Assembly: GCA_020060465.1 (NCBI GenBank)
Contig: JAGVAD010000048.1
Span: forward strand, 1 to 64,000
Origin: Anaerolineales bacterium
GTDB taxonomy: Bacteria; Chloroflexota; Anaerolineae; Anaerolineales; UBA4823
Direction: 5' to 3'
DNA: 64,000 nt
This document shows, one piece after another, positions 1 to 64,000 of this stretch. The position numbers were made by a program, and so were the translations under genes. A model generated the notes under the pieces. The model did no database searches. It was given only the letters and a program-made list of their open reading frames with translations, and was not told the DNA's origin. Numbering within the stretch: position 1 is the stretch's first letter; the number at the start of each line of letters is the position of its first letter.

Positions 1-1
1 C

Positions 2-196
2 AGCGCGCCCGGAGCCAACAACGGCAGCCTGGGCTTCTGGTTGGACGGGCTCTTGATCGGTCAGGTCAACGGCATAGACAACGACACCCTGCGCATCGAA
101 CACGCTCGCCTGGGCGCCATCTCTGGCATTGATGGACAGACTGCTGGAACATACTACTTCGACGCTTTCGCCTCATTCAACACACCCAGGCAGTAA
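2..196 (+). CDS. C-terminal end of a LamG-like surface protein (partial)
   Basis: The last 64 codons of a gene that begins left of the window, ending in TAA at 194-196. The visible part has the alternating beta-strand look of a concanavalin A/LamG-like jelly roll (GFWLDGLLIG, then YYFDAFASF just before the end), as found at the C-termini of secreted Chloroflexota proteins. A ligand-binding role at the cell surface is inference, because the rest of the protein is not visible. A strong terminator follows 27 bases after the stop. Confidence 0.6.
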   Translation, partial: SAPGANNGSLGFWLDGLLIGQVNGIDNDTLRIEHARLGAISGIDGQTAGTYYFDAFASFNTPRQ

Positions 197-223
197 CCGT
201 AACAGCCCAGAAAGAGCGATTGT

Positions 224-254
224 GCGGGCAGGATCATACTCCTGCCCGCTTTTT
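224..254 (+). terminator. Rho-independent terminator
   Basis: Perfect 10-bp stem (GCGGGCAGGA, 6-nt loop, TCCTGCCCGC) followed directly by TTTTTC. It ends the partial surface-protein gene and insulates the TetR promoter. Confidence 0.9.
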
Positions 255-291
255 CATTCCACATTTTTGTGAGTCTCGCCGCGTCAAATAC

Positions 292-320
292 TTGACTTGT
301 GGGGTAAAAAATGGTATCCT
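292..320 (+). promoter_or_regulatory. Sigma70-type promoter of the tetR-like gene
   Basis: TTGACT at 292-297, a 17-bp spacer and TATCCT at 315-320. Transcription would start near 327, inside the palindromic operator at 325-342, so the regulator probably represses itself. Confidence 0.8.
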
Positions 321-324
321 CAAA

Positions 325-342
325 CTACCGAACGGTCGGTAG
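325..342. promoter_or_regulatory. Probable TetR operator
   Basis: Palindrome with 7-bp arms, CTACCGA-ACGG-TCGGTAG, starting five bases after the -10 box and covering the expected transcription start just ahead of the TetR-family gene. The ACCG...CGGT half-sites resemble operators of TetR-type fatty-acid regulators. No second full copy was seen before the other fatty-acid genes in this window. Confidence 0.75.
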
Positions 343-351
343 GGAACAGCG

Positions 352-963
352 ATGACGCGAGATGACATCCTGACGGCGGCAGCCCAGATGTTCAGTCAGA
401 AGGGCTTTCACGCCACCTCCATGCAAGACATCGCCCAGGCGGTGCATCTTCAAAAAGCCAGTTTGTATCATCATGTCGCCTCCAAGCAGGAGATCCTGGT
501 CGGCGTGCTGGATTGGGCGCTCGATCTGCTCATTGAGCGTATGGAGAGCGTGATGAACCAACCTCTGCCCGCCGATGCAAAGCTGCGCCAGGCGATTCAG
601 GTCTATCTCACCACCCTGCTCGAACATCGCGACCTGGCTGCTGTGTTGTTGCTCGAACACCGTTCACTAAAGCCCGATTTGCACGCTCGCCACATCCCCC
701 GCCGCGACCGCTATGAGCAGTTGTGGCGGGATTTGATTCTGGAGGGCATACAAAGCGGCGATTTCCGTAAATGTGACCCTGCCATGGCCGCCAAAGCCTT
801 GCTGGGGGTGATGAACTGGTGCATCACCTGGTATCGTTCAGATGGACCTCTTTCACCGCAAGAAATCGCTGCCCAGTTTGCCGATCTGTTTCTGGAGGGG
901 CTGGTTGCACACGCTGAAGCAGTGAACCGGCCAGAATCGCATGAGCCAAACACCTCAGCTTGA
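352..963 (+). CDS. TetR/AcrR-family transcriptional regulator
   Basis: 203-residue TetR-type repressor. The N-terminal helix-turn-helix spans about residues 1-50 (ILTAAAQMFSQKGFHATSMQ, then KASLYHHVASKQEIL); the remainder is the helical ligand-binding and dimerisation domain. The start ATG lies six bases after an AGGGA ribosome site. The gene overlaps the following MBL-fold gene by 23 bases and is followed by acyl-CoA dehydrogenases, so an acyl-CoA ligand and control of beta-oxidation genes are plausible inferences. The operator at 325-342 indicates autoregulation. Confidence 0.9.
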   Translation: MTRDDILTAAAQMFSQKGFHATSMQDIAQAVHLQKASLYHHVASKQEILVGVLDWALDLLIERMESVMNQPLPADAKLRQAIQVYLTTLLEHRDLAAVLLLEHRSLKPDLHARHIPRRDRYEQLWRDLILEGIQSGDFRKCDPAMAAKALLGVMNWCITWYRSDGPLSPQEIAAQFADLFLEGLVAHAEAVNRPESHEPNTSA

Positions 964-2020
964 ATTGCAGCGTTTTCAAACCGCCGGGGGGGCGGAGGTC
1001 TTTCAGCTTCCGCTGCGCCTATTCCCGGGCATGGGCAGTTTTGCTCCCCTGCAGGGTTACGCTTATCTAGCGCTGGTTGACGGCGACGATGGTCCTTACC
1101 GTGTGCTGATTGACGCCGGCAGCGGCCTGGGCGATTCCAACCCTGATCTGGAAGCTGGATTTCAAGCTGTTTCGATGCTGATCGGTAAACCGATCCACCT
1201 GCCCGATCTGACGCATATCCTCATCACTCATGCCCATATTGATCATTTTGGGGGATTGACGTATCTTGAGTCGCGCACACCGGCCAAGATCGGCATCCAC
1301 GAGCTGGACTTACGCGTGTTGACGAACTATGAGGAGCGCCTGACGCTGGTCGCCCGCCGCCTGGGAGAATTTCTCATTGAAGCTGGAGTGCCGCAAGAGC
1401 AACGCCAAAACCTGATTGGCATGTATCAATTGAGCAAGCGTGTGTTCCACTCGGTGCGAGTTGACTTTACCTTCGAAGCGATCGGTATGCACCTGGGACC
1501 GTTCGAAATGCTGCACACCCCGGGACATTGCGCCGGGCATGTCGTCATCCGCCTGCATGATATTCTCTTCAGCGGCGACCATGTGCTGCGCAATATCAGC
1601 CCGCACCAGTCCCCGGAGCATCTCACGCTGTCCACCGGACTGGATCACTATTTGAAATCGCTGCAACGATTACGCGCCTGGGTAGATGAGGCGTCGTCGC
1701 CGATCCGGTTAACGTTGGGTGGACATCAAGCGCCTATTGACGACCTCATCGGGCGAATTGATGAGATCGAGCGCCTGCATCGTCAGCGGCTGGAGCAGAC
1801 GCTACAACGGTTGAAACAGCCGTGCACAATTCGCGAAGTCTCTCAAGCATTGTTTGGGGAGGTGCATGGCTACAATGTGTTGTTGGCTTTGGAGGAGGCC
1901 GGCGCGCATGTGGAATATTTGTATCAGCGTGGGCTGTTGAGTGTGGAAAATCTACAAGAATTGGAAGCATCCGACGCGCCCATCGCGGTGCGTTACCGCT
2001 GCCTGCCTTGTCCGGATTAA
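941..2020 (+). CDS. MBL-fold metallo-hydrolase with C-terminal winged-helix domain
   Basis: 359 residues. The metal-binding signature THAHIDHFGG lies near residue 117, followed by HTPGHCAGH, FSGDH and a late GGHQ, which together supply the ligands of a di-metal metallo-beta-lactamase fold. The C-terminal roughly 100 residues resemble the winged-helix extension of LACTB2-type hydrolases. The start overlaps the TetR gene by 23 bases, so the two are probably translationally coupled. The substrate is unknown; in this context a thioester hydrolase is possible, but the sequence does not show it. Confidence 0.85.
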   Translation: MSQTPQLELQRFQTAGGAEVFQLPLRLFPGMGSFAPLQGYAYLALVDGDDGPYRVLIDAGSGLGDSNPDLEAGFQAVSMLIGKPIHLPDLTHILITHAHIDHFGGLTYLESRTPAKIGIHELDLRVLTNYEERLTLVARRLGEFLIEAGVPQEQRQNLIGMYQLSKRVFHSVRVDFTFEAIGMHLGPFEMLHTPGHCAGHVVIRLHDILFSGDHVLRNISPHQSPEHLTLSTGLDHYLKSLQRLRAWVDEASSPIRLTLGGHQAPIDDLIGRIDEIERLHRQRLEQTLQRLKQPCTIREVSQALFGEVHGYNVLLALEEAGAHVEYLYQRGLLSVENLQELEASDAPIAVRYRCLPCPD

Positions 2021-2062
2021 TTAGCAGCCAGCGCGCCCCCTCAGCCAGCAGGTCTGGTATCA

Positions 2063-2095
2063 GTTATTGGCGGTCAAAATTCAACCGCTAATAAC
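2063..2095. promoter_or_regulatory. Inverted repeat upstream of the acyl-CoA dehydrogenase pair
   Basis: Arms GTTATTGGCGGT and ACCGCTAATAAC match at 11 of 12 positions around a 9-bp spacer. The repeat ends 30 bases before the first dehydrogenase start and has no T-run, so it is more likely an operator or leader hairpin than a terminator. Its sequence differs from the TetR palindrome at 325. Confidence 0.5.
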
Positions 2096-2125
2096 CGGCG
2101 AAAATAAAAGGAAAAGGAGGAACCC

Positions 2126-3241
2126 ATGTATTCGTTTGATCCTACGGAAGAGCAACAAATGTTGGTGGATGCCATCCGAAAGTACGCAGCCAACGATCTG
2201 CGTCCGAAGATGCGTGAAGCCGATGAGGAAAAGGAATTGCCGAAAAAATTGATTGAAAAGGGCTGGGAAATTGGCTTCGTACAGGGTTCGATCCCAGAAG
2301 AGTATGGCGGCTTTGGCGAACGTTCAGCGGTGACCGGCGTGCTGGCTGCAGAAGAGCTGGCCTACGGCGACCTGGCTGGAGCAATGGCAGTGATGACGCC
2401 CAACCTGTTCGCTCTGCCCATCCTCCTGGCAGGCAGCGAGGAGCAGAAGAAGCGCTATCTTCCAGGCATCGTCGCCAAAGACTGGCAGCCGTTGACCGCT
2501 GCTTTTATCGAGCCGCGCATTGACTTCGACCCCAACGATATGCGCTCTCTGGCAGTGGAGGAAGACGATCATTACCTGCTGACCGGCGAAAAGACCTATG
2601 TTCCCTTCGCCGCCGAAGCGGAAGCAATGATCGTCTACGCCCGCAAAACCGGACAGACCGCCAGCCTGGATGGGATTACACAGGGTTTCATCGTCCCCAA
2701 AGGTACGCCAGGGTTAGTGATCGGCGAACGCCAAAAAACGCTGGGCATCAACGCCTTGCCGCTCTATCCAGTTTCGCTGCGAGAGGTGCGCGTACCGCGT
2801 CAGAATCGGCTGGGTGGGCAACACGGCCATGCAATAGAGCCGTTACTGGCTTCTATGCGCCTGGCTCTGGCTGCGATGGCGGTAGGCATGTCGCAGGCTG
2901 CGTTGGATTACGCTATTGATTACGCGAAAGAACGCGAAGTATTTGGCGTCAAAGTCGCCCAAAAACAGGCTATTGCCTTTATGTTGGCTGAAATGGCTAC
3001 CGAAATCGAAGCCATTCGCCTGCTCACCTGGGAGGCGGCCTGGATGCTGGACGTGGGCAAGCAAGACGCCTACAAAGAGGCGTATCTGGCTCTCACTGGC
3101 GCGATGGATATGACCATGATGGTCACTGACCGCGCTGTGCAGACGCTGGGTGGGCATGGTTATATCCGCGAATTCCCGGTTGAGCTTTGGATGCGCAACG
3201 GGCGCGGTATCGCTATGCTCAACGGATTGGCAATCATTTAG
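2126..3241 (+). CDS. Acyl-CoA dehydrogenase-like protein lacking the catalytic Glu
   Basis: 371 residues with the acyl-CoA dehydrogenase fold: an N-terminal helical domain to about 120, a middle beta domain, and a C-terminal four-helix domain with LGGHGYIREFPVE near the end. Two hallmarks are altered. The FAD-site motif usually read as EPxAGSD appears as IEPRIDFDPND. The C-terminus reads MRNGRGIAMLNGLAII and stops where active enzymes have DAKIxxIYEGTxxIQR, so the catalytic Glu (E376 of MCAD) is replaced and the last helix is missing. The ribosome site AGGAGG is strong. Together with the complete enzyme 52 bases downstream, this suggests the non-catalytic subunit of a heteromeric dehydrogenase, as in mycobacterial FadE28/FadE29; this is inference. 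Confidence 0.85.
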   Translation: MYSFDPTEEQQMLVDAIRKYAANDLRPKMREADEEKELPKKLIEKGWEIGFVQGSIPEEYGGFGERSAVTGVLAAEELAYGDLAGAMAVMTPNLFALPILLAGSEEQKKRYLPGIVAKDWQPLTAAFIEPRIDFDPNDMRSLAVEEDDHYLLTGEKTYVPFAAEAEAMIVYARKTGQTASLDGITQGFIVPKGTPGLVIGERQKTLGINALPLYPVSLREVRVPRQNRLGGQHGHAIEPLLASMRLALAAMAVGMSQAALDYAIDYAKEREVFGVKVAQKQAIAFMLAEMATEIEAIRLLTWEAAWMLDVGKQDAYKEAYLALTGAMDMTMMVTDRAVQTLGGHGYIREFPVELWMRNGRGIAMLNGLAII

Positions 3242-3293
3242 TTGAGGACAGCCAAAATCGGCGAACCTGGTCATCGTTTACCGGAGGAAACCC

Positions 3294-4565
3294 ATGATCG
3301 AATTTGAACCCCCAAAACCGATTCAGATGCTCTCTACCGCCCTGGAAACCGTGGCGGTGAATATGATGCGCCCCAAATCGCGTTATTTCGATGAGCATGA
3401 ACACGAAATCCCTTGGGATTACATCAACTTCATGCACATGGCTTTGCGGCAGACCGGCGCCGGCTCGTTGGCGCCCACCGAAAGGAAAGAGAAACCCAGC
3501 GAAGAAACGGGCGGAGCGCCCAAAGAAAAGCGCCCGCCCATTGGCTATCAACAATTGGCCTACACTCTGGAAATCCTCTCCTGGGGTGATTGCGGAATGT
3601 ACCTGACCACGCCGGGCGGCGGGCTGGGCGCGGCAGCAATCGAAGCCGCCGGCACGCCGGAGCAAAAAGAGAAGTTCCTGGCGCGCTTCAAAGGCGAAAA
3701 ACCTGCCTTTGGCGCCATGGCTATGACCGAAGCGCAAGCCGGTTCAGACACCTCCGCCATCCGCACCACCGCCGTATTAGACCCCCAAACCAACGAGTGG
3801 GTTCTGAACGGAGAAAAGATCTTCGTCACTGCCGGTCACAAGTCGCTGTGTGAAAGCGACGGACTGGTAGTTGTGTGGGCGACGATTGATCCCAGCGCCG
3901 GGCGCGCTGGGATGCGAGCCTTTGTCGTTCCGGCTGGGACGCCGGGCGTAAAAGTGACCAAGCTTGAGCATAAAATGGGGATCCGCGCCAGCGATACAGC
4001 CTCCATCGTCTTGCAAGACGCCCGCGTACCCTTCGATCATCTGTTGGGCAGCGCCGAAGTGGTCAAAGCCACAGAGACTGCTAAAGGTTTCAAAGGCGCC
4101 ATGGCCACCTTCGACGCCACTCGCCCGCTGGTAGCTGCTTCGGCGGTAGGCGTGGCGCGTGCTGCGCTGGAAGAAGTAAAGAAGATGCTCGAAGAACAAG
4201 GGGTGACCATCCGCTACGGCATCCCGCGGCAGAAGATGACCGCCATCGAACGCGAGATCGTGGACATGGAGGTTTTGCTGCGCTCCGCCTGGTTATTGGT
4301 GCTTAAGGCGGTATGGATGGCTGACAACAAACGCCCCAATTCCAAAGAAGCATCCATGGCTAAAGTCCGCGCCGGCGACATCGTTACCAAGATCACTCAA
4401 CGCGCCGTAGAACTGGTCGGTCCGTTAGGTTTCAGCCAGGAATATCTGCTGGAAAAATGGTTCCGCGACGCTAAGATCAGCGATATTTACGAGGGCACCG
4501 GTCAAATCAACCGCCTGATTGTCGCTCGCCATATTCTAGGTTACACAGGACGCGAGTTGCGCTAA
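3294..4565 (+). CDS. Acyl-CoA dehydrogenase (catalytically complete)
   Basis: 423 residues. A flavoenzyme that oxidises acyl-CoA to trans-2-enoyl-CoA, the first step of beta-oxidation. TEAQAGSD (FAD/substrate site) lies near residue 146, and DAKISDIYEGTGQINRL near residue 395 carries the catalytic Glu. An N-terminal Lys/Glu/Pro-rich insertion at about residues 60-80 (ERKEKPSEETGG) is unusual. The ribosome site GGAGGAA precedes the ATG. It is co-directional with and 52 bases after the dehydrogenase-like gene lacking the base, with which it probably pairs. Acyl-chain specificity cannot be read from the sequence. Confidence 0.92.
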   Translation: MIEFEPPKPIQMLSTALETVAVNMMRPKSRYFDEHEHEIPWDYINFMHMALRQTGAGSLAPTERKEKPSEETGGAPKEKRPPIGYQQLAYTLEILSWGDCGMYLTTPGGGLGAAAIEAAGTPEQKEKFLARFKGEKPAFGAMAMTEAQAGSDTSAIRTTAVLDPQTNEWVLNGEKIFVTAGHKSLCESDGLVVVWATIDPSAGRAGMRAFVVPAGTPGVKVTKLEHKMGIRASDTASIVLQDARVPFDHLLGSAEVVKATETAKGFKGAMATFDATRPLVAASAVGVARAALEEVKKMLEEQGVTIRYGIPRQKMTAIEREIVDMEVLLRSAWLLVLKAVWMADNKRPNSKEASMAKVRAGDIVTKITQRAVELVGPLGFSQEYLLEKWFRDAKISDIYEGTGQINRLIVARHILGYTGRELR

Positions 4566-4678
4566 ACGATTAGCAACCGAAGAGGCAGGATGGAATAATC
4601 CACGCCTCAACTGATAAGCAATCTGGCACCTTAACAACGCCACGCGCGATATAGGATTGAACCCCATTCATCCCCATC

Positions 4679-4707
4679 TTGACCGCAGCTTAAAGGGACG
4701 TTAAACT
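4679..4707 (+). promoter_or_regulatory. Promoter giving a near-leaderless mRNA for the CNNM-type gene
   Basis: TTGACC at 4679-4684, a 17-bp spacer and TAAACT at 4702-4707. Only eight bases separate the -10 box from the ATG at 4716, so transcription should start about two bases before the start codon. No ribosome-binding site is present at the usual distance. Confidence 0.65.
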
Positions 4708-4715
4708 ATACGTAT

Positions 4716-6050
4716 ATGTCTTCCATCGCACTAGAAGCGGTGATGATCTTGCTGTTGGTGCTGGTGAACGGCCTGCTGGCGTTGGCGGAATTCTCGCTGG
4801 TGTCGGCGCGCAAAGCTCGCTTGCAACAACTTGCCGAGCGCGGCGATAAAAAAGCTGGCGCTGCCTTAGAATTGGCGCGTAATCCCGGCGATTTGCTCTC
4901 CACCGTGCAGATCGGCATCACATTAGCAGGAGTGCTGGCTGGCGTGTTTGGCGGGGCGACCATCAGCAACGAACTGGCCAAAGGTCTTAGCGCAATCCCA
5001 GTGCTCGCCCCCTACAGCCGTGGCATCGCCCTGGGATTGGTCGCTGTGACCATCACCCTGTTGACCCTGGTTCTGGGTGAGCTCACGCCGAAACGCCTGG
5101 CGCTGAGCCAGCCGGAACGCTACGCCGCCGCCCTGGCCGGACCTATGCGGAAACTGGCGCGCGCCGCACGCCCGCTGGTTCGCCTGTTGAGTTTTCTGAC
5201 TGACGGCGTGCTGCGTATCTTACACGTGCCGCCCCATATTGATCTGCCCGTCACCGAAGAGGAGCTGATAGTGCTGATTGACCAGGCTACGCAGGCCGGC
5301 GTCTTCAAAGAAGTAGAACAAGACATGCTGGCTGGCGTTCTGCGCCTGGGCGACCGGCGCGTAGGGAGCCTGATTACCCCACGCACCGAGATTGAATGGC
5401 TCGACCTGGAAGATCCTGCTCCGGTGCACCTGCAAATTATCCTGACCAGCCAGCATTCCCGCTTTCCAGTGGGTTGTGGTAGCCTGGATGACATTCGTGG
5501 TGTGGTTTCAGCGCGAGATGTCCTCTCCGCCAATCTTCAAGCCAACCAGCGCGGCGTCGAATTCGACCTGAAAGAATGCCTTCAGCCGCCAGTGTTTATC
5601 CCGGAGAATATGCTGGCGTTGCAGGCGCTGGAGGTCTTTCGCAGTTCTAACTCGCCGCTGCTGTTGGTGATAGACGAATTCGGCGGTTTGCAAGGCTTGA
5701 TAACGATCAACGACCTGGTCGAATCTATCGTCGGCGATCTACCGCTGGAGGGCAGGACTGCAGAGGCAGAAATCGTCTCGCGCGAGGATGGTTCGCTGCT
5801 GATAGATGGCATGTTTCCAGTGGATGAGTTCATGGATTACTTCGATTTGCCAGCCTTACCTGAATACGATAAAGGCTTGTTCCAGACCCTGGGCGGATTC
5901 GTGATGAACATGCTTGGCCGCATCCCAATGCCTGGCGACCACTTCGAGTGGAACGGCTTGCGTTTTGAGGTGATGGACATGGATGGCATGCGCATTGATA
6001 AGGTGTTGGTACAGCAGATGCCATCGCGCAGATCGCTGAGCAATTCCTGA
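4716..6050 (+). CDS. CNNM/CorC-type membrane protein (DUF21, CBS pair, CorC_HlyC)
   Basis: 444 residues. The order is DUF21 membrane domain (about 1-190, several hydrophobic helices; VNGLLALAEFSLVSARKARL is typical), a CBS pair (about 210-340; VISARDVL-like segment, then VIDEFGGLQGLITINDLVE), and a CorC_HlyC domain at the C-terminus (about 355-435). The family is linked to Mg2+/Co2+ transport or its regulation and was formerly annotated as hemolysin. It is transcribed from its own promoter just upstream and lies between beta-oxidation genes without an obvious functional link. Confidence 0.9.
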   Translation: MSSIALEAVMILLLVLVNGLLALAEFSLVSARKARLQQLAERGDKKAGAALELARNPGDLLSTVQIGITLAGVLAGVFGGATISNELAKGLSAIPVLAPYSRGIALGLVAVTITLLTLVLGELTPKRLALSQPERYAAALAGPMRKLARAARPLVRLLSFLTDGVLRILHVPPHIDLPVTEEELIVLIDQATQAGVFKEVEQDMLAGVLRLGDRRVGSLITPRTEIEWLDLEDPAPVHLQIILTSQHSRFPVGCGSLDDIRGVVSARDVLSANLQANQRGVEFDLKECLQPPVFIPENMLALQALEVFRSSNSPLLLVIDEFGGLQGLITINDLVESIVGDLPLEGRTAEAEIVSREDGSLLIDGMFPVDEFMDYFDLPALPEYDKGLFQTLGGFVMNMLGRIPMPGDHFEWNGLRFEVMDMDGMRIDKVLVQQMPSRRSLSNS

Positions 6051-6106
6051 ACAGCTCTGAGTGAAAAATGGGGTTCGATCCAAACGGACTTTGAAGGAGA
6101 GAAGCT

Positions 6107-7066
6107 ATGCACGCACGAACTGGCAAGACCCTGGTCATCCTGTTGTTGTTGGCGGCGCTGACATTATCCGGCTGCCTGGGCAGGAGCACTCCCGCCCCTG
6201 GAATTGAAACCGGCGCGCCCACCGGAGAAGCAACGATTGAGCCATTAGCCTACACGCAGGCGGCGGAGACCATCAGCGCCGAATTGACGCTCAACGCCCC
6301 GCCGACCACTGCTCCTGAGGCGCTTCCCACAGAGACTGAAGAACCGCTGCCGCCCACCAGCACGCCGCTTCCGACCGATACACCGTTGCCAAGTGACACA
6401 CCCACGCCTACCGGTCCGCCGCCTCCCACCGACACACCCATTCCACTGGAATCGTACACGCCTACTTCGCCGCCTGAACCCAACTGGCAATTAGCATGGA
6501 ACGATGACTTCACCACCGCCAGGTTCTGGAATACCGATCGCGGCGAAAACTTCCGCCTCTCATACTCGGCGGGAGGCTATATGATCACCAACAATGTGGT
6601 CAACGATGTTATCTTCAGCGTGCGCACCGAAAAATACTCCAACGTACGCCTTGAAGTAACGGCTAGCTGGCAGGATGGGCCATTCGACTCCTACTATGGC
6701 GTGATCTGTAACTTCCTTAACGGCGGCAACTATTATCTCCTGGCAGTTGGCGCTGATGGTTGGTACGGCATCTTGAAGAAGATGTCTTCGCAGATCAGTG
6801 TGCTCATCGAGGGGCGCGACATCAGCGGCGCAGTGCGCACTGGCGCAGGTCCCAACACCATTCGCGGCGAATGTTACAACGGTGACCTGATATTGTGGTC
6901 GAATGGCGCACAAATTGCCAAAGCGCGCGACCTGAGCTTCAATAGCGGGCTGGTTGGTCTGGGCGTGGGAGCGCGGAAGACAAGCGGCGTGCAAGTGGTG
7001 TTCGACGATTTCTTCGTCTATACCATCAGCAACCAACCGTTGCCTGCGGTTACTCAACTCCCATAA
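6107..7066 (+). CDS. Lipoprotein with Pro/Thr-rich stalk and concanavalin A-like domain
   Basis: 319 residues. The signal peptide ends in the lipobox LSGC, with Cys near residue 23. A low-complexity Pro/Thr/Ser stalk follows to about residue 125 (TPLPTDTPLPSDTPTPTGPP), then a beta-rich domain from WQLAWNDDFTTARFW to FDDFFVYT that resembles LamG/3-keto-disaccharide hydrolase-like jelly rolls. It would be anchored on the outer face of the membrane and displayed through the stalk, and may bind carbohydrate. The ribosome site AAGGAG precedes the ATG. Confidence 0.8.
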   Translation: MHARTGKTLVILLLLAALTLSGCLGRSTPAPGIETGAPTGEATIEPLAYTQAAETISAELTLNAPPTTAPEALPTETEEPLPPTSTPLPTDTPLPSDTPTPTGPPPPTDTPIPLESYTPTSPPEPNWQLAWNDDFTTARFWNTDRGENFRLSYSAGGYMITNNVVNDVIFSVRTEKYSNVRLEVTASWQDGPFDSYYGVICNFLNGGNYYLLAVGADGWYGILKKMSSQISVLIEGRDISGAVRTGAGPNTIRGECYNGDLILWSNGAQIAKARDLSFNSGLVGLGVGARKTSGVQVVFDDFFVYTISNQPLPAVTQLP

Positions 7067-7118
7067 AACACGCCCTGGCGCCAGAACGCCAACCTCCACT
7101 CTGCGGCGCGTGGCAACT

Positions 7119-7136
7119 GAACACAGACGTGTGTTC
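7119..7136. promoter_or_regulatory. Short palindrome, possible operator
   Basis: Perfect 7-bp arms GAACACA-GACG-TGTGTTC in the 214-bp gap before fadN. Its position suits a repressor site, but no promoter is obvious beside it. Confidence 0.35.
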
Positions 7137-7220
7137 GGGATATTGGGCATCGTTGCCTCCGGGCGCTCCCACGTTGCACATGAACCTGCCCCCGAACAAA
7201 CGGTAAGTGAAGCACCTTTC

Positions 7221-7252
7221 AACACTGGAGCAAGGCGCTCTGGTGTTTATTT
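7221..7252 (+). terminator. Stem-loop with short T-rich tail before fadN
   Basis: AACACTGGAGC and GCTCTGGTGTT form an 11-bp RNA stem with two G-U pairs around AAGGC, followed by TATTT. It may end the lipoprotein transcript or act as an attenuator of fadN, whose ribosome site lies 19 bases further on. Confidence 0.55.
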
Positions 7253-7280
7253 GGCACGTATCAATCGCAAAGGAGGTCCC

Positions 7281-9704
7281 ATGAGATACAACTTCTATCA
7301 AGCCGTCGTCATTGGCGCCGGCACGATGGGCGGGGGGATTGCCGCGCTGCTGGCAAACGCTGGCGTGCCCACCACCCTGCTGGACATCGTCCCCAACAAG
7401 CTGACGCCAGAGGAAGAGAAACAGAGCTTAACTCTGGCCGACCCGCAAGTGCGCAACCGCATTGTGCGGGAGGGGCTGGAGCGGGCGGTCAAGTCGCGTC
7501 CGGCCAGCTTCCTTACCCCCGACCACGCCGCCCTGGTGCGCATCGGCAATCTGGAAGACAACTTCGATGTGGTCGCCCAGGCGGATTGGATCATTGAGGT
7601 AATCGTGGAAAGTCTGCCCATCAAACGTCAATTGATGGAGCGTATTGATGCGGCGCGCAAACCCACTGCCATCGTTAGCACCAACACATCTGGCATTCCG
7701 GTTGCCTCCATCGCCGAGGGACGCTCGGATTCGTTCAGGCAGCATTTCCTGGGGACGCACTTCTTCAACCCACCGCGCTACCTCAAACTGCTGGAGATCA
7801 TTCCCACTGCCGAAACGCTGCCGGAGGTGGTCGAAGCGGTGAGCCGTTTCGGAGAGTTTCGCCTGGGCAAAGGCATTGTGCCTTGCAAAGATACGCCCAA
7901 CTTCATCGCCAACCGGTTGGCTTTTGGCAGCGCCGCCTTCGCTCTGGACTATATCCTGGAAAACGACTACACCGTGGAAGAAGTGGACGCCATCACCGGG
8001 CCGGCCATTGGCAACCCGAAAACCGCCACCTTCCGCCTGATTGACCTGGTGGGCATTGATGTATGGGATCATGTAGGCAAAAATCTGGCGCCAGCTATCC
8101 CGCACGACGCTCATGCTTTGAAATATCTGGGGTCGGAGCGCGTTAACCGGCTGATCTCCACTCTGGTGGGACGCGGATCACTGGGCAACAAAACCAAAGA
8201 GGGATTTTACAAAGAAGTCCGCACCGCAGATGGAGGGAAAGAATTCTGGGCGCTTAATCTGGATACGCTGGAATATGAGCCGCCCAAGAAAGTGCGCTTC
8301 GACTCGATTGGCAAAGTGAAAGACATCGAAAAACTTGGCAACAGGCTAAAAGTCTTGCTGGCTGCCGATGACCGCGCCGGTCAATTGGTGCGCGCCATCA
8401 CCTATCAAAGCCTGGCTTACGCTTCCGAGCGTATCCCCGAAGTGGCTGACACGCCCAAGCCAATTGACGACGCCATGCGCTGGGGCTTCGGACGCGAGGC
8501 GGGACCGTTTGAAACCTGGGACATGCTAGGCGTGGCTGAAACCGCCGAGGCCATGCGTCAGGCAGGCTTCCCGCCGGCGCCCTGGGTGGATGAGATGCTG
8601 GCTTCTGGTTGCCAGACATTCTACGATTACCGCGAAGGCATCAAAGTCGGCGTCTACGAACCGGCGCGCGGCGGTTATACTCCCATCCAGCGCCCCGCCG
8701 GGTTGGTGCTTCTGCCAGAGTTGAAAGCCGCCGGCAAGGTGATCGCCAAAAACATGGGTGCAGACGTGCTCGATCTGGGTGACGGGGTGGCCTGCGTCGA
8801 ATTCCACACCAAGATGAACGCCCTGGACGTGGATATCTTCGAAATGATCCGCCAGGCGCTCGATCTTGTGGAAAAAGACTTTGAAGCGCTGGTGATTGGC
8901 AACGAAGCGGATAACTTCAGCGCCGGGGCAAACCTGTTCCTGGTGGTCATGAACGCTCAAAGCGGCCAATGGGAACAGTTGAACAGCCTGGTGAAAAACA
9001 TGCAGGATATTCTCATGCGCGTGCGCTACTTCCCCAAGCCGGTAGTCATTGCTCCGGCAGGGTTGGCGCTGGGCGGCGGAGCGGAAGTCATCATGAGCGG
9101 CAGCCGTGTAGTTGCAGCTTCTGAACTGTACGCCGGGTTGGTGGAAATCGGCGCCGGTGTAATCCCGGCCGGCAGTGGCACTAAAGAAATGATGCGCCGT
9201 ATTATTAACCCAGCCATGCGCACACAAAATGTCACTGTGCTGCCCTTCTTGCAACGCCTGTTTGAGCAGATTGGCATGGCGAAAGTGGCAACGAGCGCCG
9301 AAGAGGCGCGTCAAATGGGCATTCTGGGACCGGCGGATCGCGTAACGTTGAACCGTGACCTGCTTCTCAGCGAAGCCAAGAAGGAAGCGCTGCACATGGC
9401 GGCTACCGGTTACAAGCCACCCCTGCCGGAAAAGATCTACGCAGCCGGACGCGACGCCCTTGCCGCTCTACAGGTGGCGATCTACATGATGCAGCAAGGT
9501 TGTTATATCACCGAATACGAAGCGGTGATCGCTAACAAACTGGCGAATGTCATCACCGGCGGCGACATCAGCAGCCCGACCTGGGTGGACGAGCAGTATA
9601 TTCTCGACCTGGAGCGGGAGGCTTTCCTCTCCCTCTGCGGCAACGAGAAGACCCAGCAACGTATGTGGAACTTGCTGCAAACGGGCAAGGTATTGAGAAA
9701 CTAA
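7281..9704 (+). CDS. fadN: 3-hydroxyacyl-CoA dehydrogenase / enoyl-CoA hydratase, FadN type
   Basis: 807 residues from the ATG behind AAAGGAGGT; the frame stays open upstream, but that part lacks protein character. The N-terminal Rossmann fold opens with [36 protein letters not shown] carries the catalytic His of hydroxyacyl-CoA dehydrogenases. Two C-terminal HAD domains follow to about residue 450, then a crotonase domain ([14 protein letters not shown] with an active-site Glu; [14 protein letters not shown]). This dehydrogenase-first order matches Bacillus FadN (YusL), not E. coli FadB. It hydrates enoyl-CoA and oxidises 3-hydroxyacyl-CoA with NAD+. Thiolase follows directly, as in fadNAE. 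Confidence 0.93.
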
Positions 9705-9780
9705 ACCATTGCGCTACACGCTGCGCCTGGGTGGTCCCCGCACGGCGACTGGCGCATGTTTCACCAAGGAGGTTAAGCGT

Positions 9781-10980
9781 ATGAACTACTCCGATCCCCA
9801 TCGAGAACCTGTTATTGTGGCAGCCGCGCGCACCGCGGTAGGAAAAGCCAAGCGCGGCAGCCTGGCTACGGTGCGACCTGACGAATTGGCCGCAAACGTG
9901 ATCCGCGATTTGCTGCAACGCGCTCCAGCACTCGACCCGACCGAGGTGGATGACGTCATCCTGGGCTGCGCCTTCCCAGAAGGCGAGCAAGGCATGAACA
10001 TGAGCCGCACGGTGGCGCTGCGCGCTGGCTTGCCTAACTCCGTGCCCGCGGAGACGATCAACCGTTTCTGCTCTTCCGGCTTACAGAGCATCGCCCATGC
10101 TGCCTTTGCCATTATTGCTGGGCAGATGCAGGTCGCCATCGCCGGCGGTGCCGAATCCATGAGCCTGGTGCCGATGACCGGCTTTAAATTCGCGCCCATG
10201 CCCTATCTGGCAGAGAACATGCCGCAAGCCTTCACCAGCATGGGCTTAACTGCTGAAAATGTAGCCGCTAAATATGGCATCAGCCGCGCCGATCAAGATG
10301 AATTTTCTCTGCGCAGTCACATGCGAGCCGCGCAAGCGGTTGAAAGTGGACGATTTGACCCCGAGATCACGCCGGTGGAAGTATGTGTGGTCGAGCCGGA
10401 AGGCAACGGCCATCGTCGTGAAAAGACTTTCATCTTCAAGCGCGATGAAGGTCCTCGCGCCGACACCAGCCTGGAGGCGCTGGCCAAGTTGAAACCGGCC
10501 TTCCGTGAAGGCGGCACAGTGACCGCCGGTAACTCATCGCAAATGTCCGACGGCGCAGCAGCGGTGATCATCATGTCACGCGCCAAAGCCGAGGCGCTGG
10601 GATTAAAGCCGCTGGCGCGCTTCATTTCCTTTGCCGTGGGCGGCGTTCCGCCAGAGATTATGGGGATTGGGCCGGTGGTTGCCATTCCAAAGGCGCTTAA
10701 GCTGGCTGGTTTGTCGCTCAAAGACATCGGCTTGATAGAACTGAACGAAGCCTTTGCAGCGCAAAGCGTGGCAGTGATGCGCGAGTTGGATCTGAACCCA
10801 GAAATTACTAACGTCAATGGCGGCGCGATCGCGCTTGGACACCCCCTGGGTTGCACGGGCGCCAAACTGACCACCCAACTGATCTACGAAATGAAGCGCC
10901 GCGACGTGCAGTTCGGCATGGTGACAATGTGTATTGGCGGCGGCATGGGCGCTGCCGGCATCTTTGAGAACTTAAATTGA
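9781..10980 (+). CDS. fadA: Acetyl-CoA acyltransferase (thiolase)
   Basis: 399 residues from the ATG behind AAGGAGGT, although the frame is open further upstream. Thiolase motifs are complete: the nucleophilic Cys in [14 protein letters not shown] (about residue 94), NEAFAAQ, the His of [15 protein letters not shown], and the second Cys in [13 protein letters not shown] at the end. It cleaves 3-ketoacyl-CoA with CoA to acetyl-CoA and a shortened acyl-CoA. It follows fadN by 76 bases and is followed by an SCP2 gene; the three probably form one beta-oxidation operon. Confidence 0.95.
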
Positions 10981-11000
10981 GCATCATAGGAGGCGCAAAT

Positions 11001-11336
11001 ATGGCAGACATCCCCGTCAAGACCCTGATTTATAATCATGAAAAATTCTTCATCCCTGAAGCAGCAGCAGGCGTTGAGGCGATCATCCAGTATCGGCTGA
11101 CCGGCGAAGAAGGCGGAGACTATATTATTGACATCCACGGCGGCAAATGCAAAGTCAGTGAAGGCGTAGCAGAAGAGCCAGCCGTAATCTTGACAGCGGA
11201 CGGGCGCGATTTCGCCGATGTCTTACTCGGCCGAGCCAATGGGATGCAATACTTCATGCTGGGCAAACTTAAACTGGCCGGCGATCTGAATCTGGCGATG
11301 AAGTTGACCAGCTTCTTCAAAATGACCGGCCAGTAA
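11001..11336 (+). CDS. SCP2 sterol-binding-domain protein
   Basis: 111 residues forming a stand-alone SCP2-like domain (VKTLIYNHEKFFIPEAAAGV, ILTADGRDFADVLLG, GKLKLAGDLNLAMKLTSFF). Such domains hold lipids or acyl-CoA in a hydrophobic tunnel. The chosen ATG has AGGAGG seven bases upstream; a TTG at 10977 overlapping the thiolase stop is less likely. It directly follows thiolase and probably acts as an acyl-CoA or lipid carrier in beta-oxidation (inference). Confidence 0.88.
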   Translation: MADIPVKTLIYNHEKFFIPEAAAGVEAIIQYRLTGEEGGDYIIDIHGGKCKVSEGVAEEPAVILTADGRDFADVLLGRANGMQYFMLGKLKLAGDLNLAMKLTSFFKMTGQ

Positions 11337-11355
11337 TCAAGGCCCTAATAAGATA

Positions 11356-11383
11356 GGTGAAGTCCCCGAAGGGGGACTTCACC
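11356..11383 (+). terminator. Strong stem-loop ending the fadN-fadA-SCP2 operon
   Basis: Perfect 12-bp stem GGTGAAGTCCCC / GGGGACTTCACC with a GAAG loop, 19 bases after the SCP2 stop. It lacks a T-run but sits at the end of a plus-strand operon facing a minus-strand gene. Confidence 0.7.
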
Positions 11384-11490
11384 CCTTCCCGCTTCACTCG
11401 CTGCCGACTGAATATTCCTCTTGAGTTCATAGCATTTCTTGGCGATCCCCGCATAAAGAGACAATAAGCGATCAGATCATCCTCGCCCTC

Positions 11491-11970
11491 TCAATCCGAT
11501 TCAATCGAGCGGATAACCCGTTCGGTATGCGCTTCGTAGTCGGGTAAGGCGCGCTCATAAGCGCTGGTCATCAATGGAGAGGAGATCATAAAGTCTGCGG
11601 AGGCGCGGTTGCAAGCCACGGGGATGTTCCACACCACGGCAATGCGCAATAAGGCTTTGATATCCGGGTCATGCGGCAGCGGCTCCAGCGGATCCCAGAA
11701 AAAGATCAGAAAGTCAATGTTGCCTTCGGCGATTTTGGCGCCAATTTGCTGATCGCCACCCAGGGGGCCGCTTTGCAGTTTGACCACCGGAATATTCAGA
11801 GCCTGTTCTAAAAGGCGACCGGTCGTTCCGGTGGCGTACAACTCGTGCTGACAGAGCAACTCGCGGTTATACTCCACCCACTCCAGCAGATCCTTCTTTT
11901 TATTATCGTGCGCCACCAGGGCGATATGCTTTTTCTGTCCAGAGACAATTGAATCGAGTTCTTCTTCCAT
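11491..11970 (-). CDS. mgsA: Methylglyoxal synthase
   Basis: 159 residues from the ATG at 11970. It converts dihydroxyacetone phosphate to methylglyoxal and phosphate, a bypass that frees phosphate when triose phosphates accumulate. Family motifs are clear: [10 protein letters not shown], the phosphate-binding [21 protein letters not shown], and [20 protein letters not shown] with the catalytic Asp/His region. The ATG is preceded by GGATGA and starts 17 bases after the stop of the CopZ-like gene, so the two are probably cotranscribed. An upstream extension of the frame would overlap that gene and is rejected. Confidence 0.95.
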
Positions 11971-11987
11971 AAGATCATCCGAGTATA

Positions 11988-12494
11988 TCATCCAGCAGTT
12001 GCGTACTGTTTGATCAACCCCCGAACATTGCCCAAACAACAGGAACCCTGTGGGTTGCGCAAATCGCAAGCGCATTGACCCGCCTGAATGCCCGCGTTAA
12101 TATCCTCCAGGATGAAGCGGTGCTCTTCTGGCGAGGCGGCGCGTATCTCGCCCACCGTATGCCGAAAGCAATAACAAACCAATACTTCCTCTGCTTGAGG
12201 TTCTTTTTGATAGACGCGCTCACGCAGTTGATCCGCTGTAAAAGTCTGCTTTCCGTCGGCGGAGAAATACACCACCGGGCAGGTTGGCGTGCGACAAAAC
12301 AGATATTCACCGTCTTCCACCGCCCGCAATGACATTGCTAACATCGCTTTGACCGTCTGGGTTTGCACCGGCTTGCCCTTTTCGCCGCATGAGTCACAAA
12401 AAGCCGCCTGGCGAACGGGTCGCTGCAACGCAGGCGCGGGCAGTTCGCAGGTCTCCGCCCCCGCCAGGGGATTTGAACAACATGCATCAAGCAT
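11988..12494 (-). CDS. CopZ-like iron-sulfur/metal-binding protein
   Basis: 168 residues, rich in Cys. [20 protein letters not shown] and [11 protein letters not shown] form the N-terminal zinc-binding part, and [14 protein letters not shown] plus [17 protein letters not shown] form a BFD-like [2Fe-2S] part, the arrangement known from the N-terminal half of Archaeoglobus CopZ. The C-terminal copper-binding HMA domain of that protein is absent. The ATG at 12494 has AGGAGG nine bases upstream; an ATG at 12512 overlaps that ribosome site. It sits directly ahead of mgsA. Its role as a metallochaperone or redox sensor is inferred from family only. Confidence 0.8.
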
Positions 12495-12575
12495 AGCAAT
12501 ATTCCTCCTCATACGTGAGATGCCCTCACTCTATAGATGAGCATATCACGGCGCGTCTTACATTTCAGATAGATC

Positions 12576-13307
12576 TTAAGGCCGATAATGGTAAGTGTTG
12601 ACCGAAAAACTGGCCGAATAGTAACCGTTGGTCGCCGATCCTACCAGGGCGATGAAATAATGGTAAAACTTGGCGGTTTTCATGTTCATCGGCCCATATA
12701 GCCGACTGGCGCTGCCCGTGGGGGTGAACCACAGTTTCCAGTTGCCAGCCTTACCCTGAAAAGTGATCCCGCTGCCATTTGTCAAACCGGCAAGCTTGAC
12801 AGACGCCGGTCTCTTCTTGAGCTTGGCGTAGGCGTCCACCGTCGGCCCCCAGGCGGCGTTGACAATAGTAAAGCGCGATTTGCCGTTGTCGCTGGTCGAA
12901 TGGGATACATCGAACCAGAACTGGGAGGCGGTCGGCGCGCCGCCGGAATCCAGGTGGGCAATCACCGTGTACACCTTATCGTAGTCTGCGTAGAAAGAAC
13001 GCGTCAGAACCGCCGGATTGCTGCATGGCGTTGCGCTGGCTGGCGAAAAGCTGATGGTGTAGTTGCCTGGTTCCACGCTGAACGGCCCGGCGCTGCGCAT
13101 GAACATGAAGTTGCTCAGCACACAGCCCAGCCCGCTGATAGATACATCCAGAGGATATTGCATGAGCGGCTGACCCATGTCCAGCCCGCTGATGCCATGC
13201 ACCACATAGATCAACGCTGGCGGCAGTGCCTGAGCGGATGCCGGAGCAAAGCTGGCGGCCACCAGGGTGAGAATCAAGACAACAAACAAGATGGTTTTTT
13301 GGGACAT
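12576..13307 (-). CDS. Secreted DUF4397-domain protein
   Basis: About 243 residues. A signal peptide (TILFVVLILTLVAASFAPAS, cleavage near AQA) precedes a DUF4397-type beta domain: IYVVHGISGLDMGQPL, PLDVSISGLGCVLSNFMF, GPFSVEPGNYTISFSPA. DUF4397 proteins are extracellular with unknown function. GGAGGAGGC lies just before two consecutive ATGs; the second (13307) has the better spacing. The gene is divergent from the exopolysaccharide locus. Confidence 0.8.
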   Translation of the reverse strand: MSQKTILFVVLILTLVAASFAPASAQALPPALIYVVHGISGLDMGQPLMQYPLDVSISGLGCVLSNFMFMRSAGPFSVEPGNYTISFSPASATPCSNPAVLTRSFYADYDKVYTVIAHLDSGGAPTASQFWFDVSHSTSDNGKSRFTIVNAAWGPTVDAYAKLKKRPASVKLAGLTNGSGITFQGKAGNWKLWFTPTGSASRLYGPMNMKTAKFYHYFIALVGSATNGYYSASFSVNTYHYRP

Positions 13308-13422
13308 CATGCCTCCTCCACAAGATGGATCTGGCGTCTATTGTAACACCCTATGCCCAACGCGGCGCAGTGTTTATGCTGGCTGGAATGAACCATTTTA
13401 AAAAATTGGGCAAGCAAAATGA

Positions 13423-13431
13423 TGCTATAAT
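13423..13431 (+). promoter_or_regulatory. Extended -10 promoter of the exopolysaccharide locus
   Basis: TGCTATAAT is a consensus extended -10 element (TGnTATAAT); no good -35 is visible, as is common for this class. It would give a 5' leader of about 150 bases before the Wzz-like gene at 13591. The rest of the 283-bp gap (13308-13590) shows no gene. Confidence 0.6.
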
Positions 13432-13590
13432 AGCCATTCGATCCATATGCTTCCTTGAATTTTTAGGAACATGTGGAATTCATTTTGCAAGCGGACGATC
13501 CACCACCGAGGACAATGCGAAACCTCGTCCGATTAGATGCTATTTTACGAATATCTCGCAACGATAAATTTTTCACTATCGGAAGGTTCC

Positions 13591-14877
13591 ATGGATGATG
13601 TAATTGAGATTGATCCCCGAAAGATCATCGAAAACTTGTTGACAAACTGGAAGTGGATTGCCCTGTTGACGTTATTGGTTGGGCTGGCGGCTTTCGCTTT
13701 TTCAATCCTTCAGCCGCGCCGCTATTCGGCAAAAGCCACCATCGCTGTCTCGCGCCCGCGCTATATGCTGAACCTGGACAGCCAGTATCAAACAGTCAAC
13801 AATCCGCCACCCACCAACAAAGCCATCGTCTCGCTGGCTTACGGCGATGAGATCATCGAGATGATCTATCAGCTTTGGGAGAGCCCTAAGAAAGAAACTA
13901 CCTCCTGGCAAGAGTTTCGCGAGAGCTACCTGGAGGCGAAAGCCGATGCCGACCCGTCTATTGCCACCCTGACCGTGCGAGCAGAGACCCCGCAGCAAGC
14001 AGCGCAATTGGTCAACGTCTGGGCGCAGAAAACGGTGCAAAGCGCCAACCGGGTTTTTTCCGGCACCGACGGCTTACAGGTGCAGTTGATTAACGCTCAA
14101 CTGGAGACAGCCCGGCGCAATTTACAGCAAGCGCAGAACGATCTATCCAATTTCGAGAGCCGCAATCAAATTTCGATTTTGAACAACCGCCTGTCTTCAC
14201 TGCTCACTTTGCAAGCCGACTGGCTGCGTAAACAACGCCTGATCGAAGACGCGGCGCGCGACGCCGACGGGCTGGTTGCCCAATTAGACGCTCTGGCGCA
14301 GGATGCGCCGGTGGAAGGCGCGACGCAGATCAATTTCATGGTGCTGCAAATGAAGGTTTACGCTGATGTAAACTCAATTGCCGCCCCCAGCAGCACAACC
14401 AGCCACAACCCCGGAGCGACGGTTCTGAACCTGCCAACGACTCCGCTGCAATTCCAACTGCCCGCCCCCTCCACCCTGCCCTCCCTGGCCAAAGCAGATT
14501 TCGTCAAACAAGTCCGATCCTGGACGGAGGATATGAAATCAAAAGCCGCCCAGATTCAGCAGCAGCTCGACGCCATGGCAGCGGAAGTTTATGATCTGCA
14601 ACAGCAAATTCGCGAGCAAATGAATGAGCAGGAGCGGCTTTTGGCGAATTATCAAAGCATGCAGGAGGTTTACACCACGGTGTTGACCAAGAGCGAAGAA
14701 GCCAAACTCACCTCCGACGACCTGTTCGGCAACGTTCAGATCGGCTCGTTGGCGGGGGAACCGGTGAAACCCGATTCGCGAAACACCATCCGCAACACGG
14801 CTATCGGCCTGATGATGGGTTTCGCACTGGGGGCCGGCTTCATTCTGACGCGCGGCTGGTGGAAAAACGAGCTTTAG
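13591..14877 (+). CDS. Wzz-type polysaccharide chain-length/export protein
   Basis: 428 residues. A TM helix near residues 20-42 (WIALLTLLVGLAAFAFSILQ) is followed by the Wzz domain (PRRYSAKATIAVSRPRY), a long coiled coil (about 165-390, Gln/Glu-rich) and a second TM near the C-terminus (NTAIGLMMGFALGAGFIL). Such proteins set chain length or bridge export of polysaccharides. No Walker-motif tyrosine kinase is fused to it or adjacent. The start ATG lies behind GGAAGG; the frame is open for 54 bases upstream. It opens the exopolysaccharide cluster. Confidence 0.85.
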   Translation: MDDVIEIDPRKIIENLLTNWKWIALLTLLVGLAAFAFSILQPRRYSAKATIAVSRPRYMLNLDSQYQTVNNPPPTNKAIVSLAYGDEIIEMIYQLWESPKKETTSWQEFRESYLEAKADADPSIATLTVRAETPQQAAQLVNVWAQKTVQSANRVFSGTDGLQVQLINAQLETARRNLQQAQNDLSNFESRNQISILNNRLSSLLTLQADWLRKQRLIEDAARDADGLVAQLDALAQDAPVEGATQINFMVLQMKVYADVNSIAAPSSTTSHNPGATVLNLPTTPLQFQLPAPSTLPSLAKADFVKQVRSWTEDMKSKAAQIQQQLDAMAAEVYDLQQQIREQMNEQERLLANYQSMQEVYTTVLTKSEEAKLTSDDLFGNVQIGSLAGEPVKPDSRNTIRNTAIGLMMGFALGAGFILTRGWWKNEL

Positions 14878-14914
14878 GTTGGCCTGCGCTGGTCGCAGAC
14901 ACAAGTTGCATAGG

Positions 14915-16057
14915 ATGAGACGCTATCCTCGCTGGGTCCTATTGGCAATCGGCTTGATCGCCATCGGCGCGTTGAGCGGATGGGGCGCGCCGCGGGCGCG
15001 GCATAGATTACACCTGGCGCGCGGCGGGCAACTGTATCAGTCTGCCTGGCAGGCGATTGACGAGCAGCACGTCCTGGCTTGCGAGCGAGCGCCCGTGACC
15101 GATGAAGACCTGCGCGCGCAACTGAGCGCCGCCCGCCAGGAATTGGAAAAAGGGCTGGCGTATGATCCGCAGGACGCCCACGCTCATCTCTTGATCGGGC
15201 GTATCCAGTGCCTGTTGGGCGAGCCGCAACAGGCGCTGGAGGCGCTGCAATTCTACGTCCAGCAGCGTCCGGAAAATCCGATGGGATACCTGGAGCTGGG
15301 CTTTGCTCGGCTCGCCGCCTGCGCCCAGGAGGCGACTACCGCTGCGCAAGAGACGCGCCTGTGCAGCGATGCCCAGATCATCCAGGAGGCGCAAGCTGAC
15401 TGGCAGGAATTTCACCTACGCAGCAAAGATTTCTTCCCCCAGGCGCGCTACACTTTCGAGAAGAAAGATTATTCCAGCACGTTGATCAATTATCAACGAG
15501 CGTTGATGTTTCGCGCCCCGGGTTTGGGTAAATTCCCGTTCCCGGATATTTACCGCTGGGCAATAGCTGCTGTGTTATCAAGATCCGCCTTTCCGACTTT
15601 TATTTTAGAGACGCTCCCCTCTGTTAAGCTGACCAACAGCAAAACCATCCCTGCGGCGCAATTCCGCTGGCTGCGGACCATCCCTGAGGCGCAGATTGAC
15701 ATCAGCACGCCGGTGGTCAAGAAAAAGATCGGCGATGCAAAGTACGGGATTCTATATCACGGCGGGCGCGTTGGCGTATTCCTCCGGGCGCAGCAAAGCG
15801 GCTGGTACTTGCTCAAATTCAAAGCCCTCAACACCGCCCCGCCGCCGGTGATCGCCCGCGTGGAACTGGATACTCGCCCGGTGATCGAAGCCGAACTCGC
15901 CCGCGGCGACCAAAGCCAGCAGACCTTCACCGGCCGCGCCTATCTCACAGAAGGAATACACCTGCTGAGTGTGAACTACCTGAACGATCAGATGGTCAAC
16001 GGCGTGGATCGGAATCTGTTCTTTCTGTTCGTCCGCCTGGAGCGGGCGGCGGAATGA
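14915..16057 (+). CDS. Membrane-anchored TPR protein with carbohydrate-binding-like C-terminus
   Basis: About 380 residues. An N-terminal membrane anchor (WVLLAIGLIAIGALSGW) is followed by TPR-like helices (about 90-150; LLIGRIQCLLGEPQQALEAL) and a C-terminal beta-sandwich from about residue 270. The last stretch, VNYLNDQMVNGVDRNLFF, resembles the ND...DRNL signature of calcium-dependent xylan-binding modules. Role unknown; it may tie glycan binding to assembly. The start is uncertain: no ribosome site is clear, and a TTG at 14879 is possible. Its last 157 coding bases plus 13 bases downstream recur at 18050-18219. Confidence 0.7.
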   Translation: MRRYPRWVLLAIGLIAIGALSGWGAPRARHRLHLARGGQLYQSAWQAIDEQHVLACERAPVTDEDLRAQLSAARQELEKGLAYDPQDAHAHLLIGRIQCLLGEPQQALEALQFYVQQRPENPMGYLELGFARLAACAQEATTAAQETRLCSDAQIIQEAQADWQEFHLRSKDFFPQARYTFEKKDYSSTLINYQRALMFRAPGLGKFPFPDIYRWAIAAVLSRSAFPTFILETLPSVKLTNSKTIPAAQFRWLRTIPEAQIDISTPVVKKKIGDAKYGILYHGGRVGVFLRAQQSGWYLLKFKALNTAPPPVIARVELDTRPVIEAELARGDQSQQTFTGRAYLTEGIHLLSVNYLNDQMVNGVDRNLFFLFVRLERAAE

Positions 16058-16070
16058 AGCGCGCGCTGGA
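15901..16070 (+). repeat. 170-bp direct repeat, copy 1 (3' end of the TPR gene)
   Basis: Begins at CCGCGGCGACC and runs 13 bases past the stop codon. Copy 2 at 18050-18219 differs at only three positions. Flanking DNA on both sides is unrelated between copies, so the ends are sharp. Confidence 0.95.
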
Positions 16071-16131
16071 ATAAGATGACAGTATAAAATTAAATGGCTC
16101 TCCCGGAATAAATCTTTAGGGAAGATATTTT

Positions 16132-17679
16132 ATGATGTTAAACAAAAAAGCACATATAGCCCTGTTGGGCCTTAGCATCGTTGGTGCAGGTTTGATCTTT
16201 TTCCCCACTCGATCTTTCGGGTTAGGCATCTCCTACGATTCCGTAGAATATATCGCAGTAGCCAATAATATACTCAATGGAATCGGCGCGATCGGTTTTG
16301 GTGGAGCTCACCTTGTCCATCAACCGTTGTTGTATCCCGCCGTTTTATCCGCTTTGAGTTATATCTCAGGAAATGATCCTTCTTTTTCTGCGAACTGGCT
16401 GAACGTGCTTCTGTTCTGCGCTACGATCTACTTTACAGGACTGCTCCTCCTCAGAAACCTGCATTCCCCGCTGCTTGCCTTTATCGCGACGGCTGTTATG
16501 ATAGTTGCCATCCCGCTGCTCAAGGTCTATTTTATGGCCTGGAGCGAACCATTATTTATTACCCTCACAGCGCTTTATTTGCTTCAAGTAGAGACATATC
16601 TTACCAAAAAAGACAGATTCTCGTTAAGCATGTTGGCGTTAGTGGTTGGTCTGGCGGCTCTAACACGCTATATTGGCATCGTCCTGATCCTGACGGGTGT
16701 AATCAGCATACTATTTTTACGCGACGGGGGTTTTAGAGAGAGATTATTTCATGCAGTGCTATTCACTGGATTCGCCAGCTTTCCGATAGGGATAAATCTG
16801 GTTCGCAATTATATTGTATCGTCAACTTTGTTCGGATCGCGGTCTCCATCTATTTTTTCTCTATCCCAAAATTTGTCTTTTACTACGAATTCTTTATTTT
16901 CCTGGTACCTCCCCAATACAATTGCACAACACAGAGCGGCACTGCTGTTATTAGGGATCATGATTGGTTTTCTGAGTGGAATTCGCTTCAAAGAGAACTG
17001 GCTGCAAAACAAAGAAATTTTTACTAGGCTGCGTTCTCCACTTTTATTTGCTACAGCTTATATAGCTTTTCTAATCTACTCCTCCACCACAACAGCTTAT
17101 GATCAAATTGGAGATCGTTTGCTGTCGCCCATGTTCATTCCCATCACCTTATTGATCGTAACGATTGGAGAAGTATGGTTATTGGGAGAGCGCGGAAATT
17201 TCTTAAACGGAAGGCCGAATGTATTGTTGCGGACCCTTGCTGCGTGTATCCTAACCACGCTATTATGGTCGCGCCCAATTCAAGTTACTCCAGGATTAGT
17301 CAAATCTATCTCCACCCAGGGCTGGGGATACCATAGCAAATCCTGGAGAGAAAGCGAAACGATTGGCTATCTGCAGCAAAAATTTTTGCAGGAGTGCGCT
17401 CTTTACACCAACGCGCCGGAGGTGCTTTATTACCTAACAAATTTAAATGCGAAATTTTCACCCCCAAAGAAAAAATACAATTCTCCCGAACAAGTGTCCG
17501 AAATCTCTCACCTCAAAGGCAAATGGCCAGCGGAAGACATCGCTTGTCTGGTTTGGTTTGATAAGACAAGGATTGACCGCAGTTATTTATTTTCGCCAGA
17601 TGACCTTAAGCAGGTTAGCCGGATAAAATTACTTACTCAGACTGGAGATGGCGCTGTTTATGTGGTCAGCAAAAAATGA
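16132..17679 (+). CDS. GT39/ArnT-like polytopic membrane glycosyltransferase
   Basis: 515 residues with about ten or more hydrophobic helices. The first extracytoplasmic loop carries ISYDSVEYIAVANN, with the acidic pair typical of GT-C enzymes that use polyprenyl-phosphate sugars. The C-terminus is a soluble extracytoplasmic domain from about residue 400. Codon use and base composition are clearly more AT-rich than in the preceding genes. It lies between the two copies of the 170-bp repeat, so it belongs to the rearranged segment. Sugar and acceptor are unknown. Confidence 0.7.
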   Translation: MMLNKKAHIALLGLSIVGAGLIFFPTRSFGLGISYDSVEYIAVANNILNGIGAIGFGGAHLVHQPLLYPAVLSALSYISGNDPSFSANWLNVLLFCATIYFTGLLLLRNLHSPLLAFIATAVMIVAIPLLKVYFMAWSEPLFITLTALYLLQVETYLTKKDRFSLSMLALVVGLAALTRYIGIVLILTGVISILFLRDGGFRERLFHAVLFTGFASFPIGINLVRNYIVSSTLFGSRSPSIFSLSQNLSFTTNSLFSWYLPNTIAQHRAALLLLGIMIGFLSGIRFKENWLQNKEIFTRLRSPLLFATAYIAFLIYSSTTTAYDQIGDRLLSPMFIPITLLIVTIGEVWLLGERGNFLNGRPNVLLRTLAACILTTLLWSRPIQVTPGLVKSISTQGWGYHSKSWRESETIGYLQQKFLQECALYTNAPEVLYYLTNLNAKFSPPKKKYNSPEQVSEISHLKGKWPAEDIACLVWFDKTRIDRSYLFSPDDLKQVSRIKLLTQTGDGAVYVVSKK

Positions 17680-17751
17680 CCTTGTTGGTTGGACCAGCTG
17701 ATTAGAGATAAGCGCATCTTTTTCGCTAATCATGAGCAATTGAGGTGAACG

Positions 17752-18117
17752 ATGGTGCTGCAAACTTTACAACAAGTCTGGCAGTGCTTTGCTATGCGCC
17801 AGCCGGCTGAGGCTACCTTTACTCGCAATGTGTTGTGGATGGTGTTTGGCAATGGCTTGCGTACTGGAGTCCAGGTCATCTATTTTTTATTGGTTGCCCG
17901 CACCCTGCAGGCAGCGGAGTATGGTATATTTGCAGGCAGCCAGGCTTTAGTGTTAGTTTTCACCTCGTTCACCAGTTGGGGCAGCGGCAACATTTTGATC
18001 AAGTATGTTTCCCGCAGCAGGGAGCAATTCTCGCTGTATTGGGGCAGCGCCGCGGCGACCAAAGCCAGCAGACCTTCACCGACCGCGCCTATCTCACAGA
18101 AGGAATACACCTGCTGA
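17752..18117 (+). pseudogene. Truncated Wzx-type flippase (5' fragment)
   Basis: The first roughly 100 codons encode the N-terminus of a polysaccharide flippase of the MATE-like superfamily (VLWMVFGNGLRTGVQVIYFL, ARTLQAAEYGIFAGSQALVL), with the usual two helices and the YGIF turn. At 18050 the sequence switches abruptly into the 170-bp repeat, adding about 23 unrelated residues (out of frame relative to the TPR protein) before a stop. An intact flippase has about 12-14 helices, so this product should be non-functional. A complete flippase follows at 19148. The ribosome site AGGTGA is intact. Confidence 0.88.
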
Positions 18118-18219
18118 GTGTGAACTACCTGAACGATCAGATGGTCAACGGCGTGGATCGGAATCTGTTCTTTCTGTCCGTCCGCCTGGAGCGGGCGGCG
18201 GAATGAAGCGCGTGCTGGA
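18050..18219 (+). repeat. 170-bp direct repeat, copy 2 (fused into the flippase fragment)
   Basis: Matches 15901-16070 at 167 of 170 positions. It carries the last codons and stop of the TPR/carbohydrate-binding gene without the rest of that gene, joined directly to the flippase fragment. It marks a recombination junction. Confidence 0.95.
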
Positions 18220-18273
18220 TGAACAAAAATTGGGAGATTGAAAAACGAACTTTCCTACATTAAAGGACAAGAG

Positions 18274-19158
18274 ATGGGCAGACAAAGAGATCATGAGGAG
18301 ATTGTAAATAATGGGACAGGACAATATAAGACGAGGCCTCCAGTCGCCTATTCTGCACATAATTACTGGGAAGAGAGGTTAAGCCAACACTTTGATCTTA
18401 CCGGTGCTGGTTACGCTACTCTGGGTCCTCGTTTCAACGCTACACTTTACAAGGCTCGCCTGGAAGCCCTTGAAAAAGGCTTGGCTTTTATCGGACGAAC
18501 GCTGAAGGGCAGCAGCGTTTTAGAAGCGGGTTGTGGCACCGGCTTCTATACAGGTTATTGTGCACAGCAAGGGGTAAGCTCATACGTTGGTTTAGACATA
18601 ACTTCGATCAGTGTAAGCACATTACAGAAGCGATACCCCAACTTTAGTTTTATACAGTCCGATATTTCGGCAGACAAAATTCCAGATTTGGGGTCAGGAT
18701 TTGACATTGTATTAGCAGCAGATGTGCTCTTTCATATAGTCCAAGATGTTGCGTTTGAAAACGCGTTGCAGAACTTAATTTCCCGCCTCCGACCAGGAGG
18801 CTTGCTGATTATCTCAGATGTGTTTCCTGCAAATTCATATGAATTGGCATACTATATCCGCATTCGATCTCTAAACGACTACAGCCATCTTTTTGAAAAA
18901 TATCAGGCTCGGATATCCCACATAGAACCCATCTTTGCTATCCTTCAACCTCCGCCCCTCATGCCTCATATGAACTGGCTCTGGCAAGGCTATGCCTGGC
19001 TTTGGCGGTATGGATGGAGATTGGCTCGTTGGGATATGATTGATATCTTATTACCACCTGTGCTGGCCCGGTTAGACAAATATCTTTTCCTTCCAAAATG
19101 GGGGAGACACGCCCCAAATAATAAATGGTTGTTTGCAATAAAGGACGATGTGGCGTAA
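18274..19158 (+). CDS. SAM-dependent methyltransferase (class I)
   Basis: 294 residues from the ATG six bases after AAAGGA. SAM-binding motif I is VLEAGCGTGFYTGYCAQQG; the following acidic residue lies in YVGLDITSISV; the post-motif VLAADVLFHI and LRPGGLLIISD are typical of methyltransferase type 11/12. It may methylate a sugar or lipid-linked glycan, given the neighbours. The stop overlaps the start of the intact flippase by 11 bases. Confidence 0.85.
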   Translation: MGRQRDHEEIVNNGTGQYKTRPPVAYSAHNYWEERLSQHFDLTGAGYATLGPRFNATLYKARLEALEKGLAFIGRTLKGSSVLEAGCGTGFYTGYCAQQGVSSYVGLDITSISVSTLQKRYPNFSFIQSDISADKIPDLGSGFDIVLAADVLFHIVQDVAFENALQNLISRLRPGGLLIISDVFPANSYELAYYIRIRSLNDYSHLFEKYQARISHIEPIFAILQPPPLMPHMNWLWQGYAWLWRYGWRLARWDMIDILLPPVLARLDKYLFLPKWGRHAPNNKWLFAIKDDVA

Positions 19159-20566
19159 TTTACTGAAAGCTAATTTGATCTATGCATTTGGCAATGTTGC
19201 GAACAGCGCGGCTTTATTTCTGCTTGTGCCTTACCTGGTCAATGCCTTCCCACCCCAAGAATACGGAGCGTGGTCCATCTTTGAAATAGCGATTCTGTTT
19301 CTCAACATGTTGATTCTGACCGGGTTAGACATTGGCTTGATGCGCGAGTATTGGTTTTTAGATAATGATAATGTACGATCTCAACTGGCTGGCAATGTTC
19401 TACTGGCAATTAGCCTGTGGGGTGGAATTTTGTTCGTCTGCGGAACTGTGTTGTTAACCATTGGCGTAAAATCCTCACTCCCCGGCGCTCCTCTAAATTT
19501 GGTGTTGGTGCTGGCAATCGCGTGGATGGAAGCAGTATTCGCCTTCTTTCAGACCTTGTTTCGTGTTCGAGAACAACCAGCGATCTTCGTTGCCCTTTCA
19601 GTAAGTCGTATGGCTTTGTTCATGGGCATGGCGATTGGCTTAGTTGAGGCTGGGTATGGGTTACCTGGCGCATTAATTGGCCGTTTGGGTGGCACGATTC
19701 TGACATTAGGAGTGGCAATTGGGTTAGGTTATCGTTATATTTCTGCGCGTTTTGACTGGACAGCATTGAAGCGCGTCTTGCGCTACGGTTTGCCCTTACT
19801 GCCAACCAATATAGCTTCATACATTCTTTTTGCCTCTGATCGGTATGTCCTGCAACACTTTTCCACATTGGAAAACGTGGCTATTTATACCTTTGCTTAT
19901 AAGATAGCCACCATGCTGGATATCTTAATTACCCGGCCTTTTGCTGTAGATTGGGCGCCGCGGCGCTTTAAGATAGCCACCTATGACAATGCACACCAAA
20001 AATATGCTCAGGTTCTTCTGTTTTACTTATGGACAGCGATTACCTTTACTTTGTTGGTAATCGCCCTGACACCTACAATTTATATCTGGCTATCTCCTCC
20101 CATATATCGGACTGGAATGAGCGTGGTGCCCGTGATCCTGCTTGCTTATCTCATCTATGGCCTGAGCTATCCTCTCAATGTGGGCATCTTGCTCAAAGAT
20201 CGTACGAAGTATTTACCGATTATTGGTTGGATCGCTGCTGCGGTTTGCCTGGGATTGAATTTCTGGTGGATTCCCAGATATGGGGTCCTGGGGGCGGCTT
20301 GGGCAACGGTTGTGGCTTATAGTTTCTGGACCGCTGGGATAACCTGGGCTTCCATCAAGCTCTACCCAGTGAGATATTCACTTCAACAAGTGGGGTGGAT
20401 ATTAGTAGCTGGTCTGGTTGGCTATATGGGGATTTGGTTCTCCGATAAGATGATACCCCTGAACGATGCAATATTGATGGGTGGCTTGAGGGCTGGTTGG
20501 ACCTTGATAGCAATGGGGGCAACCGGTTTAGTGTTATGGCGCAATAATCAGGTCGTATATCAATGA
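19148..20566 (+). CDS. Polysaccharide flippase (Wzx type)
   Basis: 472 residues with about 12-14 hydrophobic helices of the MATE/MOP superfamily (LIYAFGNVANSAALFLLVPY near the start, FPPQEYGAWSIFEI, ASYILFASDRYVLQHF in the middle). It would flip lipid-linked repeat units to the outer membrane face. It starts inside the methyltransferase gene and its stop overlaps the next ATG (ATGA), so translation is coupled. This is the intact counterpart of the truncated flippase at 17752. Confidence 0.9.
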   Translation: MWRNLLKANLIYAFGNVANSAALFLLVPYLVNAFPPQEYGAWSIFEIAILFLNMLILTGLDIGLMREYWFLDNDNVRSQLAGNVLLAISLWGGILFVCGTVLLTIGVKSSLPGAPLNLVLVLAIAWMEAVFAFFQTLFRVREQPAIFVALSVSRMALFMGMAIGLVEAGYGLPGALIGRLGGTILTLGVAIGLGYRYISARFDWTALKRVLRYGLPLLPTNIASYILFASDRYVLQHFSTLENVAIYTFAYKIATMLDILITRPFAVDWAPRRFKIATYDNAHQKYAQVLLFYLWTAITFTLLVIALTPTIYIWLSPPIYRTGMSVVPVILLAYLIYGLSYPLNVGILLKDRTKYLPIIGWIAAAVCLGLNFWWIPRYGVLGAAWATVVAYSFWTAGITWASIKLYPVRYSLQQVGWILVAGLVGYMGIWFSDKMIPLNDAILMGGLRAGWTLIAMGATGLVLWRNNQVVYQ

Positions 20567-21843
20567 GCAACAAAATTTCTCTGCCAAGCAGTTTCTTCTC
20601 TCTTAACAGTCTGCTCGTTTTTTTGCTTTTCGTTGCTCCCACCATTCAATATCGCGTAGAGTTGGGAAGTTTCAGTTTTGCGCTGATGGAACCGTTGGTA
20701 TTGATCGTTTCTGCAATTCTTCTTTATTATCAAATCTCCAGTAGACGGAAGCTGATTATCCTCAAAGATCCATTGGTGTTCCTCTTTGCCGCGATTACTC
20801 TATGGGCAGCTCTTATCCGCCCCTGGTCTTTAGACCAGCGGCACGGTTTAAGCGATATTCGAGATTGGGTGATTCCACTGTTAGGTTTCATCACACTCAT
20901 CACTACGATCCGACACGGATGGCGTCATTGGATAACAATCTACATAATTTTGGTTTGGCTCAGCGCCCTGATTGGCATTTACCAGCATCTCACAGATAGT
21001 TTTCGACCCTTTATTGGCGAATTAGCCGCCTATAAAACCGGATTCGCAATCTCTCCAGAAGAGGACCGCCTTGTTCGCGCTTCCTTTACCGCTGGTTTTT
21101 TCTCTCATCCAAATGAATTTGCGATGTATCTTTTTACCGGTCTAATGATGGCGATAGGTAAATATTTCAAGCACAAGCAAATGATCTTTCTGGCTGTTTT
21201 CTTGTTGCCTATCGTTCTATCTCTCTATTGGACATTCGCCAAGGCTGGTCTTTTGGTAATGGCAGGAGCAATTCTCTTTATCTGGATAGAACGCCGGGTA
21301 AAGCCTAATTGGACTCTGCTGGTTTCTGCAATATTTGGGATAGTCATTGGCGTTATAATTCTCTGGCAAGTGGCTCTCCGCGTTCCACCTGCCTTGCTGG
21401 TTACTTTTTGGTGGCGAGTTGGCTTATGGCAAACAGCTTTGGAAGTCATTCGCGCTTACCCAACTATCCTAATAATCGGCAACGGAATGGACCTTTTTGC
21501 ATTACAAGCCTACTATAACCAACCCCATAACCTCTACATTTACTTGCTTTTGGATTATGGCTTGATCGGTTTGATCTGGGCGTTTGCATTGGCCTGGCAT
21601 CTCTGGCAACGCGGCATCCATATACGCGCTGCAGGCAGCATGGTAGCCGAACCCCTGTTAGCAGCAATGTGGATCGGATTACTCGGTTATCTTGTTGTCG
21701 GTCTAGTAGAATCTAATCTGATCGGAGTCGAGTTACGGATGATTTTTATGACCGCCACTGCTTGTTGGACAGGTCTTGCGCGTGAGATTAAGGAAAAAAT
21801 TCAGGGTGAAGCAAAGCCAGGGAGAGCGATTTATGTCGGATAA
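20563..21843 (+). CDS. O-antigen ligase/polymerase-like membrane protein
   Basis: 426 residues, about 10-12 helices. FFSHPNEFAMYLFTGLMMAI and QPHNLYIYLLLDYGLIGLIW are characteristic of the WaaL/Wzy O-antigen ligase superfamily, with a large extracytoplasmic loop between them. It would join or polymerise undecaprenyl-linked glycan on the outer face. Sequence alone does not separate ligase from polymerase. It is coupled to the flippase by ATGA and overlaps the next gene by 11 bases. Confidence 0.85.
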   Translation: MSNKISLPSSFFSLNSLLVFLLFVAPTIQYRVELGSFSFALMEPLVLIVSAILLYYQISSRRKLIILKDPLVFLFAAITLWAALIRPWSLDQRHGLSDIRDWVIPLLGFITLITTIRHGWRHWITIYIILVWLSALIGIYQHLTDSFRPFIGELAAYKTGFAISPEEDRLVRASFTAGFFSHPNEFAMYLFTGLMMAIGKYFKHKQMIFLAVFLLPIVLSLYWTFAKAGLLVMAGAILFIWIERRVKPNWTLLVSAIFGIVIGVIILWQVALRVPPALLVTFWWRVGLWQTALEVIRAYPTILIIGNGMDLFALQAYYNQPHNLYIYLLLDYGLIGLIWAFALAWHLWQRGIHIRAAGSMVAEPLLAAMWIGLLGYLVVGLVESNLIGVELRMIFMTATACWTGLAREIKEKIQGEAKPGRAIYVG

Positions 21844-23080
21844 ACGACTGCGCGTTCTGGTGATTTCTGAACTCTTCCCCAACCCCTCCTACCCAGCCTT
21901 TGGCATTTTTATTGAACGCCAGACTCACCATTTACAGATTTACTGTGATAACATTGTCGTAGCCCCGGTGCGGGTTTTCCCGCATTTGAGACTATGGAAG
22001 TATGCATTGAACCCGGGGCGTTTTTTTGCCGAGTGGAAGCGATGGCGTATAGATTTGACGAGCATCCCTCAAAAAAGCGATGTAAACGGCATTTCCGTTT
22101 ATTATCCCCGTTATACCTCACCACCTAAACAAATTTTTCACGGCACGTGGGGCTTCTTTGCCTATTTATTCCTGCGGCGTCAGCTCTTGGCTTTGCACCA
22201 ACAACACAGCTTCGATCTCATTCACGCCCACTATGCCAGCCCTTGCGGCGTGATCGCCTTACTGGCCAAGCGTTGGATGCGCGTTCCGGTCGTCTTAAGC
22301 ATCCACGGCAGTGACCTGCACTATACAGTTAGGCAAAACCGCCTCAGTGCTACAATAATTCGCTGGGTTTTCAATAAGGTAGATACAATTATTGCCAACA
22401 GTACCTGGACAAAGGAGCAAATTGTTCATTACGGCGGAGACCCAGAGAAGGTGCAAATTGTTCGCCTCGGAGGAAATCCACCCGAAGCAATCCCACCAAC
22501 AAACTCACCTATGGCAAAAGATGCCATAATATTGCTTTCGGTAGGATATTTGGAAGTGAGTAAGGGTTATACCTATATGCTACAGGCTGTTAAACGCCTG
22601 CGGGATGAAGGATATGATCTTCGCTATGTGATCGTTGGGGACGGTTCCCAACGTCAATCCCTTCAAGCCATGGTGGAAACATTGGGCATTACTGATATTG
22701 TTTCTTTTGAAGGATATAAGTCACATTCTGAAGTCTGGAACTATTTCGCTGGTTGTGACATTTTTGCGTTGCCGAGCTGGAAGGAGGGATTCGGGGTTGT
22801 GTACATTGAAGCGTTGAGCCAGGGCAAACCTGTAATTGGATGTGAAGGTGCAGGAGGCCCAGAGGATTTAAAAGCCCTTGGGGATTGTATTGAACTGGTG
22901 AAGCCACAAAATGTTGAGAGCCTGGTTATGGCTTTGCGACGGCTGATAGATGATCCGGAGCGCCGCCGACAGATGGGGGAAATTGGGCGCAGAATTGTTG
23001 CTGAACACTTTACCTGGCAACAAAACGCGGCAAATACTTGGGTTATTTATCAACGTGCGTTGAAGGCACATCATGCGTAG
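21833..23080 (+). CDS. Glycosyltransferase family 4
   Basis: 415 residues from the ATG behind AGGGAGA. GT-B fold: N-terminal LRVLVISELFPNPSYPAFGI and VVLSIHGSDLHY, and C-terminal ILLSVGYLEVSKGYTYMLQA, the donor site ALPSWKEGFGVVYIEALSQG with the EX7E pair, and GEIGRRIV. It transfers a sugar from an NDP-sugar to the growing lipid-linked chain in the cytosol. A methyltransferase remnant overlaps its stop. Confidence 0.92.
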   Translation: MSDKRLRVLVISELFPNPSYPAFGIFIERQTHHLQIYCDNIVVAPVRVFPHLRLWKYALNPGRFFAEWKRWRIDLTSIPQKSDVNGISVYYPRYTSPPKQIFHGTWGFFAYLFLRRQLLALHQQHSFDLIHAHYASPCGVIALLAKRWMRVPVVLSIHGSDLHYTVRQNRLSATIIRWVFNKVDTIIANSTWTKEQIVHYGGDPEKVQIVRLGGNPPEAIPPTNSPMAKDAIILLSVGYLEVSKGYTYMLQAVKRLRDEGYDLRYVIVGDGSQRQSLQAMVETLGITDIVSFEGYKSHSEVWNYFAGCDIFALPSWKEGFGVVYIEALSQGKPVIGCEGAGGPEDLKALGDCIELVKPQNVESLVMALRRLIDDPERRRQMGEIGRRIVAEHFTWQQNAANTWVIYQRALKAHHA

Positions 23081-23417
23081 CCAACGAGGCTTTTTATACT
23101 ATGATGCCGGTCGAGATCGTTATGGAATAGATTGGCGAGAGTCTCTTTCTATAATTGTTGGAGAGGCCTTGTTGAAAGAGATATTAGCCTCCCGACGATA
23201 TATGAGGGGTCGCTTACTCGATGTGGGTTGCGGTAAACGTCCCTACGCATTGATTTACGATCCTCTGGTTGCAAGGTGTTCTGCACGCATACTCACGAAA
23301 ACTGGAAAACCAGCTGGGAGATTTTTTGACGTCCGGGTATTTTCTGGTGGCAAGACGTTAATGCTAACAACAGTCGAAAATATTACCTCGTTGCGGTCCC
23401 CCTTCTTAAAATACTGA
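23073..23417 (+). pseudogene. Remnant of a SAM-dependent methyltransferase
   Basis: About 65 codons look like the start of a class I methyltransferase, including motif I (RGRLLDVGCGKRPYALIYDP), but downstream motifs are missing. After about 23280 the sense moves to another frame, where GDFLTSGYFLVARR ends at 23361, resembling a methyltransferase C-terminus. A further fragment reads LLKILRDGGKIIE at about 23402-23440. An internal deletion with frame change is the simplest reading. The start overlaps the GT4 stop by eight bases, so it was once part of the operon. Confidence 0.7.
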
Positions 23418-23544
23418 GAGATGGTGGAAAAATTATCGAGTAAGATGTGCGTATTCTACTTGCAGTAAGGATGAATCGCTCTAGACACTAATGGTTTTTT
23501 AAATATATGCTAACATCTGGAATGCCAAACAATTTGAAAAGCAG

Positions 23545-24414
23545 ATGAAAACAAACGATTGGATCAAGAAGCTATACGAATTTCAGTCTCAGCATGAGGC
23601 TGAATACAAACTTCCTACGGCTTATTGGATGCCAGAGGGGGTTGACGCTTGGCTTCATCGCCGCAAACTTATTCAGGTTTTACCGCTCATCCAAAACTCC
23701 CCTGATTCAAAGTGGCTGACGATCGGGGATGGCCGTTTTGGTTCAGATGCCTATTTTCTCAATAAAATGGGAGTACATGCAGTTGCATCCAGTATCAGTG
23801 ACGCCACATTGAAAGTTGCTCTGGAACGCGGTTATATCCAAGAATATAAAGTTGAAAATGCTGAGAGAATGACAAGCAGCGATGGCGAATTTGATTATGT
23901 GCTTTGCAAAGAGAGTTATCATCACTTTCCCAGACCGCCTTTAGCGTTTTATGAAATGTTAAGAGTAGCATCTAAGGCGGTCATTTTGATCGAACCAATA
24001 GAAGGACCTAACCGCTTGTTGGATTGGCTCAGGAACTCGGTTGTCAAGAAACTTGTTCGAGGCGATCAATCTGCATTATTCGAACCTAGCGGAAATTTTA
24101 TTTATAGGGTTTCGATCCGAGAGATCGAAAAAATGATGAACGCTATTAATGGTTCGATTATTGCAGTCAGATTCTTTAACACATTCTATCATCCAAAACT
24201 CGCGTCTCAAATAAATGGTTTTACTATCGGTTCACTCCTGACTAAACTTGCCATAAGCATTCAAGATCTCCTTTGTCATCTAAGATTGATGAATTATGGG
24301 TTGGCCACAATCATTGCGTTTAAAACCCCAGCGACACCAGAAATTCAGCAAGCATTGAGAGACAGTGGTTATCACTTGATTTATCTTCCTCAAAATCCTT
24401 ATTTATCTGATTGA
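23545..24414 (+). CDS. Class I SAM-dependent methyltransferase-like protein
   Basis: 289 residues. LTIGDGRFGSDAYFLNKMG is a variant motif I, followed by VASSISDATLKVALERG and FDYVLCKESYHHFPRPPLAF, where a methyltransferase type 11 would carry its post-motif. Absence of the usual GxGxG glycine cluster may mean altered or lost SAM binding. A C-terminal helical extension beyond about 200 is unassigned. Strongly AT-rich. The 127-bp gap before it holds only the end of the methyltransferase remnant. Confidence 0.75.
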   Translation: MKTNDWIKKLYEFQSQHEAEYKLPTAYWMPEGVDAWLHRRKLIQVLPLIQNSPDSKWLTIGDGRFGSDAYFLNKMGVHAVASSISDATLKVALERGYIQEYKVENAERMTSSDGEFDYVLCKESYHHFPRPPLAFYEMLRVASKAVILIEPIEGPNRLLDWLRNSVVKKLVRGDQSALFEPSGNFIYRVSIREIEKMMNAINGSIIAVRFFNTFYHPKLASQINGFTIGSLLTKLAISIQDLLCHLRLMNYGLATIIAFKTPATPEIQQALRDSGYHLIYLPQNPYLSD

Positions 24415-24443
24415 TTTCCGATAAGTTTGAAGTTCTAAACGAG

Positions 24444-25580
24444 ATGAATACCAAAGTAGCCATTCTTTATAAATCTATCCCGCAATACCGACGCGATTTT
24501 TTTAACGGATTGCGGGAAACGTTGGCAAAAGAACATGTTGAATTAATTCTACTGTATGGTCAGCCGGGACATCGAGACGCACTTAAAAATGATACGATTG
24601 ATCTTGATTGGGCTCAAAAAGTGCCAAACAAGATCTGGGAAATTGGCCGTTATGAGATTTATTGGCAACCCGTTTTATCATATCTACGAAATGTTGAACT
24701 TGTAATTGTGGAACAAGCAAGCAAGCTACTAATTAATTATGTTCTTCTCTTCCAAAACGCTCTAGGAATCCGTAAATTGGCTTTTTGGGGGCATGGAAAA
24801 AACTTTCAAGAAACATCTGCTAATCCATTTGGCGAATGGATTAAGCGCCGGATTTCCACTCATGTTCACTGGTGGTTTGCTTACAATGAAACAAGCGCTC
24901 GCGTGGTGCGAGAAATGGGTTTCCCTGCCGAGCGTATCACCATTGTCCAAAACGCGGTCAACACACGTTTCTTAACTCAAACATTGCAAAATCTTACTTC
25001 AGAACAGATCGAACAAACTCGTCAACAATTGGGCTTGAAGAGTGAGCATGTTGGCATCTACGCAGGCGGGTTGTATCCTGAAAAACGTTTACCTTTCTTG
25101 CTGGAAGCTTTACAATTCATCCGCCAACGAGTGCCAGATTTTGAAATGATATTCATTGGGAGTGGAATGGACGCGCAATTGATTGAGCAAGCAGCCGCGC
25201 AACACCCCTGGATTCATTTCGTCGGTCCCAAATTTGACGAGGAAAAAGTACCTTACTATGCCCTGTCAAAACTTTTCCTAATGCCTGGACTTATCGGCCT
25301 GGGTATTTTGGATACCTTCGCTCTAGAAACCCCATTAATAACGACAAATGTGCCTATTCATAGCCCTGAAATAGAATATTTACAAAGTGGAATCAATGGC
25401 ATGATGGTAGCCGATTCGACAAATCCTTTGACTTTTGCTAACACCGCTGTTCAACTTCTCGAAAACGAAGATGCACGGCAAATATTAGTCGCAGGTTGTC
25501 GTTCTTCAAGAAATTTATACAACATCGAAAACATGATTGAGCGATTTACGCAAGGTGTTCTACGCGCCTTAGAGGGATAA
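24444..25580 (+). CDS. Glycosyltransferase (GT-B fold, family 4-like)
   Basis: 378 residues from the ATG at 24444; no clear ribosome site, and a TTG at 24411 overlapping the previous stop is possible. VAILYKSIPQYRRDFFNGLR opens the acceptor domain; the donor half shows VGIYAGGLYPEKRLPFLLEA, FIGSGMDAQLIEQAA and FLMPGLIGLGILDTFALETP. The final acidic site differs from the standard EX7E, so family 4 is approximate. Probably adds a sugar in exopolysaccharide repeat assembly. Confidence 0.8.
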   Translation: MNTKVAILYKSIPQYRRDFFNGLRETLAKEHVELILLYGQPGHRDALKNDTIDLDWAQKVPNKIWEIGRYEIYWQPVLSYLRNVELVIVEQASKLLINYVLLFQNALGIRKLAFWGHGKNFQETSANPFGEWIKRRISTHVHWWFAYNETSARVVREMGFPAERITIVQNAVNTRFLTQTLQNLTSEQIEQTRQQLGLKSEHVGIYAGGLYPEKRLPFLLEALQFIRQRVPDFEMIFIGSGMDAQLIEQAAAQHPWIHFVGPKFDEEKVPYYALSKLFLMPGLIGLGILDTFALETPLITTNVPIHSPEIEYLQSGINGMMVADSTNPLTFANTAVQLLENEDARQILVAGCRSSRNLYNIENMIERFTQGVLRALEG

Positions 25581-25582
25581 TA

Positions 25583-26170
25583 ATGTCATATCTAAAATCA
25601 TCAATATGGCGTTCTATGTGGCAAAGATTGTATCGCCTATATGCAGTGCGCGAACACGTTACACTTGGTGAAAGGGTGCATATTGGGCTTGGCAGTATCT
25701 TATGGGCACCGAATTCTCTAAAAATCGGGAATGACGTTTACATTGGAAAAAACTGCACTATAGAAGTAGATGGGGTAATTGGGAATTATGTCCTAATTGC
25801 GAATATGGTTGGGTTGATTGGACGCATGGATCACGATTATCGCACCATTGGCCGCCCCATGAGTAAAACGCCCTGGATCGGCGATAGCGATTATAAAGGT
25901 GAAGGACGTGGACAGACAATTATCGTCAACGATGATGTCTGGATAGGTTATGGGGCAATTCTCTTATCGGGAATTCAAGTTGGACGTGGAGCTATCATTG
26001 CGGCAGGTTCAGTGGTCACTAGAGATGTTCCCCCGTATGCAATTGTTGCGGGTGTTCCAGCAAAATTCATTGGGATGCGTTTTACTGAAGACGAAATCGT
26101 TCAACACGAAAATTTAATAAGAGGTAATGGGTTTTCGGCAAGCAATAGAATATGTGACAGTCAACAGTGA
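25583..26170 (+). CDS. Hexapeptide-repeat acyltransferase (LbH fold)
   Basis: 195 residues with left-handed beta-helix hexapeptides (VHIGLGSILWAPNSLKIGND, VYIGKNCTIEVDG, VWIGYGAILLSGIQVGRGAI) ending in AAGSVVTRDVPPYAIVAGVP, as in WcaF/CatB-type O-acetyltransferases. It probably acetylates a sugar of the repeat unit with acetyl-CoA as a trimer. It starts two bases after the glycosyltransferase stop. Confidence 0.9.
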   Translation: MSYLKSSIWRSMWQRLYRLYAVREHVTLGERVHIGLGSILWAPNSLKIGNDVYIGKNCTIEVDGVIGNYVLIANMVGLIGRMDHDYRTIGRPMSKTPWIGDSDYKGEGRGQTIIVNDDVWIGYGAILLSGIQVGRGAIIAAGSVVTRDVPPYAIVAGVPAKFIGMRFTEDEIVQHENLIRGNGFSASNRICDSQQ

Positions 26171-26173
26171 ATA

Positions 26174-26803
26174 ATGAACATCCATAGCCTATACCGTCCT
26201 TTTCTACGTCACTTTCGCACTCGGCGAATGCAACAGTTCTGCCGCATCTTCGAGCTCACAGCAGAGACGCGGGTGCTGGATGTTGGGGGCACGCTTTTCA
26301 ATTGGACATTGTTGTCTTTTCAGCCAAGAGTCACAATCGTCAATATCAGCCTACCATCCGTGCCTGGAGACATAGAGAAGGCATCATGGATCATTGCGGA
26401 CGGGCGGTATCTGCCTTTCAGGAATGGGGCTTTTGAGATTGTCTATAGTAACTCGGTCATTGAACATCTGGGAGACCTGGAGAACCAACGAGAATTTGCC
26501 AATGAGATCAGACGAATCAGTAAGCGATATTATGTGCAAACACCCAACCGGTGGTTTCCTGTGGAACCACATCTCATCACGCCTTTCATCCATTATTTTT
26601 CCAGGTCTGTGCAGAGGCGGTTTCTGCGCAATTTCACTATCTGGGGGCTTGTGACCCGACCGACTGACCAGCAATGTGACAAATTTCTGCAAGAGGTGCG
26701 TTTGCTGAATGAGTCGGAATTGAGGGAGCTTTTTCCAGACGCCGAGATCTGGCATGAGCGTGTACTGGGACTCACCAAATCGTTGATTGCTGTTAAAACC
26801 TAA
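26174..26803 (+). CDS. Methyltransferase type 11 domain protein
   Basis: 209 residues. VLDVGGTLFNWTLLSF is a shortened motif I; ADGRYLPFRNGAFEIVYSNS and VIEHLGDLENQREFANEIRR are standard for this family, followed by YVQTPNRWFPVEPH. Likely methylates a glycan or lipid carrier. It follows the acyltransferase by three bases. Confidence 0.82.
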   Translation: MNIHSLYRPFLRHFRTRRMQQFCRIFELTAETRVLDVGGTLFNWTLLSFQPRVTIVNISLPSVPGDIEKASWIIADGRYLPFRNGAFEIVYSNSVIEHLGDLENQREFANEIRRISKRYYVQTPNRWFPVEPHLITPFIHYFSRSVQRRFLRNFTIWGLVTRPTDQQCDKFLQEVRLLNESELRELFPDAEIWHERVLGLTKSLIAVKT

Positions 26804-27079
26804 TATGCGGAGGAAGAAACATATGTCTCTTTGGCAACATTGTTGAATTCTCATTATTGATTGGCGGAGCCTCGTTCATAAGCTCCCACCTCACCTTCGC
26901 CCTGATAGAAATATTAAGGGGACGTCAGGAACTGAAAGCAAAGGCGCTCCATGAAGCTGAGCCATCGTCCTACCCTCGAGGGCTAGCGTTAGTGAGCATG
27001 CAAATGGTCAAAGTGCTGGATATAATTTAGACGATCTAGTCGTTTTTAGAAATCAAAGAGGATGTCTGCTAAATAAGTA
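26804..27079 (+). other. 276-bp gap with a possible coding remnant and a -10 box
   Basis: One plus-strand frame is open from the previous gene to a TAG near 27028, reading LTFALIEILRGRQELKAKA and ending VSMQMVKVLDII, but it has no ATG/GTG start and is not recognised. TATAAT at 27021-27026 (weak ATGCAA at 26998 with a 17-bp spacer) may drive the WecG-type gene at 27080. The gap separates the AT-rich cluster from the more GC-rich genes that follow. Confidence 0.4.
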
Positions 27080-27847
27080 ATGGATTCGTATCCGCGCTGT
27101 AATCTTCTCGGCGTTCAAGTCAGCGCCATAAACATGCAAGAGGCTTTGGAAATCATCCAGGGCTGGATCGAACGCGGTGAGCAGCAATATGTTTGCGTGG
27201 TGCCGGCGCATTCGATCATGGATGCTTACCATCAGCCAGAATTGCGTCCCCTTTTCAATGCTGCGGGTTTGTGTACGCCGGACGGAATGGGTGTAGTCTG
27301 GCTGCTCAAATGGTATGGGTATCCTCACGTCAGCCGGGTATATGGCCCCGACCTGATGTTGGCGGTCTGCGAGCGCTCATTGAGCAAAGGATGGTCGCAC
27401 TTTTTTTATGGCGGCGCGCCGGGAATTGCTGAACGGTTGGTCGAATGCCTGCAAGCCCGTTTACCGGGCTTGCAAGTAGCCGGGGTCTTTTGCCCTCCGT
27501 TTGGCGAACTCTCTGTTGCAGAGGAACGCCAGGTCGTAGAACAAATCAACGCCTCAGCGGCAGACATCGTTTGGGTAGGGATCAGTTCGCCCAAGCAAGA
27601 ACGCTGGATGGCGAAACACCGCCAATCGCTCCAAGCGCCGGTCCTGATCGGCGTAGGCGCGGCGTTTGACTTTCTCTCTGGCGCCAAGCCCCAGGCGCCG
27701 CGTTGGATGCAACGCAACGGTTTCGAATGGCTTTATCGTTTTATCCATGAGCCGCGCCGCTTGTGGCGCAGATATATTCAATATCCATTATTCATTATTT
27801 TGATTGCAGCGCAGCGTATGGGTATCCTTCGCTTTCCACAACCATGA
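27080..27847 (+). CDS. WecG/TagA/CpsF-family glycosyltransferase (GT26)
   Basis: 255 residues. Family signature: TPDGMGVVWLLKWYGYPHVS, RVYGPDLMLAVCERSL, HFFYGGAPGIAERL, VGISSPKQERWMAKHR and GVGAAFDFLSGAKPQAPRWM. GT26 enzymes add N-acetylmannosaminuronate, ManNAc or glucose to lipid-linked acceptors at the membrane surface. The basic, amphipathic C-terminus (RFIHEPRRLWRRYIQYPLF) is the usual membrane-association tail. Confidence 0.93.
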   Translation: MDSYPRCNLLGVQVSAINMQEALEIIQGWIERGEQQYVCVVPAHSIMDAYHQPELRPLFNAAGLCTPDGMGVVWLLKWYGYPHVSRVYGPDLMLAVCERSLSKGWSHFFYGGAPGIAERLVECLQARLPGLQVAGVFCPPFGELSVAEERQVVEQINASAADIVWVGISSPKQERWMAKHRQSLQAPVLIGVGAAFDFLSGAKPQAPRWMQRNGFEWLYRFIHEPRRLWRRYIQYPLFIILIAAQRMGILRFPQP

Positions 27848-27892
27848 GTAAGCGATTCTCTCGGTAAATTCTTAGTGTATCACCCTCACCTC

Positions 27893-27917
27893 TTCTCGTT
27901 CGAAGGCTTAACGAGAA
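27893..27917. promoter_or_regulatory. Inverted repeat before the sugar-1-phosphate transferase
   Basis: Perfect 8-bp arms TTCTCGTT / AACGAGAA around 9 bp, in the 137-bp gap between the WecG-type gene and the next. There is no T-run; it could be an operator or weak terminator. Confidence 0.4.
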
Positions 27918-27984
27918 CATCGGCAAGTAGCTCGAATATATTGGTAAAATTGGATCAGGGCTTTTACAAGAGAGGGATAAATAA

Positions 27985-29400
27985 ATGCTGCGTCGTTTTT
28001 CAGTAGATTTCGCCATCTTCTCCATGCTGGTGGATGCCGGGCTGGTGATGCTGGCGCTGCGCCTGGCGTCGCTGTTGCGCCCGCAGTTGAATGAAATCTT
28101 CCCTTTCACCCGCCCGGTCACCGGCGTCCCCCCTATCGAAGGGCTGCTCTACCCAACCTTCGCTCTGGTTTGGGTGGGGGTGCTGATCCTGTTCTCGGTT
28201 TACGATGGGCGGCGCAACATCCGCTTCGTCCACGAGTGGGGCAACCTGACGCTGGGTTCGCTGCTGGCCACGGTCACCCTGGCGGGCTTCCTTTACCTGA
28301 CCTTTCGAGAAATCTCACGCGCTATGTTCCTGTCCTTCGCCGCGCTGGCTTACGGCATGATGCTCGGCGCGCGCCTGCTCTACTGGCTGTATTTCAACCT
28401 GCGCACGCGCAACCGCGCCCAGGTTCGTCGCGTGCTGATCGTGGGCGCGGGCGTGGTGGGCAAGGAAATGGCAAACAATATCATAAAATACGGCAGCGTA
28501 GGGCTGAGCCTGGCAGGTTACCTGGACGACGACCCGCAGAAGCGGAAAGACCCCCTGGTGCGGGGCAACCTGCTGCAAGCGCGCCAGGTGATCCTCAACG
28601 AAGGCGTGGACGACGTGGTGCTGGCGCTGCCGCTGCGCGCCTATAACAAAGTCAATCAACTCAGCGCCGAGCTGCACGACCTGGCGGTGCGGGTGTGGGT
28701 GATCCCGGATTACTTCGCCCTGGCGCTGCATCAGGCGAAAATAGAAGAATTCGCCGGTATGCCCCTGATTGACCTGCGCGCCCCGGCGCTGGATGAATAC
28801 CAGCGCATGGTCAAACGCGCTTTTGATATATCCGTATGCCTGCTGCTCATGCCGCTGGCTCTGCCCCTGATGGCGCTGATCGCCCTGGCTGTCAAACTGG
28901 ACAGCCCCGGCCCAGCCATCTTCCGTCAGCAGCGGGTGGGCGAGAATGGGCGACTGTTCTGGATGCTCAAATTCCGCAGCATGTTGCCAAACGCCGAGCA
29001 AATGCGACAGGTCATCGAAAAGATGGGCCCAGACGGGCGCATCCACCAGGATAAACGCAAGCCTGACCCACGTGTGACGCGGGTGGGGCGTATTTTGCGC
29101 CGCTCCAGCCTGGACGAACTGCCGCAATTGTTCAACGTGTTGCGCGGCGAGATGAGCCTGGTTGGCCCCCGCCCCGAAATGCCGCACCTGGTGGATCAAT
29201 ACGAAACCTGGCAGCGGAAGCGTTTTGCCGTCCCACAAGGTATCACCGGCTGGTGGCAGATCAACGGTCGCAGCGATAAACCGATGCACGAACACACCGA
29301 AGATGATCTATACTACCTGCAACATTACTCCCTGTGGCTGGATATTGTCATCCTGATCAAAACCCTGTGGGCCGTTCTGAACCGCAAAGGGGCGTATTGA
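27985..29400 (+). CDS. Polyprenyl-phosphate hexose-1-phosphate transferase (WbaP/WcaJ type)
   Basis: 471 residues. Four N-terminal TM helices, a CoA-binding-like Rossmann domain (VLIVGAGVVGKEMANNI, GYLDDDPQKRK), then a fifth hydrophobic segment and the bacterial sugar transferase domain: KRAFDISVCLLLMPLALPLM, FRQQRVGENG, MLKFRSM, VGPRPEMPHLV and GITGWWQINGRSDKPM. It starts repeat-unit synthesis by moving hexose-1-phosphate from an NDP-sugar to undecaprenyl phosphate. RBS GAGAGGGA precedes the ATG. Confidence 0.94.
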   Translation: MLRRFSVDFAIFSMLVDAGLVMLALRLASLLRPQLNEIFPFTRPVTGVPPIEGLLYPTFALVWVGVLILFSVYDGRRNIRFVHEWGNLTLGSLLATVTLAGFLYLTFREISRAMFLSFAALAYGMMLGARLLYWLYFNLRTRNRAQVRRVLIVGAGVVGKEMANNIIKYGSVGLSLAGYLDDDPQKRKDPLVRGNLLQARQVILNEGVDDVVLALPLRAYNKVNQLSAELHDLAVRVWVIPDYFALALHQAKIEEFAGMPLIDLRAPALDEYQRMVKRAFDISVCLLLMPLALPLMALIALAVKLDSPGPAIFRQQRVGENGRLFWMLKFRSMLPNAEQMRQVIEKMGPDGRIHQDKRKPDPRVTRVGRILRRSSLDELPQLFNVLRGEMSLVGPRPEMPHLVDQYETWQRKRFAVPQGITGWWQINGRSDKPMHEHTEDDLYYLQHYSLWLDIVILIKTLWAVLNRKGAY

Positions 29401-29413
29401 ACTGGATGCTACG

Positions 29414-31279
29414 ATGAACAGCAAACAGATAGCATGGACGACCTTCAGCGTAGCTTTTTTGCTTGGATTGGTTTATGTATTTCTGATCCCGCCCTGGCAG
29501 CACCACGATGAACCGGGCAACTTCGAATACGCCTGGCTGATCGCCAATTCCGAGCGCTGGCCGCAGCCCAAACAGTATGACCCATCCATGCGCCGCGACC
29601 TTGCCGCCTCGATGTATGAGCACGGCTTCTTTCGCGACCTGGATGGGTATTCATATCTCCTGTCAACCTACGAGCCGGTCTGGATCGGCATCTCTCAGAT
29701 TGATGGGCTACCCATCTACTTCTACCTGGCATCCCTGCCCCTGCGACTGGTGCGCGGCGCGGACATCGCCTTTCAAATGTATCTCTGTCGCCTGGTCTCC
29801 TGGCTGCTCTATCTGATGACGGTTGGGTTTGCGCTGGCAGCTTCGCAAGAACTGTTCAACGATCGCTTGCTGACCTGGCTGCCGCCGCTGCTGATGGCCG
29901 CGCTGCCCGGCTTCGTGAATTATATGACCGCCGTCAACGACGATGTGGGAGCGACGGCTTTTGCAACCCTCTTTATCTGGATGAGCATCCGCGCCATACG
30001 CCGCGGGCTTACGGTTTTCACCCTCATCGGTCTCATCGGGAGCGCGACGCTATGCTACTACACCAAGCGCACCGCTTGGGTGGTATTGCCGTTTGCGCCA
30101 TTGATCGTGCTGCTGGCATTGTTCCGCGGCCATCGAAAATGGATCTGGCTCGGCGTGGCAGGGCTGGCGGCGCTGTCGGTTGGCTTCTCTTTTTCCTGGT
30201 CTCAATCCACGCCGGCTTATTATTACGCCGTCTTCAACCGGTCGCTGCCGGAAAGGATCGCCCATGAAAAAGCGCCTGCCGGCGAAGCGGTCATCCGCTA
30301 CCGCATCGGCGTCGGCAACGTCTATCAAACGCTGGATGCAGCCGATGCGGCGCGTTTGTCCGGTGAAACCGTCACCCTGGGGTTCTGGGCCTGGGCAGAC
30401 CAGCCGACGACAATTTCCGCACTCCAGTTACAGGTGAACGGCGAGGATATTTTGAAGGGAGAGGCAATCTCTCTGACGCAGCAACCCACATTTTATGCAT
30501 ACCGGGGTCGAATAAAGTCAGATGCTCAAAAGGTCGTCCTGATGGTCGCCACCGGCTGGCGGGAGATGGAGAATGCCTTCTATCTGGATTGTCTCGTCCT
30601 GGAGACAGGCGAATTGAGCGCGGCGCCCGCTCCGCTTCCGCAGGATGCAGATTGTCACCGCGTCCAATGGGGAAACTCTCTCATTGAAAACCCTGTAAAA
30701 AACGCCTCCGGCGAACGCGGCTGGCTCATGCTCAAACCAATGGCTGCACAATTTATGGATCAAGCCTTCCAGTTTTCCGTAGCCAACCTGTGGGCGGTCT
30801 TTGACCTGCAAGCCACGGGCGGCTACTTCAATACGACCGTTTCCCATCTGTTCCGCACGTTCTGGGGCGTATTCGGCTTCAGCCGGGGGATGCCGCTGTT
30901 GGGCAACAAGCCCTATCGCCCCTTTATCGCGCTGACGGTGTTAGCGGTGCTGGGCATCTTGATTGCTTTATGGAAGGATCGCCGTAACATGCAAGAGTCG
31001 CTGGTATTATTGTTGGGAGGAATGACCCTGGCAGCTTTGATTATGACACTCTTTCGCGGCGCAGGAAACTGGTATAACTACATTTTCACCCCAACCGCGC
31101 GTTACTTTTTGCCGATGACCCTGCCTGTGGCGTTTTTTTTATCTGTCGGCTGGGTGTATGCGCTGCGATTCGCCACGGTCAACCGTGTGAATAACAAAAT
31201 CCTGGCAGGCTTTTTCTCGCTATTGCTTTTGGGTTTGAATCTATGGGCATATTTTTCGATTATGAGTTATCATCTTTGA
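29414..31279 (+). CDS. DUF2142-like polytopic membrane protein (putative GT-C glycosyltransferase)
   Basis: 621 residues. PPWQHHDEPGNFEYAWLIAN after the first TM is the acidic HDEP loop of DUF2142/GT39-like GT-C proteins; it is followed by about ten more helices with a large soluble insertion (about residues 275-480, beta-rich, YQTLDAADAARLSGETVTLG). Probably glycosylates an extracytoplasmic acceptor using a lipid-linked sugar. It starts 13 bases after the sugar transferase and overlaps the open frame of the next gene. Confidence 0.75.
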   Translation: MNSKQIAWTTFSVAFLLGLVYVFLIPPWQHHDEPGNFEYAWLIANSERWPQPKQYDPSMRRDLAASMYEHGFFRDLDGYSYLLSTYEPVWIGISQIDGLPIYFYLASLPLRLVRGADIAFQMYLCRLVSWLLYLMTVGFALAASQELFNDRLLTWLPPLLMAALPGFVNYMTAVNDDVGATAFATLFIWMSIRAIRRGLTVFTLIGLIGSATLCYYTKRTAWVVLPFAPLIVLLALFRGHRKWIWLGVAGLAALSVGFSFSWSQSTPAYYYAVFNRSLPERIAHEKAPAGEAVIRYRIGVGNVYQTLDAADAARLSGETVTLGFWAWADQPTTISALQLQVNGEDILKGEAISLTQQPTFYAYRGRIKSDAQKVVLMVATGWREMENAFYLDCLVLETGELSAAPAPLPQDADCHRVQWGNSLIENPVKNASGERGWLMLKPMAAQFMDQAFQFSVANLWAVFDLQATGGYFNTTVSHLFRTFWGVFGFSRGMPLLGNKPYRPFIALTVLAVLGILIALWKDRRNMQESLVLLLGGMTLAALIMTLFRGAGNWYNYIFTPTARYFLPMTLPVAFFLSVGWVYALRFATVNRVNNKILAGFFSLLLLGLNLWAYFSIMSYHL

Positions 31280-31296
31280 TCTGGAGAACTTGCGTA

Positions 31297-32778
31297 ATGA
31301 AGTCGCTTGCACTAAAAATCATCCTGTTCATTTCAAGTCTGGCATTGGCGCCTGGTTGGGGGACATTCATGAAAGCCGGGGCTGCTTCACAGCTTCCCTC
31401 TACTTTAATTCATAACAGCATCCAATATGAGGGGCCAGATGGCGACACGAGCGATGAAACCCTGACCGGGTTCACCATTTATCTTCCGCTGATCACCAAA
31501 AACAGTCACTACATTCCAATCTTTGGCATCGAAGCCCGCAGCCGACTGGACAAGGCGGCAGAGGCGGGCAACGCCTGGCTGCGCATTAACCTGCAATTGC
31601 GCTGGGCGGATATTCAACCCGTCCAAAACGGCGCGTATGATTGGACGAAAGCCGCCGCAGTCGAGGCGGCGATCCTTGAAGCGAATCAGCACAACCTGAC
31701 CCCCATCCTGGTGGTTCACGCCGTCCCTGTTTGGGCGCGCAAATACGCCGATAAAGCCTGCGGCCCAATCAAATCCGATGCGCTCAATGCCTTTGCCGAA
31801 TTTATGCGCCAGGCAACACAGCGCTACAGCCCATCGCCTTACAACGTGAAGTATTACCAGATTTGGAATGAACCGGATGCGCCCGTTAATCCGAGCAACG
31901 GCGACAGCCAGTTTGGTTGCTGGGGTGAAGTCAGTTACCTTTATGATCCCTACTTTGGCGGTGAATACTACGGAGAAATGCTCAGTCGGGTCTATCCGGC
32001 GATCAAGTCTGCTAACCCCAACGCGCAGGTGATGTTGGGCGGCTTGCTCTTAGATTGTGACCCAACCAACATAGGCCCCGGCTACTGCGCCGATCTACAA
32101 CAGGCTCGTCAGTGGAATTTCTTCGAGGGGGTGGTCAAGCGCGCAGCAAATTACTTCGACATCGCAGCTTTTCACGGCTATGTCTACTATCAGGCGGGGA
32201 AGAACCCCGTTTGGAGCGAAAAAAGCACCCTGAAATGGTTTGCCAATGGCGGAGTAGTGGACGGCAAGATCAAATACCTCCAGGGCGTCATGGCGCGTTA
32301 TGGCGTGAATAAACCAATCGTACTCACCGAAGGAGCAATCTTGTACGGAGACGCCACACCTTCTCCTCAATACGAAGCTCACAAGGCCGATTATATTGTC
32401 TGGCTGTTTGCCAACACCTGGGCACAGGGATTGAAAGGGACGATGTGGTATTCTATGGAAGGCTGGCGTGGTTCGGGAATGTTTGACAGCCTGGGTCAAC
32501 CAACCCCGGCGTTCCTGGCTTTGAAAAATATGACCACATTACTCAGCCCGGCAGAATACCTCGCCAGGGAAAACGCATCCGGCTACACGAAGTTTGTCTA
32601 TCGAACAGCGGACAAGAATATCTGGCTACTCGTCCCAACCGGCGAGTTCTATGGCGTTACAAACACCATCGCCAAACCAACATCTTTCGATAAGGCGCTG
32701 GATTTGTTCGGAAACGAGGTCAGCTTCGCAGGAGATATACAATTCACGCGGCCCATATATGTCATCTTGAATCGTTAG
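31297..32778 (+). CDS. Secreted clan GH-A glycoside hydrolase (GH39/GH5-like)
   Basis: 493 residues from the ATG at 31297. A signal peptide-like N-terminus (ALKIILFISSLALAPGWGTF) is followed by a short linker with FTIYLPLITKN, then a TIM-barrel: WLRINLQLRWADIQP, YYQIWNEPDAPVNP (acid/base Glu) and KPIVLTEGAIL (probable nucleophile Glu). It would cut or trim the polysaccharide made by this locus. The YLPL motif also ends the delta-60 protein at 47502. A stem-loop follows the stop. Confidence 0.82.
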   Translation: MKSLALKIILFISSLALAPGWGTFMKAGAASQLPSTLIHNSIQYEGPDGDTSDETLTGFTIYLPLITKNSHYIPIFGIEARSRLDKAAEAGNAWLRINLQLRWADIQPVQNGAYDWTKAAAVEAAILEANQHNLTPILVVHAVPVWARKYADKACGPIKSDALNAFAEFMRQATQRYSPSPYNVKYYQIWNEPDAPVNPSNGDSQFGCWGEVSYLYDPYFGGEYYGEMLSRVYPAIKSANPNAQVMLGGLLLDCDPTNIGPGYCADLQQARQWNFFEGVVKRAANYFDIAAFHGYVYYQAGKNPVWSEKSTLKWFANGGVVDGKIKYLQGVMARYGVNKPIVLTEGAILYGDATPSPQYEAHKADYIVWLFANTWAQGLKGTMWYSMEGWRGSGMFDSLGQPTPAFLALKNMTTLLSPAEYLARENASGYTKFVYRTADKNIWLLVPTGEFYGVTNTIAKPTSFDKALDLFGNEVSFAGDIQFTRPIYVILNR

Positions 32779-32798
32779 CTGCCGCCTATCCAAGCCAG

Positions 32799-32828
32799 GT
32801 GCGAGACGCTTTTCGAAGCGCCTCGCAC
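32799..32828 (+). terminator. Stem-loop ending the exopolysaccharide locus
   Basis: GTGCGAGACGCTT / AAGCGCCTCGCAC (12 of 13 paired) around a TTCG tetraloop, 21 bases after the glycoside hydrolase stop. No T-run. Confidence 0.6.
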
Positions 32829-32903
32829 TTGCGCACACCTCCACAGATTTGATAATTGTAGTATAAATTAGCAACTTTGATCCTTGCACGAGGAGGATTT
32901 GCT

Positions 32904-34067
32904 TTGAATTTCATTTATCTATCCCCACATTTTCCGCCCAATTACTACCAATTTTGCGTCAACCTGCAACATCTGGGCGTGACAGTCCTCGGCCTGGCGG
33001 ACGAGCCTTACGACCTGCTCAATCCGGCGCTCAAAGCCGCTTTGACTGAATATTACAAAGTGAGTAATATGCACAATTACGATGAAATGCTACGCGGCGT
33101 GGGCTATTTCACTCATCGCTACGGAAAGATTGACCGCATGGATTCGATGAATGAATACTGGCTGGAAACAGAGGCGCAATTACGCACCGATTTCAATATC
33201 CCCGGCTTGAAGATCGGAGACATGCCGCGCATCAAGCGCAAGTCCTTGATGAAGCAGACTTTCATCAAAGCTGGCGTTGCAGTAGCGCGGGGCAAAGTGG
33301 TGCATACGCTGGCTGAAGCGCGCCGCCTGGCAAAAGATCTGGGCTATCCTCTGGTTGCAAAACCGGATATCGGGGTTGGCGCGGCAAAGACTTATAAAAT
33401 CCACAACCCGCAGGAGCTGGAACAATTTTTTGAACAGAAGCCGCCAGTTGATTACATTATGGAAGAATTCATTCAAGGAACGATCTGCTCTTTCGATGGG
33501 CTCACCGACCGCGATGGCAAAGCGGTCTTTTACACCGCCCATCAATACAGCCAGGGCATCATGGAAACCGTGAACAATGACCAACTGGTCTATTATTACT
33601 CCTTGCGCGATATTCCCGCCGATCTGGAAGAAGCTGGCTTTAAAGCCCTGCGCGCCTTCGATGTGCGGGAACGCTTCTTCCACTTCGAATTCTTCCGAAC
33701 CGTCGAGGACAATCGCATCATCGCGCTGGAAGTCAATATGCGACCGCCAGGCGGCATGACGACCGACATGTTCAACTTTGCCAATGATATAGACGTGTAT
33801 CGCGAATGGGCAAATATCATCGTTTATAACCGCTTTACCGCAGACTATAACCGTAAATATCACTGCGCCTACATTGGCCGGAAGTTCAATCGTTCTTACG
33901 CCCACACCCACGAGCAAATCCTCGGCGCTTTTGGACAGAAAATCGTCCATTATGAACCGATCAGCGGCGTGTTTAGCGCCGCTCTGGGCGACTTCGGCTA
34001 CCTGGCTCGATCTCCAGATCTGGAGGAAATTTATGCTATGGCCGCCTATATCCATGAGCTTGCTTGA
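32904..34067 (+). CDS. ATP-grasp ligase
   Basis: 387 residues from a TTG with AGGAGG seven bases upstream. ATP-grasp order: N-terminal LNFIYLSPHFPPNYYQFCVN (pre-ATP-grasp), PLVAKPDIGVGAAKTYKI (nucleotide lysine and glycine loop), YIMEEFIQGTICSFDGL, then the metal-binding acidic stretch IIALEVNMRPPGGMTTDM. Such enzymes activate a carboxylate as acyl-phosphate and couple it to an amine or thiol. Substrates are unknown. It leads a six-gene operon and is followed by an esterase 44 bases on. Confidence 0.85.
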   Translation: MNFIYLSPHFPPNYYQFCVNLQHLGVTVLGLADEPYDLLNPALKAALTEYYKVSNMHNYDEMLRGVGYFTHRYGKIDRMDSMNEYWLETEAQLRTDFNIPGLKIGDMPRIKRKSLMKQTFIKAGVAVARGKVVHTLAEARRLAKDLGYPLVAKPDIGVGAAKTYKIHNPQELEQFFEQKPPVDYIMEEFIQGTICSFDGLTDRDGKAVFYTAHQYSQGIMETVNNDQLVYYYSLRDIPADLEEAGFKALRAFDVRERFFHFEFFRTVEDNRIIALEVNMRPPGGMTTDMFNFANDIDVYREWANIIVYNRFTADYNRKYHCAYIGRKFNRSYAHTHEQILGAFGQKIVHYEPISGVFSAALGDFGYLARSPDLEEIYAMAAYIHELA

Positions 34068-34111
34068 AACCCCTTCTATTTCATTGACACGATTAGCCTG
34101 GAGGCAGCTCA

Positions 34112-34849
34112 ATGCACATTGAATACCATCATTGGTGGAGCCCCCATCTGAGCCAGGAAATGGAGTTGAAAGTGTACGGACACTATGGTAAACCAGTTCT
34201 GGTTTTTCCAGCTCAGGGCGGGCGCTTCTTTGATTACGAAAATTTCGGCATGGTAGATGCAGTCAGCCCGTTTATTGAGAGCGGCAGGATTAAGCTGTTC
34301 ACCGTTGACAGCGTAGATGGTCAATCCTGGGCAAACTGGCAAGCTCACCCTGCTGAGCGGGCGCGGCGGCATGAAGACTACGACCACTATATTGTCCATG
34401 AAGTCGCTCCGTTTATCCGCAGCCAATGCGGAGATACGAACCAAAAAATCCTCACCACCGGTTGCAGCATGGGCGCTTACCATGCGGTCAATTTTTTCTT
34501 TCGTCATCCAGACGTTTTTGATGCCGTCATCGCCCTGAGCGGGTTATATCAATTGAGCATGTTTGTCGGCGATTATATGGATGATAACATCTACTTCAAC
34601 ACACCGCTGGCGTATCTGCCGAACTTACATGACTCGTGGTATATTGAACAATATCGGCATAGCAAAATCGTGGTCTGTTGCGGGCAAGGAGCCTGGGAAG
34701 ACGCCATGCTGGCTGACACCTATGCTTTGAAGCGAGTATTAGAAGAAAAACAAATACCCGCCTGGGTTGACATCTGGGGCAATGACGTAAATCACGATTG
34801 GCCCTGGTGGCAAAAAATGGCGCCTTATTTTTTAGATCATCTGGTTTAG
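34112..34849 (+). CDS. Esterase-like alpha/beta hydrolase
   Basis: 245 residues of the putative-esterase (PF00756-like) type. [20 protein letters not shown] forms the oxyanion region, [20 protein letters not shown] holds the nucleophile Ser, and the C-terminal [17 protein letters not shown] supplies the catalytic His, with an upstream Asp/Glu. The protein lacks a signal peptide, so it is cytosolic. Its position between the ATP-grasp ligase and prephenate dehydratase suggests a shared pathway; the substrate is unknown. RBS GGAGGCAGC precedes the ATG. Confidence 0.88.
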
Positions 34850-34854
34850 GCAAA

Positions 34855-35700
34855 ATGAATCCACTCTTGATCGCTTTCCAGGGCGAGGCCGGCGCCTATT
34901 CCGAGCTGGCAGCTCTGGAGTACTTTCCAGAACCTGTGCAGACGCTTCCATGCCGCTCGTTCGATGAGGTTTTTGAGCGCGTTCTCCACCAGGAATGTTC
35001 TCACGGCATTATCCCCATAGAAAACTCATTGGCTGGCAGCATCCACCGGAACTATGATTTGATGTTGCATCACGAACTCCATATCGTTGGAGAATATTAT
35101 CTACGAGTCAATCATTGTTTGCTGGCGCTGCCTGGGGTAAAACTCGAAGATGTGCGCATCGTTCACTCCCATCCGCAGGCGCTAGCACAGTGCGAGCAGA
35201 ATTTAAACCGACTGGGAGTGGAAATTGCATCGGAGTATGATACAGCAGGAAGCGCCCGATTGTTGCGCGACCGCGCAGACCGCCGTGCCGCCGCTCTGGC
35301 TTCCCGCCGCGCGGCTGAGGTGTACGGTTTACAAATTCTGGTGGATGCTATGGAGGATAATCGTCAAAACTTTACCCGCTTCCTGGCGCTGTCTCGCACG
35401 CCATTTTCTCGACAGACCTCAGACGAAAGAGAGTTCAAAACATCCATCGTCTTTAGTTTAGATAATAAACCCGGAGCGTTATTTAAAGCGTTGGGCGTCT
35501 TTGCTTTACGTGATATTGACCTGACCAAGATCGAATCACGCCCTATCCCCGGCAGTCCATGGGACTACATGTTTTATATTGACTTCGCTGGTTATATCGC
35601 TGAAACCAACTCCCGACGGGCGTTGGACAACTTGCAGGAAATTACCACGTTCTTTCGCGTATTAGGCTCTTATCCACGGCATCGGATGAAATTTGAGTGA
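34855..35700 (+). CDS. pheA: Prephenate dehydratase
   Basis: 281 residues from the ATG five bases after the esterase stop. Converts prephenate to phenylpyruvate in phenylalanine synthesis. The catalytic domain (about 1-185) has [27 protein letters not shown] and the NFTRF active-site motif; the ACT regulatory domain (about 195-281) has [20 protein letters not shown] and the ESRP motif that binds phenylalanine for feedback inhibition. No chorismate mutase is fused. It overlaps neither neighbour and lies three bases from the cysteine desulfurase gene. Confidence 0.95.
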
Positions 35701-35703
35701 AAG

Positions 35704-36867
35704 ATGAACGAGCAGAACATTTATCTGGATTACGCGGCGACAACCCCGGTTGACCCGCGCGTATTGGAAGCAATGTTGCCATATTTTTCAGAACATTTTG
35801 GCAACCCATCTTCGGTGCATCGTTACGGACAACAAGCAGAAGCCGCTCTGGAAGAAGCGCGCGAACTGGTTGCGCAAGGGTTGAACTGCCTCCCCCGCGA
35901 GGTGATTTTTACTTCTTGCGGCTCTGAAAGTGATAACCTGGCGTTGCGAGGGGCTGCCTTTGCCGCCCGGCGAGATCGAAACGCGGATCACCTGTTGATC
36001 AGCCCGGTAGAACATCACGCGGTATCACGCACCGCGCAACAACTGGCGCGTCTGCATGGGTTCGAGGTGGAGTATCTGCCCGTAGATGAATTCGGCCAGG
36101 TGCGCCCCGAGGATGTCGAAGCAAGGATCAGACCAACGACTGCTGTGGTTTCGGTCATGTATGCAAATAACGAAATCGGGACGATCAATCCCATCGCAGA
36201 AATCGGCGCCGTCTGCCGCGCGCGGGGCATTCCCTTTCACACAGACGCGGTTCAAGCAGCCGCCTATTTGCCGGTAGATGTCCATACACTCCATGTGGAC
36301 CTGTTGGCGTTAGGGGGACATAAATTTTATGGACCAAAAGGCGTCGGTGCATTGTATATCCGTCAGGGCACACCCATCCTGCCAGTTCTTACTGGAGGTA
36401 GTCAGGAATTTGGGCTACGCAGCGGCACCCACAATATCCCTTATATTGTCGGCTTCGCGCAGGCGTTCCACCTGGCTCAGGTTGAACGCCAGCAACGCAC
36501 ACAACATGTCAAACCGTTGCGGGATGTGATCATTGGGCGCGTCCTCGAAGAAACGCCAGACTCGCGCTTGACCGGCAGCATGGATAGGCGACTGCCCAAC
36601 CACGCGAGCTTCGTCTTTCGCGGCGTGGATGGGAACGCGCTATTGGCAATGCTGGATGCGGCCGGCTTTGCCTGTTCATCCGGCTCGGCCTGTAAAACTG
36701 GCGATCCCGAACCGTCGGAGGTGCTGACCGCCCTGGGGTTATCGCGGGAATGGGCGCTGGGATCGCTGCGCGTCACTCTGGGGAATCGAACTACCGCCGA
36801 GGATGTGGAAGCCTTCTTGCAAACGCTTCCGACCCTGGTTCAGCGCGCGCGTCAGCTTTCCGCATAA
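35704..36867 (+). CDS. iscS: Cysteine desulfurase (IscS/NifS family)
   Basis: 387 residues. PLP enzyme that takes sulfur from cysteine as a persulfide. LDYAATTPVDPRVLEAMLPY, FGNPSSVH, SPVEHHAV (PLP-stacking His), HTDAVQAAAYL (Asp), LGGHKFYGPKGVGALY (PLP Lys) and the mobile-loop Cys in ACSSGSACKTGDPEPS are all present. The next gene is mnmA, so supply of sulfur for tRNA 2-thiouridine is the likely role; no IscU or other Fe-S scaffold is adjacent. Confidence 0.94.
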   Translation: MNEQNIYLDYAATTPVDPRVLEAMLPYFSEHFGNPSSVHRYGQQAEAALEEARELVAQGLNCLPREVIFTSCGSESDNLALRGAAFAARRDRNADHLLISPVEHHAVSRTAQQLARLHGFEVEYLPVDEFGQVRPEDVEARIRPTTAVVSVMYANNEIGTINPIAEIGAVCRARGIPFHTDAVQAAAYLPVDVHTLHVDLLALGGHKFYGPKGVGALYIRQGTPILPVLTGGSQEFGLRSGTHNIPYIVGFAQAFHLAQVERQQRTQHVKPLRDVIIGRVLEETPDSRLTGSMDRRLPNHASFVFRGVDGNALLAMLDAAGFACSSGSACKTGDPEPSEVLTALGLSREWALGSLRVTLGNRTTAEDVEAFLQTLPTLVQRARQLSA

Positions 36868-36894
36868 AACATCTTTCGTGATGCGAGTCTTCGA

Positions 36895-38013
36895 ATGCAA
36901 AATCCCATGATAAGCAGCGCCCATCCATCGCCGCAGTCTGACAAAAGCCGGACACGCGTGGTGGTTGCCATGAGCGGCGGCGTGGATAGCTCAGTAGCAG
37001 CCGCTCTGTTGGTTCAACAGGGCTACGACGTGATCGGTATGATGCTGCGTTTGTGGAGCGAGACTGGCCGACAGGAAGAAAATCGCTGTTGTACACCAGA
37101 TTCGATAGCGCAGGCGCGTCGCGTCGCCGGTAAACTTGGCATACCCTTTTATGTCGTAGATGCACAAGATATTTTCTATCGCACGGTCGTGCATGCTTTC
37201 ATAGATGGATACCGTCAGGGCGTCACGCCCAATCCATGCCTGGTTTGCAATCGGCAGATCCGCTGGTCATTCTTGCTCAATCATGCCCTTGCTTTAGGAG
37301 CGGAGAAGATGGCAACCGGCCATTATGCACGCCTGGCGTGTGACGAACATGGGATTTATCATCTTTATCGAGCGAGAGATGCCGCTAAGGACCAATCTTA
37401 TGTTCTGCATGTATTGAACCAAGATCAATTGGCGCATGCGCTTTTTCCATTGGGTGAATATACGAAACAAGAGGTTCGTCAATTGGCCGCCTCAATTGGC
37501 TTATCCGTAGCAGAGCGTCCAGACAGCCAGGATCTTTGTTTTTTGGGAAACGATGATTATCGCAACTTCTTAATCCGTAACGCGCCAGATACCGCCGCGC
37601 CCGGTCCCATTCAAACACGCGCCGGCGAGGTGATTGGAGAGCATCGCGGTCTTGCGTTTTATACGATTGGGCAGAGAAAAGGGTTAGGGATTGCCGCTCC
37701 ACATCCTTATTATGTCCTATCCAAAGACCTACAGCGCAATATCCTGATTGTTGGGAGCAGCGACGAATTAGGCCAACGCGAGCTGACTGCGGCAGCGGTC
37801 AATTGGATAGCTGGCGAACCGCCAGTAGCGCCCTTTCGGGCGCAGATAAAAATCCGTTACAAATCGCATTTAGAATGGGGATTGGTGACGCCGCTCCCTG
37901 AGGCGCGCCTCCATATCTACTTCGACAATTCGCTTCGGGATATTACGGCAGGGCAAGCCGCTGTTGTATATCAGGACGATCTTTGCCTGGGAGGAGGAAT
38001 CATTCAGCCATGA
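36895..38013 (+). CDS. mnmA: tRNA-specific 2-thiouridylase
   Basis: 372 residues. Adds sulfur to U34 of Lys, Glu and Gln tRNAs. The PP-loop VVAMSGGVDSSVAAALL lies near residue 23; GVTPNPCLVCNRQIRW holds the first catalytic Cys; TGHYARL, KDQSYVL and DSQDLCFLGNDDYRNF (second catalytic Cys) follow. Starts 27 bases after the cysteine desulfurase gene, its natural sulfur donor. The first 20 residues are poorly conserved, and Met5 is an alternative start. The stop overlaps the next ATG. Confidence 0.95.
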   Translation: MQNPMISSAHPSPQSDKSRTRVVVAMSGGVDSSVAAALLVQQGYDVIGMMLRLWSETGRQEENRCCTPDSIAQARRVAGKLGIPFYVVDAQDIFYRTVVHAFIDGYRQGVTPNPCLVCNRQIRWSFLLNHALALGAEKMATGHYARLACDEHGIYHLYRARDAAKDQSYVLHVLNQDQLAHALFPLGEYTKQEVRQLAASIGLSVAERPDSQDLCFLGNDDYRNFLIRNAPDTAAPGPIQTRAGEVIGEHRGLAFYTIGQRKGLGIAAPHPYYVLSKDLQRNILIVGSSDELGQRELTAAAVNWIAGEPPVAPFRAQIKIRYKSHLEWGLVTPLPEARLHIYFDNSLRDITAGQAAVVYQDDLCLGGGIIQP

Positions 38014-38282
38014 CGCTTCCGTCTCTCTTGTTGGGTCTTCTGCTTTCCACCCTGTATGCAGCCGGTTTCCACTTCTTTCGCGGCGGCGGAGCAGGACGTC
38101 TGCTTTTGGATCTATTTTTGGCTTACAGCGGTTTTTGGGCCGGCCACTATTTGGGAGAAACAATCGGTCTGACGCTGGCGCGCATGGGATCTTTGCAGGT
38201 TGGGCTGGCCAGCCTGGTCGCGTTTATTTTCTTGTTTGTCGGAAACTGGCTCAGCCAGGAACCCGCAAAGAATAAAAAATGA
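38010..38282 (+). CDS. Small membrane protein of unknown function
   Basis: 90 residues with three hydrophobic segments (LLLGLLLSTLYAAGFHFF, a middle LLLDLFLAYSGFWAGHYL, and VGLASLVAFIFLFVGNWL). Coupled to mnmA by ATGA and ends inside the terminator stem. Not assigned to a family; it may only share the transcript. Confidence 0.7.
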   Translation: MTLPSLLLGLLLSTLYAAGFHFFRGGGAGRLLLDLFLAYSGFWAGHYLGETIGLTLARMGSLQVGLASLVAFIFLFVGNWLSQEPAKNKK

Positions 38283-38308
38283 TGGGCAAGCGCTTTCTCG
38301 CCCATCAT
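38279..38308. terminator. Bidirectional terminator between the mnmA operon and csp
   Basis: 9-bp stem ATGATGGGC / GCCCATCAT overlapping the stop codon of the small membrane gene. Flanked by AAAAAA upstream and TTTT downstream, so it can work for both converging transcripts. Confidence 0.75.
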
Positions 38309-38335
38309 TCTGAATTTTAGCAAACGCCGGGTAAA

Positions 38336-38545
38336 TTAAAGCAGCACTACCCGAGCAGCCTGAAGACCCTTCGGCCCCTGCTCAATGCTAAATTCCACTT
38401 TCTGGCCCTCTTGCAGGGAGCGATAGCCATCAGCCTGGATAGCGGTATAATGCACGAAAACGTCAGATCCGCCCTGGCGTTCAATGAAGCCATAGCCCTT
38501 GCTCGCATTGAACCACTTTACTGTACCAATTACTCGGTCGTTCAT
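38336..38545 (-). CDS. Cold-shock protein (CspA family)
   Basis: 69 residues, a complete cold-shock domain: [20 protein letters not shown] (RNP1), DVFVHYTAI (RNP2) and ARVVLL at the end. Binds single-stranded RNA/DNA and melts secondary structure. Transcribed from a good promoter about 165 bases upstream, so the mRNA has the long 5' leader typical of cold-inducible csp genes. Confidence 0.95.
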
Positions 38546-38714
38546 GTTTGTACTTCTCCTTACGGTGAACTAAGAAAGATTGCGGCCTGGTGTCATCTTC
38601 CTTTCCTTGTGACCGCGCTATAGAAACGAATAGCCGATCTGATCCTACGAACAGCGCTTCGCTCAGACCGGCGATCACAAATTCAGGGAAAACACGCTTG
38701 CCATTGTTAAGAAA
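38546..38714 (-). promoter_or_regulatory. Long 5' leader of the csp mRNA
   Basis: About 160 untranslated bases lie between the expected start site and the csp ATG. In many bacteria such leaders control translation by temperature-dependent folding. A ribosome site (AAGGAGAAG) lies just before the ATG. No individual cold-box motif was confirmed. Confidence 0.55.
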
Positions 38715-38743
38715 AGTTTATCAGTCTTATTCAATTTCGTCAA
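38715..38743 (-). promoter_or_regulatory. Promoter of the cold-shock gene
   Basis: On the minus strand TTGACG, a 17-bp spacer and TAAACT. Fits a sigma70-type promoter with start near 38708. Confidence 0.75.
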
Positions 38744-38836
38744 GGTTTTCTATTTTTATGACCTTCATGGTAAGATAAAAACCCTGGTCACAAACTTCAA
38801 AGATCTTATTCTAATCCCTGTAAAGAGCTTCTATCT

Positions 38837-39718
38837 ATGGATATAGACATCCAACGCAGTCTATCCGCTCAGGCGGGAGACCTGGCTCAACTGGTCAGCC
38901 CAACGAACAAACAATTTATCGTGCGCCTGAACCCCGGAGAAGAGTTGCACACCCATCGCGGCATCTTGAAACACGACGACATCATTGGCAAACCCTGGGG
39001 CAGCGAGGTATTCACGCATTCCGGCAGATCTTATCTGTTATTGCAGCCATCTCTGAGTGATCTATTGCAGGAACTAAAGCGCAATACCCAAATTATGTAC
39101 CCGAAAGATATTGGCTTCGTCCTGATCAATATGGGAATTGGCCCAGGGACGCAAGTGATCGAAGCCGGCACTGGCTCTGGAGCGCTGACGATCGCCTTGG
39201 CTTGGGCGGTTGGAACGCAGGGACGCGTAATTTCTTATGAAATTCGCCCCGAAATGCAAAATCTGGCGCGTAAAAATCTTGAGAAACTGGGATTAGCAGA
39301 CCGCGTTACTTTGAAACAGCGCGATATTGCTGAAGGGTTTGACGAAACCGGCGTGGACGCTCTGTTTTTAGATGTTCCAAACGCGTATGATTATTTAGCA
39401 CAGGCGCGCCAGGCGTTGAAACCCGGCGGCCATTTTGGAGCAATTTTACCTACAACCAATCAAGTTATCCGTTTATTGGATGCCTTTTACCCGAACAACT
39501 TCGCCTTTGTGGATGTGTGTGAAATAATGCTGCGTTATTACAAACCTGTTGCAGACCGCTTTCGCCCTACAGATCGTATGGTGGCACACACAGGTTTCCT
39601 AATATTCGCTCGCCCAATGCTTGCTCAGCATCAGAAGTTTATAGAGAAAGAAAGCCTGATCATGGATAATAAAACAGATATGTCCGAAGACCGATCGGAT
39701 AACGGTCATTCGGTATGA
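38837..39718 (+). CDS. trmI: tRNA (adenine-58-N1)-methyltransferase
   Basis: 293 residues. A small N-terminal beta domain (about 1-95) precedes the Rossmann methyltransferase domain: IEAGTGSGALTIALAWAVG (SAM motif I), VISYEIRPEMQNLARKNL, ALFLDVPNAYDYL (catalytic Asp motif) and LKPGGHFGAILPTTNQV. Typical TrmI/TRM61 tetrameric enzyme stabilising the tRNA T-loop. The ORF ends in a polar tail of about 20 residues. Divergent from csp. Confidence 0.93.
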   Translation: MDIDIQRSLSAQAGDLAQLVSPTNKQFIVRLNPGEELHTHRGILKHDDIIGKPWGSEVFTHSGRSYLLLQPSLSDLLQELKRNTQIMYPKDIGFVLINMGIGPGTQVIEAGTGSGALTIALAWAVGTQGRVISYEIRPEMQNLARKNLEKLGLADRVTLKQRDIAEGFDETGVDALFLDVPNAYDYLAQARQALKPGGHFGAILPTTNQVIRLLDAFYPNNFAFVDVCEIMLRYYKPVADRFRPTDRMVAHTGFLIFARPMLAQHQKFIEKESLIMDNKTDMSEDRSDNGHSV

Positions 39719-39735
39719 AATATAGAACATAGAGG

Positions 39736-40398
39736 ATGTTCCGTATAATCGTGGAAGTTCCGTCACCCTTGATCAAGAAACCTGAATGTTCAATAACTGA
39801 AGAGGAGATATCTCGCCGTCTGACGTTGGCATTCACCTCAGCAGAACAAAGCGCGGAGCTAGAATTTCCTGCTCTGCTCCAATTCGCAACAGGCGCGCCA
39901 AAACCCGCAGCGGTATTGATCCCCTTACTGCGCTCGGATGGGGAATGGCAATTGCTTTTCACGCGTCGCAATGCTGCCCTGCCCGAGCATAGCGGACAGG
40001 TATCTTTCCCAGGCGGCCGAGCCGATCCAGGCGACGAGTCCCCTGTTCAAACGGCTTTGCGAGAGACACACGAAGAGATCGGTCTGCATCCAAACGATGT
40101 CCGTGTTTTAGGACAAATGCGCCCATATCGTACGGTGACCAATTATCTTGTTACGCCAGTGGTTGGCGCAATCCCCTGGCCCTACCCGTTGCGCCCAGCA
40201 CAGGACGAGGTAAGCAGAATTTTCACCATTCCACTCAGTTGGCTAGCAGAGGAGGCGAACTACGAGGAGCAGTTCAGAGAACTACCGCAACCGCATGATC
40301 CGGCCAGGGTGATCTATTACAAGCCTTACGATGGGGAAATCTTGTGGGGCGCCAGCGCAAGGATGACCATCAACCTCATCCGACTTTTGAAATCTTAA
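39736..40398 (+). CDS. Nudix hydrolase (CoA pyrophosphatase-like)
   Basis: 220 residues. The Nudix box GRADPGDESPVQTALRETHE + EIGL is complete and is preceded by HSGQVSFPGG, the NuCoA signature of CoA pyrophosphatases (NudL/Nudt7/8). Would cleave CoA or acyl-CoA to 4'-phosphopantetheine and 3',5'-ADP. The N-terminal 50 residues are less typical. Follows trmI by 17 bases. Confidence 0.9.
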   Translation: MFRIIVEVPSPLIKKPECSITEEEISRRLTLAFTSAEQSAELEFPALLQFATGAPKPAAVLIPLLRSDGEWQLLFTRRNAALPEHSGQVSFPGGRADPGDESPVQTALRETHEEIGLHPNDVRVLGQMRPYRTVTNYLVTPVVGAIPWPYPLRPAQDEVSRIFTIPLSWLAEEANYEEQFRELPQPHDPARVIYYKPYDGEILWGASARMTINLIRLLKS

Positions 40399-40440
40399 TA
40401 GATTCCCCCAAAGAACAATTTTCGCAATCGCACGATAGAA

Positions 40441-40477
40441 GTCGGCGCGCTCTGGAGAGATCCACAGGCGCGCCGAC
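40441..40477. terminator. Stem-loop between converging nudix and rplY genes
   Basis: Perfect 10-bp stem GTCGGCGCGC / GCGCGCCGAC around a 17-base loop in the 116-bp convergent gap. No T-run. Confidence 0.6.
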
Positions 40478-40514
40478 GATTCAGATTAAGATATGAGGTG
40501 GAAGGTTATGTTCT

Positions 40515-41159
40515 CTAATCGAAGTCTTCCTCTTCCTTCTTGCCCTTCTCAATGACTTCCGGTTCGACTCCAGCTACCGTCTCGGCAGCTTCCAACTCTG
40601 CTTCAGTGATGGGAGCGGTGATGACAACAATCACCTCATCAGGATCTTCCAAAACCGTCACTCGCGGCGGCAAGGAAATATCGCGCACATGTATTGCATC
40701 GCCAATTTCTGCCAGCTCGCCGAGATCTACCACGATTCGATTAGGCAGATCGTCCGGTAAACACTCAATCTCCAATTCCTCTTTTGAAGGAACGACAATG
40801 CCGTTGAAGTTCTTTACCGCTGGCGCTTCGCCCACAAACTCGATGGAAACCATTACGCGTAGCTTTTCCGTCATTGAAACAACGTGGAAATCCACATGGA
40901 TCAGCGCGTCCGTCACCGGATGGCGTTGCTTCTCCCGCACCAACGCATTATGACGCTCTCCATTCACTTCCACAACCACGAGTTGCGACGAAGAGAGCCT
41001 GGGTAAGACCAAACCGGCTTCGTGGGCGTCTAATACGATATTGATGGGCTGGATGTGATGACCGTAAATCACCGCTGGAAGCAAGCCCTGACGACGTAAC
41101 GCCCGAACCTGTTTGCCAACCACTTCACGACGGTTTGCTTGTAATACAACTTTCTCCAT
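40515..41159 (-). CDS. rplY: 50S ribosomal protein L25 (general stress protein Ctc type)
   Basis: 214 residues, the long L25/TL5 form. The N-terminal 5S rRNA-binding domain opens LQANRREVVGKQVRALRRQG and LLPAVIYG; the C-terminal TL5 domain contains VSIEFVGEAPAVKNFNG, LPNRIVVDLGELAEIGDAIH and VTVLEDPDEVIVVITAP, then an acidic tail. The ATG at 41159 lies behind AAGGAAGG; an upstream ATG at 41186 is less likely. Confidence 0.95.
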   Translation of the reverse strand: MEKVVLQANRREVVGKQVRALRRQGLLPAVIYGHHIQPINIVLDAHEAGLVLPRLSSSQLVVVEVNGERHNALVREKQRHPVTDALIHVDFHVVSMTEKLRVMVSIEFVGEAPAVKNFNGIVVPSKEELEIECLPDDLPNRIVVDLGELAEIGDAIHVRDISLPPRVTVLEDPDEVIVVITAPITEAELEAAETVAGVEPEVIEKGKKEEEDFD

Positions 41160-41267
41160 TACGACCTTCCTTGGAGCGCCTCTCACCCAGGAACCAGTTA
41201 TTTTATATCGGCCTGGATTACCTTCGCTCCTGTGATCTAAACTCCGGCTTCCGCCGGTGGGATTTGA

Positions 41268-41305
41268 CGAGGCGAGCTTTGCTCACGAGAGCTGATCTCG
41301 CCTCG
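41268..41305 (-). terminator. Stem-loop between the repeat protein and rplY
   Basis: Perfect 9-bp arms CGAGGCGAG / CTCGCCTCG around 20 bases, just downstream of the tail-anchored protein gene in its direction of transcription. No T-run, so confidence is moderate. Confidence 0.45.
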
Positions 41306-41315
41306 AGCTTCACAA

Positions 41316-41876
41316 TCAAAACCTCCGTCTGGTGAGGAGGCGACCTAAAAACAACACCAATCCAACTCCTACACCGGCAGCCAAACCGGCTAACAACGCC
41401 CTCGGCGTATCCACCTGGGTCTCTACAGAACCTTGAACCTGACCAGCCAGCAGAATAGCCGTTTGGATATTGCCTCCCTGCACCTGGCGGGCAACCATCA
41501 GAGCAACACGGCTGTTATCTATCTCTGCGCCTTCGGCATAGAGCGCGCCCAACCGGCTATGATCCAGGCTCAATTTCTCCGCTCTGGCTACCCCCAGGAA
41601 ATCGTAGGAGCTTTCGATGGTTTTCGCCTGAGACAGGGCAACGGCGCTGTTTTGCATCGAAATCTCGCCAGCTTGAGCCTGATAAACAGCGCTTTGACGC
41701 ATCTCGATTTCCTCAGCGCTCACCTCGCCGGCCGCGCTGCCGCTCATTCGCACCAGGTCCGCCGACACTTTGTCCAATGACGCCTGAGAAAGGTTGATGG
41801 TATCAGCCATAACTTGCTCAAGTTCTTCGCTGCCCGAGGCATCTTGCGCCTCCGTAGATGGTATTGCATCATTCAT
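41316..41876 (-). CDS. Tail-anchored protein with a short-repeat solenoid
   Basis: 186 residues from the ATG behind GAGGTG. From about residue 25 to 155 the chain repeats a 14-16-residue pattern of hydrophobic/Ser/Gln turns (for example EIEMRQSAVYQAQAG and EISMQNSAVALSQAK), as in beta-solenoids. A single C-terminal TM helix (LLAGLAAGVGVGLVLFLGRL) ends in RRRF, so the solenoid faces the cytoplasm as a tail-anchored protein. No family recognised; the pattern loosely resembles bactofilin-like polymer formers. An earlier ATG at 41906 overlaps a terminator and is rejected. Confidence 0.7.
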   Translation of the reverse strand: MNDAIPSTEAQDASGSEELEQVMADTINLSQASLDKVSADLVRMSGSAAGEVSAEEIEMRQSAVYQAQAGEISMQNSAVALSQAKTIESSYDFLGVARAEKLSLDHSRLGALYAEGAEIDNSRVALMVARQVQGGNIQTAILLAGQVQGSVETQVDTPRALLAGLAAGVGVGLVLFLGRLLTRRRF

Positions 41877-41903
41877 CACACACCTCACGGCGTTCTGAAA
41901 CGG

Positions 41904-41931
41904 CAAAAAAATACCCCCGCCGACTTGGGGG
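41904..41931 (-). terminator. Rho-independent terminator of the alcohol dehydrogenase operon
   Basis: On the minus strand CCCCC-AAGTCGGC-GGGGG is followed by TATTTTTTT. It lies about 84 bases after the dehydrogenase stop. Confidence 0.75.
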
Positions 41932-42014
41932 AAGGCGGTGAGATTCTAGTCGGTTTAGCGTAAAACGTCAATAGCTGCTGCAAAATAATTCTCGCAGCTT
42001 CGAGAAGCAAGGCA

Positions 42015-43172
42015 TCAAAACGCCCGCGTCAAAATCTCCTCCATCTCCTCCACGGTTAGCTGGATTGGGTTGCCTCGCATGCTGCTGGCGCGGCTGGATT
42101 TCTCGCAGATAGCAGGGATTTCAGCAGGCTCAACGCCGTATTTTGAGAGAGGTGGGATTTCCAACGCGCTGCATAACTCATGCAACCAGGATACACCATC
42201 TTCAATTTTCGCCTGAGGGCGCTCGGTTAAGATGCGAGCCACTTCCAGGTAACGAGATAAAGCTGGATGAGAAGGCTCACGCTGTTTCATAGCGCGAACG
42301 TTGATTTCCACCACAAGGGGTAATAAACGGGCGCAGATGGCGCCATGCGGTGCAGCGTACATTCCACCCAGAACAGCGGCAAATCCATGCACTGCGCCAA
42401 GCCTGGCGTTTGCCAGCGCTAAACCGCCAAAAAGGCTGGCGAGCGACATCTGCTGACGGGCTTCTATGTCGCTTCCATTTGAATATGCCCGCCGTAAAGA
42501 TCTAGCTGCGTAGCGCATCCCTTCTCGCGTGATTGCATCCGTGAGCGGATTGGGTTGATTGCAAACAAACGGTTCAATGAGTTGCGTCAAAGCATCCATG
42601 CCCGTGCTGGCAGTGATTGCAGGCGGCAAGCTATAACACAGCTCTGGGTCAATGAGCGCTAGCCTGGGCAGCATCAAAGGGCTGCGCATACTGACCTTCA
42701 CCCGGCGTTCTGGCACGCCAATCACCGCGTTACGCGTCACTTCCGATCCTGTACCGGCGGTGGTGGGAATAGCGATATAGGGCAAAGGCGGCTGCTGCAA
42801 CGGCAACCCTTTGCCGATTACCTCCAAATAATCCAACAGATCGCCTGTGTTGGAGACCAGCGCAGCAATCGCTTTGCCCGCGTCTATCGCGCTGCCGCCG
42901 CCAAAGCCGATCATCAGATCGCAGCTATTTCGGCGCGCCAGTTCAACCCCTTCCCGAACAGTTTGCACATCTGGCTCTTGAGCGACCATATAGAGGGTGG
43001 AAACGATTTTTGCGGCAGCCAGTTGATTGAGTAAGGGTTGAACGCGCTCCAAGCTCAAACCAGCGACCACCAGCGCTCGCCACCCCATTTCCGCCGCCAA
43101 TGCGCCTGCTTTCTGGATTGCGCCCGCTTCAAAGACAATGCGAGACGCGGTTGCAAATTCGAACTGAATCAC
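42015..43172 (-). CDS. Iron-containing alcohol dehydrogenase
   Basis: 385 residues from a GTG behind AGGAAAGGAAG (a TTG nine codons upstream is possible). Group III dehydrogenase: GFGGGSAIDAGKAIAAL (NAD-binding), PTTAGTGSEVTRNAV, DALTQLIEPF and the metal-binding GAVHGFAAVLGGMYAAPHG and following His. Oxidises or reduces an alcohol/aldehyde; substrate not readable. Cotranscribed with an LsrG-like monooxygenase 37 bases upstream. Confidence 0.93.
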   Translation of the reverse strand: MIQFEFATASRIVFEAGAIQKAGALAAEMGWRALVVAGLSLERVQPLLNQLAAAKIVSTLYMVAQEPDVQTVREGVELARRNSCDLMIGFGGGSAIDAGKAIAALVSNTGDLLDYLEVIGKGLPLQQPPLPYIAIPTTAGTGSEVTRNAVIGVPERRVKVSMRSPLMLPRLALIDPELCYSLPPAITASTGMDALTQLIEPFVCNQPNPLTDAITREGMRYAARSLRRAYSNGSDIEARQQMSLASLFGGLALANARLGAVHGFAAVLGGMYAAPHGAICARLLPLVVEINVRAMKQREPSHPALSRYLEVARILTERPQAKIEDGVSWLHELCSALEIPPLSKYGVEPAEIPAICEKSSRASSMRGNPIQLTVEEMEEILTRAF

Positions 43173-43209
43173 CAGAGGCTTCCTTTCCTGGCGTAGCAAG
43201 CAGCAACAA

Positions 43210-43515
43210 TCACCACCCGCTGTCAGGTGGATAGATATTGGTAAATTTCTCGCTGGCGCGCGGCGCCGCCATCATATTCACCACAGCATCCCGCCAGCGA
43301 GCGTAATGCGCTGTCTCTTTATGTTTCGCTGGCGACTCGGCGTCGCGATACACTTCTACCAGGATAAAATGAGCGGGATCCTGCATATCCTGGATTACAT
43401 CGAAGCGAGCAATGCCCGACTCTTGCACACTGGCGCGCGCGTTTTCCAGGGTCGCTTGCTTGAACGCCTCGATAGCCTCTGGCTTCACGTGAACATGCAC
43501 ATGGACGATCAGCAT
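43210..43515 (-). CDS. Antibiotic-biosynthesis-monooxygenase-domain protein (LsrG-like)
   Basis: 101 residues, one ABM domain: [40 protein letters not shown] and [14 protein letters not shown]. Closest in style to LsrG, which isomerises phosphorylated autoinducer-2, and to small quinol monooxygenases; no cofactor is needed in the family. The neighbouring iron alcohol dehydrogenase suggests a small dicarbonyl or aldehyde pathway, but no lsr kinase or transporter is nearby. Confidence 0.87.
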
Positions 43516-43635
43516 GATAGCTTTCTCCTTTCATTTGATTTCTTTAGCCTATCAAAGAAATAAATCTCGCGCTTGATTTGACATCGCAGCGCTCGCTTTT
43601 CAGGATCAACCTGATTATACCTTTCAATGGCTGAT

Positions 43636-44673
43636 CTAAGCCTGCAGCAACGTCATATCCTTCGTCACCAGAAGCGCTCGTAGCCCTAACTCTCTGACCA
43701 GTGCTAAGCCCTTTGCCGGTTCCATCACCATGAGCGCTGTAGCCATGGCGTCAGCTATAGCCAGATTTGGAGCGATGACTGTGGCGCTGGCCAGAGCGGG
43801 GGAAGACCGACCGGTTTTCGGGTTCAGGATGTGATGCTGGGCAAAGTCTGCGGTGAAAGGTTGCATGTAGTCGCCTGAAGTAGCCACCGCTTCGTCGAAA
43901 GCATCGAAACGCGCCACCAACCGTTCGCTCCTCCGGCGCGGAGACTGGATGCCAATCTTCCACCCGCCATCAAATCCTTGACGCCCACCTGCCACCAGGT
44001 CGCCCCCAGCTTCAACCAGGACATTGCTAAAGCCATACTCGACCAGCCGGTTAACTCCCTCATCAACAATATACCCTTTGGCAATCCCATCTAGCGTGAT
44101 CCCCATCCCTGTCTCTGTAAAAGCCAGATCACTCTCGTTTACGATTATTTTGCGGTAATCAATTTTCTGGCAGGCAGCCTCGATCTCGGTCTCAACAGGC
44201 AGACCGCCCCCGGCAGCGTGATATTTTTGGTACAGCGCCAACAGCGGCAGGATGGTGATATCGAACAAGCCGAATGAAAGCTCGCTGATCTGATGCGACC
44301 GGCGAACCAACTCTAGCAGCGCGGGGTGGGGGTTCTTCAAGCTTCCGTTGCGATTGAGAATGGATACCTGGCTATCTTCTTTAAACCGGCTGAGAACAGC
44401 TTCTAGTTCCGCCATCCGCTCCAGGCAGGCGTGCGCGGCTACCTCGCCAGCCGCCGCGCTTTCTCGGTCGCTTACGATCAACGTCAGGTTGACGACCGTC
44501 CCCATGAGCACCCGACTTTGCCGGACGACGCGCGCCGCTTCCAGATTTTCTAACGCGGCATTGCCCACCCACGCAGCAATGCCAGCGCAGGCAACGATGC
44601 GCAGAAAATTACGGCGGGATAGCCTTCTCACTGACTGAATGTCTCCGGTTGGAGGTAAACTCTGGTCAGTCAT
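43636..44673 (-). CDS. apbE: FAD:protein FMN transferase
   Basis: 345 residues. A twin-arginine-like signal (RRLSRRNFLRIVACAGIAAW) is followed by the ApbE fold: VVRQSRVLMGTVVNLTLIV, LSFGLFDITILPLL, MGITLDGIAKGYIVDEGVNR, VEAGGDLVAGG and HHILNPKTGRSS with the metal-binding site. It links FMN to Thr of target proteins outside the cytoplasm. Its start overlaps the stop of the small membrane protein (ATGA); the FMN-binding target is two genes upstream. Confidence 0.95.
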   Translation of the reverse strand: MTDQSLPPTGDIQSVRRLSRRNFLRIVACAGIAAWVGNAALENLEAARVVRQSRVLMGTVVNLTLIVSDRESAAAGEVAAHACLERMAELEAVLSRFKEDSQVSILNRNGSLKNPHPALLELVRRSHQISELSFGLFDITILPLLALYQKYHAAGGGLPVETEIEAACQKIDYRKIIVNESDLAFTETGMGITLDGIAKGYIVDEGVNRLVEYGFSNVLVEAGGDLVAGGRQGFDGGWKIGIQSPRRRSERLVARFDAFDEAVATSGDYMQPFTADFAQHHILNPKTGRSSPALASATVIAPNLAIADAMATALMVMEPAKGLALVRELGLRALLVTKDMTLLQA

Positions 44674-44954
44674 CTTGCATTCCCAAATAAAAAATCCGAA
44701 GCGGGCATAGGCGTTGTCACCCTAACCTCAATAGAAAAGGTTGACCGCGCCGCTGACAGCGTCGGGGTAGATGTGACAATTTGCGGGGTGCGCCACCAAA
44801 GGGTGTAAGTTGGAGTTGGTCCTTCGGTAGAGCGATCCACAACCAGGCTTACGGATGACCACAATTGGAACAGGATCAGCGTGGTGGACACCAGCACGAT
44901 CACCAGGATAATATAGGGGAAGATCACTCCGTTTCGTGAATGATTTTCTTCCAT
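44670..44954 (-). CDS. Small single-pass membrane protein in the flavin operon
   Basis: 94 residues. One TM helix (VIFPYIILVIVLVSTTLILF) and a Thr/Pro-rich exterior tail. Overlaps the end of the FMN-binding gene by 31 bases and apbE by ATGA. No family recognised; it may be an accessory subunit of the redox complex. Confidence 0.6.
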   Translation of the reverse strand: MEENHSRNGVIFPYIILVIVLVSTTLILFQLWSSVSLVVDRSTEGPTPTYTLWWRTPQIVTSTPTLSAARSTFSIEVRVTTPMPASDFLFGNAR

Positions 44955-46021
44955 AACGAGAGAATCCACCTCCGCGCCATCTGGATAAATTCGGTCACCG
45001 GGCGCAGCGGGCAGAGGTAATTGCACCAGGGACGTTTGACAAATAAGGATGTCATCAGCACAATACCAAGCAGCGCAAATTGCACTGTAGATCCGACTTG
45101 GTCGAACAACGCGCTGAACACCTCATAGCTGGAGATGCTGGGATTGCGGAAAAGCAACGCCAGCACAATTGCCAGCCATGCCAATCCGCGTTGTATCCAT
45201 CTCAGATAGCCCTTGAATTTTCCTGCTGAGCGCGCTTTTGCCCGACCCAGAACCCCCAGGCATTCTTGAGCAGCTCCAAATGGGCAGAACCACTCGCAGT
45301 ACGGGTTCTTATTATCGGCGGTAAAAACCAGCAAGATTCCACCAATCAGCAAGTACCAGTACAGGTTATTCTGCCAATCCGGCCAAAAACCCAGCAGCAA
45401 CTGGTTGATATTACCAATCGTCAATGGACGATTTAACCAAAAACCCAAGATGACCAGCCCAGCAATCATCGTCATCCAACGTACTTGCCGGGTATATTTG
45501 AAATTTCGCCGGTGACCGATATAGCCTGCTGCATAGAGTAGAATCAGCGCGATTTCCGGCGCGCCGAACTTAATTGTCGCAAAATCACTTGAAGCGCTCA
45601 ATCCTAGCTCGCCGGAGGCAATCTGACGGCAGCCCTTGCCCACCGCCTTGGCGATGGCTTCTGAGGTGTAGGTTGCTCCGGTAATGACGTCTACGTCAAC
45701 CCCAACCCGGAATGAGTCCTGACACGATTTTCCTCTCAGTGAATCGAAAAAGCCCTCCCTCTCCACCCGGATGAGATACTCAGGCGTCTCGCGTTCTTCG
45801 ATGACGGCAAAATTAACCACCCTGCCCTGAGGATCAACGGCCACGGCCAGCTCAAGCTTACCGCCATAGCCGAATGCATCGCCGGTTGTGATATAGCCAA
45901 TGATGTGTGTACCTCGGTAGCCGGCGAAGACATTGTCAGAGACGGCTTCGAAGCGTTGGGCACCAGGCAACAACTCCTGAAGCTCAGGCATCATATCTTC
46001 TTTGACAGTGTCAGATGTCAT
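44924..46021 (-). CDS. FMN-binding/polyferredoxin membrane protein (NosR/RnfG-like), no signal peptide
   Basis: 365 residues. The N-terminal FMN-binding domain (about 10-135) carries DVITGATYTSEAIAKAVG, the Thr-flavinylation motif. From about 155, five hydrophobic helices surround two four-Cys clusters (CEWFCPFGAAQECL, CNYLCPLRPVTEF), a NapH-type iron-sulfur core. NosR and RnfG relatives begin with a signal peptide or TM ahead of the FMN domain; here an in-frame stop lies about 8 codons upstream of the ATG and no hydrophobic segment precedes it. Probable electron-transfer protein flavinylated by ApbE. Confidence 0.85.
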   Translation of the reverse strand: MTSDTVKEDMMPELQELLPGAQRFEAVSDNVFAGYRGTHIIGYITTGDAFGYGGKLELAVAVDPQGRVVNFAVIEERETPEYLIRVEREGFFDSLRGKSCQDSFRVGVDVDVITGATYTSEAIAKAVGKGCRQIASGELGLSASSDFATIKFGAPEIALILLYAAGYIGHRRNFKYTRQVRWMTMIAGLVILGFWLNRPLTIGNINQLLLGFWPDWQNNLYWYLLIGGILLVFTADNKNPYCEWFCPFGAAQECLGVLGRAKARSAGKFKGYLRWIQRGLAWLAIVLALLFRNPSISSYEVFSALFDQVGSTVQFALLGIVLMTSLFVKRPWCNYLCPLRPVTEFIQMARRWILSLWKKIIHETE

Positions 46022-46070
46022 GCATCTATACCCATCAGGGAACTTTTACAACGCTTTTCTCGTCCATTTT

Positions 46071-46096
46071 CCATGCGCTTCGGAAGAAGCGCATGG
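46071..46096. promoter_or_regulatory. Perfect hairpin next to the META lipoprotein start
   Basis: 11-bp perfect stem CCATGCGCTTC / GAAGCGCATGG with a GGAA loop in the 91-bp divergent region. The ribosome site GGAAGGAG begins at its downstream foot, 17 bases before the ATG. Confidence 0.55.
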
Positions 46097-46112
46097 AAGG
46101 AGCATAATCAAA

Positions 46113-47390
46113 ATGAGATGGAAAGTTTCGACCATCCTGCTGCTGATAGCATTGACCGTCACCGCATGCAGCCCGCAAGATAGCCGACTCTTCAGCACTC
46201 TGGTGGCGCCCCAGACGCCGCACCCGCCCAGCGGAAACGGCGAGCCAGGCGCAGTTCCGGGTCAACCCCCGCAAGGCCAGCCGACAGTCGGTGAAATACC
46301 CAACCCAACCACGCCTCCAGTGGAAATCATCCCGGAGCTGGAAACACCTGCAGCGCGAGAGCCACGCAGCTACGACGAACTGGTGACCGCCCTCAACGAC
46401 AGCGGAGAAAACGCCGAGCCCGGCGAGATCTTCGCTGATCCGGCCATGCAGAAAGCCGCCCCACGGATCAAAGTCAACAGCCGCATCATCCGTCTGCCGG
46501 ACGGAAAATTGCGCGTGTTCGAATTTCCCGATGAGGCCACGCGCCGCTCAGTGACCGACCCCTTTATTCAAAGCGGCGGGGATGTCAATCTGTTGCCGCA
46601 GTGGGCGCGTACATCCACCATTTGGGCACGCGGGCGGCTGATCGTGTTGTATTCTGGTTTGCGCCCTTCCATTCTGCGCCAGCTCACCCGCCTGTTGGGA
46701 CCACCCATCGCCGGGCCGGGCGCAACACCCATCCAGCCGCCGCAAGCTGTGCAGCTTGCTCGTCAATGGCTGGCGCTGCAGCTCGGCGTTCCCCTGGAAG
46801 CAGTCAGACTTATCAGCTATGCGCAAGTTACCTGGCCGGACGGCTGCCTGGGTCTGGCAGAGCCTGATGAAATCTGCACTGAAGCCCTCATTCCGGGCTG
46901 GCAGTCATTCTTCCAGGTGAATGGGCAAGGCTATGAAGTGCGCAGCGACCAGAGCGCCAGCCAGTTGCGTATGAGGGTGCTGCAAGCCAGCCAGCCGCCG
47001 CCTACTGCTTATCCGCCGCCAGCAGAAACGCCAGGCGGGCAATCGTTGGTTAACACGAAATGGCTATTGGTTTCCATGGGGCCGGCTGGCGCCGCCGAGC
47101 CAATAATTCCCGGCTCAACCCTAACGCTGGAATTTCGCCAGGATGGAAGTCTGGGCGGATCGGGCGGTTGCAACTCTTTTTCCGGTTCTTACCAGGTGCA
47201 GGGTAACTCGCTCAGCATTGGCGCGTTGGTCTCCACCCTAATGGCTTGCACGGACGAGAATTTAATGCAGCAAGAAGCACGCTATCTGGCGGCGCTGCAA
47301 AGCGCAATTAGCTATGAACTGCAAAATAACCAGCTTGTCATCGGGTACGAGGCCGGTCAGGCGCAGCTTTTCTTTATTTTCGCGCCTTGA
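46113..47390 (+). CDS. META-domain (HslJ-like) lipoprotein
   Basis: 425 residues from the ATG behind GGAAGGAG; the frame is open upstream but that part runs through the hairpin. Signal peptide with lipobox VTAC (TILLLIALTVTAC). A Pro-rich linker follows to about residue 75, then an unassigned middle domain. The META domain occupies about 305-425: TKWLLVSMGPAGAAEPIIPG, GCNSFSGSYQVQGNSLSIG and STLMACTDENLMQQE. META/HslJ domains are linked to envelope stress and motility in other bacteria. Confidence 0.85.
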   Translation: MRWKVSTILLLIALTVTACSPQDSRLFSTLVAPQTPHPPSGNGEPGAVPGQPPQGQPTVGEIPNPTTPPVEIIPELETPAAREPRSYDELVTALNDSGENAEPGEIFADPAMQKAAPRIKVNSRIIRLPDGKLRVFEFPDEATRRSVTDPFIQSGGDVNLLPQWARTSTIWARGRLIVLYSGLRPSILRQLTRLLGPPIAGPGATPIQPPQAVQLARQWLALQLGVPLEAVRLISYAQVTWPDGCLGLAEPDEICTEALIPGWQSFFQVNGQGYEVRSDQSASQLRMRVLQASQPPPTAYPPPAETPGGQSLVNTKWLLVSMGPAGAAEPIIPGSTLTLEFRQDGSLGGSGGCNSFSGSYQVQGNSLSIGALVSTLMACTDENLMQQEARYLAALQSAISYELQNNQLVIGYEAGQAQLFFIFAP

Positions 47391-47424
47391 GAGCTGACGA
47401 ACCCACCGATTGAATAGCGCCGTA

Positions 47425-47452
47425 ACCTGCCAAGTGCATCCGCTTGGCAGGT
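47425..47452. terminator. Bidirectional stem-loop between converging genes
   Basis: Perfect 10-bp stem ACCTGCCAAG / CTTGGCAGGT, 8-base loop, in the 111-bp gap between the META lipoprotein and the delta-60 protein. No T-run. Confidence 0.6.
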
Positions 47453-47501
47453 CCACGCCTGCTCCTTTGCCTCACAATGAACACATAGGTTTTATCTACA
47501 A

Positions 47502-50261
47502 CTATTGCACATCTCTTAACACGAGCGGCAGGTATAACTTTGCGTCCACTGTCAGCGTAAAGACCTGCGTCGCAGCCGGCTGAATACCATTGCTCGCCGT
47601 GAAAGTCAGTGGATAAACGCCGCCTGACCCCACCGCAGGCGCACCCGCCAGAGTGGCTGTGCCATCTCCGTTATCCGTAAACGTAACACCGCCTGGCAAG
47701 ACGCCGCTCAGGGAAATCATCGAGGTCGGACATCCTGAGGCAATCACAGTAAACGACGCGGATGAACCGATAGAAAAAGTTGCGTGGTTTGAGGAAGTAA
47801 ATTCCAGAGATTGGGACAGGTAGATATTTCGCACCGACTCCATAATAGATTCTGAGGCATTGGATATCCCTGTTCTGTAATCACCGCGGACGCGCAGAGA
47901 CAAATTCTGGCAATGTGGCAGATTCAATCCGTTCAATTGCCAGCCATCCGCGAGGCGCGTCCCCTCACCGAGCGGCGTATAGGATACCCCGTCGGTAGAT
48001 TGTTCGAAGATCACGCGCCAAACTTGTGAACCTGCGCCGTTGCGCCTCCATGTAATCGAGGCGCCGTCGCTGAAAACAGCGAGATTCTGCGAAGCGGCTG
48101 CCTCGTTTGATAGCCGTCCAATATAAGAACGCGGCTGTCCATTCAATAAGGTGAAATAGCCGCCAGCCACAATTTTACCGTCCGGTTGCAGCGCCAGAGC
48201 AGTGACCGAATTGTTTGCCGCAGCGCTGAAAGTCGTATCCAGGCTGCCATTGGGGTTCAACTGCGCAATATAATCGCGTGGTTGTTCATTGAGTTGGGTG
48301 TACCACCCTCCGACCACAATCTTTCCATCCAGTTGCAAAGCCAGAGTATGGATTAAGCCATTCGCATCAGGGTCAAAATCCATATCCAGCGCGCCGTCGG
48401 GGGTCAATCGGGCAATGCTATTTCGCGTCTCTCCGCCCAAGTTGGTAAACGCGCCTCCGACAACGATTTTCCCATCGGGCTGGACGGCCAAAGCGTAAAC
48501 CGTGCTGTCCGCTTTGGGGTCAAAAGTTGCATCCAGACTACCATCGGGATTCAGCCGGGCGATGCGCTCCCTCGACTGCCCATTGATTTGGGTGAACCCA
48601 CCTCCCACCAGAATCTTGCCATCTGGTTGCAGCGCCAGGGTAACCACCACATTATCCGCCGCTGAATTGAAATCGGCATCCAGACTGCCATCGGGGTTCA
48701 AGCGGGCAATGTAAGGAATGGTTTGCCCACCAACCTGGGTGAACGCGCCCCCGACTAAGATCTTCCCATCCGGTTGCAGCGCCAGGGTGAGAACAGGGTC
48801 ATCCACCCCAGGGTCGAAGGACATATCCAGGCTGCCATCGGGATTCAATCGGGCAAGGTATTTACGAGTTTGCCCGCTCAATCGAGTGAACAAGCCTCCA
48901 ACCAGGATTTTGCCATCTGGCTGCAACGCCAAAGCGAGAACAAGGTTATCCGCCCCTGGATTAAAGGCGACATCCAGGCTGCCATCAGGGTTGAGGCGAG
49001 CGACATAATTGCGTATTTGCTCACCTATCTGCGTGAAATAGCCCCCGATCAGGATCTTGCCATCCGGTTGCAGCGCCAACGCGTAGACGGATCCGTTTGC
49101 CTCAGGCTTGAAAGTCGCCTCCAGACTGCCATCGAGGTTCAAGCGGGCAATGCGTTCCCGCCTCTGCCCATTCAATTGTGTGAAAGCACCCCCCACCACG
49201 ACCTTGCCGTCCGATTGCGGCGTCAAGGCATAGATCACTCCATCTGCGTCGGGTTGGAAGGTCCCCTCCAGCGCGCCGTCCAGAGTCAGCCGCCCGATTC
49301 GATTGTGCGGCTGACCGCCTAACTGAGTAAAGTCGCCCCCAACTAAAATCTTGCCATCGGGCTGCCGCGCCAAAGCATAGATCGTGTCATTCGCCCCAGG
49401 GTCAAAGGTTGCATCCAGATTGCCTCTGGGATTCAGCCGCCCGATTCGGCTGCGCGGCTGACCATCTAATTGAGTAAAACCACCCCCGATCAAAATCTTG
49501 CCATCGGGTTGCTGCGCTAGAGTGTAGATGGGGCCATTTGCGCCGGGGTTAAAGGTTGCATCCAAGCTGCCATCCGGATTCAGTCGTCCGATTCGACTAC
49601 ACGCCTGGTCGCCTAATTGGGTGAAATCGCCTCCCACCACGACCCTGCCATCCGCTTGCAGCGCCAGAGCATAGATCGTATCATTCACCCCGAGGTCAAA
49701 GGCTAAGTCCAGACTGCCATCGGGGTCCAGTCGTCCAATTCGGCTGCGCGCTTGTCCACTCAACTGAATGAAATCACCTCCCACCAGGATTTTGCCATCC
49801 GGTTGCAGCGCAAGGGCATAGATCGCGCCATTCGCTTCGGAGAGAAAGGTTGTGTCCAGGCTGCCGTCGGGGTTCAGCCGACCGATTCGATTGCGCGCCT
49901 GTCCACCCAACTGAGTAAAATCACCACCCACCACGATCTTGCCATCCGGTTGCAGCGCCAGGGCATAGATCGCGCCATTCGCTTCGGGGAGAAAAGTCAT
50001 GTCCAGGCTGCCGTCGGGGTTCAGCCGACCGATTCGACTGCGCGACTGTCCACCCAATTGAGTAAAATCGCCCCCCACCACGATCTTACCGTCCGGTTGC
50101 AACACCAGAGCATGGATCATGTCATTTGCGCTGGGGTCAAAACCGTCATCAGAGGACTGCACACCCGCAACAGTTGGGGGCTGGGCTACGAGGAGTGCAC
50201 ACGCAATCAAGCAGATGCGCAACGCGCCTGTCGAAAATCGGCCAATACGCCGCATAAACAT
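47502..50261 (-). CDS. Secreted delta-60 repeat protein with C-terminal Ig-like domain
   Basis: 919 residues. A signal peptide (GALRICLIACALLVAQPPTV) is followed by 14 repeats of 49 residues with consensus LALQPDGKIVVGGDFTQLGG then IARLNPDGSLD. The segment before repeat 1 (DDGFDPSAND) matches the last strand of each repeat while repeat 14 ends without it, so the ends can close a ring as in beta-propellers. A linker of Trp/Tyr-rich strands (about 730-800) and a He_PIG/Ig-like domain (about 810-900, GVTFTDNGDGTATLAGAPAV) follow. The end reads YLPLVLRDVQ. Role unknown; surface location likely. Confidence 0.9.
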   Translation of the reverse strand: MFMRRIGRFSTGALRICLIACALLVAQPPTVAGVQSSDDGFDPSANDMIHALVLQPDGKIVVGGDFTQLGGQSRSRIGRLNPDGSLDMTFLPEANGAIYALALQPDGKIVVGGDFTQLGGQARNRIGRLNPDGSLDTTFLSEANGAIYALALQPDGKILVGGDFIQLSGQARSRIGRLDPDGSLDLAFDLGVNDTIYALALQADGRVVVGGDFTQLGDQACSRIGRLNPDGSLDATFNPGANGPIYTLAQQPDGKILIGGGFTQLDGQPRSRIGRLNPRGNLDATFDPGANDTIYALARQPDGKILVGGDFTQLGGQPHNRIGRLTLDGALEGTFQPDADGVIYALTPQSDGKVVVGGAFTQLNGQRRERIARLNLDGSLEATFKPEANGSVYALALQPDGKILIGGYFTQIGEQIRNYVARLNPDGSLDVAFNPGADNLVLALALQPDGKILVGGLFTRLSGQTRKYLARLNPDGSLDMSFDPGVDDPVLTLALQPDGKILVGGAFTQVGGQTIPYIARLNPDGSLDADFNSAADNVVVTLALQPDGKILVGGGFTQINGQSRERIARLNPDGSLDATFDPKADSTVYALAVQPDGKIVVGGAFTNLGGETRNSIARLTPDGALDMDFDPDANGLIHTLALQLDGKIVVGGWYTQLNEQPRDYIAQLNPNGSLDTTFSAAANNSVTALALQPDGKIVAGGYFTLLNGQPRSYIGRLSNEAAASQNLAVFSDGASITWRRNGAGSQVWRVIFEQSTDGVSYTPLGEGTRLADGWQLNGLNLPHCQNLSLRVRGDYRTGISNASESIMESVRNIYLSQSLEFTSSNHATFSIGSSASFTVIASGCPTSMISLSGVLPGGVTFTDNGDGTATLAGAPAVGSGGVYPLTFTASNGIQPAATQVFTLTVDAKLYLPLVLRDVQ
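48085..50140 (-). repeat. Fourteen tandem 147-bp coding repeats
   Basis: Protein repeats of 49 residues without length change over the whole array. Repeats nearest the N-terminus are the most alike (repeats 1 and 2 differ at few positions), which suggests recent expansion or homogenisation at that end. Confidence 0.85.
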
Positions 50262-50466
50262 TGTTTTTTTCCTTCCTTTGCAAATATTTTTTCCGTGAAA
50301 TTAGAGCGTGCAATCCGGCTAATTCCATCTCAGGCGAATGATTCTGGGGCAATTTTAAAACCCGATTGCCGATCAGCCCATATTTGTCACAAAATTGGTG
50401 GGGATTTTGCACATAAGGGCATGGCGATGTTCACACCCCGAATACGCGGGTCGGGTCATTTTCGGA

Positions 50467-50472
50467 TACAAT
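50467..50472 (+). promoter_or_regulatory. Probable -10 box giving a leaderless pabBC mRNA
   Basis: TACAAT, eight bases before the ATG at 50481; no ribosome site. The -35 position (ACGCGG) is weak. Confidence 0.4.
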
Positions 50473-50480
50473 ATGCCTCT

Positions 50481-52217
50481 ATGAACCCGGGCGATGTAAT
50501 TCTTTACGACGCAGCGCAATCGCTCTGGTTGCGTTTCGAACATCCAATCGCCGTTATCCAGGCGCATCAGCTAGATGAAGTATTGCCCACCCTGCGACAG
50601 GTGGAAAAACGCCTCAGCCAGGAACAGCTATACGCAGTTGGCTTCATCAGCTACGAAGCCGCGCCAGCCTTCGACCCCGCTTTTCGCGTCCGCCCTGCCG
50701 ATCCAGATTTCCCCCTGCTTTGGTTTGGCTTATACCCACATGCCACACCTTTCGATTTAAACGCTTCTCCCTGGCCGAGTTATCACATCGGCGAATGGAC
50801 GCCTTCTGTCAGCCGCCAGCAGTACGACCAGGCGATTGCCAGCATCAAAGAAGCCATCGCCCGCGGAGAGACCTATCAGGTCAATTACACCCTGCGTTTG
50901 CATGTCCCCTTCTCCGGCGACGCCTGGGGGCTGTTCCGCCAGATCGCCCATACGCAACGCGCCCGTTACGCCGCCTACCTCAATCTGGGACGCTTCATTG
51001 TTTGCTCAGCTTCACCGGAATTATTCTTCACCTGGAAAGATGACCGTTTAACCTGCCGCCCGATGAAAGGCACTGCCGGGCGCGGCCTGCTGCTGGAAGA
51101 CGACCGAGCGCAGGCCGAATGGCTCTACCATTCCGAAAAGAATCGCGCCGAAAATGTGATGATCGTGGACATGATCCGCAACGACCTAGGGCGCATTGCC
51201 GAAATTGGCAGCGTGCAAACCACCCGCCTGTTCGAAGTCGAACGCTATCCCACCGTCTGGCAGATGACCTCGACGGTGGAGGCGCGCAGCCGCGCCAACT
51301 TGAGCGAAATAATGCGCGCCCTCTTTCCTTGTGCTTCCATCACTGGCGCGCCCAAAGTGCGCACCACTCACATCATCGCCGAGCTAGAGACCACTCCGCG
51401 GCGAATCTATACCGGTTGCATTGGTTTCGTCTCCCCCCAGCGCCACGCTCAGTTCAACGTCGCCATCCGCAGCGTGCTGCTCGACCGCCAGAGTGGCATA
51501 GCCGAATACGGCGTAGGCGGCGGCATCGTCTGGGACTCGACCAGCGCGGAGGAATATGAAGAATGCCAGATCAAAGCTCGATTGCTCACCCAGCCGCAGC
51601 CGGAGTTTTGCCTGTTAGAAAGCCTGCTCTGGACTCCCCAGGCGGGCTATTTCCTGCTGGAAGAGCATTTACATCGTTTGAGCGCCTCGGCGGAATATTT
51701 CGTCTTTCCTCTACAACGAAAGATCATCGAACAGCGCCTGGACGAGACCGCCGCGGCTCTCCCACCGTTGGCGCATAAAGTACGCCTTCTGCTCAACCAA
51801 CATGGAGAAGTAACCTGCCAGGCTGCGCCGCTCGATCGCAGCGCTCCCGAGCCGACGCGCCTCAAACTGGCGGCTCAGCCAGTCTCCTCGCGCAACATTT
51901 TTCTCTACCACAAGACCACTCATCGTCAAATGTATGAACAAGCCCGCGCCGCCTGCGGCGATTGCAGCGATGTGTTGCTATGGAATGAACGCGGTGAATT
52001 GACCGAAAGCGACACCGCCAACCTGGTGATACGCCTGAACGAAAAACTGGTCACGCCACCGGTATATTGTGGGCTGTTGCCAGGTGTTTTTCGTCAATGG
52101 CTGCTTGATCGAGGAGAAATTGAAGAGCAGATCATGCGCCTGGAAGACTTATCGCGCTGCGAAGAAATATATCTGATCAATTCAGTGCGAAAATGGCGTC
52201 GCGCCATCCTGGTCTAA
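50481..52217 (+). CDS. pabBC: Aminodeoxychorismate synthase component I / lyase fusion (PabB-PabC)
   Basis: 578 residues from the ATG at 50481; an open frame reaches further upstream across the divergent gene but is a shadow. The PabB part (to about 370) has GETYQVNYTLRL, CSASPELFF, PMKGTAGRG, MIVDMIRNDLGRIAEIGSV and SITGAPKVRTTHIIAELE. The PLP class IV part (about 375-578) has ESLLWTPQAGYFLLEEHLHR, the catalytic Lys in FLYHKTTHRQMYE, and DVLLWNERGELTES. Together they make 4-aminobenzoate for folate from chorismate. No glutaminase subunit PabA is in view. Confidence 0.92.
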   Translation: MNPGDVILYDAAQSLWLRFEHPIAVIQAHQLDEVLPTLRQVEKRLSQEQLYAVGFISYEAAPAFDPAFRVRPADPDFPLLWFGLYPHATPFDLNASPWPSYHIGEWTPSVSRQQYDQAIASIKEAIARGETYQVNYTLRLHVPFSGDAWGLFRQIAHTQRARYAAYLNLGRFIVCSASPELFFTWKDDRLTCRPMKGTAGRGLLLEDDRAQAEWLYHSEKNRAENVMIVDMIRNDLGRIAEIGSVQTTRLFEVERYPTVWQMTSTVEARSRANLSEIMRALFPCASITGAPKVRTTHIIAELETTPRRIYTGCIGFVSPQRHAQFNVAIRSVLLDRQSGIAEYGVGGGIVWDSTSAEEYEECQIKARLLTQPQPEFCLLESLLWTPQAGYFLLEEHLHRLSASAEYFVFPLQRKIIEQRLDETAAALPPLAHKVRLLLNQHGEVTCQAAPLDRSAPEPTRLKLAAQPVSSRNIFLYHKTTHRQMYEQARAACGDCSDVLLWNERGELTESDTANLVIRLNEKLVTPPVYCGLLPGVFRQWLLDRGEIEEQIMRLEDLSRCEEIYLINSVRKWRRAILV

Positions 52218-52559
52218 GATTGTTCTTAGATATTCACCGAAATTGGTTTATCTCGTCGGCGCAAAACGTCCCGCAGGTTCCCCTAAAAACGAGCCTGTAT
52301 GATCAGAAACCTGTGGGATGTTCATACCCAAGATTGTTTTTACCCAGTCCCTATTGACTTTGCCCATATTCGGTTGTATTGTATGAGTAGGAAGACCAAT
52401 TGCGCTGGATTCATCGTTCGTGTTTGCTTGGGTGCGAACGCCTCCAGGCTGCAACACTGCCTCCCATCGCCCGCCTGAGGTGATCTGATTCTGCCGGTAG
52501 TTCAGCGGTTGTGCGTCGGCCGCGCCGCTCTGGCCGACCGACAGATAAGGAGGTGCGCG
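52218..52559. other. 342-bp gene-free interval with an inverted repeat
   Basis: Holds an inverted repeat at 52266-52321 (ACGTCCCGCAGGTT / AACCTGTGGGATGT, 12 of 14 positions) with a 28-base spacer. A minus-strand reading frame crosses the interval but runs antisense through the HEAT gene and has no start here, so it is rejected as a gene. AAGGAGG at its right end belongs to the HEAT gene. Confidence 0.5.
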
Positions 52560-53639
52560 ATGAAAGCCCAATCTGATGATTCCCCGTTCGATGTAGAGAC
52601 GAGAACAACGCGCACTGCAGAAGTCAGCCTGTTGCAGCGCGCTGCCGAAGGCGATCTGCGGGCCGCAGCGCAAATCCTGGGTTATTTGACTTCCAATCTG
52701 GCAGACCTGCGCGCCATCATGCAAAAAACCATCCACCAGGCGCGCAATGGCCAGATATAGCGCTGTCTGCTGGCCTATTTGGCAACGGGTATGTGGGGCG
52801 ATTGGGATCCGCTGGGCAAAGCCAGCCTCGATCAATTGCGCCCCCTGAAGTGGAACGAGCCAAAGCCAGGCGCGGCGGCGCAGGCTATCGCCGAATTGTT
52901 CGTCGTGGATATGGATGAAGCGGAAGGGAAACGCAAAGAGCTGGTCTTGATCCGCGCTCTGAGAGTACCGCAGCCCATCCATTTCGCCGCCGCCTGGTTG
53001 CTGGGTTTGCGCGGCAATGCTGAAGCCATCCCCGTTTTAGAGGAAATGATCACTGGCGGAGAGGACCCTGCCCGCGCCGCCGATGAAAGCTGGCAATTGC
53101 GCGCTGTAGAAGCCCTGGCCACCCTGGGCGATGCACGCGGCGCGCCGGCGCTTCTGGTTGCGCTGACCAACAACCGCGGCGCCGTCCATCGCCTGGCCAG
53201 CCGCGCCCTGCGTGAGTTGGGACCTGCCGCCGAAGATGTCTTACAAATAGCTTTACAACATCCCGACAGCCACATCCGCTGGCACGCCGCTCGCGGTTTG
53301 GGGCAAATTGGTAATCTGCGTGGCATCCAGACTCTGGTGGAAGGTCTGCGCGACGATCACCCTGCGGTGCGCTGGGCTACCGCCAGCACCCTGGCCGACC
53401 TGGATGCCCAGGCAATCCCCTTCATCCTGCGCTTTTTGATAGACCAACCACTCAGCGAGCCGGTGCGCCAGGCGGTTTATCACGCCCTGCACGCCATGCC
53501 GTCTGCTTCCACTCGTCAGTATCTACAACCATTGCTGGAAGCCCTGCGCGGGCAAAGCGCTGCTGTCCACGCCCCGGTCATCGCTCAACGCATGTTGGCA
53601 GAGTGGAAACCACCGCAGAACGATGCCCAATCAAAATAA
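52560..53639 (+). pseudogene. HEAT-repeat protein gene interrupted by an in-frame TAG
   Basis: The ATG at 52560 has AGGAGG five bases upstream. After 66 codons (ending KTIHQARNGQI) a TAG at 52758-52760 interrupts, and the same frame resumes as RCLLAYLATGMWGDWDPLG for 293 codons to a TAA. The next ATG (52791) has no ribosome site. The downstream part has at least four HEAT/PBS-lyase helical pairs (LRAVEALATLGDARGAPALL, IRWHAARGLGQIGNLRGIQT). Either a TGG-to-TAG mutation, readthrough, a sequence error, or two separate genes. Scaffold function; partner unknown. Confidence 0.75.
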
Positions 53640-53650
53640 TCAAAAGTCAA

Positions 53651-54919
53651 CTATTTGTTTAACTCAACTGTGACAGGCTCGGTGTACATCCAGTTGTCAT
53701 TCCATTTGTACGTGCTGTCGTTGGTTCCACCGCCTTCAAAATTCCACGTGATCACCTGTGTCATAAAAGAGTTTTCATTGCCGGTGCCAGTCAGAGTCAC
53801 ATCCGCGTTGGGCAAAAGAATCGTGCCGCGAAAATATGAGACATTATTGCCGTTCAACTTCCACGAAGACGAAGCCATGGAGTAAATGAGCAGACCCGGT
53901 ACAGCGGGGTAAGGGTCTGGGCTAGCTGTTGGAGCGGATATGCGGAAATCGCAATTGCCATTGCAAGATAACCCGCCGTTCAAGAACACCAGCGTTACCC
54001 CTTCGCCATGTAGTTGACCGCCTTTGTTGCCATGCAGACCAACGCTGCCATTGATGCACCATAATCCAGGCGATAGAACCGAGGGCAGATCGGAGGCATT
54101 AACGATATGGGCGCCAGGGCGATTACATAACTCTTGCGGGGTAAAATCCAACGCATACGCGTCCGCAGAGATATGAGCAGCAGATTGCGGGTTGGGATGA
54201 AACTTGGAAGCCCCAGTGACTTCTGTGGCGTAAAAGATGCCCGATGAAGCAACCCCAGAGCAGTTGAAATCCTTAACATACACATCAATGCTGCCATTGC
54301 CACGCAGGCAGCCATTGGAAAAGATGCCTCCACCGCATACCGTTACATCCGGATTTCCATGAAAGGTCGCCCCATTTGATTGGCCGCTACAAGCGGCAGG
54401 ATTCAAAGCTACAATGGTATAGCCAAATGCCAGCGCCTTTCGCGGACGTACGCGCGCCACCGCCGTCACCACATTGCGCAAAGGGCGGTTCATGATTGTT
54501 TGAGCAAACGCGGTTGGCGTATCCTGAGTAATGCGCACTAGTACATCCAGATACTTTTCAGTCCCAGAATTGACACAAGTAGTAGCAACGCCGTGATTAT
54601 CGGCGGCATCGCTGTCTATAGTGAAGCTGTTGCTTGCGGCGCGGCTGATGGCGGCGCCGCTGGCTGCACTGATCGCCGATTGCAACGTTGCGCTATTGCA
54701 ATTCCAGGTTGCCTGGGTTACGCCCTGCTGATATATCACCTGCGCTGCCGCAGATGCTCCTGCCAGCGCTGAGGCGTCTGCTGCAGACTGCGCAAAACGG
54801 CGATCAGAATACACCATGCTGCCATCCACCGCCAGGGCGGTAAACCCCAGCAAGGCGACAATCGCCAGGGTGAGCAGGATCACCGCCTGCCCACTTTCAC
54901 TCCTTCGATGAGTCTTCAT
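53651..54919 (-). CDS. TadE/G-like secreted or pilus-associated protein
   Basis: 422 residues from the ATG behind AGGAGGTC; an ATG ten codons upstream is weaker. SESGQAVILLTLAIVALLGF with the following AVDGSMVYSDRRFAQSAADA is the Tad-type N-terminal motif (Flp-pilus assembly TadE/G-like), with one TM helix. The large exterior part is Cys- and Gly/Asn-rich (VCGGGIFSNGCLRGNGSIDV, then LHGNKGGQLHGEGVTLVFLN) and unassigned. No tad ATPase or pilin is nearby. A promoter with an overlapping palindrome lies 78 bases upstream. Confidence 0.82.
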   Translation of the reverse strand: MKTHRRSESGQAVILLTLAIVALLGFTALAVDGSMVYSDRRFAQSAADASALAGASAAAQVIYQQGVTQATWNCNSATLQSAISAASGAAISRAASNSFTIDSDAADNHGVATTCVNSGTEKYLDVLVRITQDTPTAFAQTIMNRPLRNVVTAVARVRPRKALAFGYTIVALNPAACSGQSNGATFHGNPDVTVCGGGIFSNGCLRGNGSIDVYVKDFNCSGVASSGIFYATEVTGASKFHPNPQSAAHISADAYALDFTPQELCNRPGAHIVNASDLPSVLSPGLWCINGSVGLHGNKGGQLHGEGVTLVFLNGGLSCNGNCDFRISAPTASPDPYPAVPGLLIYSMASSSWKLNGNNVSYFRGTILLPNADVTLTGTGNENSFMTQVITWNFEGGGTNDSTYKWNDNWMYTEPVTVELNK

Positions 54920-54992
54920 AATGACCTCCTGCAAAAAAAAGCGTCCCATAGTGATGAGAATATCAATGATTTCACTGGTACTTTAGTACTAA

Positions 54993-55025
54993 GATCAGTG
55001 TAATGGACACTGATCCTAAATGCAA
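54993..55025 (-). promoter_or_regulatory. Promoter of the Tad-like gene with overlapping operator
   Basis: On the minus strand TTGCAT, a 17-bp spacer and TACACT (54997-55025). A perfect 9-bp inverted repeat (GATCAGTGT / ACACTGATC, 54993-55015) covers the -10 box and part of the spacer, and a smaller palindrome GTACTTTAGTAC lies at 54978-54989. Repression by a dimeric regulator is likely. Confidence 0.65.
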
Positions 55026-55161
55026 CATTTTCTAACGTTTTTGTTATCACCAAAAATGTGACAATTTATCCTGAATCCATCACAAAACCCGCCCCACTAC
55101 GTCCGCGCAGGAACAAAGGCGGCCCATTTTCAAATCTCGAGCAACTGTCACAAACGATTGC

Positions 55162-55170
55162 TGATATACT
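55162..55170 (+). promoter_or_regulatory. Extended -10 promoter of the TolB-like lipoprotein
   Basis: TGATATACT matches TGnTATACT. The start would be near 55177, leaving a 130-base leader. Because it lies inside a 70-codon open frame (55058-55270), that frame is unlikely to be a gene; the rest of the 387-bp interval 54920-55306 shows no gene. Confidence 0.45.
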
Positions 55171-55306
55171 CAGAACCGCATTGCAGCACGTAATGGTCCT
55201 GCAAAATCTGGCGCGAGCATCATTTTCGATAAAGCGCCAGCTCCTGCAAAACGATTTGAACACGATTTAAGCAGGCTTTTATAACGTCATCTCCAGGAGG
55301 TTTCAT

Positions 55307-56626
55307 TTGAGGAGCACTTTCTTCTGCCTGATTCTTGTAGTATTTATTCTGACAGCATGCAATTTGCCATCCCGGTTTTTGTCACCGCAATCGCTCACGA
55401 TCTCCCCTGTTTCCACCCCTGAAACGGAAGCTGCGCTGCTTGAAACGCGACCCGCTCATCATGATGCTGCCGACCCTGGCAGCGCAGATCTGCTTCCCAC
55501 CCCGTTTCTGGAAACCGCTTCCCCTGAACCCCTGTCCATGTTGCCCGCCGCGTTGCTTTTCTTATCCCGCCAGAGCGGGCTTAATCAGATCTGGCGGCTA
55601 GAGGCGGACGGTCATTCATTGCGGCAGATAACTCACGAGGCTACTCCGGTGACAGACTTCGACATCTCGCCGTTGGATGGGCGATTGTCGTATGTGTCGG
55701 ACAATGACTTAATCCTCGCCAAGGCGGATGGAAGTGAGCGCACATTGCTGGTGGATGGACCGACGCTGCCCGCCGAAAACAATCCTGACTTTTCGAATCA
55801 ATTACTGGGAAAACCGCGCTGGTCGCCAGACGGCGAAAGCATCGCCTATAGTATGGGCGGGGTGAATATTATTGAGGCTTCGGGAGGAGTTCCGTTTCAA
55901 CTCATCCTCAACGAAAATCCGCCTCAGCCTAAGGACAATCCAGCCCAGACAGCGCACTTCTTTTACTGGCCCGAATCTTGGTCGCCCGACGGGAAGCGGC
56001 TGCTGTTGGGTTTCGCCGCTGCTCCCTCATTGGGAGGCCTGGCAGTGATCAACGCCGCTGGCGGCGAACCGGTCTTTATCCAAAATCCACCCCCCAGCGG
56101 AATATCAAGCGAGATGCCCGCCAACACTGCGCCAGTCGAAGCAGTGTGTTGCAATCCATTCTGGTCGCTGGATGGCGCGACGATCTATTACGCCAACCCC
56201 TTCTTGGGCATGTTCTCGGCTGGATTATGGCGCGCCGACGCTACCAGCGGTCAAAGCCAGACGCTCATACCAAGCCAAACGAAAGACGGGCTGTACCATA
56301 TGCCAGGATTTGTCTTCCAGGCGAAAAACGGCAAGCTATATTATTTTTACGGCCAGACGGACGCTTTCCCTGAAGGCGATGTCATGCTCACGCCGGTGCA
56401 GGCGGAAGCCGATGCACTGACCGGACGCGCTCCATTGCGCAGCGACGCCTGGTTGGTTGGCGAGGCGCTTTGGTCGCCCGATGCTCGCGGTGTAATTGTC
56501 CTTGACCTGGCTTCCGCCGCGCCGACTGAATTTCCGCCCTTGGGGAAACTATTCTATCTGCCTTTTAATGGCAACGCAGCGATCCCCTTGCCCGCTACAG
56601 GTTACGCGCTGCATTGGGCGCGCTGA
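55307..56626 (+). CDS. Lipoprotein with TolB-like beta-propeller
   Basis: 439 residues from a TTG with AGGAGG six bases upstream. Lipobox LTAC in a short signal peptide (FFCLILVVFILTAC). The body is a WD40-like/PD40 propeller: IWRLEADGHSLRQITHEATP, PRWSPDGESIAYSMGG, SWSPDGKRLLLGF, FWSLDGATIYYANPF and LWSPDARGVIVLDL mark successive blades. A surface-anchored binding or sensing role is likely but not readable. Confidence 0.87.
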   Translation: MRSTFFCLILVVFILTACNLPSRFLSPQSLTISPVSTPETEAALLETRPAHHDAADPGSADLLPTPFLETASPEPLSMLPAALLFLSRQSGLNQIWRLEADGHSLRQITHEATPVTDFDISPLDGRLSYVSDNDLILAKADGSERTLLVDGPTLPAENNPDFSNQLLGKPRWSPDGESIAYSMGGVNIIEASGGVPFQLILNENPPQPKDNPAQTAHFFYWPESWSPDGKRLLLGFAAAPSLGGLAVINAAGGEPVFIQNPPPSGISSEMPANTAPVEAVCCNPFWSLDGATIYYANPFLGMFSAGLWRADATSGQSQTLIPSQTKDGLYHMPGFVFQAKNGKLYYFYGQTDAFPEGDVMLTPVQAEADALTGRAPLRSDAWLVGEALWSPDARGVIVLDLASAAPTEFPPLGKLFYLPFNGNAAIPLPATGYALHWAR

Positions 56627-56656
56627 GCTGAGCATCTATTTGCCATCAACGAGGTC

Positions 56657-56884
56657 ATGATGAGCTTTAGGATCCGCAAAGCTTCGCTCTCCGACGCCCC
56701 CGCCCTGGCAGACTTGCTACGCCAGATCGGTTGGTGGGCGGCGTTCGAAGAAGAAACTTCCGCCGCGAACACAGCGCACGTCACCCGGATGCTGGCGCTT
56801 GATCTGGCGAGCAACTGCCATTCAGTTTACATCTTATGGCAAATTTTATATTCTGGATGCCCGATGAACAATCCTGACGGCTGA
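56657..56884 (+). pseudogene. Truncated GNAT N-acetyltransferase
   Basis: The first 55 codons match the start of a GNAT domain (FRIRKASLSDAPALADLLRQ); the acetyl-CoA binding motif that should follow is absent, and after SVYI the frame runs into unrelated codons to a TGA. About 100 residues are missing. Remaining DNA to 56995 holds only the amidase promoter. Confidence 0.65.
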
Positions 56885-56959
56885 GGAAGTCAGCGTTTTT
56901 GGCACACTCTTTGCACCCTTAATGCAGCAAATAGTTCGAATGTGTGCAATTTTTTATGC

Positions 56960-56988
56960 TTGTCAACTTCGCACAATTGCGCTATGAT
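56960..56988 (+). promoter_or_regulatory. Promoter giving a leaderless amidase mRNA
   Basis: TTGTCA, a 17-bp spacer and TATGAT (56983-56988). Seven bases after the -10 box comes the ATG at 56996, the expected start site itself. The earlier ATG at 56984 lies in the -10 box and cannot be used. Confidence 0.75.
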
Positions 56989-56995
56989 CGAAGCC

Positions 56996-57877
56996 ATGCC
57001 AGAATCTGAAAACCCTGCACCGCAAGCTGAAGCTCCTGCGCCTTCCCGCCGGGCGGTGAACTTCTTGCGCCCCAAGCTAACTGCCGCGCCGCGTCAGGGA
57101 TTGTTCTTCCAGCTTGGTTTGGTCATTGGCGTCGCGTTTGTGCTGGCTACCCTGTTCACCGCCTGGACGCCGGGGCAATTCAGCGGCTTTCCCGTTCCGC
57201 CCGCCGCGGCGGCGACCATCGCCCTACGCCCCAGCCCGACCTTCCCGCCGGGCGCTCCAACCCCCACGTTGCGCAACCCCAATTTGGTAGGGATTGTGGC
57301 CGGTCATTGGAAAAATGACTCCGGCGCCGTCTGCCCCGATGGATTGAAAGAAGTAGATCTCAACCTGCAGATTGCCACCCGCGTCCAGAAGCTGCTGGTC
57401 GAGGCCGGTTACCAGGTAGATTTGTTGCACGAATTTGACCCCCGTCTGACCAACTACCAGGCCGCGGCGTTGGTGTCCATCCATAACGACTCGTGCGATT
57501 TTATCGAAAACGCCACCGGTTTCAAAGTCGCCTCGGCGTTGGCCACCCGCCACCCGGAGAAGGCGGCTCTGCTCACCGCCTGCCTGCGTTCGCGCTATGC
57601 TTCGGCGACGGGATTGCCGCTGCACAGCACCTCCGTAACGCCAGATATGACCAGCTACCACGCCTTTGGTGAGATCCAGGAGACGACGCCAGCCGCCATT
57701 ATCGAAACCGGCTTTATGAACCTCGACCGTCAACTCTTGACCGAACGTACGGACGTTGTGGCCTTCGGCGTCGCTCAGGGCATTTTGTGCTATCTGCGCA
57801 ATGAAGTGGTCGCGCCCCCTTCCGCCGCTCCCACGATTCCATCAGCGTCTCCCGCCGCGCCAACCGCCAATCCGTAA
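56996..57877 (+). CDS. N-acetylmuramoyl-L-alanine amidase (Amidase_3)
   Basis: 293 residues. N-terminal cytoplasmic tail rich in Pro/Ala, one TM helix (LFFQLGLVIGVAFVLATLFT), a Pro-rich linker, then the zinc amidase domain: VGIVAGHWKNDSGAVCPDG (first Zn His), GLKEVDLNLQIATRVQKLL (Zn Glu), AALVSIHNDSCDF (second His) and AIIETGFMNLD (catalytic Glu). Cuts the bond between muramic acid and the peptide stem of peptidoglycan. The stop TAA abuts the ATG of an L,D-transpeptidase. Confidence 0.92.
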   Translation: MPESENPAPQAEAPAPSRRAVNFLRPKLTAAPRQGLFFQLGLVIGVAFVLATLFTAWTPGQFSGFPVPPAAAATIALRPSPTFPPGAPTPTLRNPNLVGIVAGHWKNDSGAVCPDGLKEVDLNLQIATRVQKLLVEAGYQVDLLHEFDPRLTNYQAAALVSIHNDSCDFIENATGFKVASALATRHPEKAALLTACLRSRYASATGLPLHSTSVTPDMTSYHAFGEIQETTPAAIIETGFMNLDRQLLTERTDVVAFGVAQGILCYLRNEVVAPPSAAPTIPSASPAAPTANP

Positions 57878-59017
57878 ATGCCGCTTCCCGATAGCGATCC
57901 CGCAGACAACGCATATTACCTCCAGGCGCTGCAAGCCGTCCAACAAGCGCGGCAGGCTTTGCAACGCGGCGACCGCATCCAGGCGCGGCGCTATGCCGCC
58001 CTGGCAGCGCGTCTAGCCCCACAACTGGAAGATGCCTGGTTGTTGTTAGCCGCAGCAACCGCCCAACCGCGCGCTTCCCTGGTTTATCTGAATCGCGCTC
58101 TGGAAATCAACCCCGCCAGCCGGCGCGCCCGCGCCGGTGTGCATTGGGCTGTTCAGCGCCTGCGCCGGGAGAGCGCCCAGGCTGTTCGTCTCACCCCCGC
58201 GCAAGTTGCACGCCCAGCGCCAGCGCCGCCGCTCTTCGAGCGCCCACGCCGTCGGCGTTGGCCGCTTTCGTTGAGCTGGCTTGTTGCATTGATTCTGTTG
58301 TGCCTGACCAGTTACCTGGCGTTTCAAGCCTGGTCGCCAGTCATTGCGCCGCCGTTGGAGGATGCCCGCCAAACCGCTATCGCCCGGCTGGTCAGCTCCA
58401 CCCCCACCGCCTCGCCGACGATCACATCCACTCCTACCGCCAGCCCGACGCCGACCGCGACTTTCACCCTTACGAATACGCCAACGCCCACGCCAACTCA
58501 TACGCCCACTTTCACGGCCACACCCCTTCCAACGGATACACCTACCTTCACCCCAACGCCGCCTCCCAGCAATACGCCTCCACCGCCCACTCCTCGCCCC
58601 ACCAAACGCCCCAAACCGCAAAAAACCAGCGGACCCGGCCCCAGACCGCCCCAGGTAGGCGCGGATGAACGCTGGATTGATGTGGATTTGTCCTCTCAAA
58701 CCACCTTCGCCATGCAAGGCGACCAGATCGTGAATAGCTTTATCGTCTCCACAGGTGTATGGCCTACCGTCACCGTGACCGGCGTCTTCCGTATCTATGT
58801 CAAATATCGCACCGCCGACATGTCTGGCGCGGATTACTATCTGAGCGGCGTGCCTTATGTGATGTATTTCTACCAGGGCTATGGGCTGCACGGCACCTAT
58901 TGGCATAATAACTTCGGTCATCCGATGAGCCACGGTTGCGTCAACCTGCGCCCTGCCGATGCCGGCTGGCTGTTTGAATGGGCTTCAGTAGGCACTGTCG
59001 TGTCCGTGCATCAATAA
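57878..59017 (+). CDS. L,D-transpeptidase with N-terminal TPR-like region
   Basis: 379 residues, start directly after the amidase stop. TPR-like helices (about 10-90, AYYLQALQAVQQARQALQRG) lie on the cytosolic side, then a TM helix near 130 (LSWLVALILLCLTSYLAF), a Pro/Thr stalk (about 175-250), and the YkuD domain ending GLHGTYWHNNFGHPMSHGCV, with the catalytic HGC, and NLRPADAGW. Forms 3-3 or 4-3 peptidoglycan cross-links or anchors proteins to the wall. Functional pairing with the amidase is likely. Confidence 0.92.
   Translation: MPLPDSDPADNAYYLQALQAVQQARQALQRGDRIQARRYAALAARLAPQLEDAWLLLAAATAQPRASLVYLNRALEINPASRRARAGVHWAVQRLRRESAQAVRLTPAQVARPAPAPPLFERPRRRRWPLSLSWLVALILLCLTSYLAFQAWSPVIAPPLEDARQTAIARLVSSTPTASPTITSTPTASPTPTATFTLTNTPTPTPTHTPTFTATPLPTDTPTFTPTPPPSNTPPPPTPRPTKRPKPQKTSGPGPRPPQVGADERWIDVDLSSQTTFAMQGDQIVNSFIVSTGVWPTVTVTGVFRIYVKYRTADMSGADYYLSGVPYVMYFYQGYGLHGTYWHNNFGHPMSHGCVNLRPADAGWLFEWASVGTVVSVHQ
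58401..58620 (+). repeat. Pro/Thr low-complexity stalk region
   Basis: Coding DNA rich in ACNCCN triplet pairs gives TPT-type runs (TPTATFTLTNTPTPTPTHTP). Serves as an exposed spacer. It creates long open frames in other registers that are not genes. Confidence 0.8.
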
Positions 59018-59068
59018 AACACCAGCGCCAACGATAGCCGAATAGATAAAATCCAGGTTGACTTTCGC

Positions 59069-59096
59069 TTTCAATGGGCGATCCCACAGGTATAAT
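59069..59096 (+). promoter_or_regulatory. Promoter of the LURP-one-like gene
   Basis: Consensus TATAAT at 59091-59096 with TTTCAA 16 bp upstream. Gives a 5' leader of about 43 bases. Confidence 0.5.
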
Positions 59097-59145
59097 AATC
59101 TCTGCCAGATATTAACCGCCCAAAGAACACTCTCTCGAGGCGATC

Positions 59146-59727
59146 ATGAACACAGCTATCTTTCAGCATTCCCACTACCTGTTGCGCCGCAAAGTGTTAG
59201 CGCTCACCGGAACCTTTCGCATTTACACACCGAACGGCGAATTGGCTTTCTTCAGCCAGCAAAAGATGTTCCGCTTGCGTGAGGATATCCGCATTTGGGC
59301 TGAAGAGACGCGCATCCACGAGTTGCTGCGCATCCACGCCCGCCAGGTGATAGACATTTCGGCCACGTACGATGTTTACGATGCCGTGCTGAACACGCGC
59401 CTTGGCGCGTTGCGCCGTCGCGGGTTGCATTCGCTGGCGCGAGATACCTGGGAGGTGCTAGATCTGAACGATCAACCTATAGGTCTGCTGCAAGAGGATA
59501 GCCTGGGGCGCGCTTTGCTGCGACGTATTCTCCTGGGCAGTCTGCTTCCACAGGATTATGATCTATTCATCGGCGAACAACGCGTGGCTGACTTTCGTCA
59601 GCGTTTCAATCTATTCCGTTACGAAATGGACTTAGACTTCAGCATGGACACGCAAAACTGCCTCGACCGGCGTTTAGGCATTGCCGCCGCCATCCTGTTA
59701 GGTACGATCGAGGGACGGCAAGAATAA
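59146..59727 (+). CDS. LURP-one-related (scramblase-like) protein
   Basis: 193 residues of the tubby-like beta-barrel type: HSHYLLRRKVLALTGTFRIY, NGELAFFSQQKMFRLREDIR and VLDLNDQPIGLLQEDSLGRA. In this fold a C-terminal hydrophobic helix (LGIAAAILLGTIEG) fills the barrel. Molecular role in bacteria is unknown. Separated from the next gene by 31 bases, probably cotranscribed. Confidence 0.85.
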   Translation: MNTAIFQHSHYLLRRKVLALTGTFRIYTPNGELAFFSQQKMFRLREDIRIWAEETRIHELLRIHARQVIDISATYDVYDAVLNTRLGALRRRGLHSLARDTWEVLDLNDQPIGLLQEDSLGRALLRRILLGSLLPQDYDLFIGEQRVADFRQRFNLFRYEMDLDFSMDTQNCLDRRLGIAAAILLGTIEGRQE

Positions 59728-59758
59728 GCGCCGGCCCCAGAAATTACGGAGCTTCAAT

Positions 59759-60190
59759 ATGGCGAATAAAGCCGTCTTTCAAGGATTGGTGTTCGACGAA
59801 TTCGACCGCCCGGCCGAAGTGGTGTATGTGGGCGCAGAAGCCTGTTACGTAGTGGACGATAACGGCTTTCGTCGTCACATCCCATCCGAACAGGTGGATC
59901 GGCAAGTGCTGGAGTTGATGTTGCAATCCATCGAGGGCCACGAAGACCTGGTCACCGATCAGGCTGCCAAGATGCTTGGCCAGGACGACATCTTCTCGCG
60001 AGCGATGATTGCCGCTCAGATTAAAAACATTGACCGACAGTTTGAAGCCCTGCTCAACACCGGCTTGCCCGAAGAACTGCGCGCATACCTAGGGATGATG
60101 GGTTTTCGCATCGTCATCAATGTGCATGGCGAGGTGATTGAATTCGAACAGCCGGGCGCCATCGCCGATGACGATTCAGGCGACGAGTAA
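59759..60190 (+). CDS. Hypothetical cytosolic protein
   Basis: 143 residues. An N-terminal beta part (VFQGLVFDEFDRPAEVVYVG, then YVVDDNGFRRHIPSEQVDRQ) is followed by helices and a short strand-rich end with an acidic tail. No family recognised; it looks like a conserved regulator-type protein without TM or signal. Convergent with DegV at 16 bases. Confidence 0.7.
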   Translation: MANKAVFQGLVFDEFDRPAEVVYVGAEACYVVDDNGFRRHIPSEQVDRQVLELMLQSIEGHEDLVTDQAAKMLGQDDIFSRAMIAAQIKNIDRQFEALLNTGLPEELRAYLGMMGFRIVINVHGEVIEFEQPGAIADDDSGDE

Positions 60191-60206
60191 ATCTGAAATT
60201 CTTGCG

Positions 60207-61082
60207 TTAGTCGGTCGCAATAACTGGATAATAGCACACACCCGCAGTGCCCGGCCCAGAATGCACGCCCAGCGCCGGCGAAAGCTCGGCGAACATCCAT
60301 TCCACCGCCTGCACCCGCGCTTCGATTAATTCGCGCAGTTTCTGCGCCTCTTCCAGCGCCGCGGCGTGCATATAGGCGATCTTGATCTTACCGCCCGCGC
60401 CTACGGCTTTCTCCACCATTTCAGCGATCATACGGTACGCCTGGCTGCGGCTGCGCGCTGTGCCAAGCGCAACGATTACCCCATCTTCCATGCCGATCAA
60501 AGGTTTGATATTGAGAAGCGAGCCGAGCAAGTGCTTGGCTTTACCAATGCGCCCACCCATATACAGATACTTCAGCGTGTCGGCGGTCTGGATCATGCGC
60601 ACCCGCGGAATCAACTGCTTGATGCGCTCCAGTACCTCTGCAATCGGCAATTGATCCAACACTGCCCGCGCTGCCTCAATCGCGATCCAGCCGTGGCACA
60701 TAGAAACATTGAGTGTATCAACCACCTCCACACGCAGCCGTGGAAGCGTCTCCGCGATCATGCTCTTGGCAGCCATAGCCGCCTGATAAGCTCCGCTGCC
60801 TTTGGAAGTCATGTGGATGCTGACAATCTCCTCCACGCCTTCCTCTTCCGCCAGCCTCTGATACATGTTGATATAATCTCCCGGTCCAGGGCTGGCGGTG
60901 GTGGGCAACTGCGTTGCGCTGGGCAACCAGCGGTAGAAACTATCTCGGTCAATGCTCACCAAATCACGCAGCACTTCCGCGCCGCGGTGGATGTAATAAG
61001 GCACGGTGTGAATCTTCAGCTCTTTCAACAAACGTTCAGGGATACTGATGGTGCTATCGGCGACGATGGCAAGTTTCGGCAT
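60207..61082 (-). CDS. DegV-family fatty-acid-binding protein
   Basis: 291 residues from the ATG behind AGGAGC; two upstream in-frame Mets are weaker. KLAIVADSTISIPERLLKEL, VSIHMTSKGSGAYQAAMAAK, VEVVDTLNVSMCHGW, TLKYLYMGGRIGKAKHLLGS and LLNIKPLIGMEDG mark both lobes; the deep pocket between them binds a fatty acid. Related proteins (FakB) present fatty acids to kinase FakA; no fakA is in this window. Confidence 0.92.
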   Translation of the reverse strand: MPKLAIVADSTISIPERLLKELKIHTVPYYIHRGAEVLRDLVSIDRDSFYRWLPSATQLPTTASPGPGDYINMYQRLAEEEGVEEIVSIHMTSKGSGAYQAAMAAKSMIAETLPRLRVEVVDTLNVSMCHGWIAIEAARAVLDQLPIAEVLERIKQLIPRVRMIQTADTLKYLYMGGRIGKAKHLLGSLLNIKPLIGMEDGVIVALGTARSRSQAYRMIAEMVEKAVGAGGKIKIAYMHAAALEEAQKLRELIEARVQAVEWMFAELSPALGVHSGPGTAGVCYYPVIATD

Positions 61083-61207
61083 GAGAGCGCTCCTGTAGAT
61101 CATCAAAAACAGCGCCAGGGCTTATCGTAAAAAGCAACACAAATTGCAACTTGAGTGTATCACCAATGGCCCTCTGATGCAAGGATCGTCTTCGCCGCGA
61201 CAAATAT

Positions 61208-61236
61208 TTGACAAAACCGCTCCTACCGGCTATACT
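61208..61236 (+). promoter_or_regulatory. Strong promoter of the histidine kinase
   Basis: Consensus TTGACA, a 17-bp spacer and TATACT, 36 bases before the ATG. One of the best promoters in the window. Confidence 0.85.
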
Positions 61237-61272
61237 TTTTTCACAGCGCATGAGCACTCTTAATCAGGAGAA

Positions 61273-62721
61273 ATGACCACGCGCCCCAACTCACTCCTCT
61301 GGCTTAAGTGGTTTGTTCGTCCACATGCTCATGTTGCCGCGCCCGATACACGCCGCCAAATTGAGTTATTTCTTTTCATCCTGCTCGTACTGATCGCGCT
61401 TTCCGCCTCAGGAACGCTGTATGCGCTGTTTTCCCAGGATAGACACGCTGATCTCGCTGACGCTGCTACCATGGGCAGCGTTTGCGTATCTCTTTTGATT
61501 TGCTATCTGCTGGGACGGAGCCCACGTTATCTGTGGGGCATTGGGCTTGCCTCTATTGTCTTGACTACAGTCCCTTTTATTGACTTGATCGTAGAATCTT
61601 TCGACCTGCCGCCCGAACTGCGCAGCGGCAGGTTTTTTCTTTCCTCCATCTCCTGGCTGGCGCCAGCGCTGATCTTTATCGCTATCTTGCTTCCCTTACG
61701 CCATCTGCTTTCGCTGATCATTGCAGTCATCCTGCTTGCTGTTTCAACAGGCTGGTATATCTCGGATGGTCAGTTGATCATTGCGTTGCCGCTGCTTGCT
61801 TTCACCACGGCTGTCGCTGCGCTGGCGATCATCAGCCGTTTGCAATACAGACACCTGGAACAAATCCGCGCGTCCGAGCTGATCCAGGCGCGCGACGTAT
61901 TGGAACAACGTGTGCGAGAACGCACCGCCGTATTGCAGGAAATCAACGCCGAGTTAGACGCTGCCCGCCAGGCTGCCGAAAACGCCTATCGCGATCGAGC
62001 GCGCTTCCTGGCAGACATCAGCCACGACCTGCGTACACCGCTCACCATCATTCTGGGCTTTAGCGAGATGCTCCACAGCCAGGCGCAATCCCTGGAGAAC
62101 CCGGATTTTGCCCGTCGCACTCAACATATCGAAGCCGCGGCGCGCTATCTGGCGGATTTGAGCAAAGATATGCTGGATCTCTCGCGCCTGGAATTGGGCG
62201 AAATGGAGGTCTTCCCTGAATGGATTTCCTTGAGCGATCTGTTAGATCAGATCATACTCATCGCTCGTCCACTGATCGAGAAGAACCGTAATGCTTTCTT
62301 TGCCGAACTGGCTGAAGATTTGGGCGTGATGTACACCGATGCCACCCGTTTGAAGCAGATCCTGCTCAATTTGCTCAGTAATGCTGCTAAATTCACGGAA
62401 GAAGGCAGCGTGACTTTGCGCGTGCGCCGCGAACGCTCCGAGGAGAGCGTGGAACAGATCATTTTTGAAGTAATTGACACCGGCATCGGCATTACTGCGC
62501 ATCAACTCAAAACCATCTTCCAGCCTTATCCGCCCTCTTATCGCGAAAGCCGCAACCGCTACAGCGGCGCTGGGATGGGACTGGCTATCACTTACCTGTT
62601 GTGCCGGAAATTAGGCGGCTCCATTGACGTACATAGTATTGTGAACGAAGGCTCGACCTTTACCGTACGCTTGCCTGCCCGTTACGTTTACTCCGAAGCG
62701 ACGGATTCTTATCGTGTATAA
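61273..62721 (+). CDS. Membrane-bound sensor histidine kinase
   Basis: 482 residues. Five to six N-terminal TM helices (about 30-200) replace a periplasmic sensor; then a coiled coil (ELIQARDVLEQRVRERTAVL), the HisKA box FLADISHDLRTPLTIILGFS (phospho-His) and the ATPase domain DATRLKQILLNLLSNAAKFT (N), FEVIDTGIGITAHQLKTIF (G1) and GAGMGLAITYLLCRKLGGSI (G2). No response regulator adjoins, so it is an orphan kinase. The signal is unknown; a membrane-embedded cue is plausible. AGGAG precedes the ATG. Confidence 0.93.
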   Translation: MTTRPNSLLWLKWFVRPHAHVAAPDTRRQIELFLFILLVLIALSASGTLYALFSQDRHADLADAATMGSVCVSLLICYLLGRSPRYLWGIGLASIVLTTVPFIDLIVESFDLPPELRSGRFFLSSISWLAPALIFIAILLPLRHLLSLIIAVILLAVSTGWYISDGQLIIALPLLAFTTAVAALAIISRLQYRHLEQIRASELIQARDVLEQRVRERTAVLQEINAELDAARQAAENAYRDRARFLADISHDLRTPLTIILGFSEMLHSQAQSLENPDFARRTQHIEAAARYLADLSKDMLDLSRLELGEMEVFPEWISLSDLLDQIILIARPLIEKNRNAFFAELAEDLGVMYTDATRLKQILLNLLSNAAKFTEEGSVTLRVRRERSEESVEQIIFEVIDTGIGITAHQLKTIFQPYPPSYRESRNRYSGAGMGLAITYLLCRKLGGSIDVHSIVNEGSTFTVRLPARYVYSEATDSYRV

Positions 62722-62817
62722 TATTTGTCGGATTACTCATCCGCGGCAAAATATCTACACAATAACTGGCAACTCGTTTCCTTACGTTTGTTTTCTGTAA
62801 CCTCGAGGAGATTCATC

Positions 62818-63531
62818 ATGACTTTACCAGACACCCTGTCCCCCAAAAAGATCATTATCCGTAAAAATGGTCCCTACACTGTTGTGGGAGGCATCCCATT
62901 AGTGCGCAAGTCGCCCGTAATCAGCGAGTATGGCGAACCTATCGCCTGGCGCAAAGAATCCGATTACCCCGTCGAGGAAACTTATGATCTGTGCCGCTGT
63001 GGAAATTCAAAGAACAAACCTTTCTGCGATAGTTCGCACCGTCGCGTTGGCTTCAACGGCCCAGAAACCGCGGATACCAATACCACCGCTGAGCGCCGTG
63101 TCATCTACCGCGGCAGCCGCAAGATCATCGTGCGCCGCGATCTCAGCCTGTGTATGAACGCCGGCTTTTGTGGCAATCGCCTGCGTGATGTGCATCGTAT
63201 GGTGCAAAACCTGGATGACGACACTATCCTGCGCTCGTTAGCGATCGCCATGATGGAGCGGTGCCCTTCCGGCTCTTATACATACCAGCTTGCCGATGAA
63301 GATCACGATAACGAACCAGACCTGCCGCAGCAAATCGCCGTTACCACCGAGATGACCGAACACGGGGTGATTATTGGGCCATTATGGGTCACCGGCTATA
63401 TACCCATCGAACGATCCGATGGACAGCCCTTCGAAACTCGCAACCGGGTGACGTTATGCCGCTGCGGGCAGTCCAGATCCATGCCTCTGTGCGATGGTAC
63501 TCATCGCCAAAAACTGGTGCGCGAGGAATAG
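62818..63531 (+). CDS. CDGSH iron-sulfur protein with central ferredoxin-like domain
   Basis: 237 residues. Two CDGSH [2Fe-2S] motifs (CRCGNSKNKPFCDSSH near 60 and CRCGQSRSMPLCDGTH at the end) flank a divergent ferredoxin domain of the Fer4_19 type (CMNAGFCGNR ... CPSGSYTY). RBS GAGGAG precedes the ATG; a TATAAT box at 62717-62722 overlaps the kinase stop and may supply a separate promoter. Probably a redox or Fe-S sensor/carrier. Confidence 0.88.
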   Translation: MTLPDTLSPKKIIIRKNGPYTVVGGIPLVRKSPVISEYGEPIAWRKESDYPVEETYDLCRCGNSKNKPFCDSSHRRVGFNGPETADTNTTAERRVIYRGSRKIIVRRDLSLCMNAGFCGNRLRDVHRMVQNLDDDTILRSLAIAMMERCPSGSYTYQLADEDHDNEPDLPQQIAVTTEMTEHGVIIGPLWVTGYIPIERSDGQPFETRNRVTLCRCGQSRSMPLCDGTHRQKLVREE

Positions 63532-63560
63532 ATTTATCGGTGAACTCCCGTCAAGCCATG

Positions 63561-63911
63561 CTAAATCGAAATAACCTTCGCAGCTCGCAACTGAGCTTCC
63601 AGGATATCGGTCATTCCGCCGACGATGCCCACCTGCAATTGCTCCACCAGGCCAAAGTAATTTAGACATGTGGAGCACAAGATCAAGCGCACGCCCATCG
63701 CTTCCATCACCTTGAGCTGTTCTAGCAACGGCGAGCCGCTCACTGCCAGCTTCACTCCATCCGCATAGAAACAAACCGTTGGAGGCAGGCAGTCGTTCTC
63801 GATCAACAAATTGAAATAAACTTGAATCAGTTTTTGTTGCAATTCCACATCGGCGTCCCCCATACCGTTGCGGGTAACAAGGATAACAGTTTCAGCGTTG
63901 GGATTGGTCAT
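63561..63911 (-). CDS. DsrE/YedF-like sulfur-carrier-type protein
   Basis: 116 residues. VILVTRNGMGDADVELQQKL, VCFYADGVKLAVSGSPLLEQ and the Cys pair in LILCSTCLNYFGLVEQLQVG, then GGMTDILEAQLRAAKV, match the C-terminal domain of YedF, a DsrE-family protein linked to selenium/sulfur metabolism. The TusA-like N-terminal domain of YedF is missing. RBS AGGAGGTTT is strong. Convergent with the CDGSH gene. Confidence 0.85.
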   Translation of the reverse strand: MTNPNAETVILVTRNGMGDADVELQQKLIQVYFNLLIENDCLPPTVCFYADGVKLAVSGSPLLEQLKVMEAMGVRLILCSTCLNYFGLVEQLQVGIVGGMTDILEAQLRAAKVISI

Positions 63912-63951
63912 ACCTCAAACCTCCTGAAAATATAATGAATTGGATGGAATC

Positions 63952-63982
63952 AAAAACCGCCGCCTGCACACGCAGACGGCGG
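63952..63982 (-). terminator. Rho-independent terminator of a gene beyond the right edge
   Basis: On the minus strand CCGCCGTCTGC / GCAGGCGGCGG (one G-U pair) followed by TTTTT. It separates that transcript from the DsrE-like gene. Confidence 0.8.
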
Positions 63983-64000
63983 CTCAGGAGATCGAGGCAG

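Follow-up and report, generated by a model that had tools for sequence, protein, structure and literature searches.

A duplicated gene end suggests the addition of a glycosyltransferase gene to a surface-polysaccharide locus of an Anaerolineales bacterium

The genomic window analysed here, the whole 64,000-nucleotide stretch of an Anaerolineales contig, includes a surface-polysaccharide gene cluster of the Wzz/flippase/Wzy type, in which a 170-bp direct repeat surrounds a complete glycosyltransferase gene and the start of a foreign flippase gene. In the simplest reading, based on comparison with a sister genome, the unique DNA between the repeat copies (16071-18049) would be a pure insertion, through which the locus gained a unit of 2,149 bp and lost nothing. 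This arrangement probably arose by one homologous crossover in the tail of a resident gene and one illegitimate join, with a fragment from a close relative. The event is of a known kind and, unless the assembly is wrong, seems to reflect ordinary recombination with imported DNA. Provided that the junction is real, the locus has been caught gaining a glycosyltransferase without loss, and the mechanism can be read from the scar.

The two repeat copies (15901-16070 and 18050-18219, plus strand, as are all features below unless stated) are spaced by 2149 bp from start to start. They are identical at 167 of 170 positions (98.2%), the differences falling at 15933, 16029 and 16064 in the coordinates of copy 1. 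Self-comparison of the window by BLAST gave an E-value of 1.9e-79 for this pair, and chance is therefore ruled out. Copy 1 comprises the final 157 bp of a TPR-containing protein gene and the following 13 bp. Copy 2 carries the end of that gene only, and leads into the native downstream sequence, which is collinear with the sister genome up to 23081; the left flanks of the two copies are unrelated. The preliminary description of a sharply bounded duplication around a GT39-like gene and a flippase fragment, with only a gene end in its second copy, proved exact, and copy 1 ends a complete TPR gene. Of its interpretation, a rather recent origin with DNA from a close counterpart of this locus is supported by the identity of the copies, and one sharp end does lie within the TPR gene. 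No other dispersed direct repeat of this kind was found among the self-matches of the window, the remaining ones being a tandem-repeat region at 48-50 kb and a single 29-bp match. A 919-aa open reading frame on the minus strand (47502-50261) spans strong internal repeats that recur every 147 bp or so (about 49 aa); repeats are found in the sister genome too.

The genus is represented by the window genome and two others, all three being drafts. One of them, G001, carries the locus on contig C95 (positions 5500-20000, hereafter L006) in the order Wzz, TPR gene, methyltransferase, flippase, ligase-like gene and GT4 glycosyltransferase. From 11.5 to 64 kb the window is largely collinear with this genome at about 72-85% DNA identity (about 80-85% near the locus). 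The resident TPR gene of the window (14915-16057, 380 aa, weak TPR matches in Pfam) has the same ATG start as in G001, with the reading frame open from a TTG at 14879; the two proteins are 81% identical and both genes come after Wzz. The resident methyltransferase gene (18238-19158, Methyltransf_25, 72% amino acid identity to G001) adjoins the TPR gene in G001, and by this comparison would originally have been its neighbour in the window genome as well. It is followed by a full-length, undisrupted resident flippase gene (19148-20566, 472 aa), whose product matches Polysacc_synt over most of the profile and is 83-86% identical to its G001 orthologue.

Two alignments define the empty site. Window positions 13416-16058 align to L006 2463-5109 and positions 18050-23081 to L006 4952-9953, so that the two G001 segments overlap by 158 bases, corresponding to the coding part of the repeat. 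The alignment resumes at copy 2 and remains collinear for 5 kb; no recipient DNA has been lost. Since the TPR, methyltransferase and flippase genes are directly adjacent in G001, the segment 16071-18049, which is missing there, would have been added rather than exchanged. This runs contrary to the earlier suggestion that the event exchanged part of the glycan pathway and took the place of the remainder of a flippase. The completeness of the resident flippase and its similarity to the orthologue show that the truncated one came as a passenger with the incoming DNA and does not mark the loss of a resident gene. Annotations of a broken flippase beside inserted genes can thus denote passenger fragments instead of lost functions.

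The insert encodes a complete PMT_2/GT39-like membrane glycosyltransferase (16132-17679, 515 aa, 44% GC), assigned from a sub-threshold profile match and from its homologues. Its score against PMT_2 (PF13231) is 21.8 bits, under the Pfam gathering score of 26.1, and full-length homologues in the same class share 25-38% identity with it. Within this family, five of eight members match PMT_2 and two of eight match PMT at E<0.01; an acidic D36-S-V-x-Y motif in the first loop is invariant, as is E139. A profile of the family had no match among sequences of solved structures. By analogy with PMT/ArnT enzymes, the likeliest guess is that the protein uses a lipid-carried sugar as donor and transfers it at the outer face of the membrane, and the added gene may alter the glycan.

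The second gene of the insert is the 5' fragment of a foreign flippase gene (17752-18049, 99 codons, roughly the first fifth of such a gene), which covers positions 2-83 of the 274 positions of Polysacc_synt with 50 bits and whose best homologue in the class is at 38%. It is cut by the junction at 18049/18050, where the flippase start meets an internal point of the TPR tail; the illegitimate nature of this join is indicated by the start of the repeat at 18050 and the unrelated left flanks. Beyond it the reading frame continues out of frame into copy 2 for 22 unrelated residues (the nonsense tail ATKASRPSPTAPISQKEYTC) and stops at 18117. The neighbourhoods of the best homologues of the glycosyltransferase do not pair them with the flippase family of the insert.

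The favoured mechanism would start from an incoming fragment with the order TPR tail, PMT-like glycosyltransferase, flippase start. Re-circularisation of this fragment, with the flippase stub joined to the TPR tail, would yield a circle of 2,149 bp, which in the simplest form could integrate by a single crossover over the approximately 170 bp of homology. The product would contain an intact TPR gene, the new glycosyltransferase gene, the flippase stub and the duplicated TPR tail, with the resident genes untouched. As in a Campbell-type single crossover, a direct repeat of the homologous arm surrounds foreign DNA; the circular intermediate, the identity of the donor and the route of uptake are inferred. 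With G001 as the outgroup, copy 2 carries the derived state at repeat position 33, and copy 1 carries it at position 129. This polarity of the two coding differences, a test of two sites, is weakly suggestive of one crossover between positions 33 and 129; mutations after the duplication would account just as well for all three differences. The DNA may have been taken up by transformation: a ComEC-family gene is present in all three members of the genus and DprA in two of them, but DprA was not found in the window genome.

A close parallel is provided by a lacZ conjugation assay in E. coli, in which a PCR designed to reveal duplication was positive for 56 of 60 integrants and 14 sequenced integrants had duplicated 109-950 bp of the homologous arm (PMC3240628). 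These duplications were ascribed to a single crossover of a circular molecule missing part of an arm, the loss being probably due to degradation and re-circularisation (PMC3240628). In both cases one arm is duplicated (170 bp here), foreign DNA lies between the copies and the resident sequence is kept; in contrast to the laboratory plasmid and selection of that assay, the present case concerns a natural polysaccharide locus for which no donor was found. Similarly to Salmonella O-antigen clusters, with their gene remnants and partly duplicated wzy (PMC3715488), the locus has gained genes and retains remnants and partial duplications, but the IS elements and serial deletions involved in Salmonella were not seen at the window locus. 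No direct precedent in Anaerolineae or in O-antigen loci was found in the literature searched.

The main rival of recombination is misassembly, in which co-existing strains with the orders TPR-PMT-flippase and TPR-methyltransferase were joined in one contig at a strain-variable locus. We regard this as unlikely, though it deserves serious weight: the assembly is a draft of 64 contigs and 83% completeness, the repeat differences are at the strain level, and chimeric joins occur at hypervariable loci. Moreover, all genomes of the genus are drafts, and the tail-duplication pattern is absent from the single-contig genomes sampled. On the other hand, misassembly requires that flippase DNA be connected in the assembly with a point inside the TPR tail, a join that a fork between strains would not create by itself, and no leftover contig carries the alternative locus. 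A second complete TPR/flippase locus, the search for which had been proposed in the preliminary description, is not present in the assembly, and neither the repeat nor the insert has another copy of any part there. A nonsense change in a comparable scar of G001, described below, is what a dead remnant, but not the gene of a live strain, should show.

Recombination involving a circle has a further, rather improbable competitor in linear homology-facilitated illegitimate recombination (HFIR) or in exchange between sister chromosomes during transformation, in which one end of the incoming strand pairs at the TPR gene and the other is joined illegitimately on the sister copy, upstream of the end of the TPR gene. 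The same anatomy of one homologous and one illegitimate junction is known for HFIR in S. pneumoniae, A. baylyi and P. stutzeri (PMC3240628), and interchromatid products with partial duplications are documented in pneumococcus (PMC3784515). An HFIR-like event was also proposed for the T6SS effector-immunity arrays of V. cholerae, where, as here, a module is added behind a conserved gene and the old material is shifted downstream (PMC5361080). The ComEC-family genes of the genus fit this explanation as well. However, canonical HFIR couples the insertion to a deletion of recipient DNA of typically similar size (PMC3240628), whereas the recipient here gained a duplication and kept all of its DNA; likewise, effector genes are displaced in the V. 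cholerae arrays (PMC5361080), while in the window the duplication is confined to the 170-bp tail and every resident gene remains. A microhomology of 3-10 bp is a mark of the illegitimate junction in HFIR; for the join at 18050, no donor flippase with which to compare it was found.

Two other explanations are very improbable. A site-specific mobile islet targeting the 3' ends of genes, for which the 170 bp would serve as attL/attR and an integrase would act in trans, would account for a restored gene end with a displaced tail, and for two cases in one genus; yet the insert encodes no integrase or transposase by Pfam profile search, no inverted repeats were found at it, the target sequences of the two cases are unrelated, the repeat lengths differ (170 and 60 bp) and on the right both inserts close with a truncated gene start. 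A larger segment duplicated in tandem, with subsequent deletion and divergence, is equally hard to credit, for although the gene end is present as a direct repeat, the inserted DNA does not belong to the locus and is missing from the sister, and the neighbouring genes have no second copy.

G001 bears the second scar (L006 9878-12519), at the variable point that comes next along this locus. The tail of its GT4 gene (L006 9878-9937) is repeated at 12452-12511, 2,574 bp apart, with 58 of 60 bases identical. The repeats enclose a complete gene for a 782-aa membrane protein and a truncated gene start of 42 codons (MTDPRNFYKQLW...), after which come the 60 bp from the GT4 tail. Both scars thus have the order gene X, a complete gene, the start of another gene, and the tail of X; in both, the left repeat edge lies inside the gene and the right edge at the gene end, where the flanks of two relatives would naturally diverge. 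In the downstream GT4-tail copy a conserved tryptophan codon is changed from TGG to TAG. Both differences in this remnant tail are derived with the window orthologue as reference, and the nonsense change points to a genuine remnant in decay. Pfam gave no match for the 782-aa protein, its role as a glycosyltransferase being a guess, and the truncated gene start matched only itself among the relatives. The repeat of 60 bp is short for RecA.

The G001 scar arose independently of that in the window and suggests that the same route was used more than once in this lineage. We speculate, with considerable doubt, that the genus repeatedly gains glycosyltransferase genes as small fragment circles added behind conserved gene ends, each leaving a tail duplication; if true, this would be a cassette-like diversification without an integrase, a transposon or the loss of resident genes. 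After the GT4 gene, 23082-27093 of the window corresponds to a different 5.7 kb in G001, the only other large difference thereabouts. This part of the window is a variable cassette of methyltransferases, GT4 and hexapeptide transferase genes, unrelated to its G001 counterpart and flanked by the conserved GT4 and WecG genes. A 114-aa open reading frame beside the GT4 end (23073-23417), which has the methyltransferase-like motif LLDVGCGKRPYA but matches nothing in Pfam, resembles the remnant of a gene.

No donor or second copy was found in the own genome and 61 relatives at the DNA and protein levels, or in 396 genomes of the class; DNA-pattern and protein scans of genome and viral contigs likewise yielded no donor. 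An uninterrupted TPR-PMT-flippase order was not found in any genome searched. We also surveyed about 1.93 Mb from seven genomes, a non-random sample taken largely around PMT_2 genes, for direct repeats of at least 35-40 bp with 88% identity and a spacing of 0.3-9 kb. Two gene-tail duplications and no more emerged from this sample, those of the window and G001, both in the polysaccharide locus; the G001 case came to light because the homologous locus was inspected, and no probability is attached to the coincidence. Direct repeats in four other loci (L093, L118, L129 and L170) were rejected as gene-tail duplications, being short; those inspected in L093, L129 and L170 are intergenic or hairpin-like. 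Locus L129 of genome G047 (1486-3550) contains a family of hairpin-like repeats of about 45 bp, ACACTGGGATG...CATCCCAGTGTTTTT, in four copies about 500-800 bp apart, which are probably terminators.
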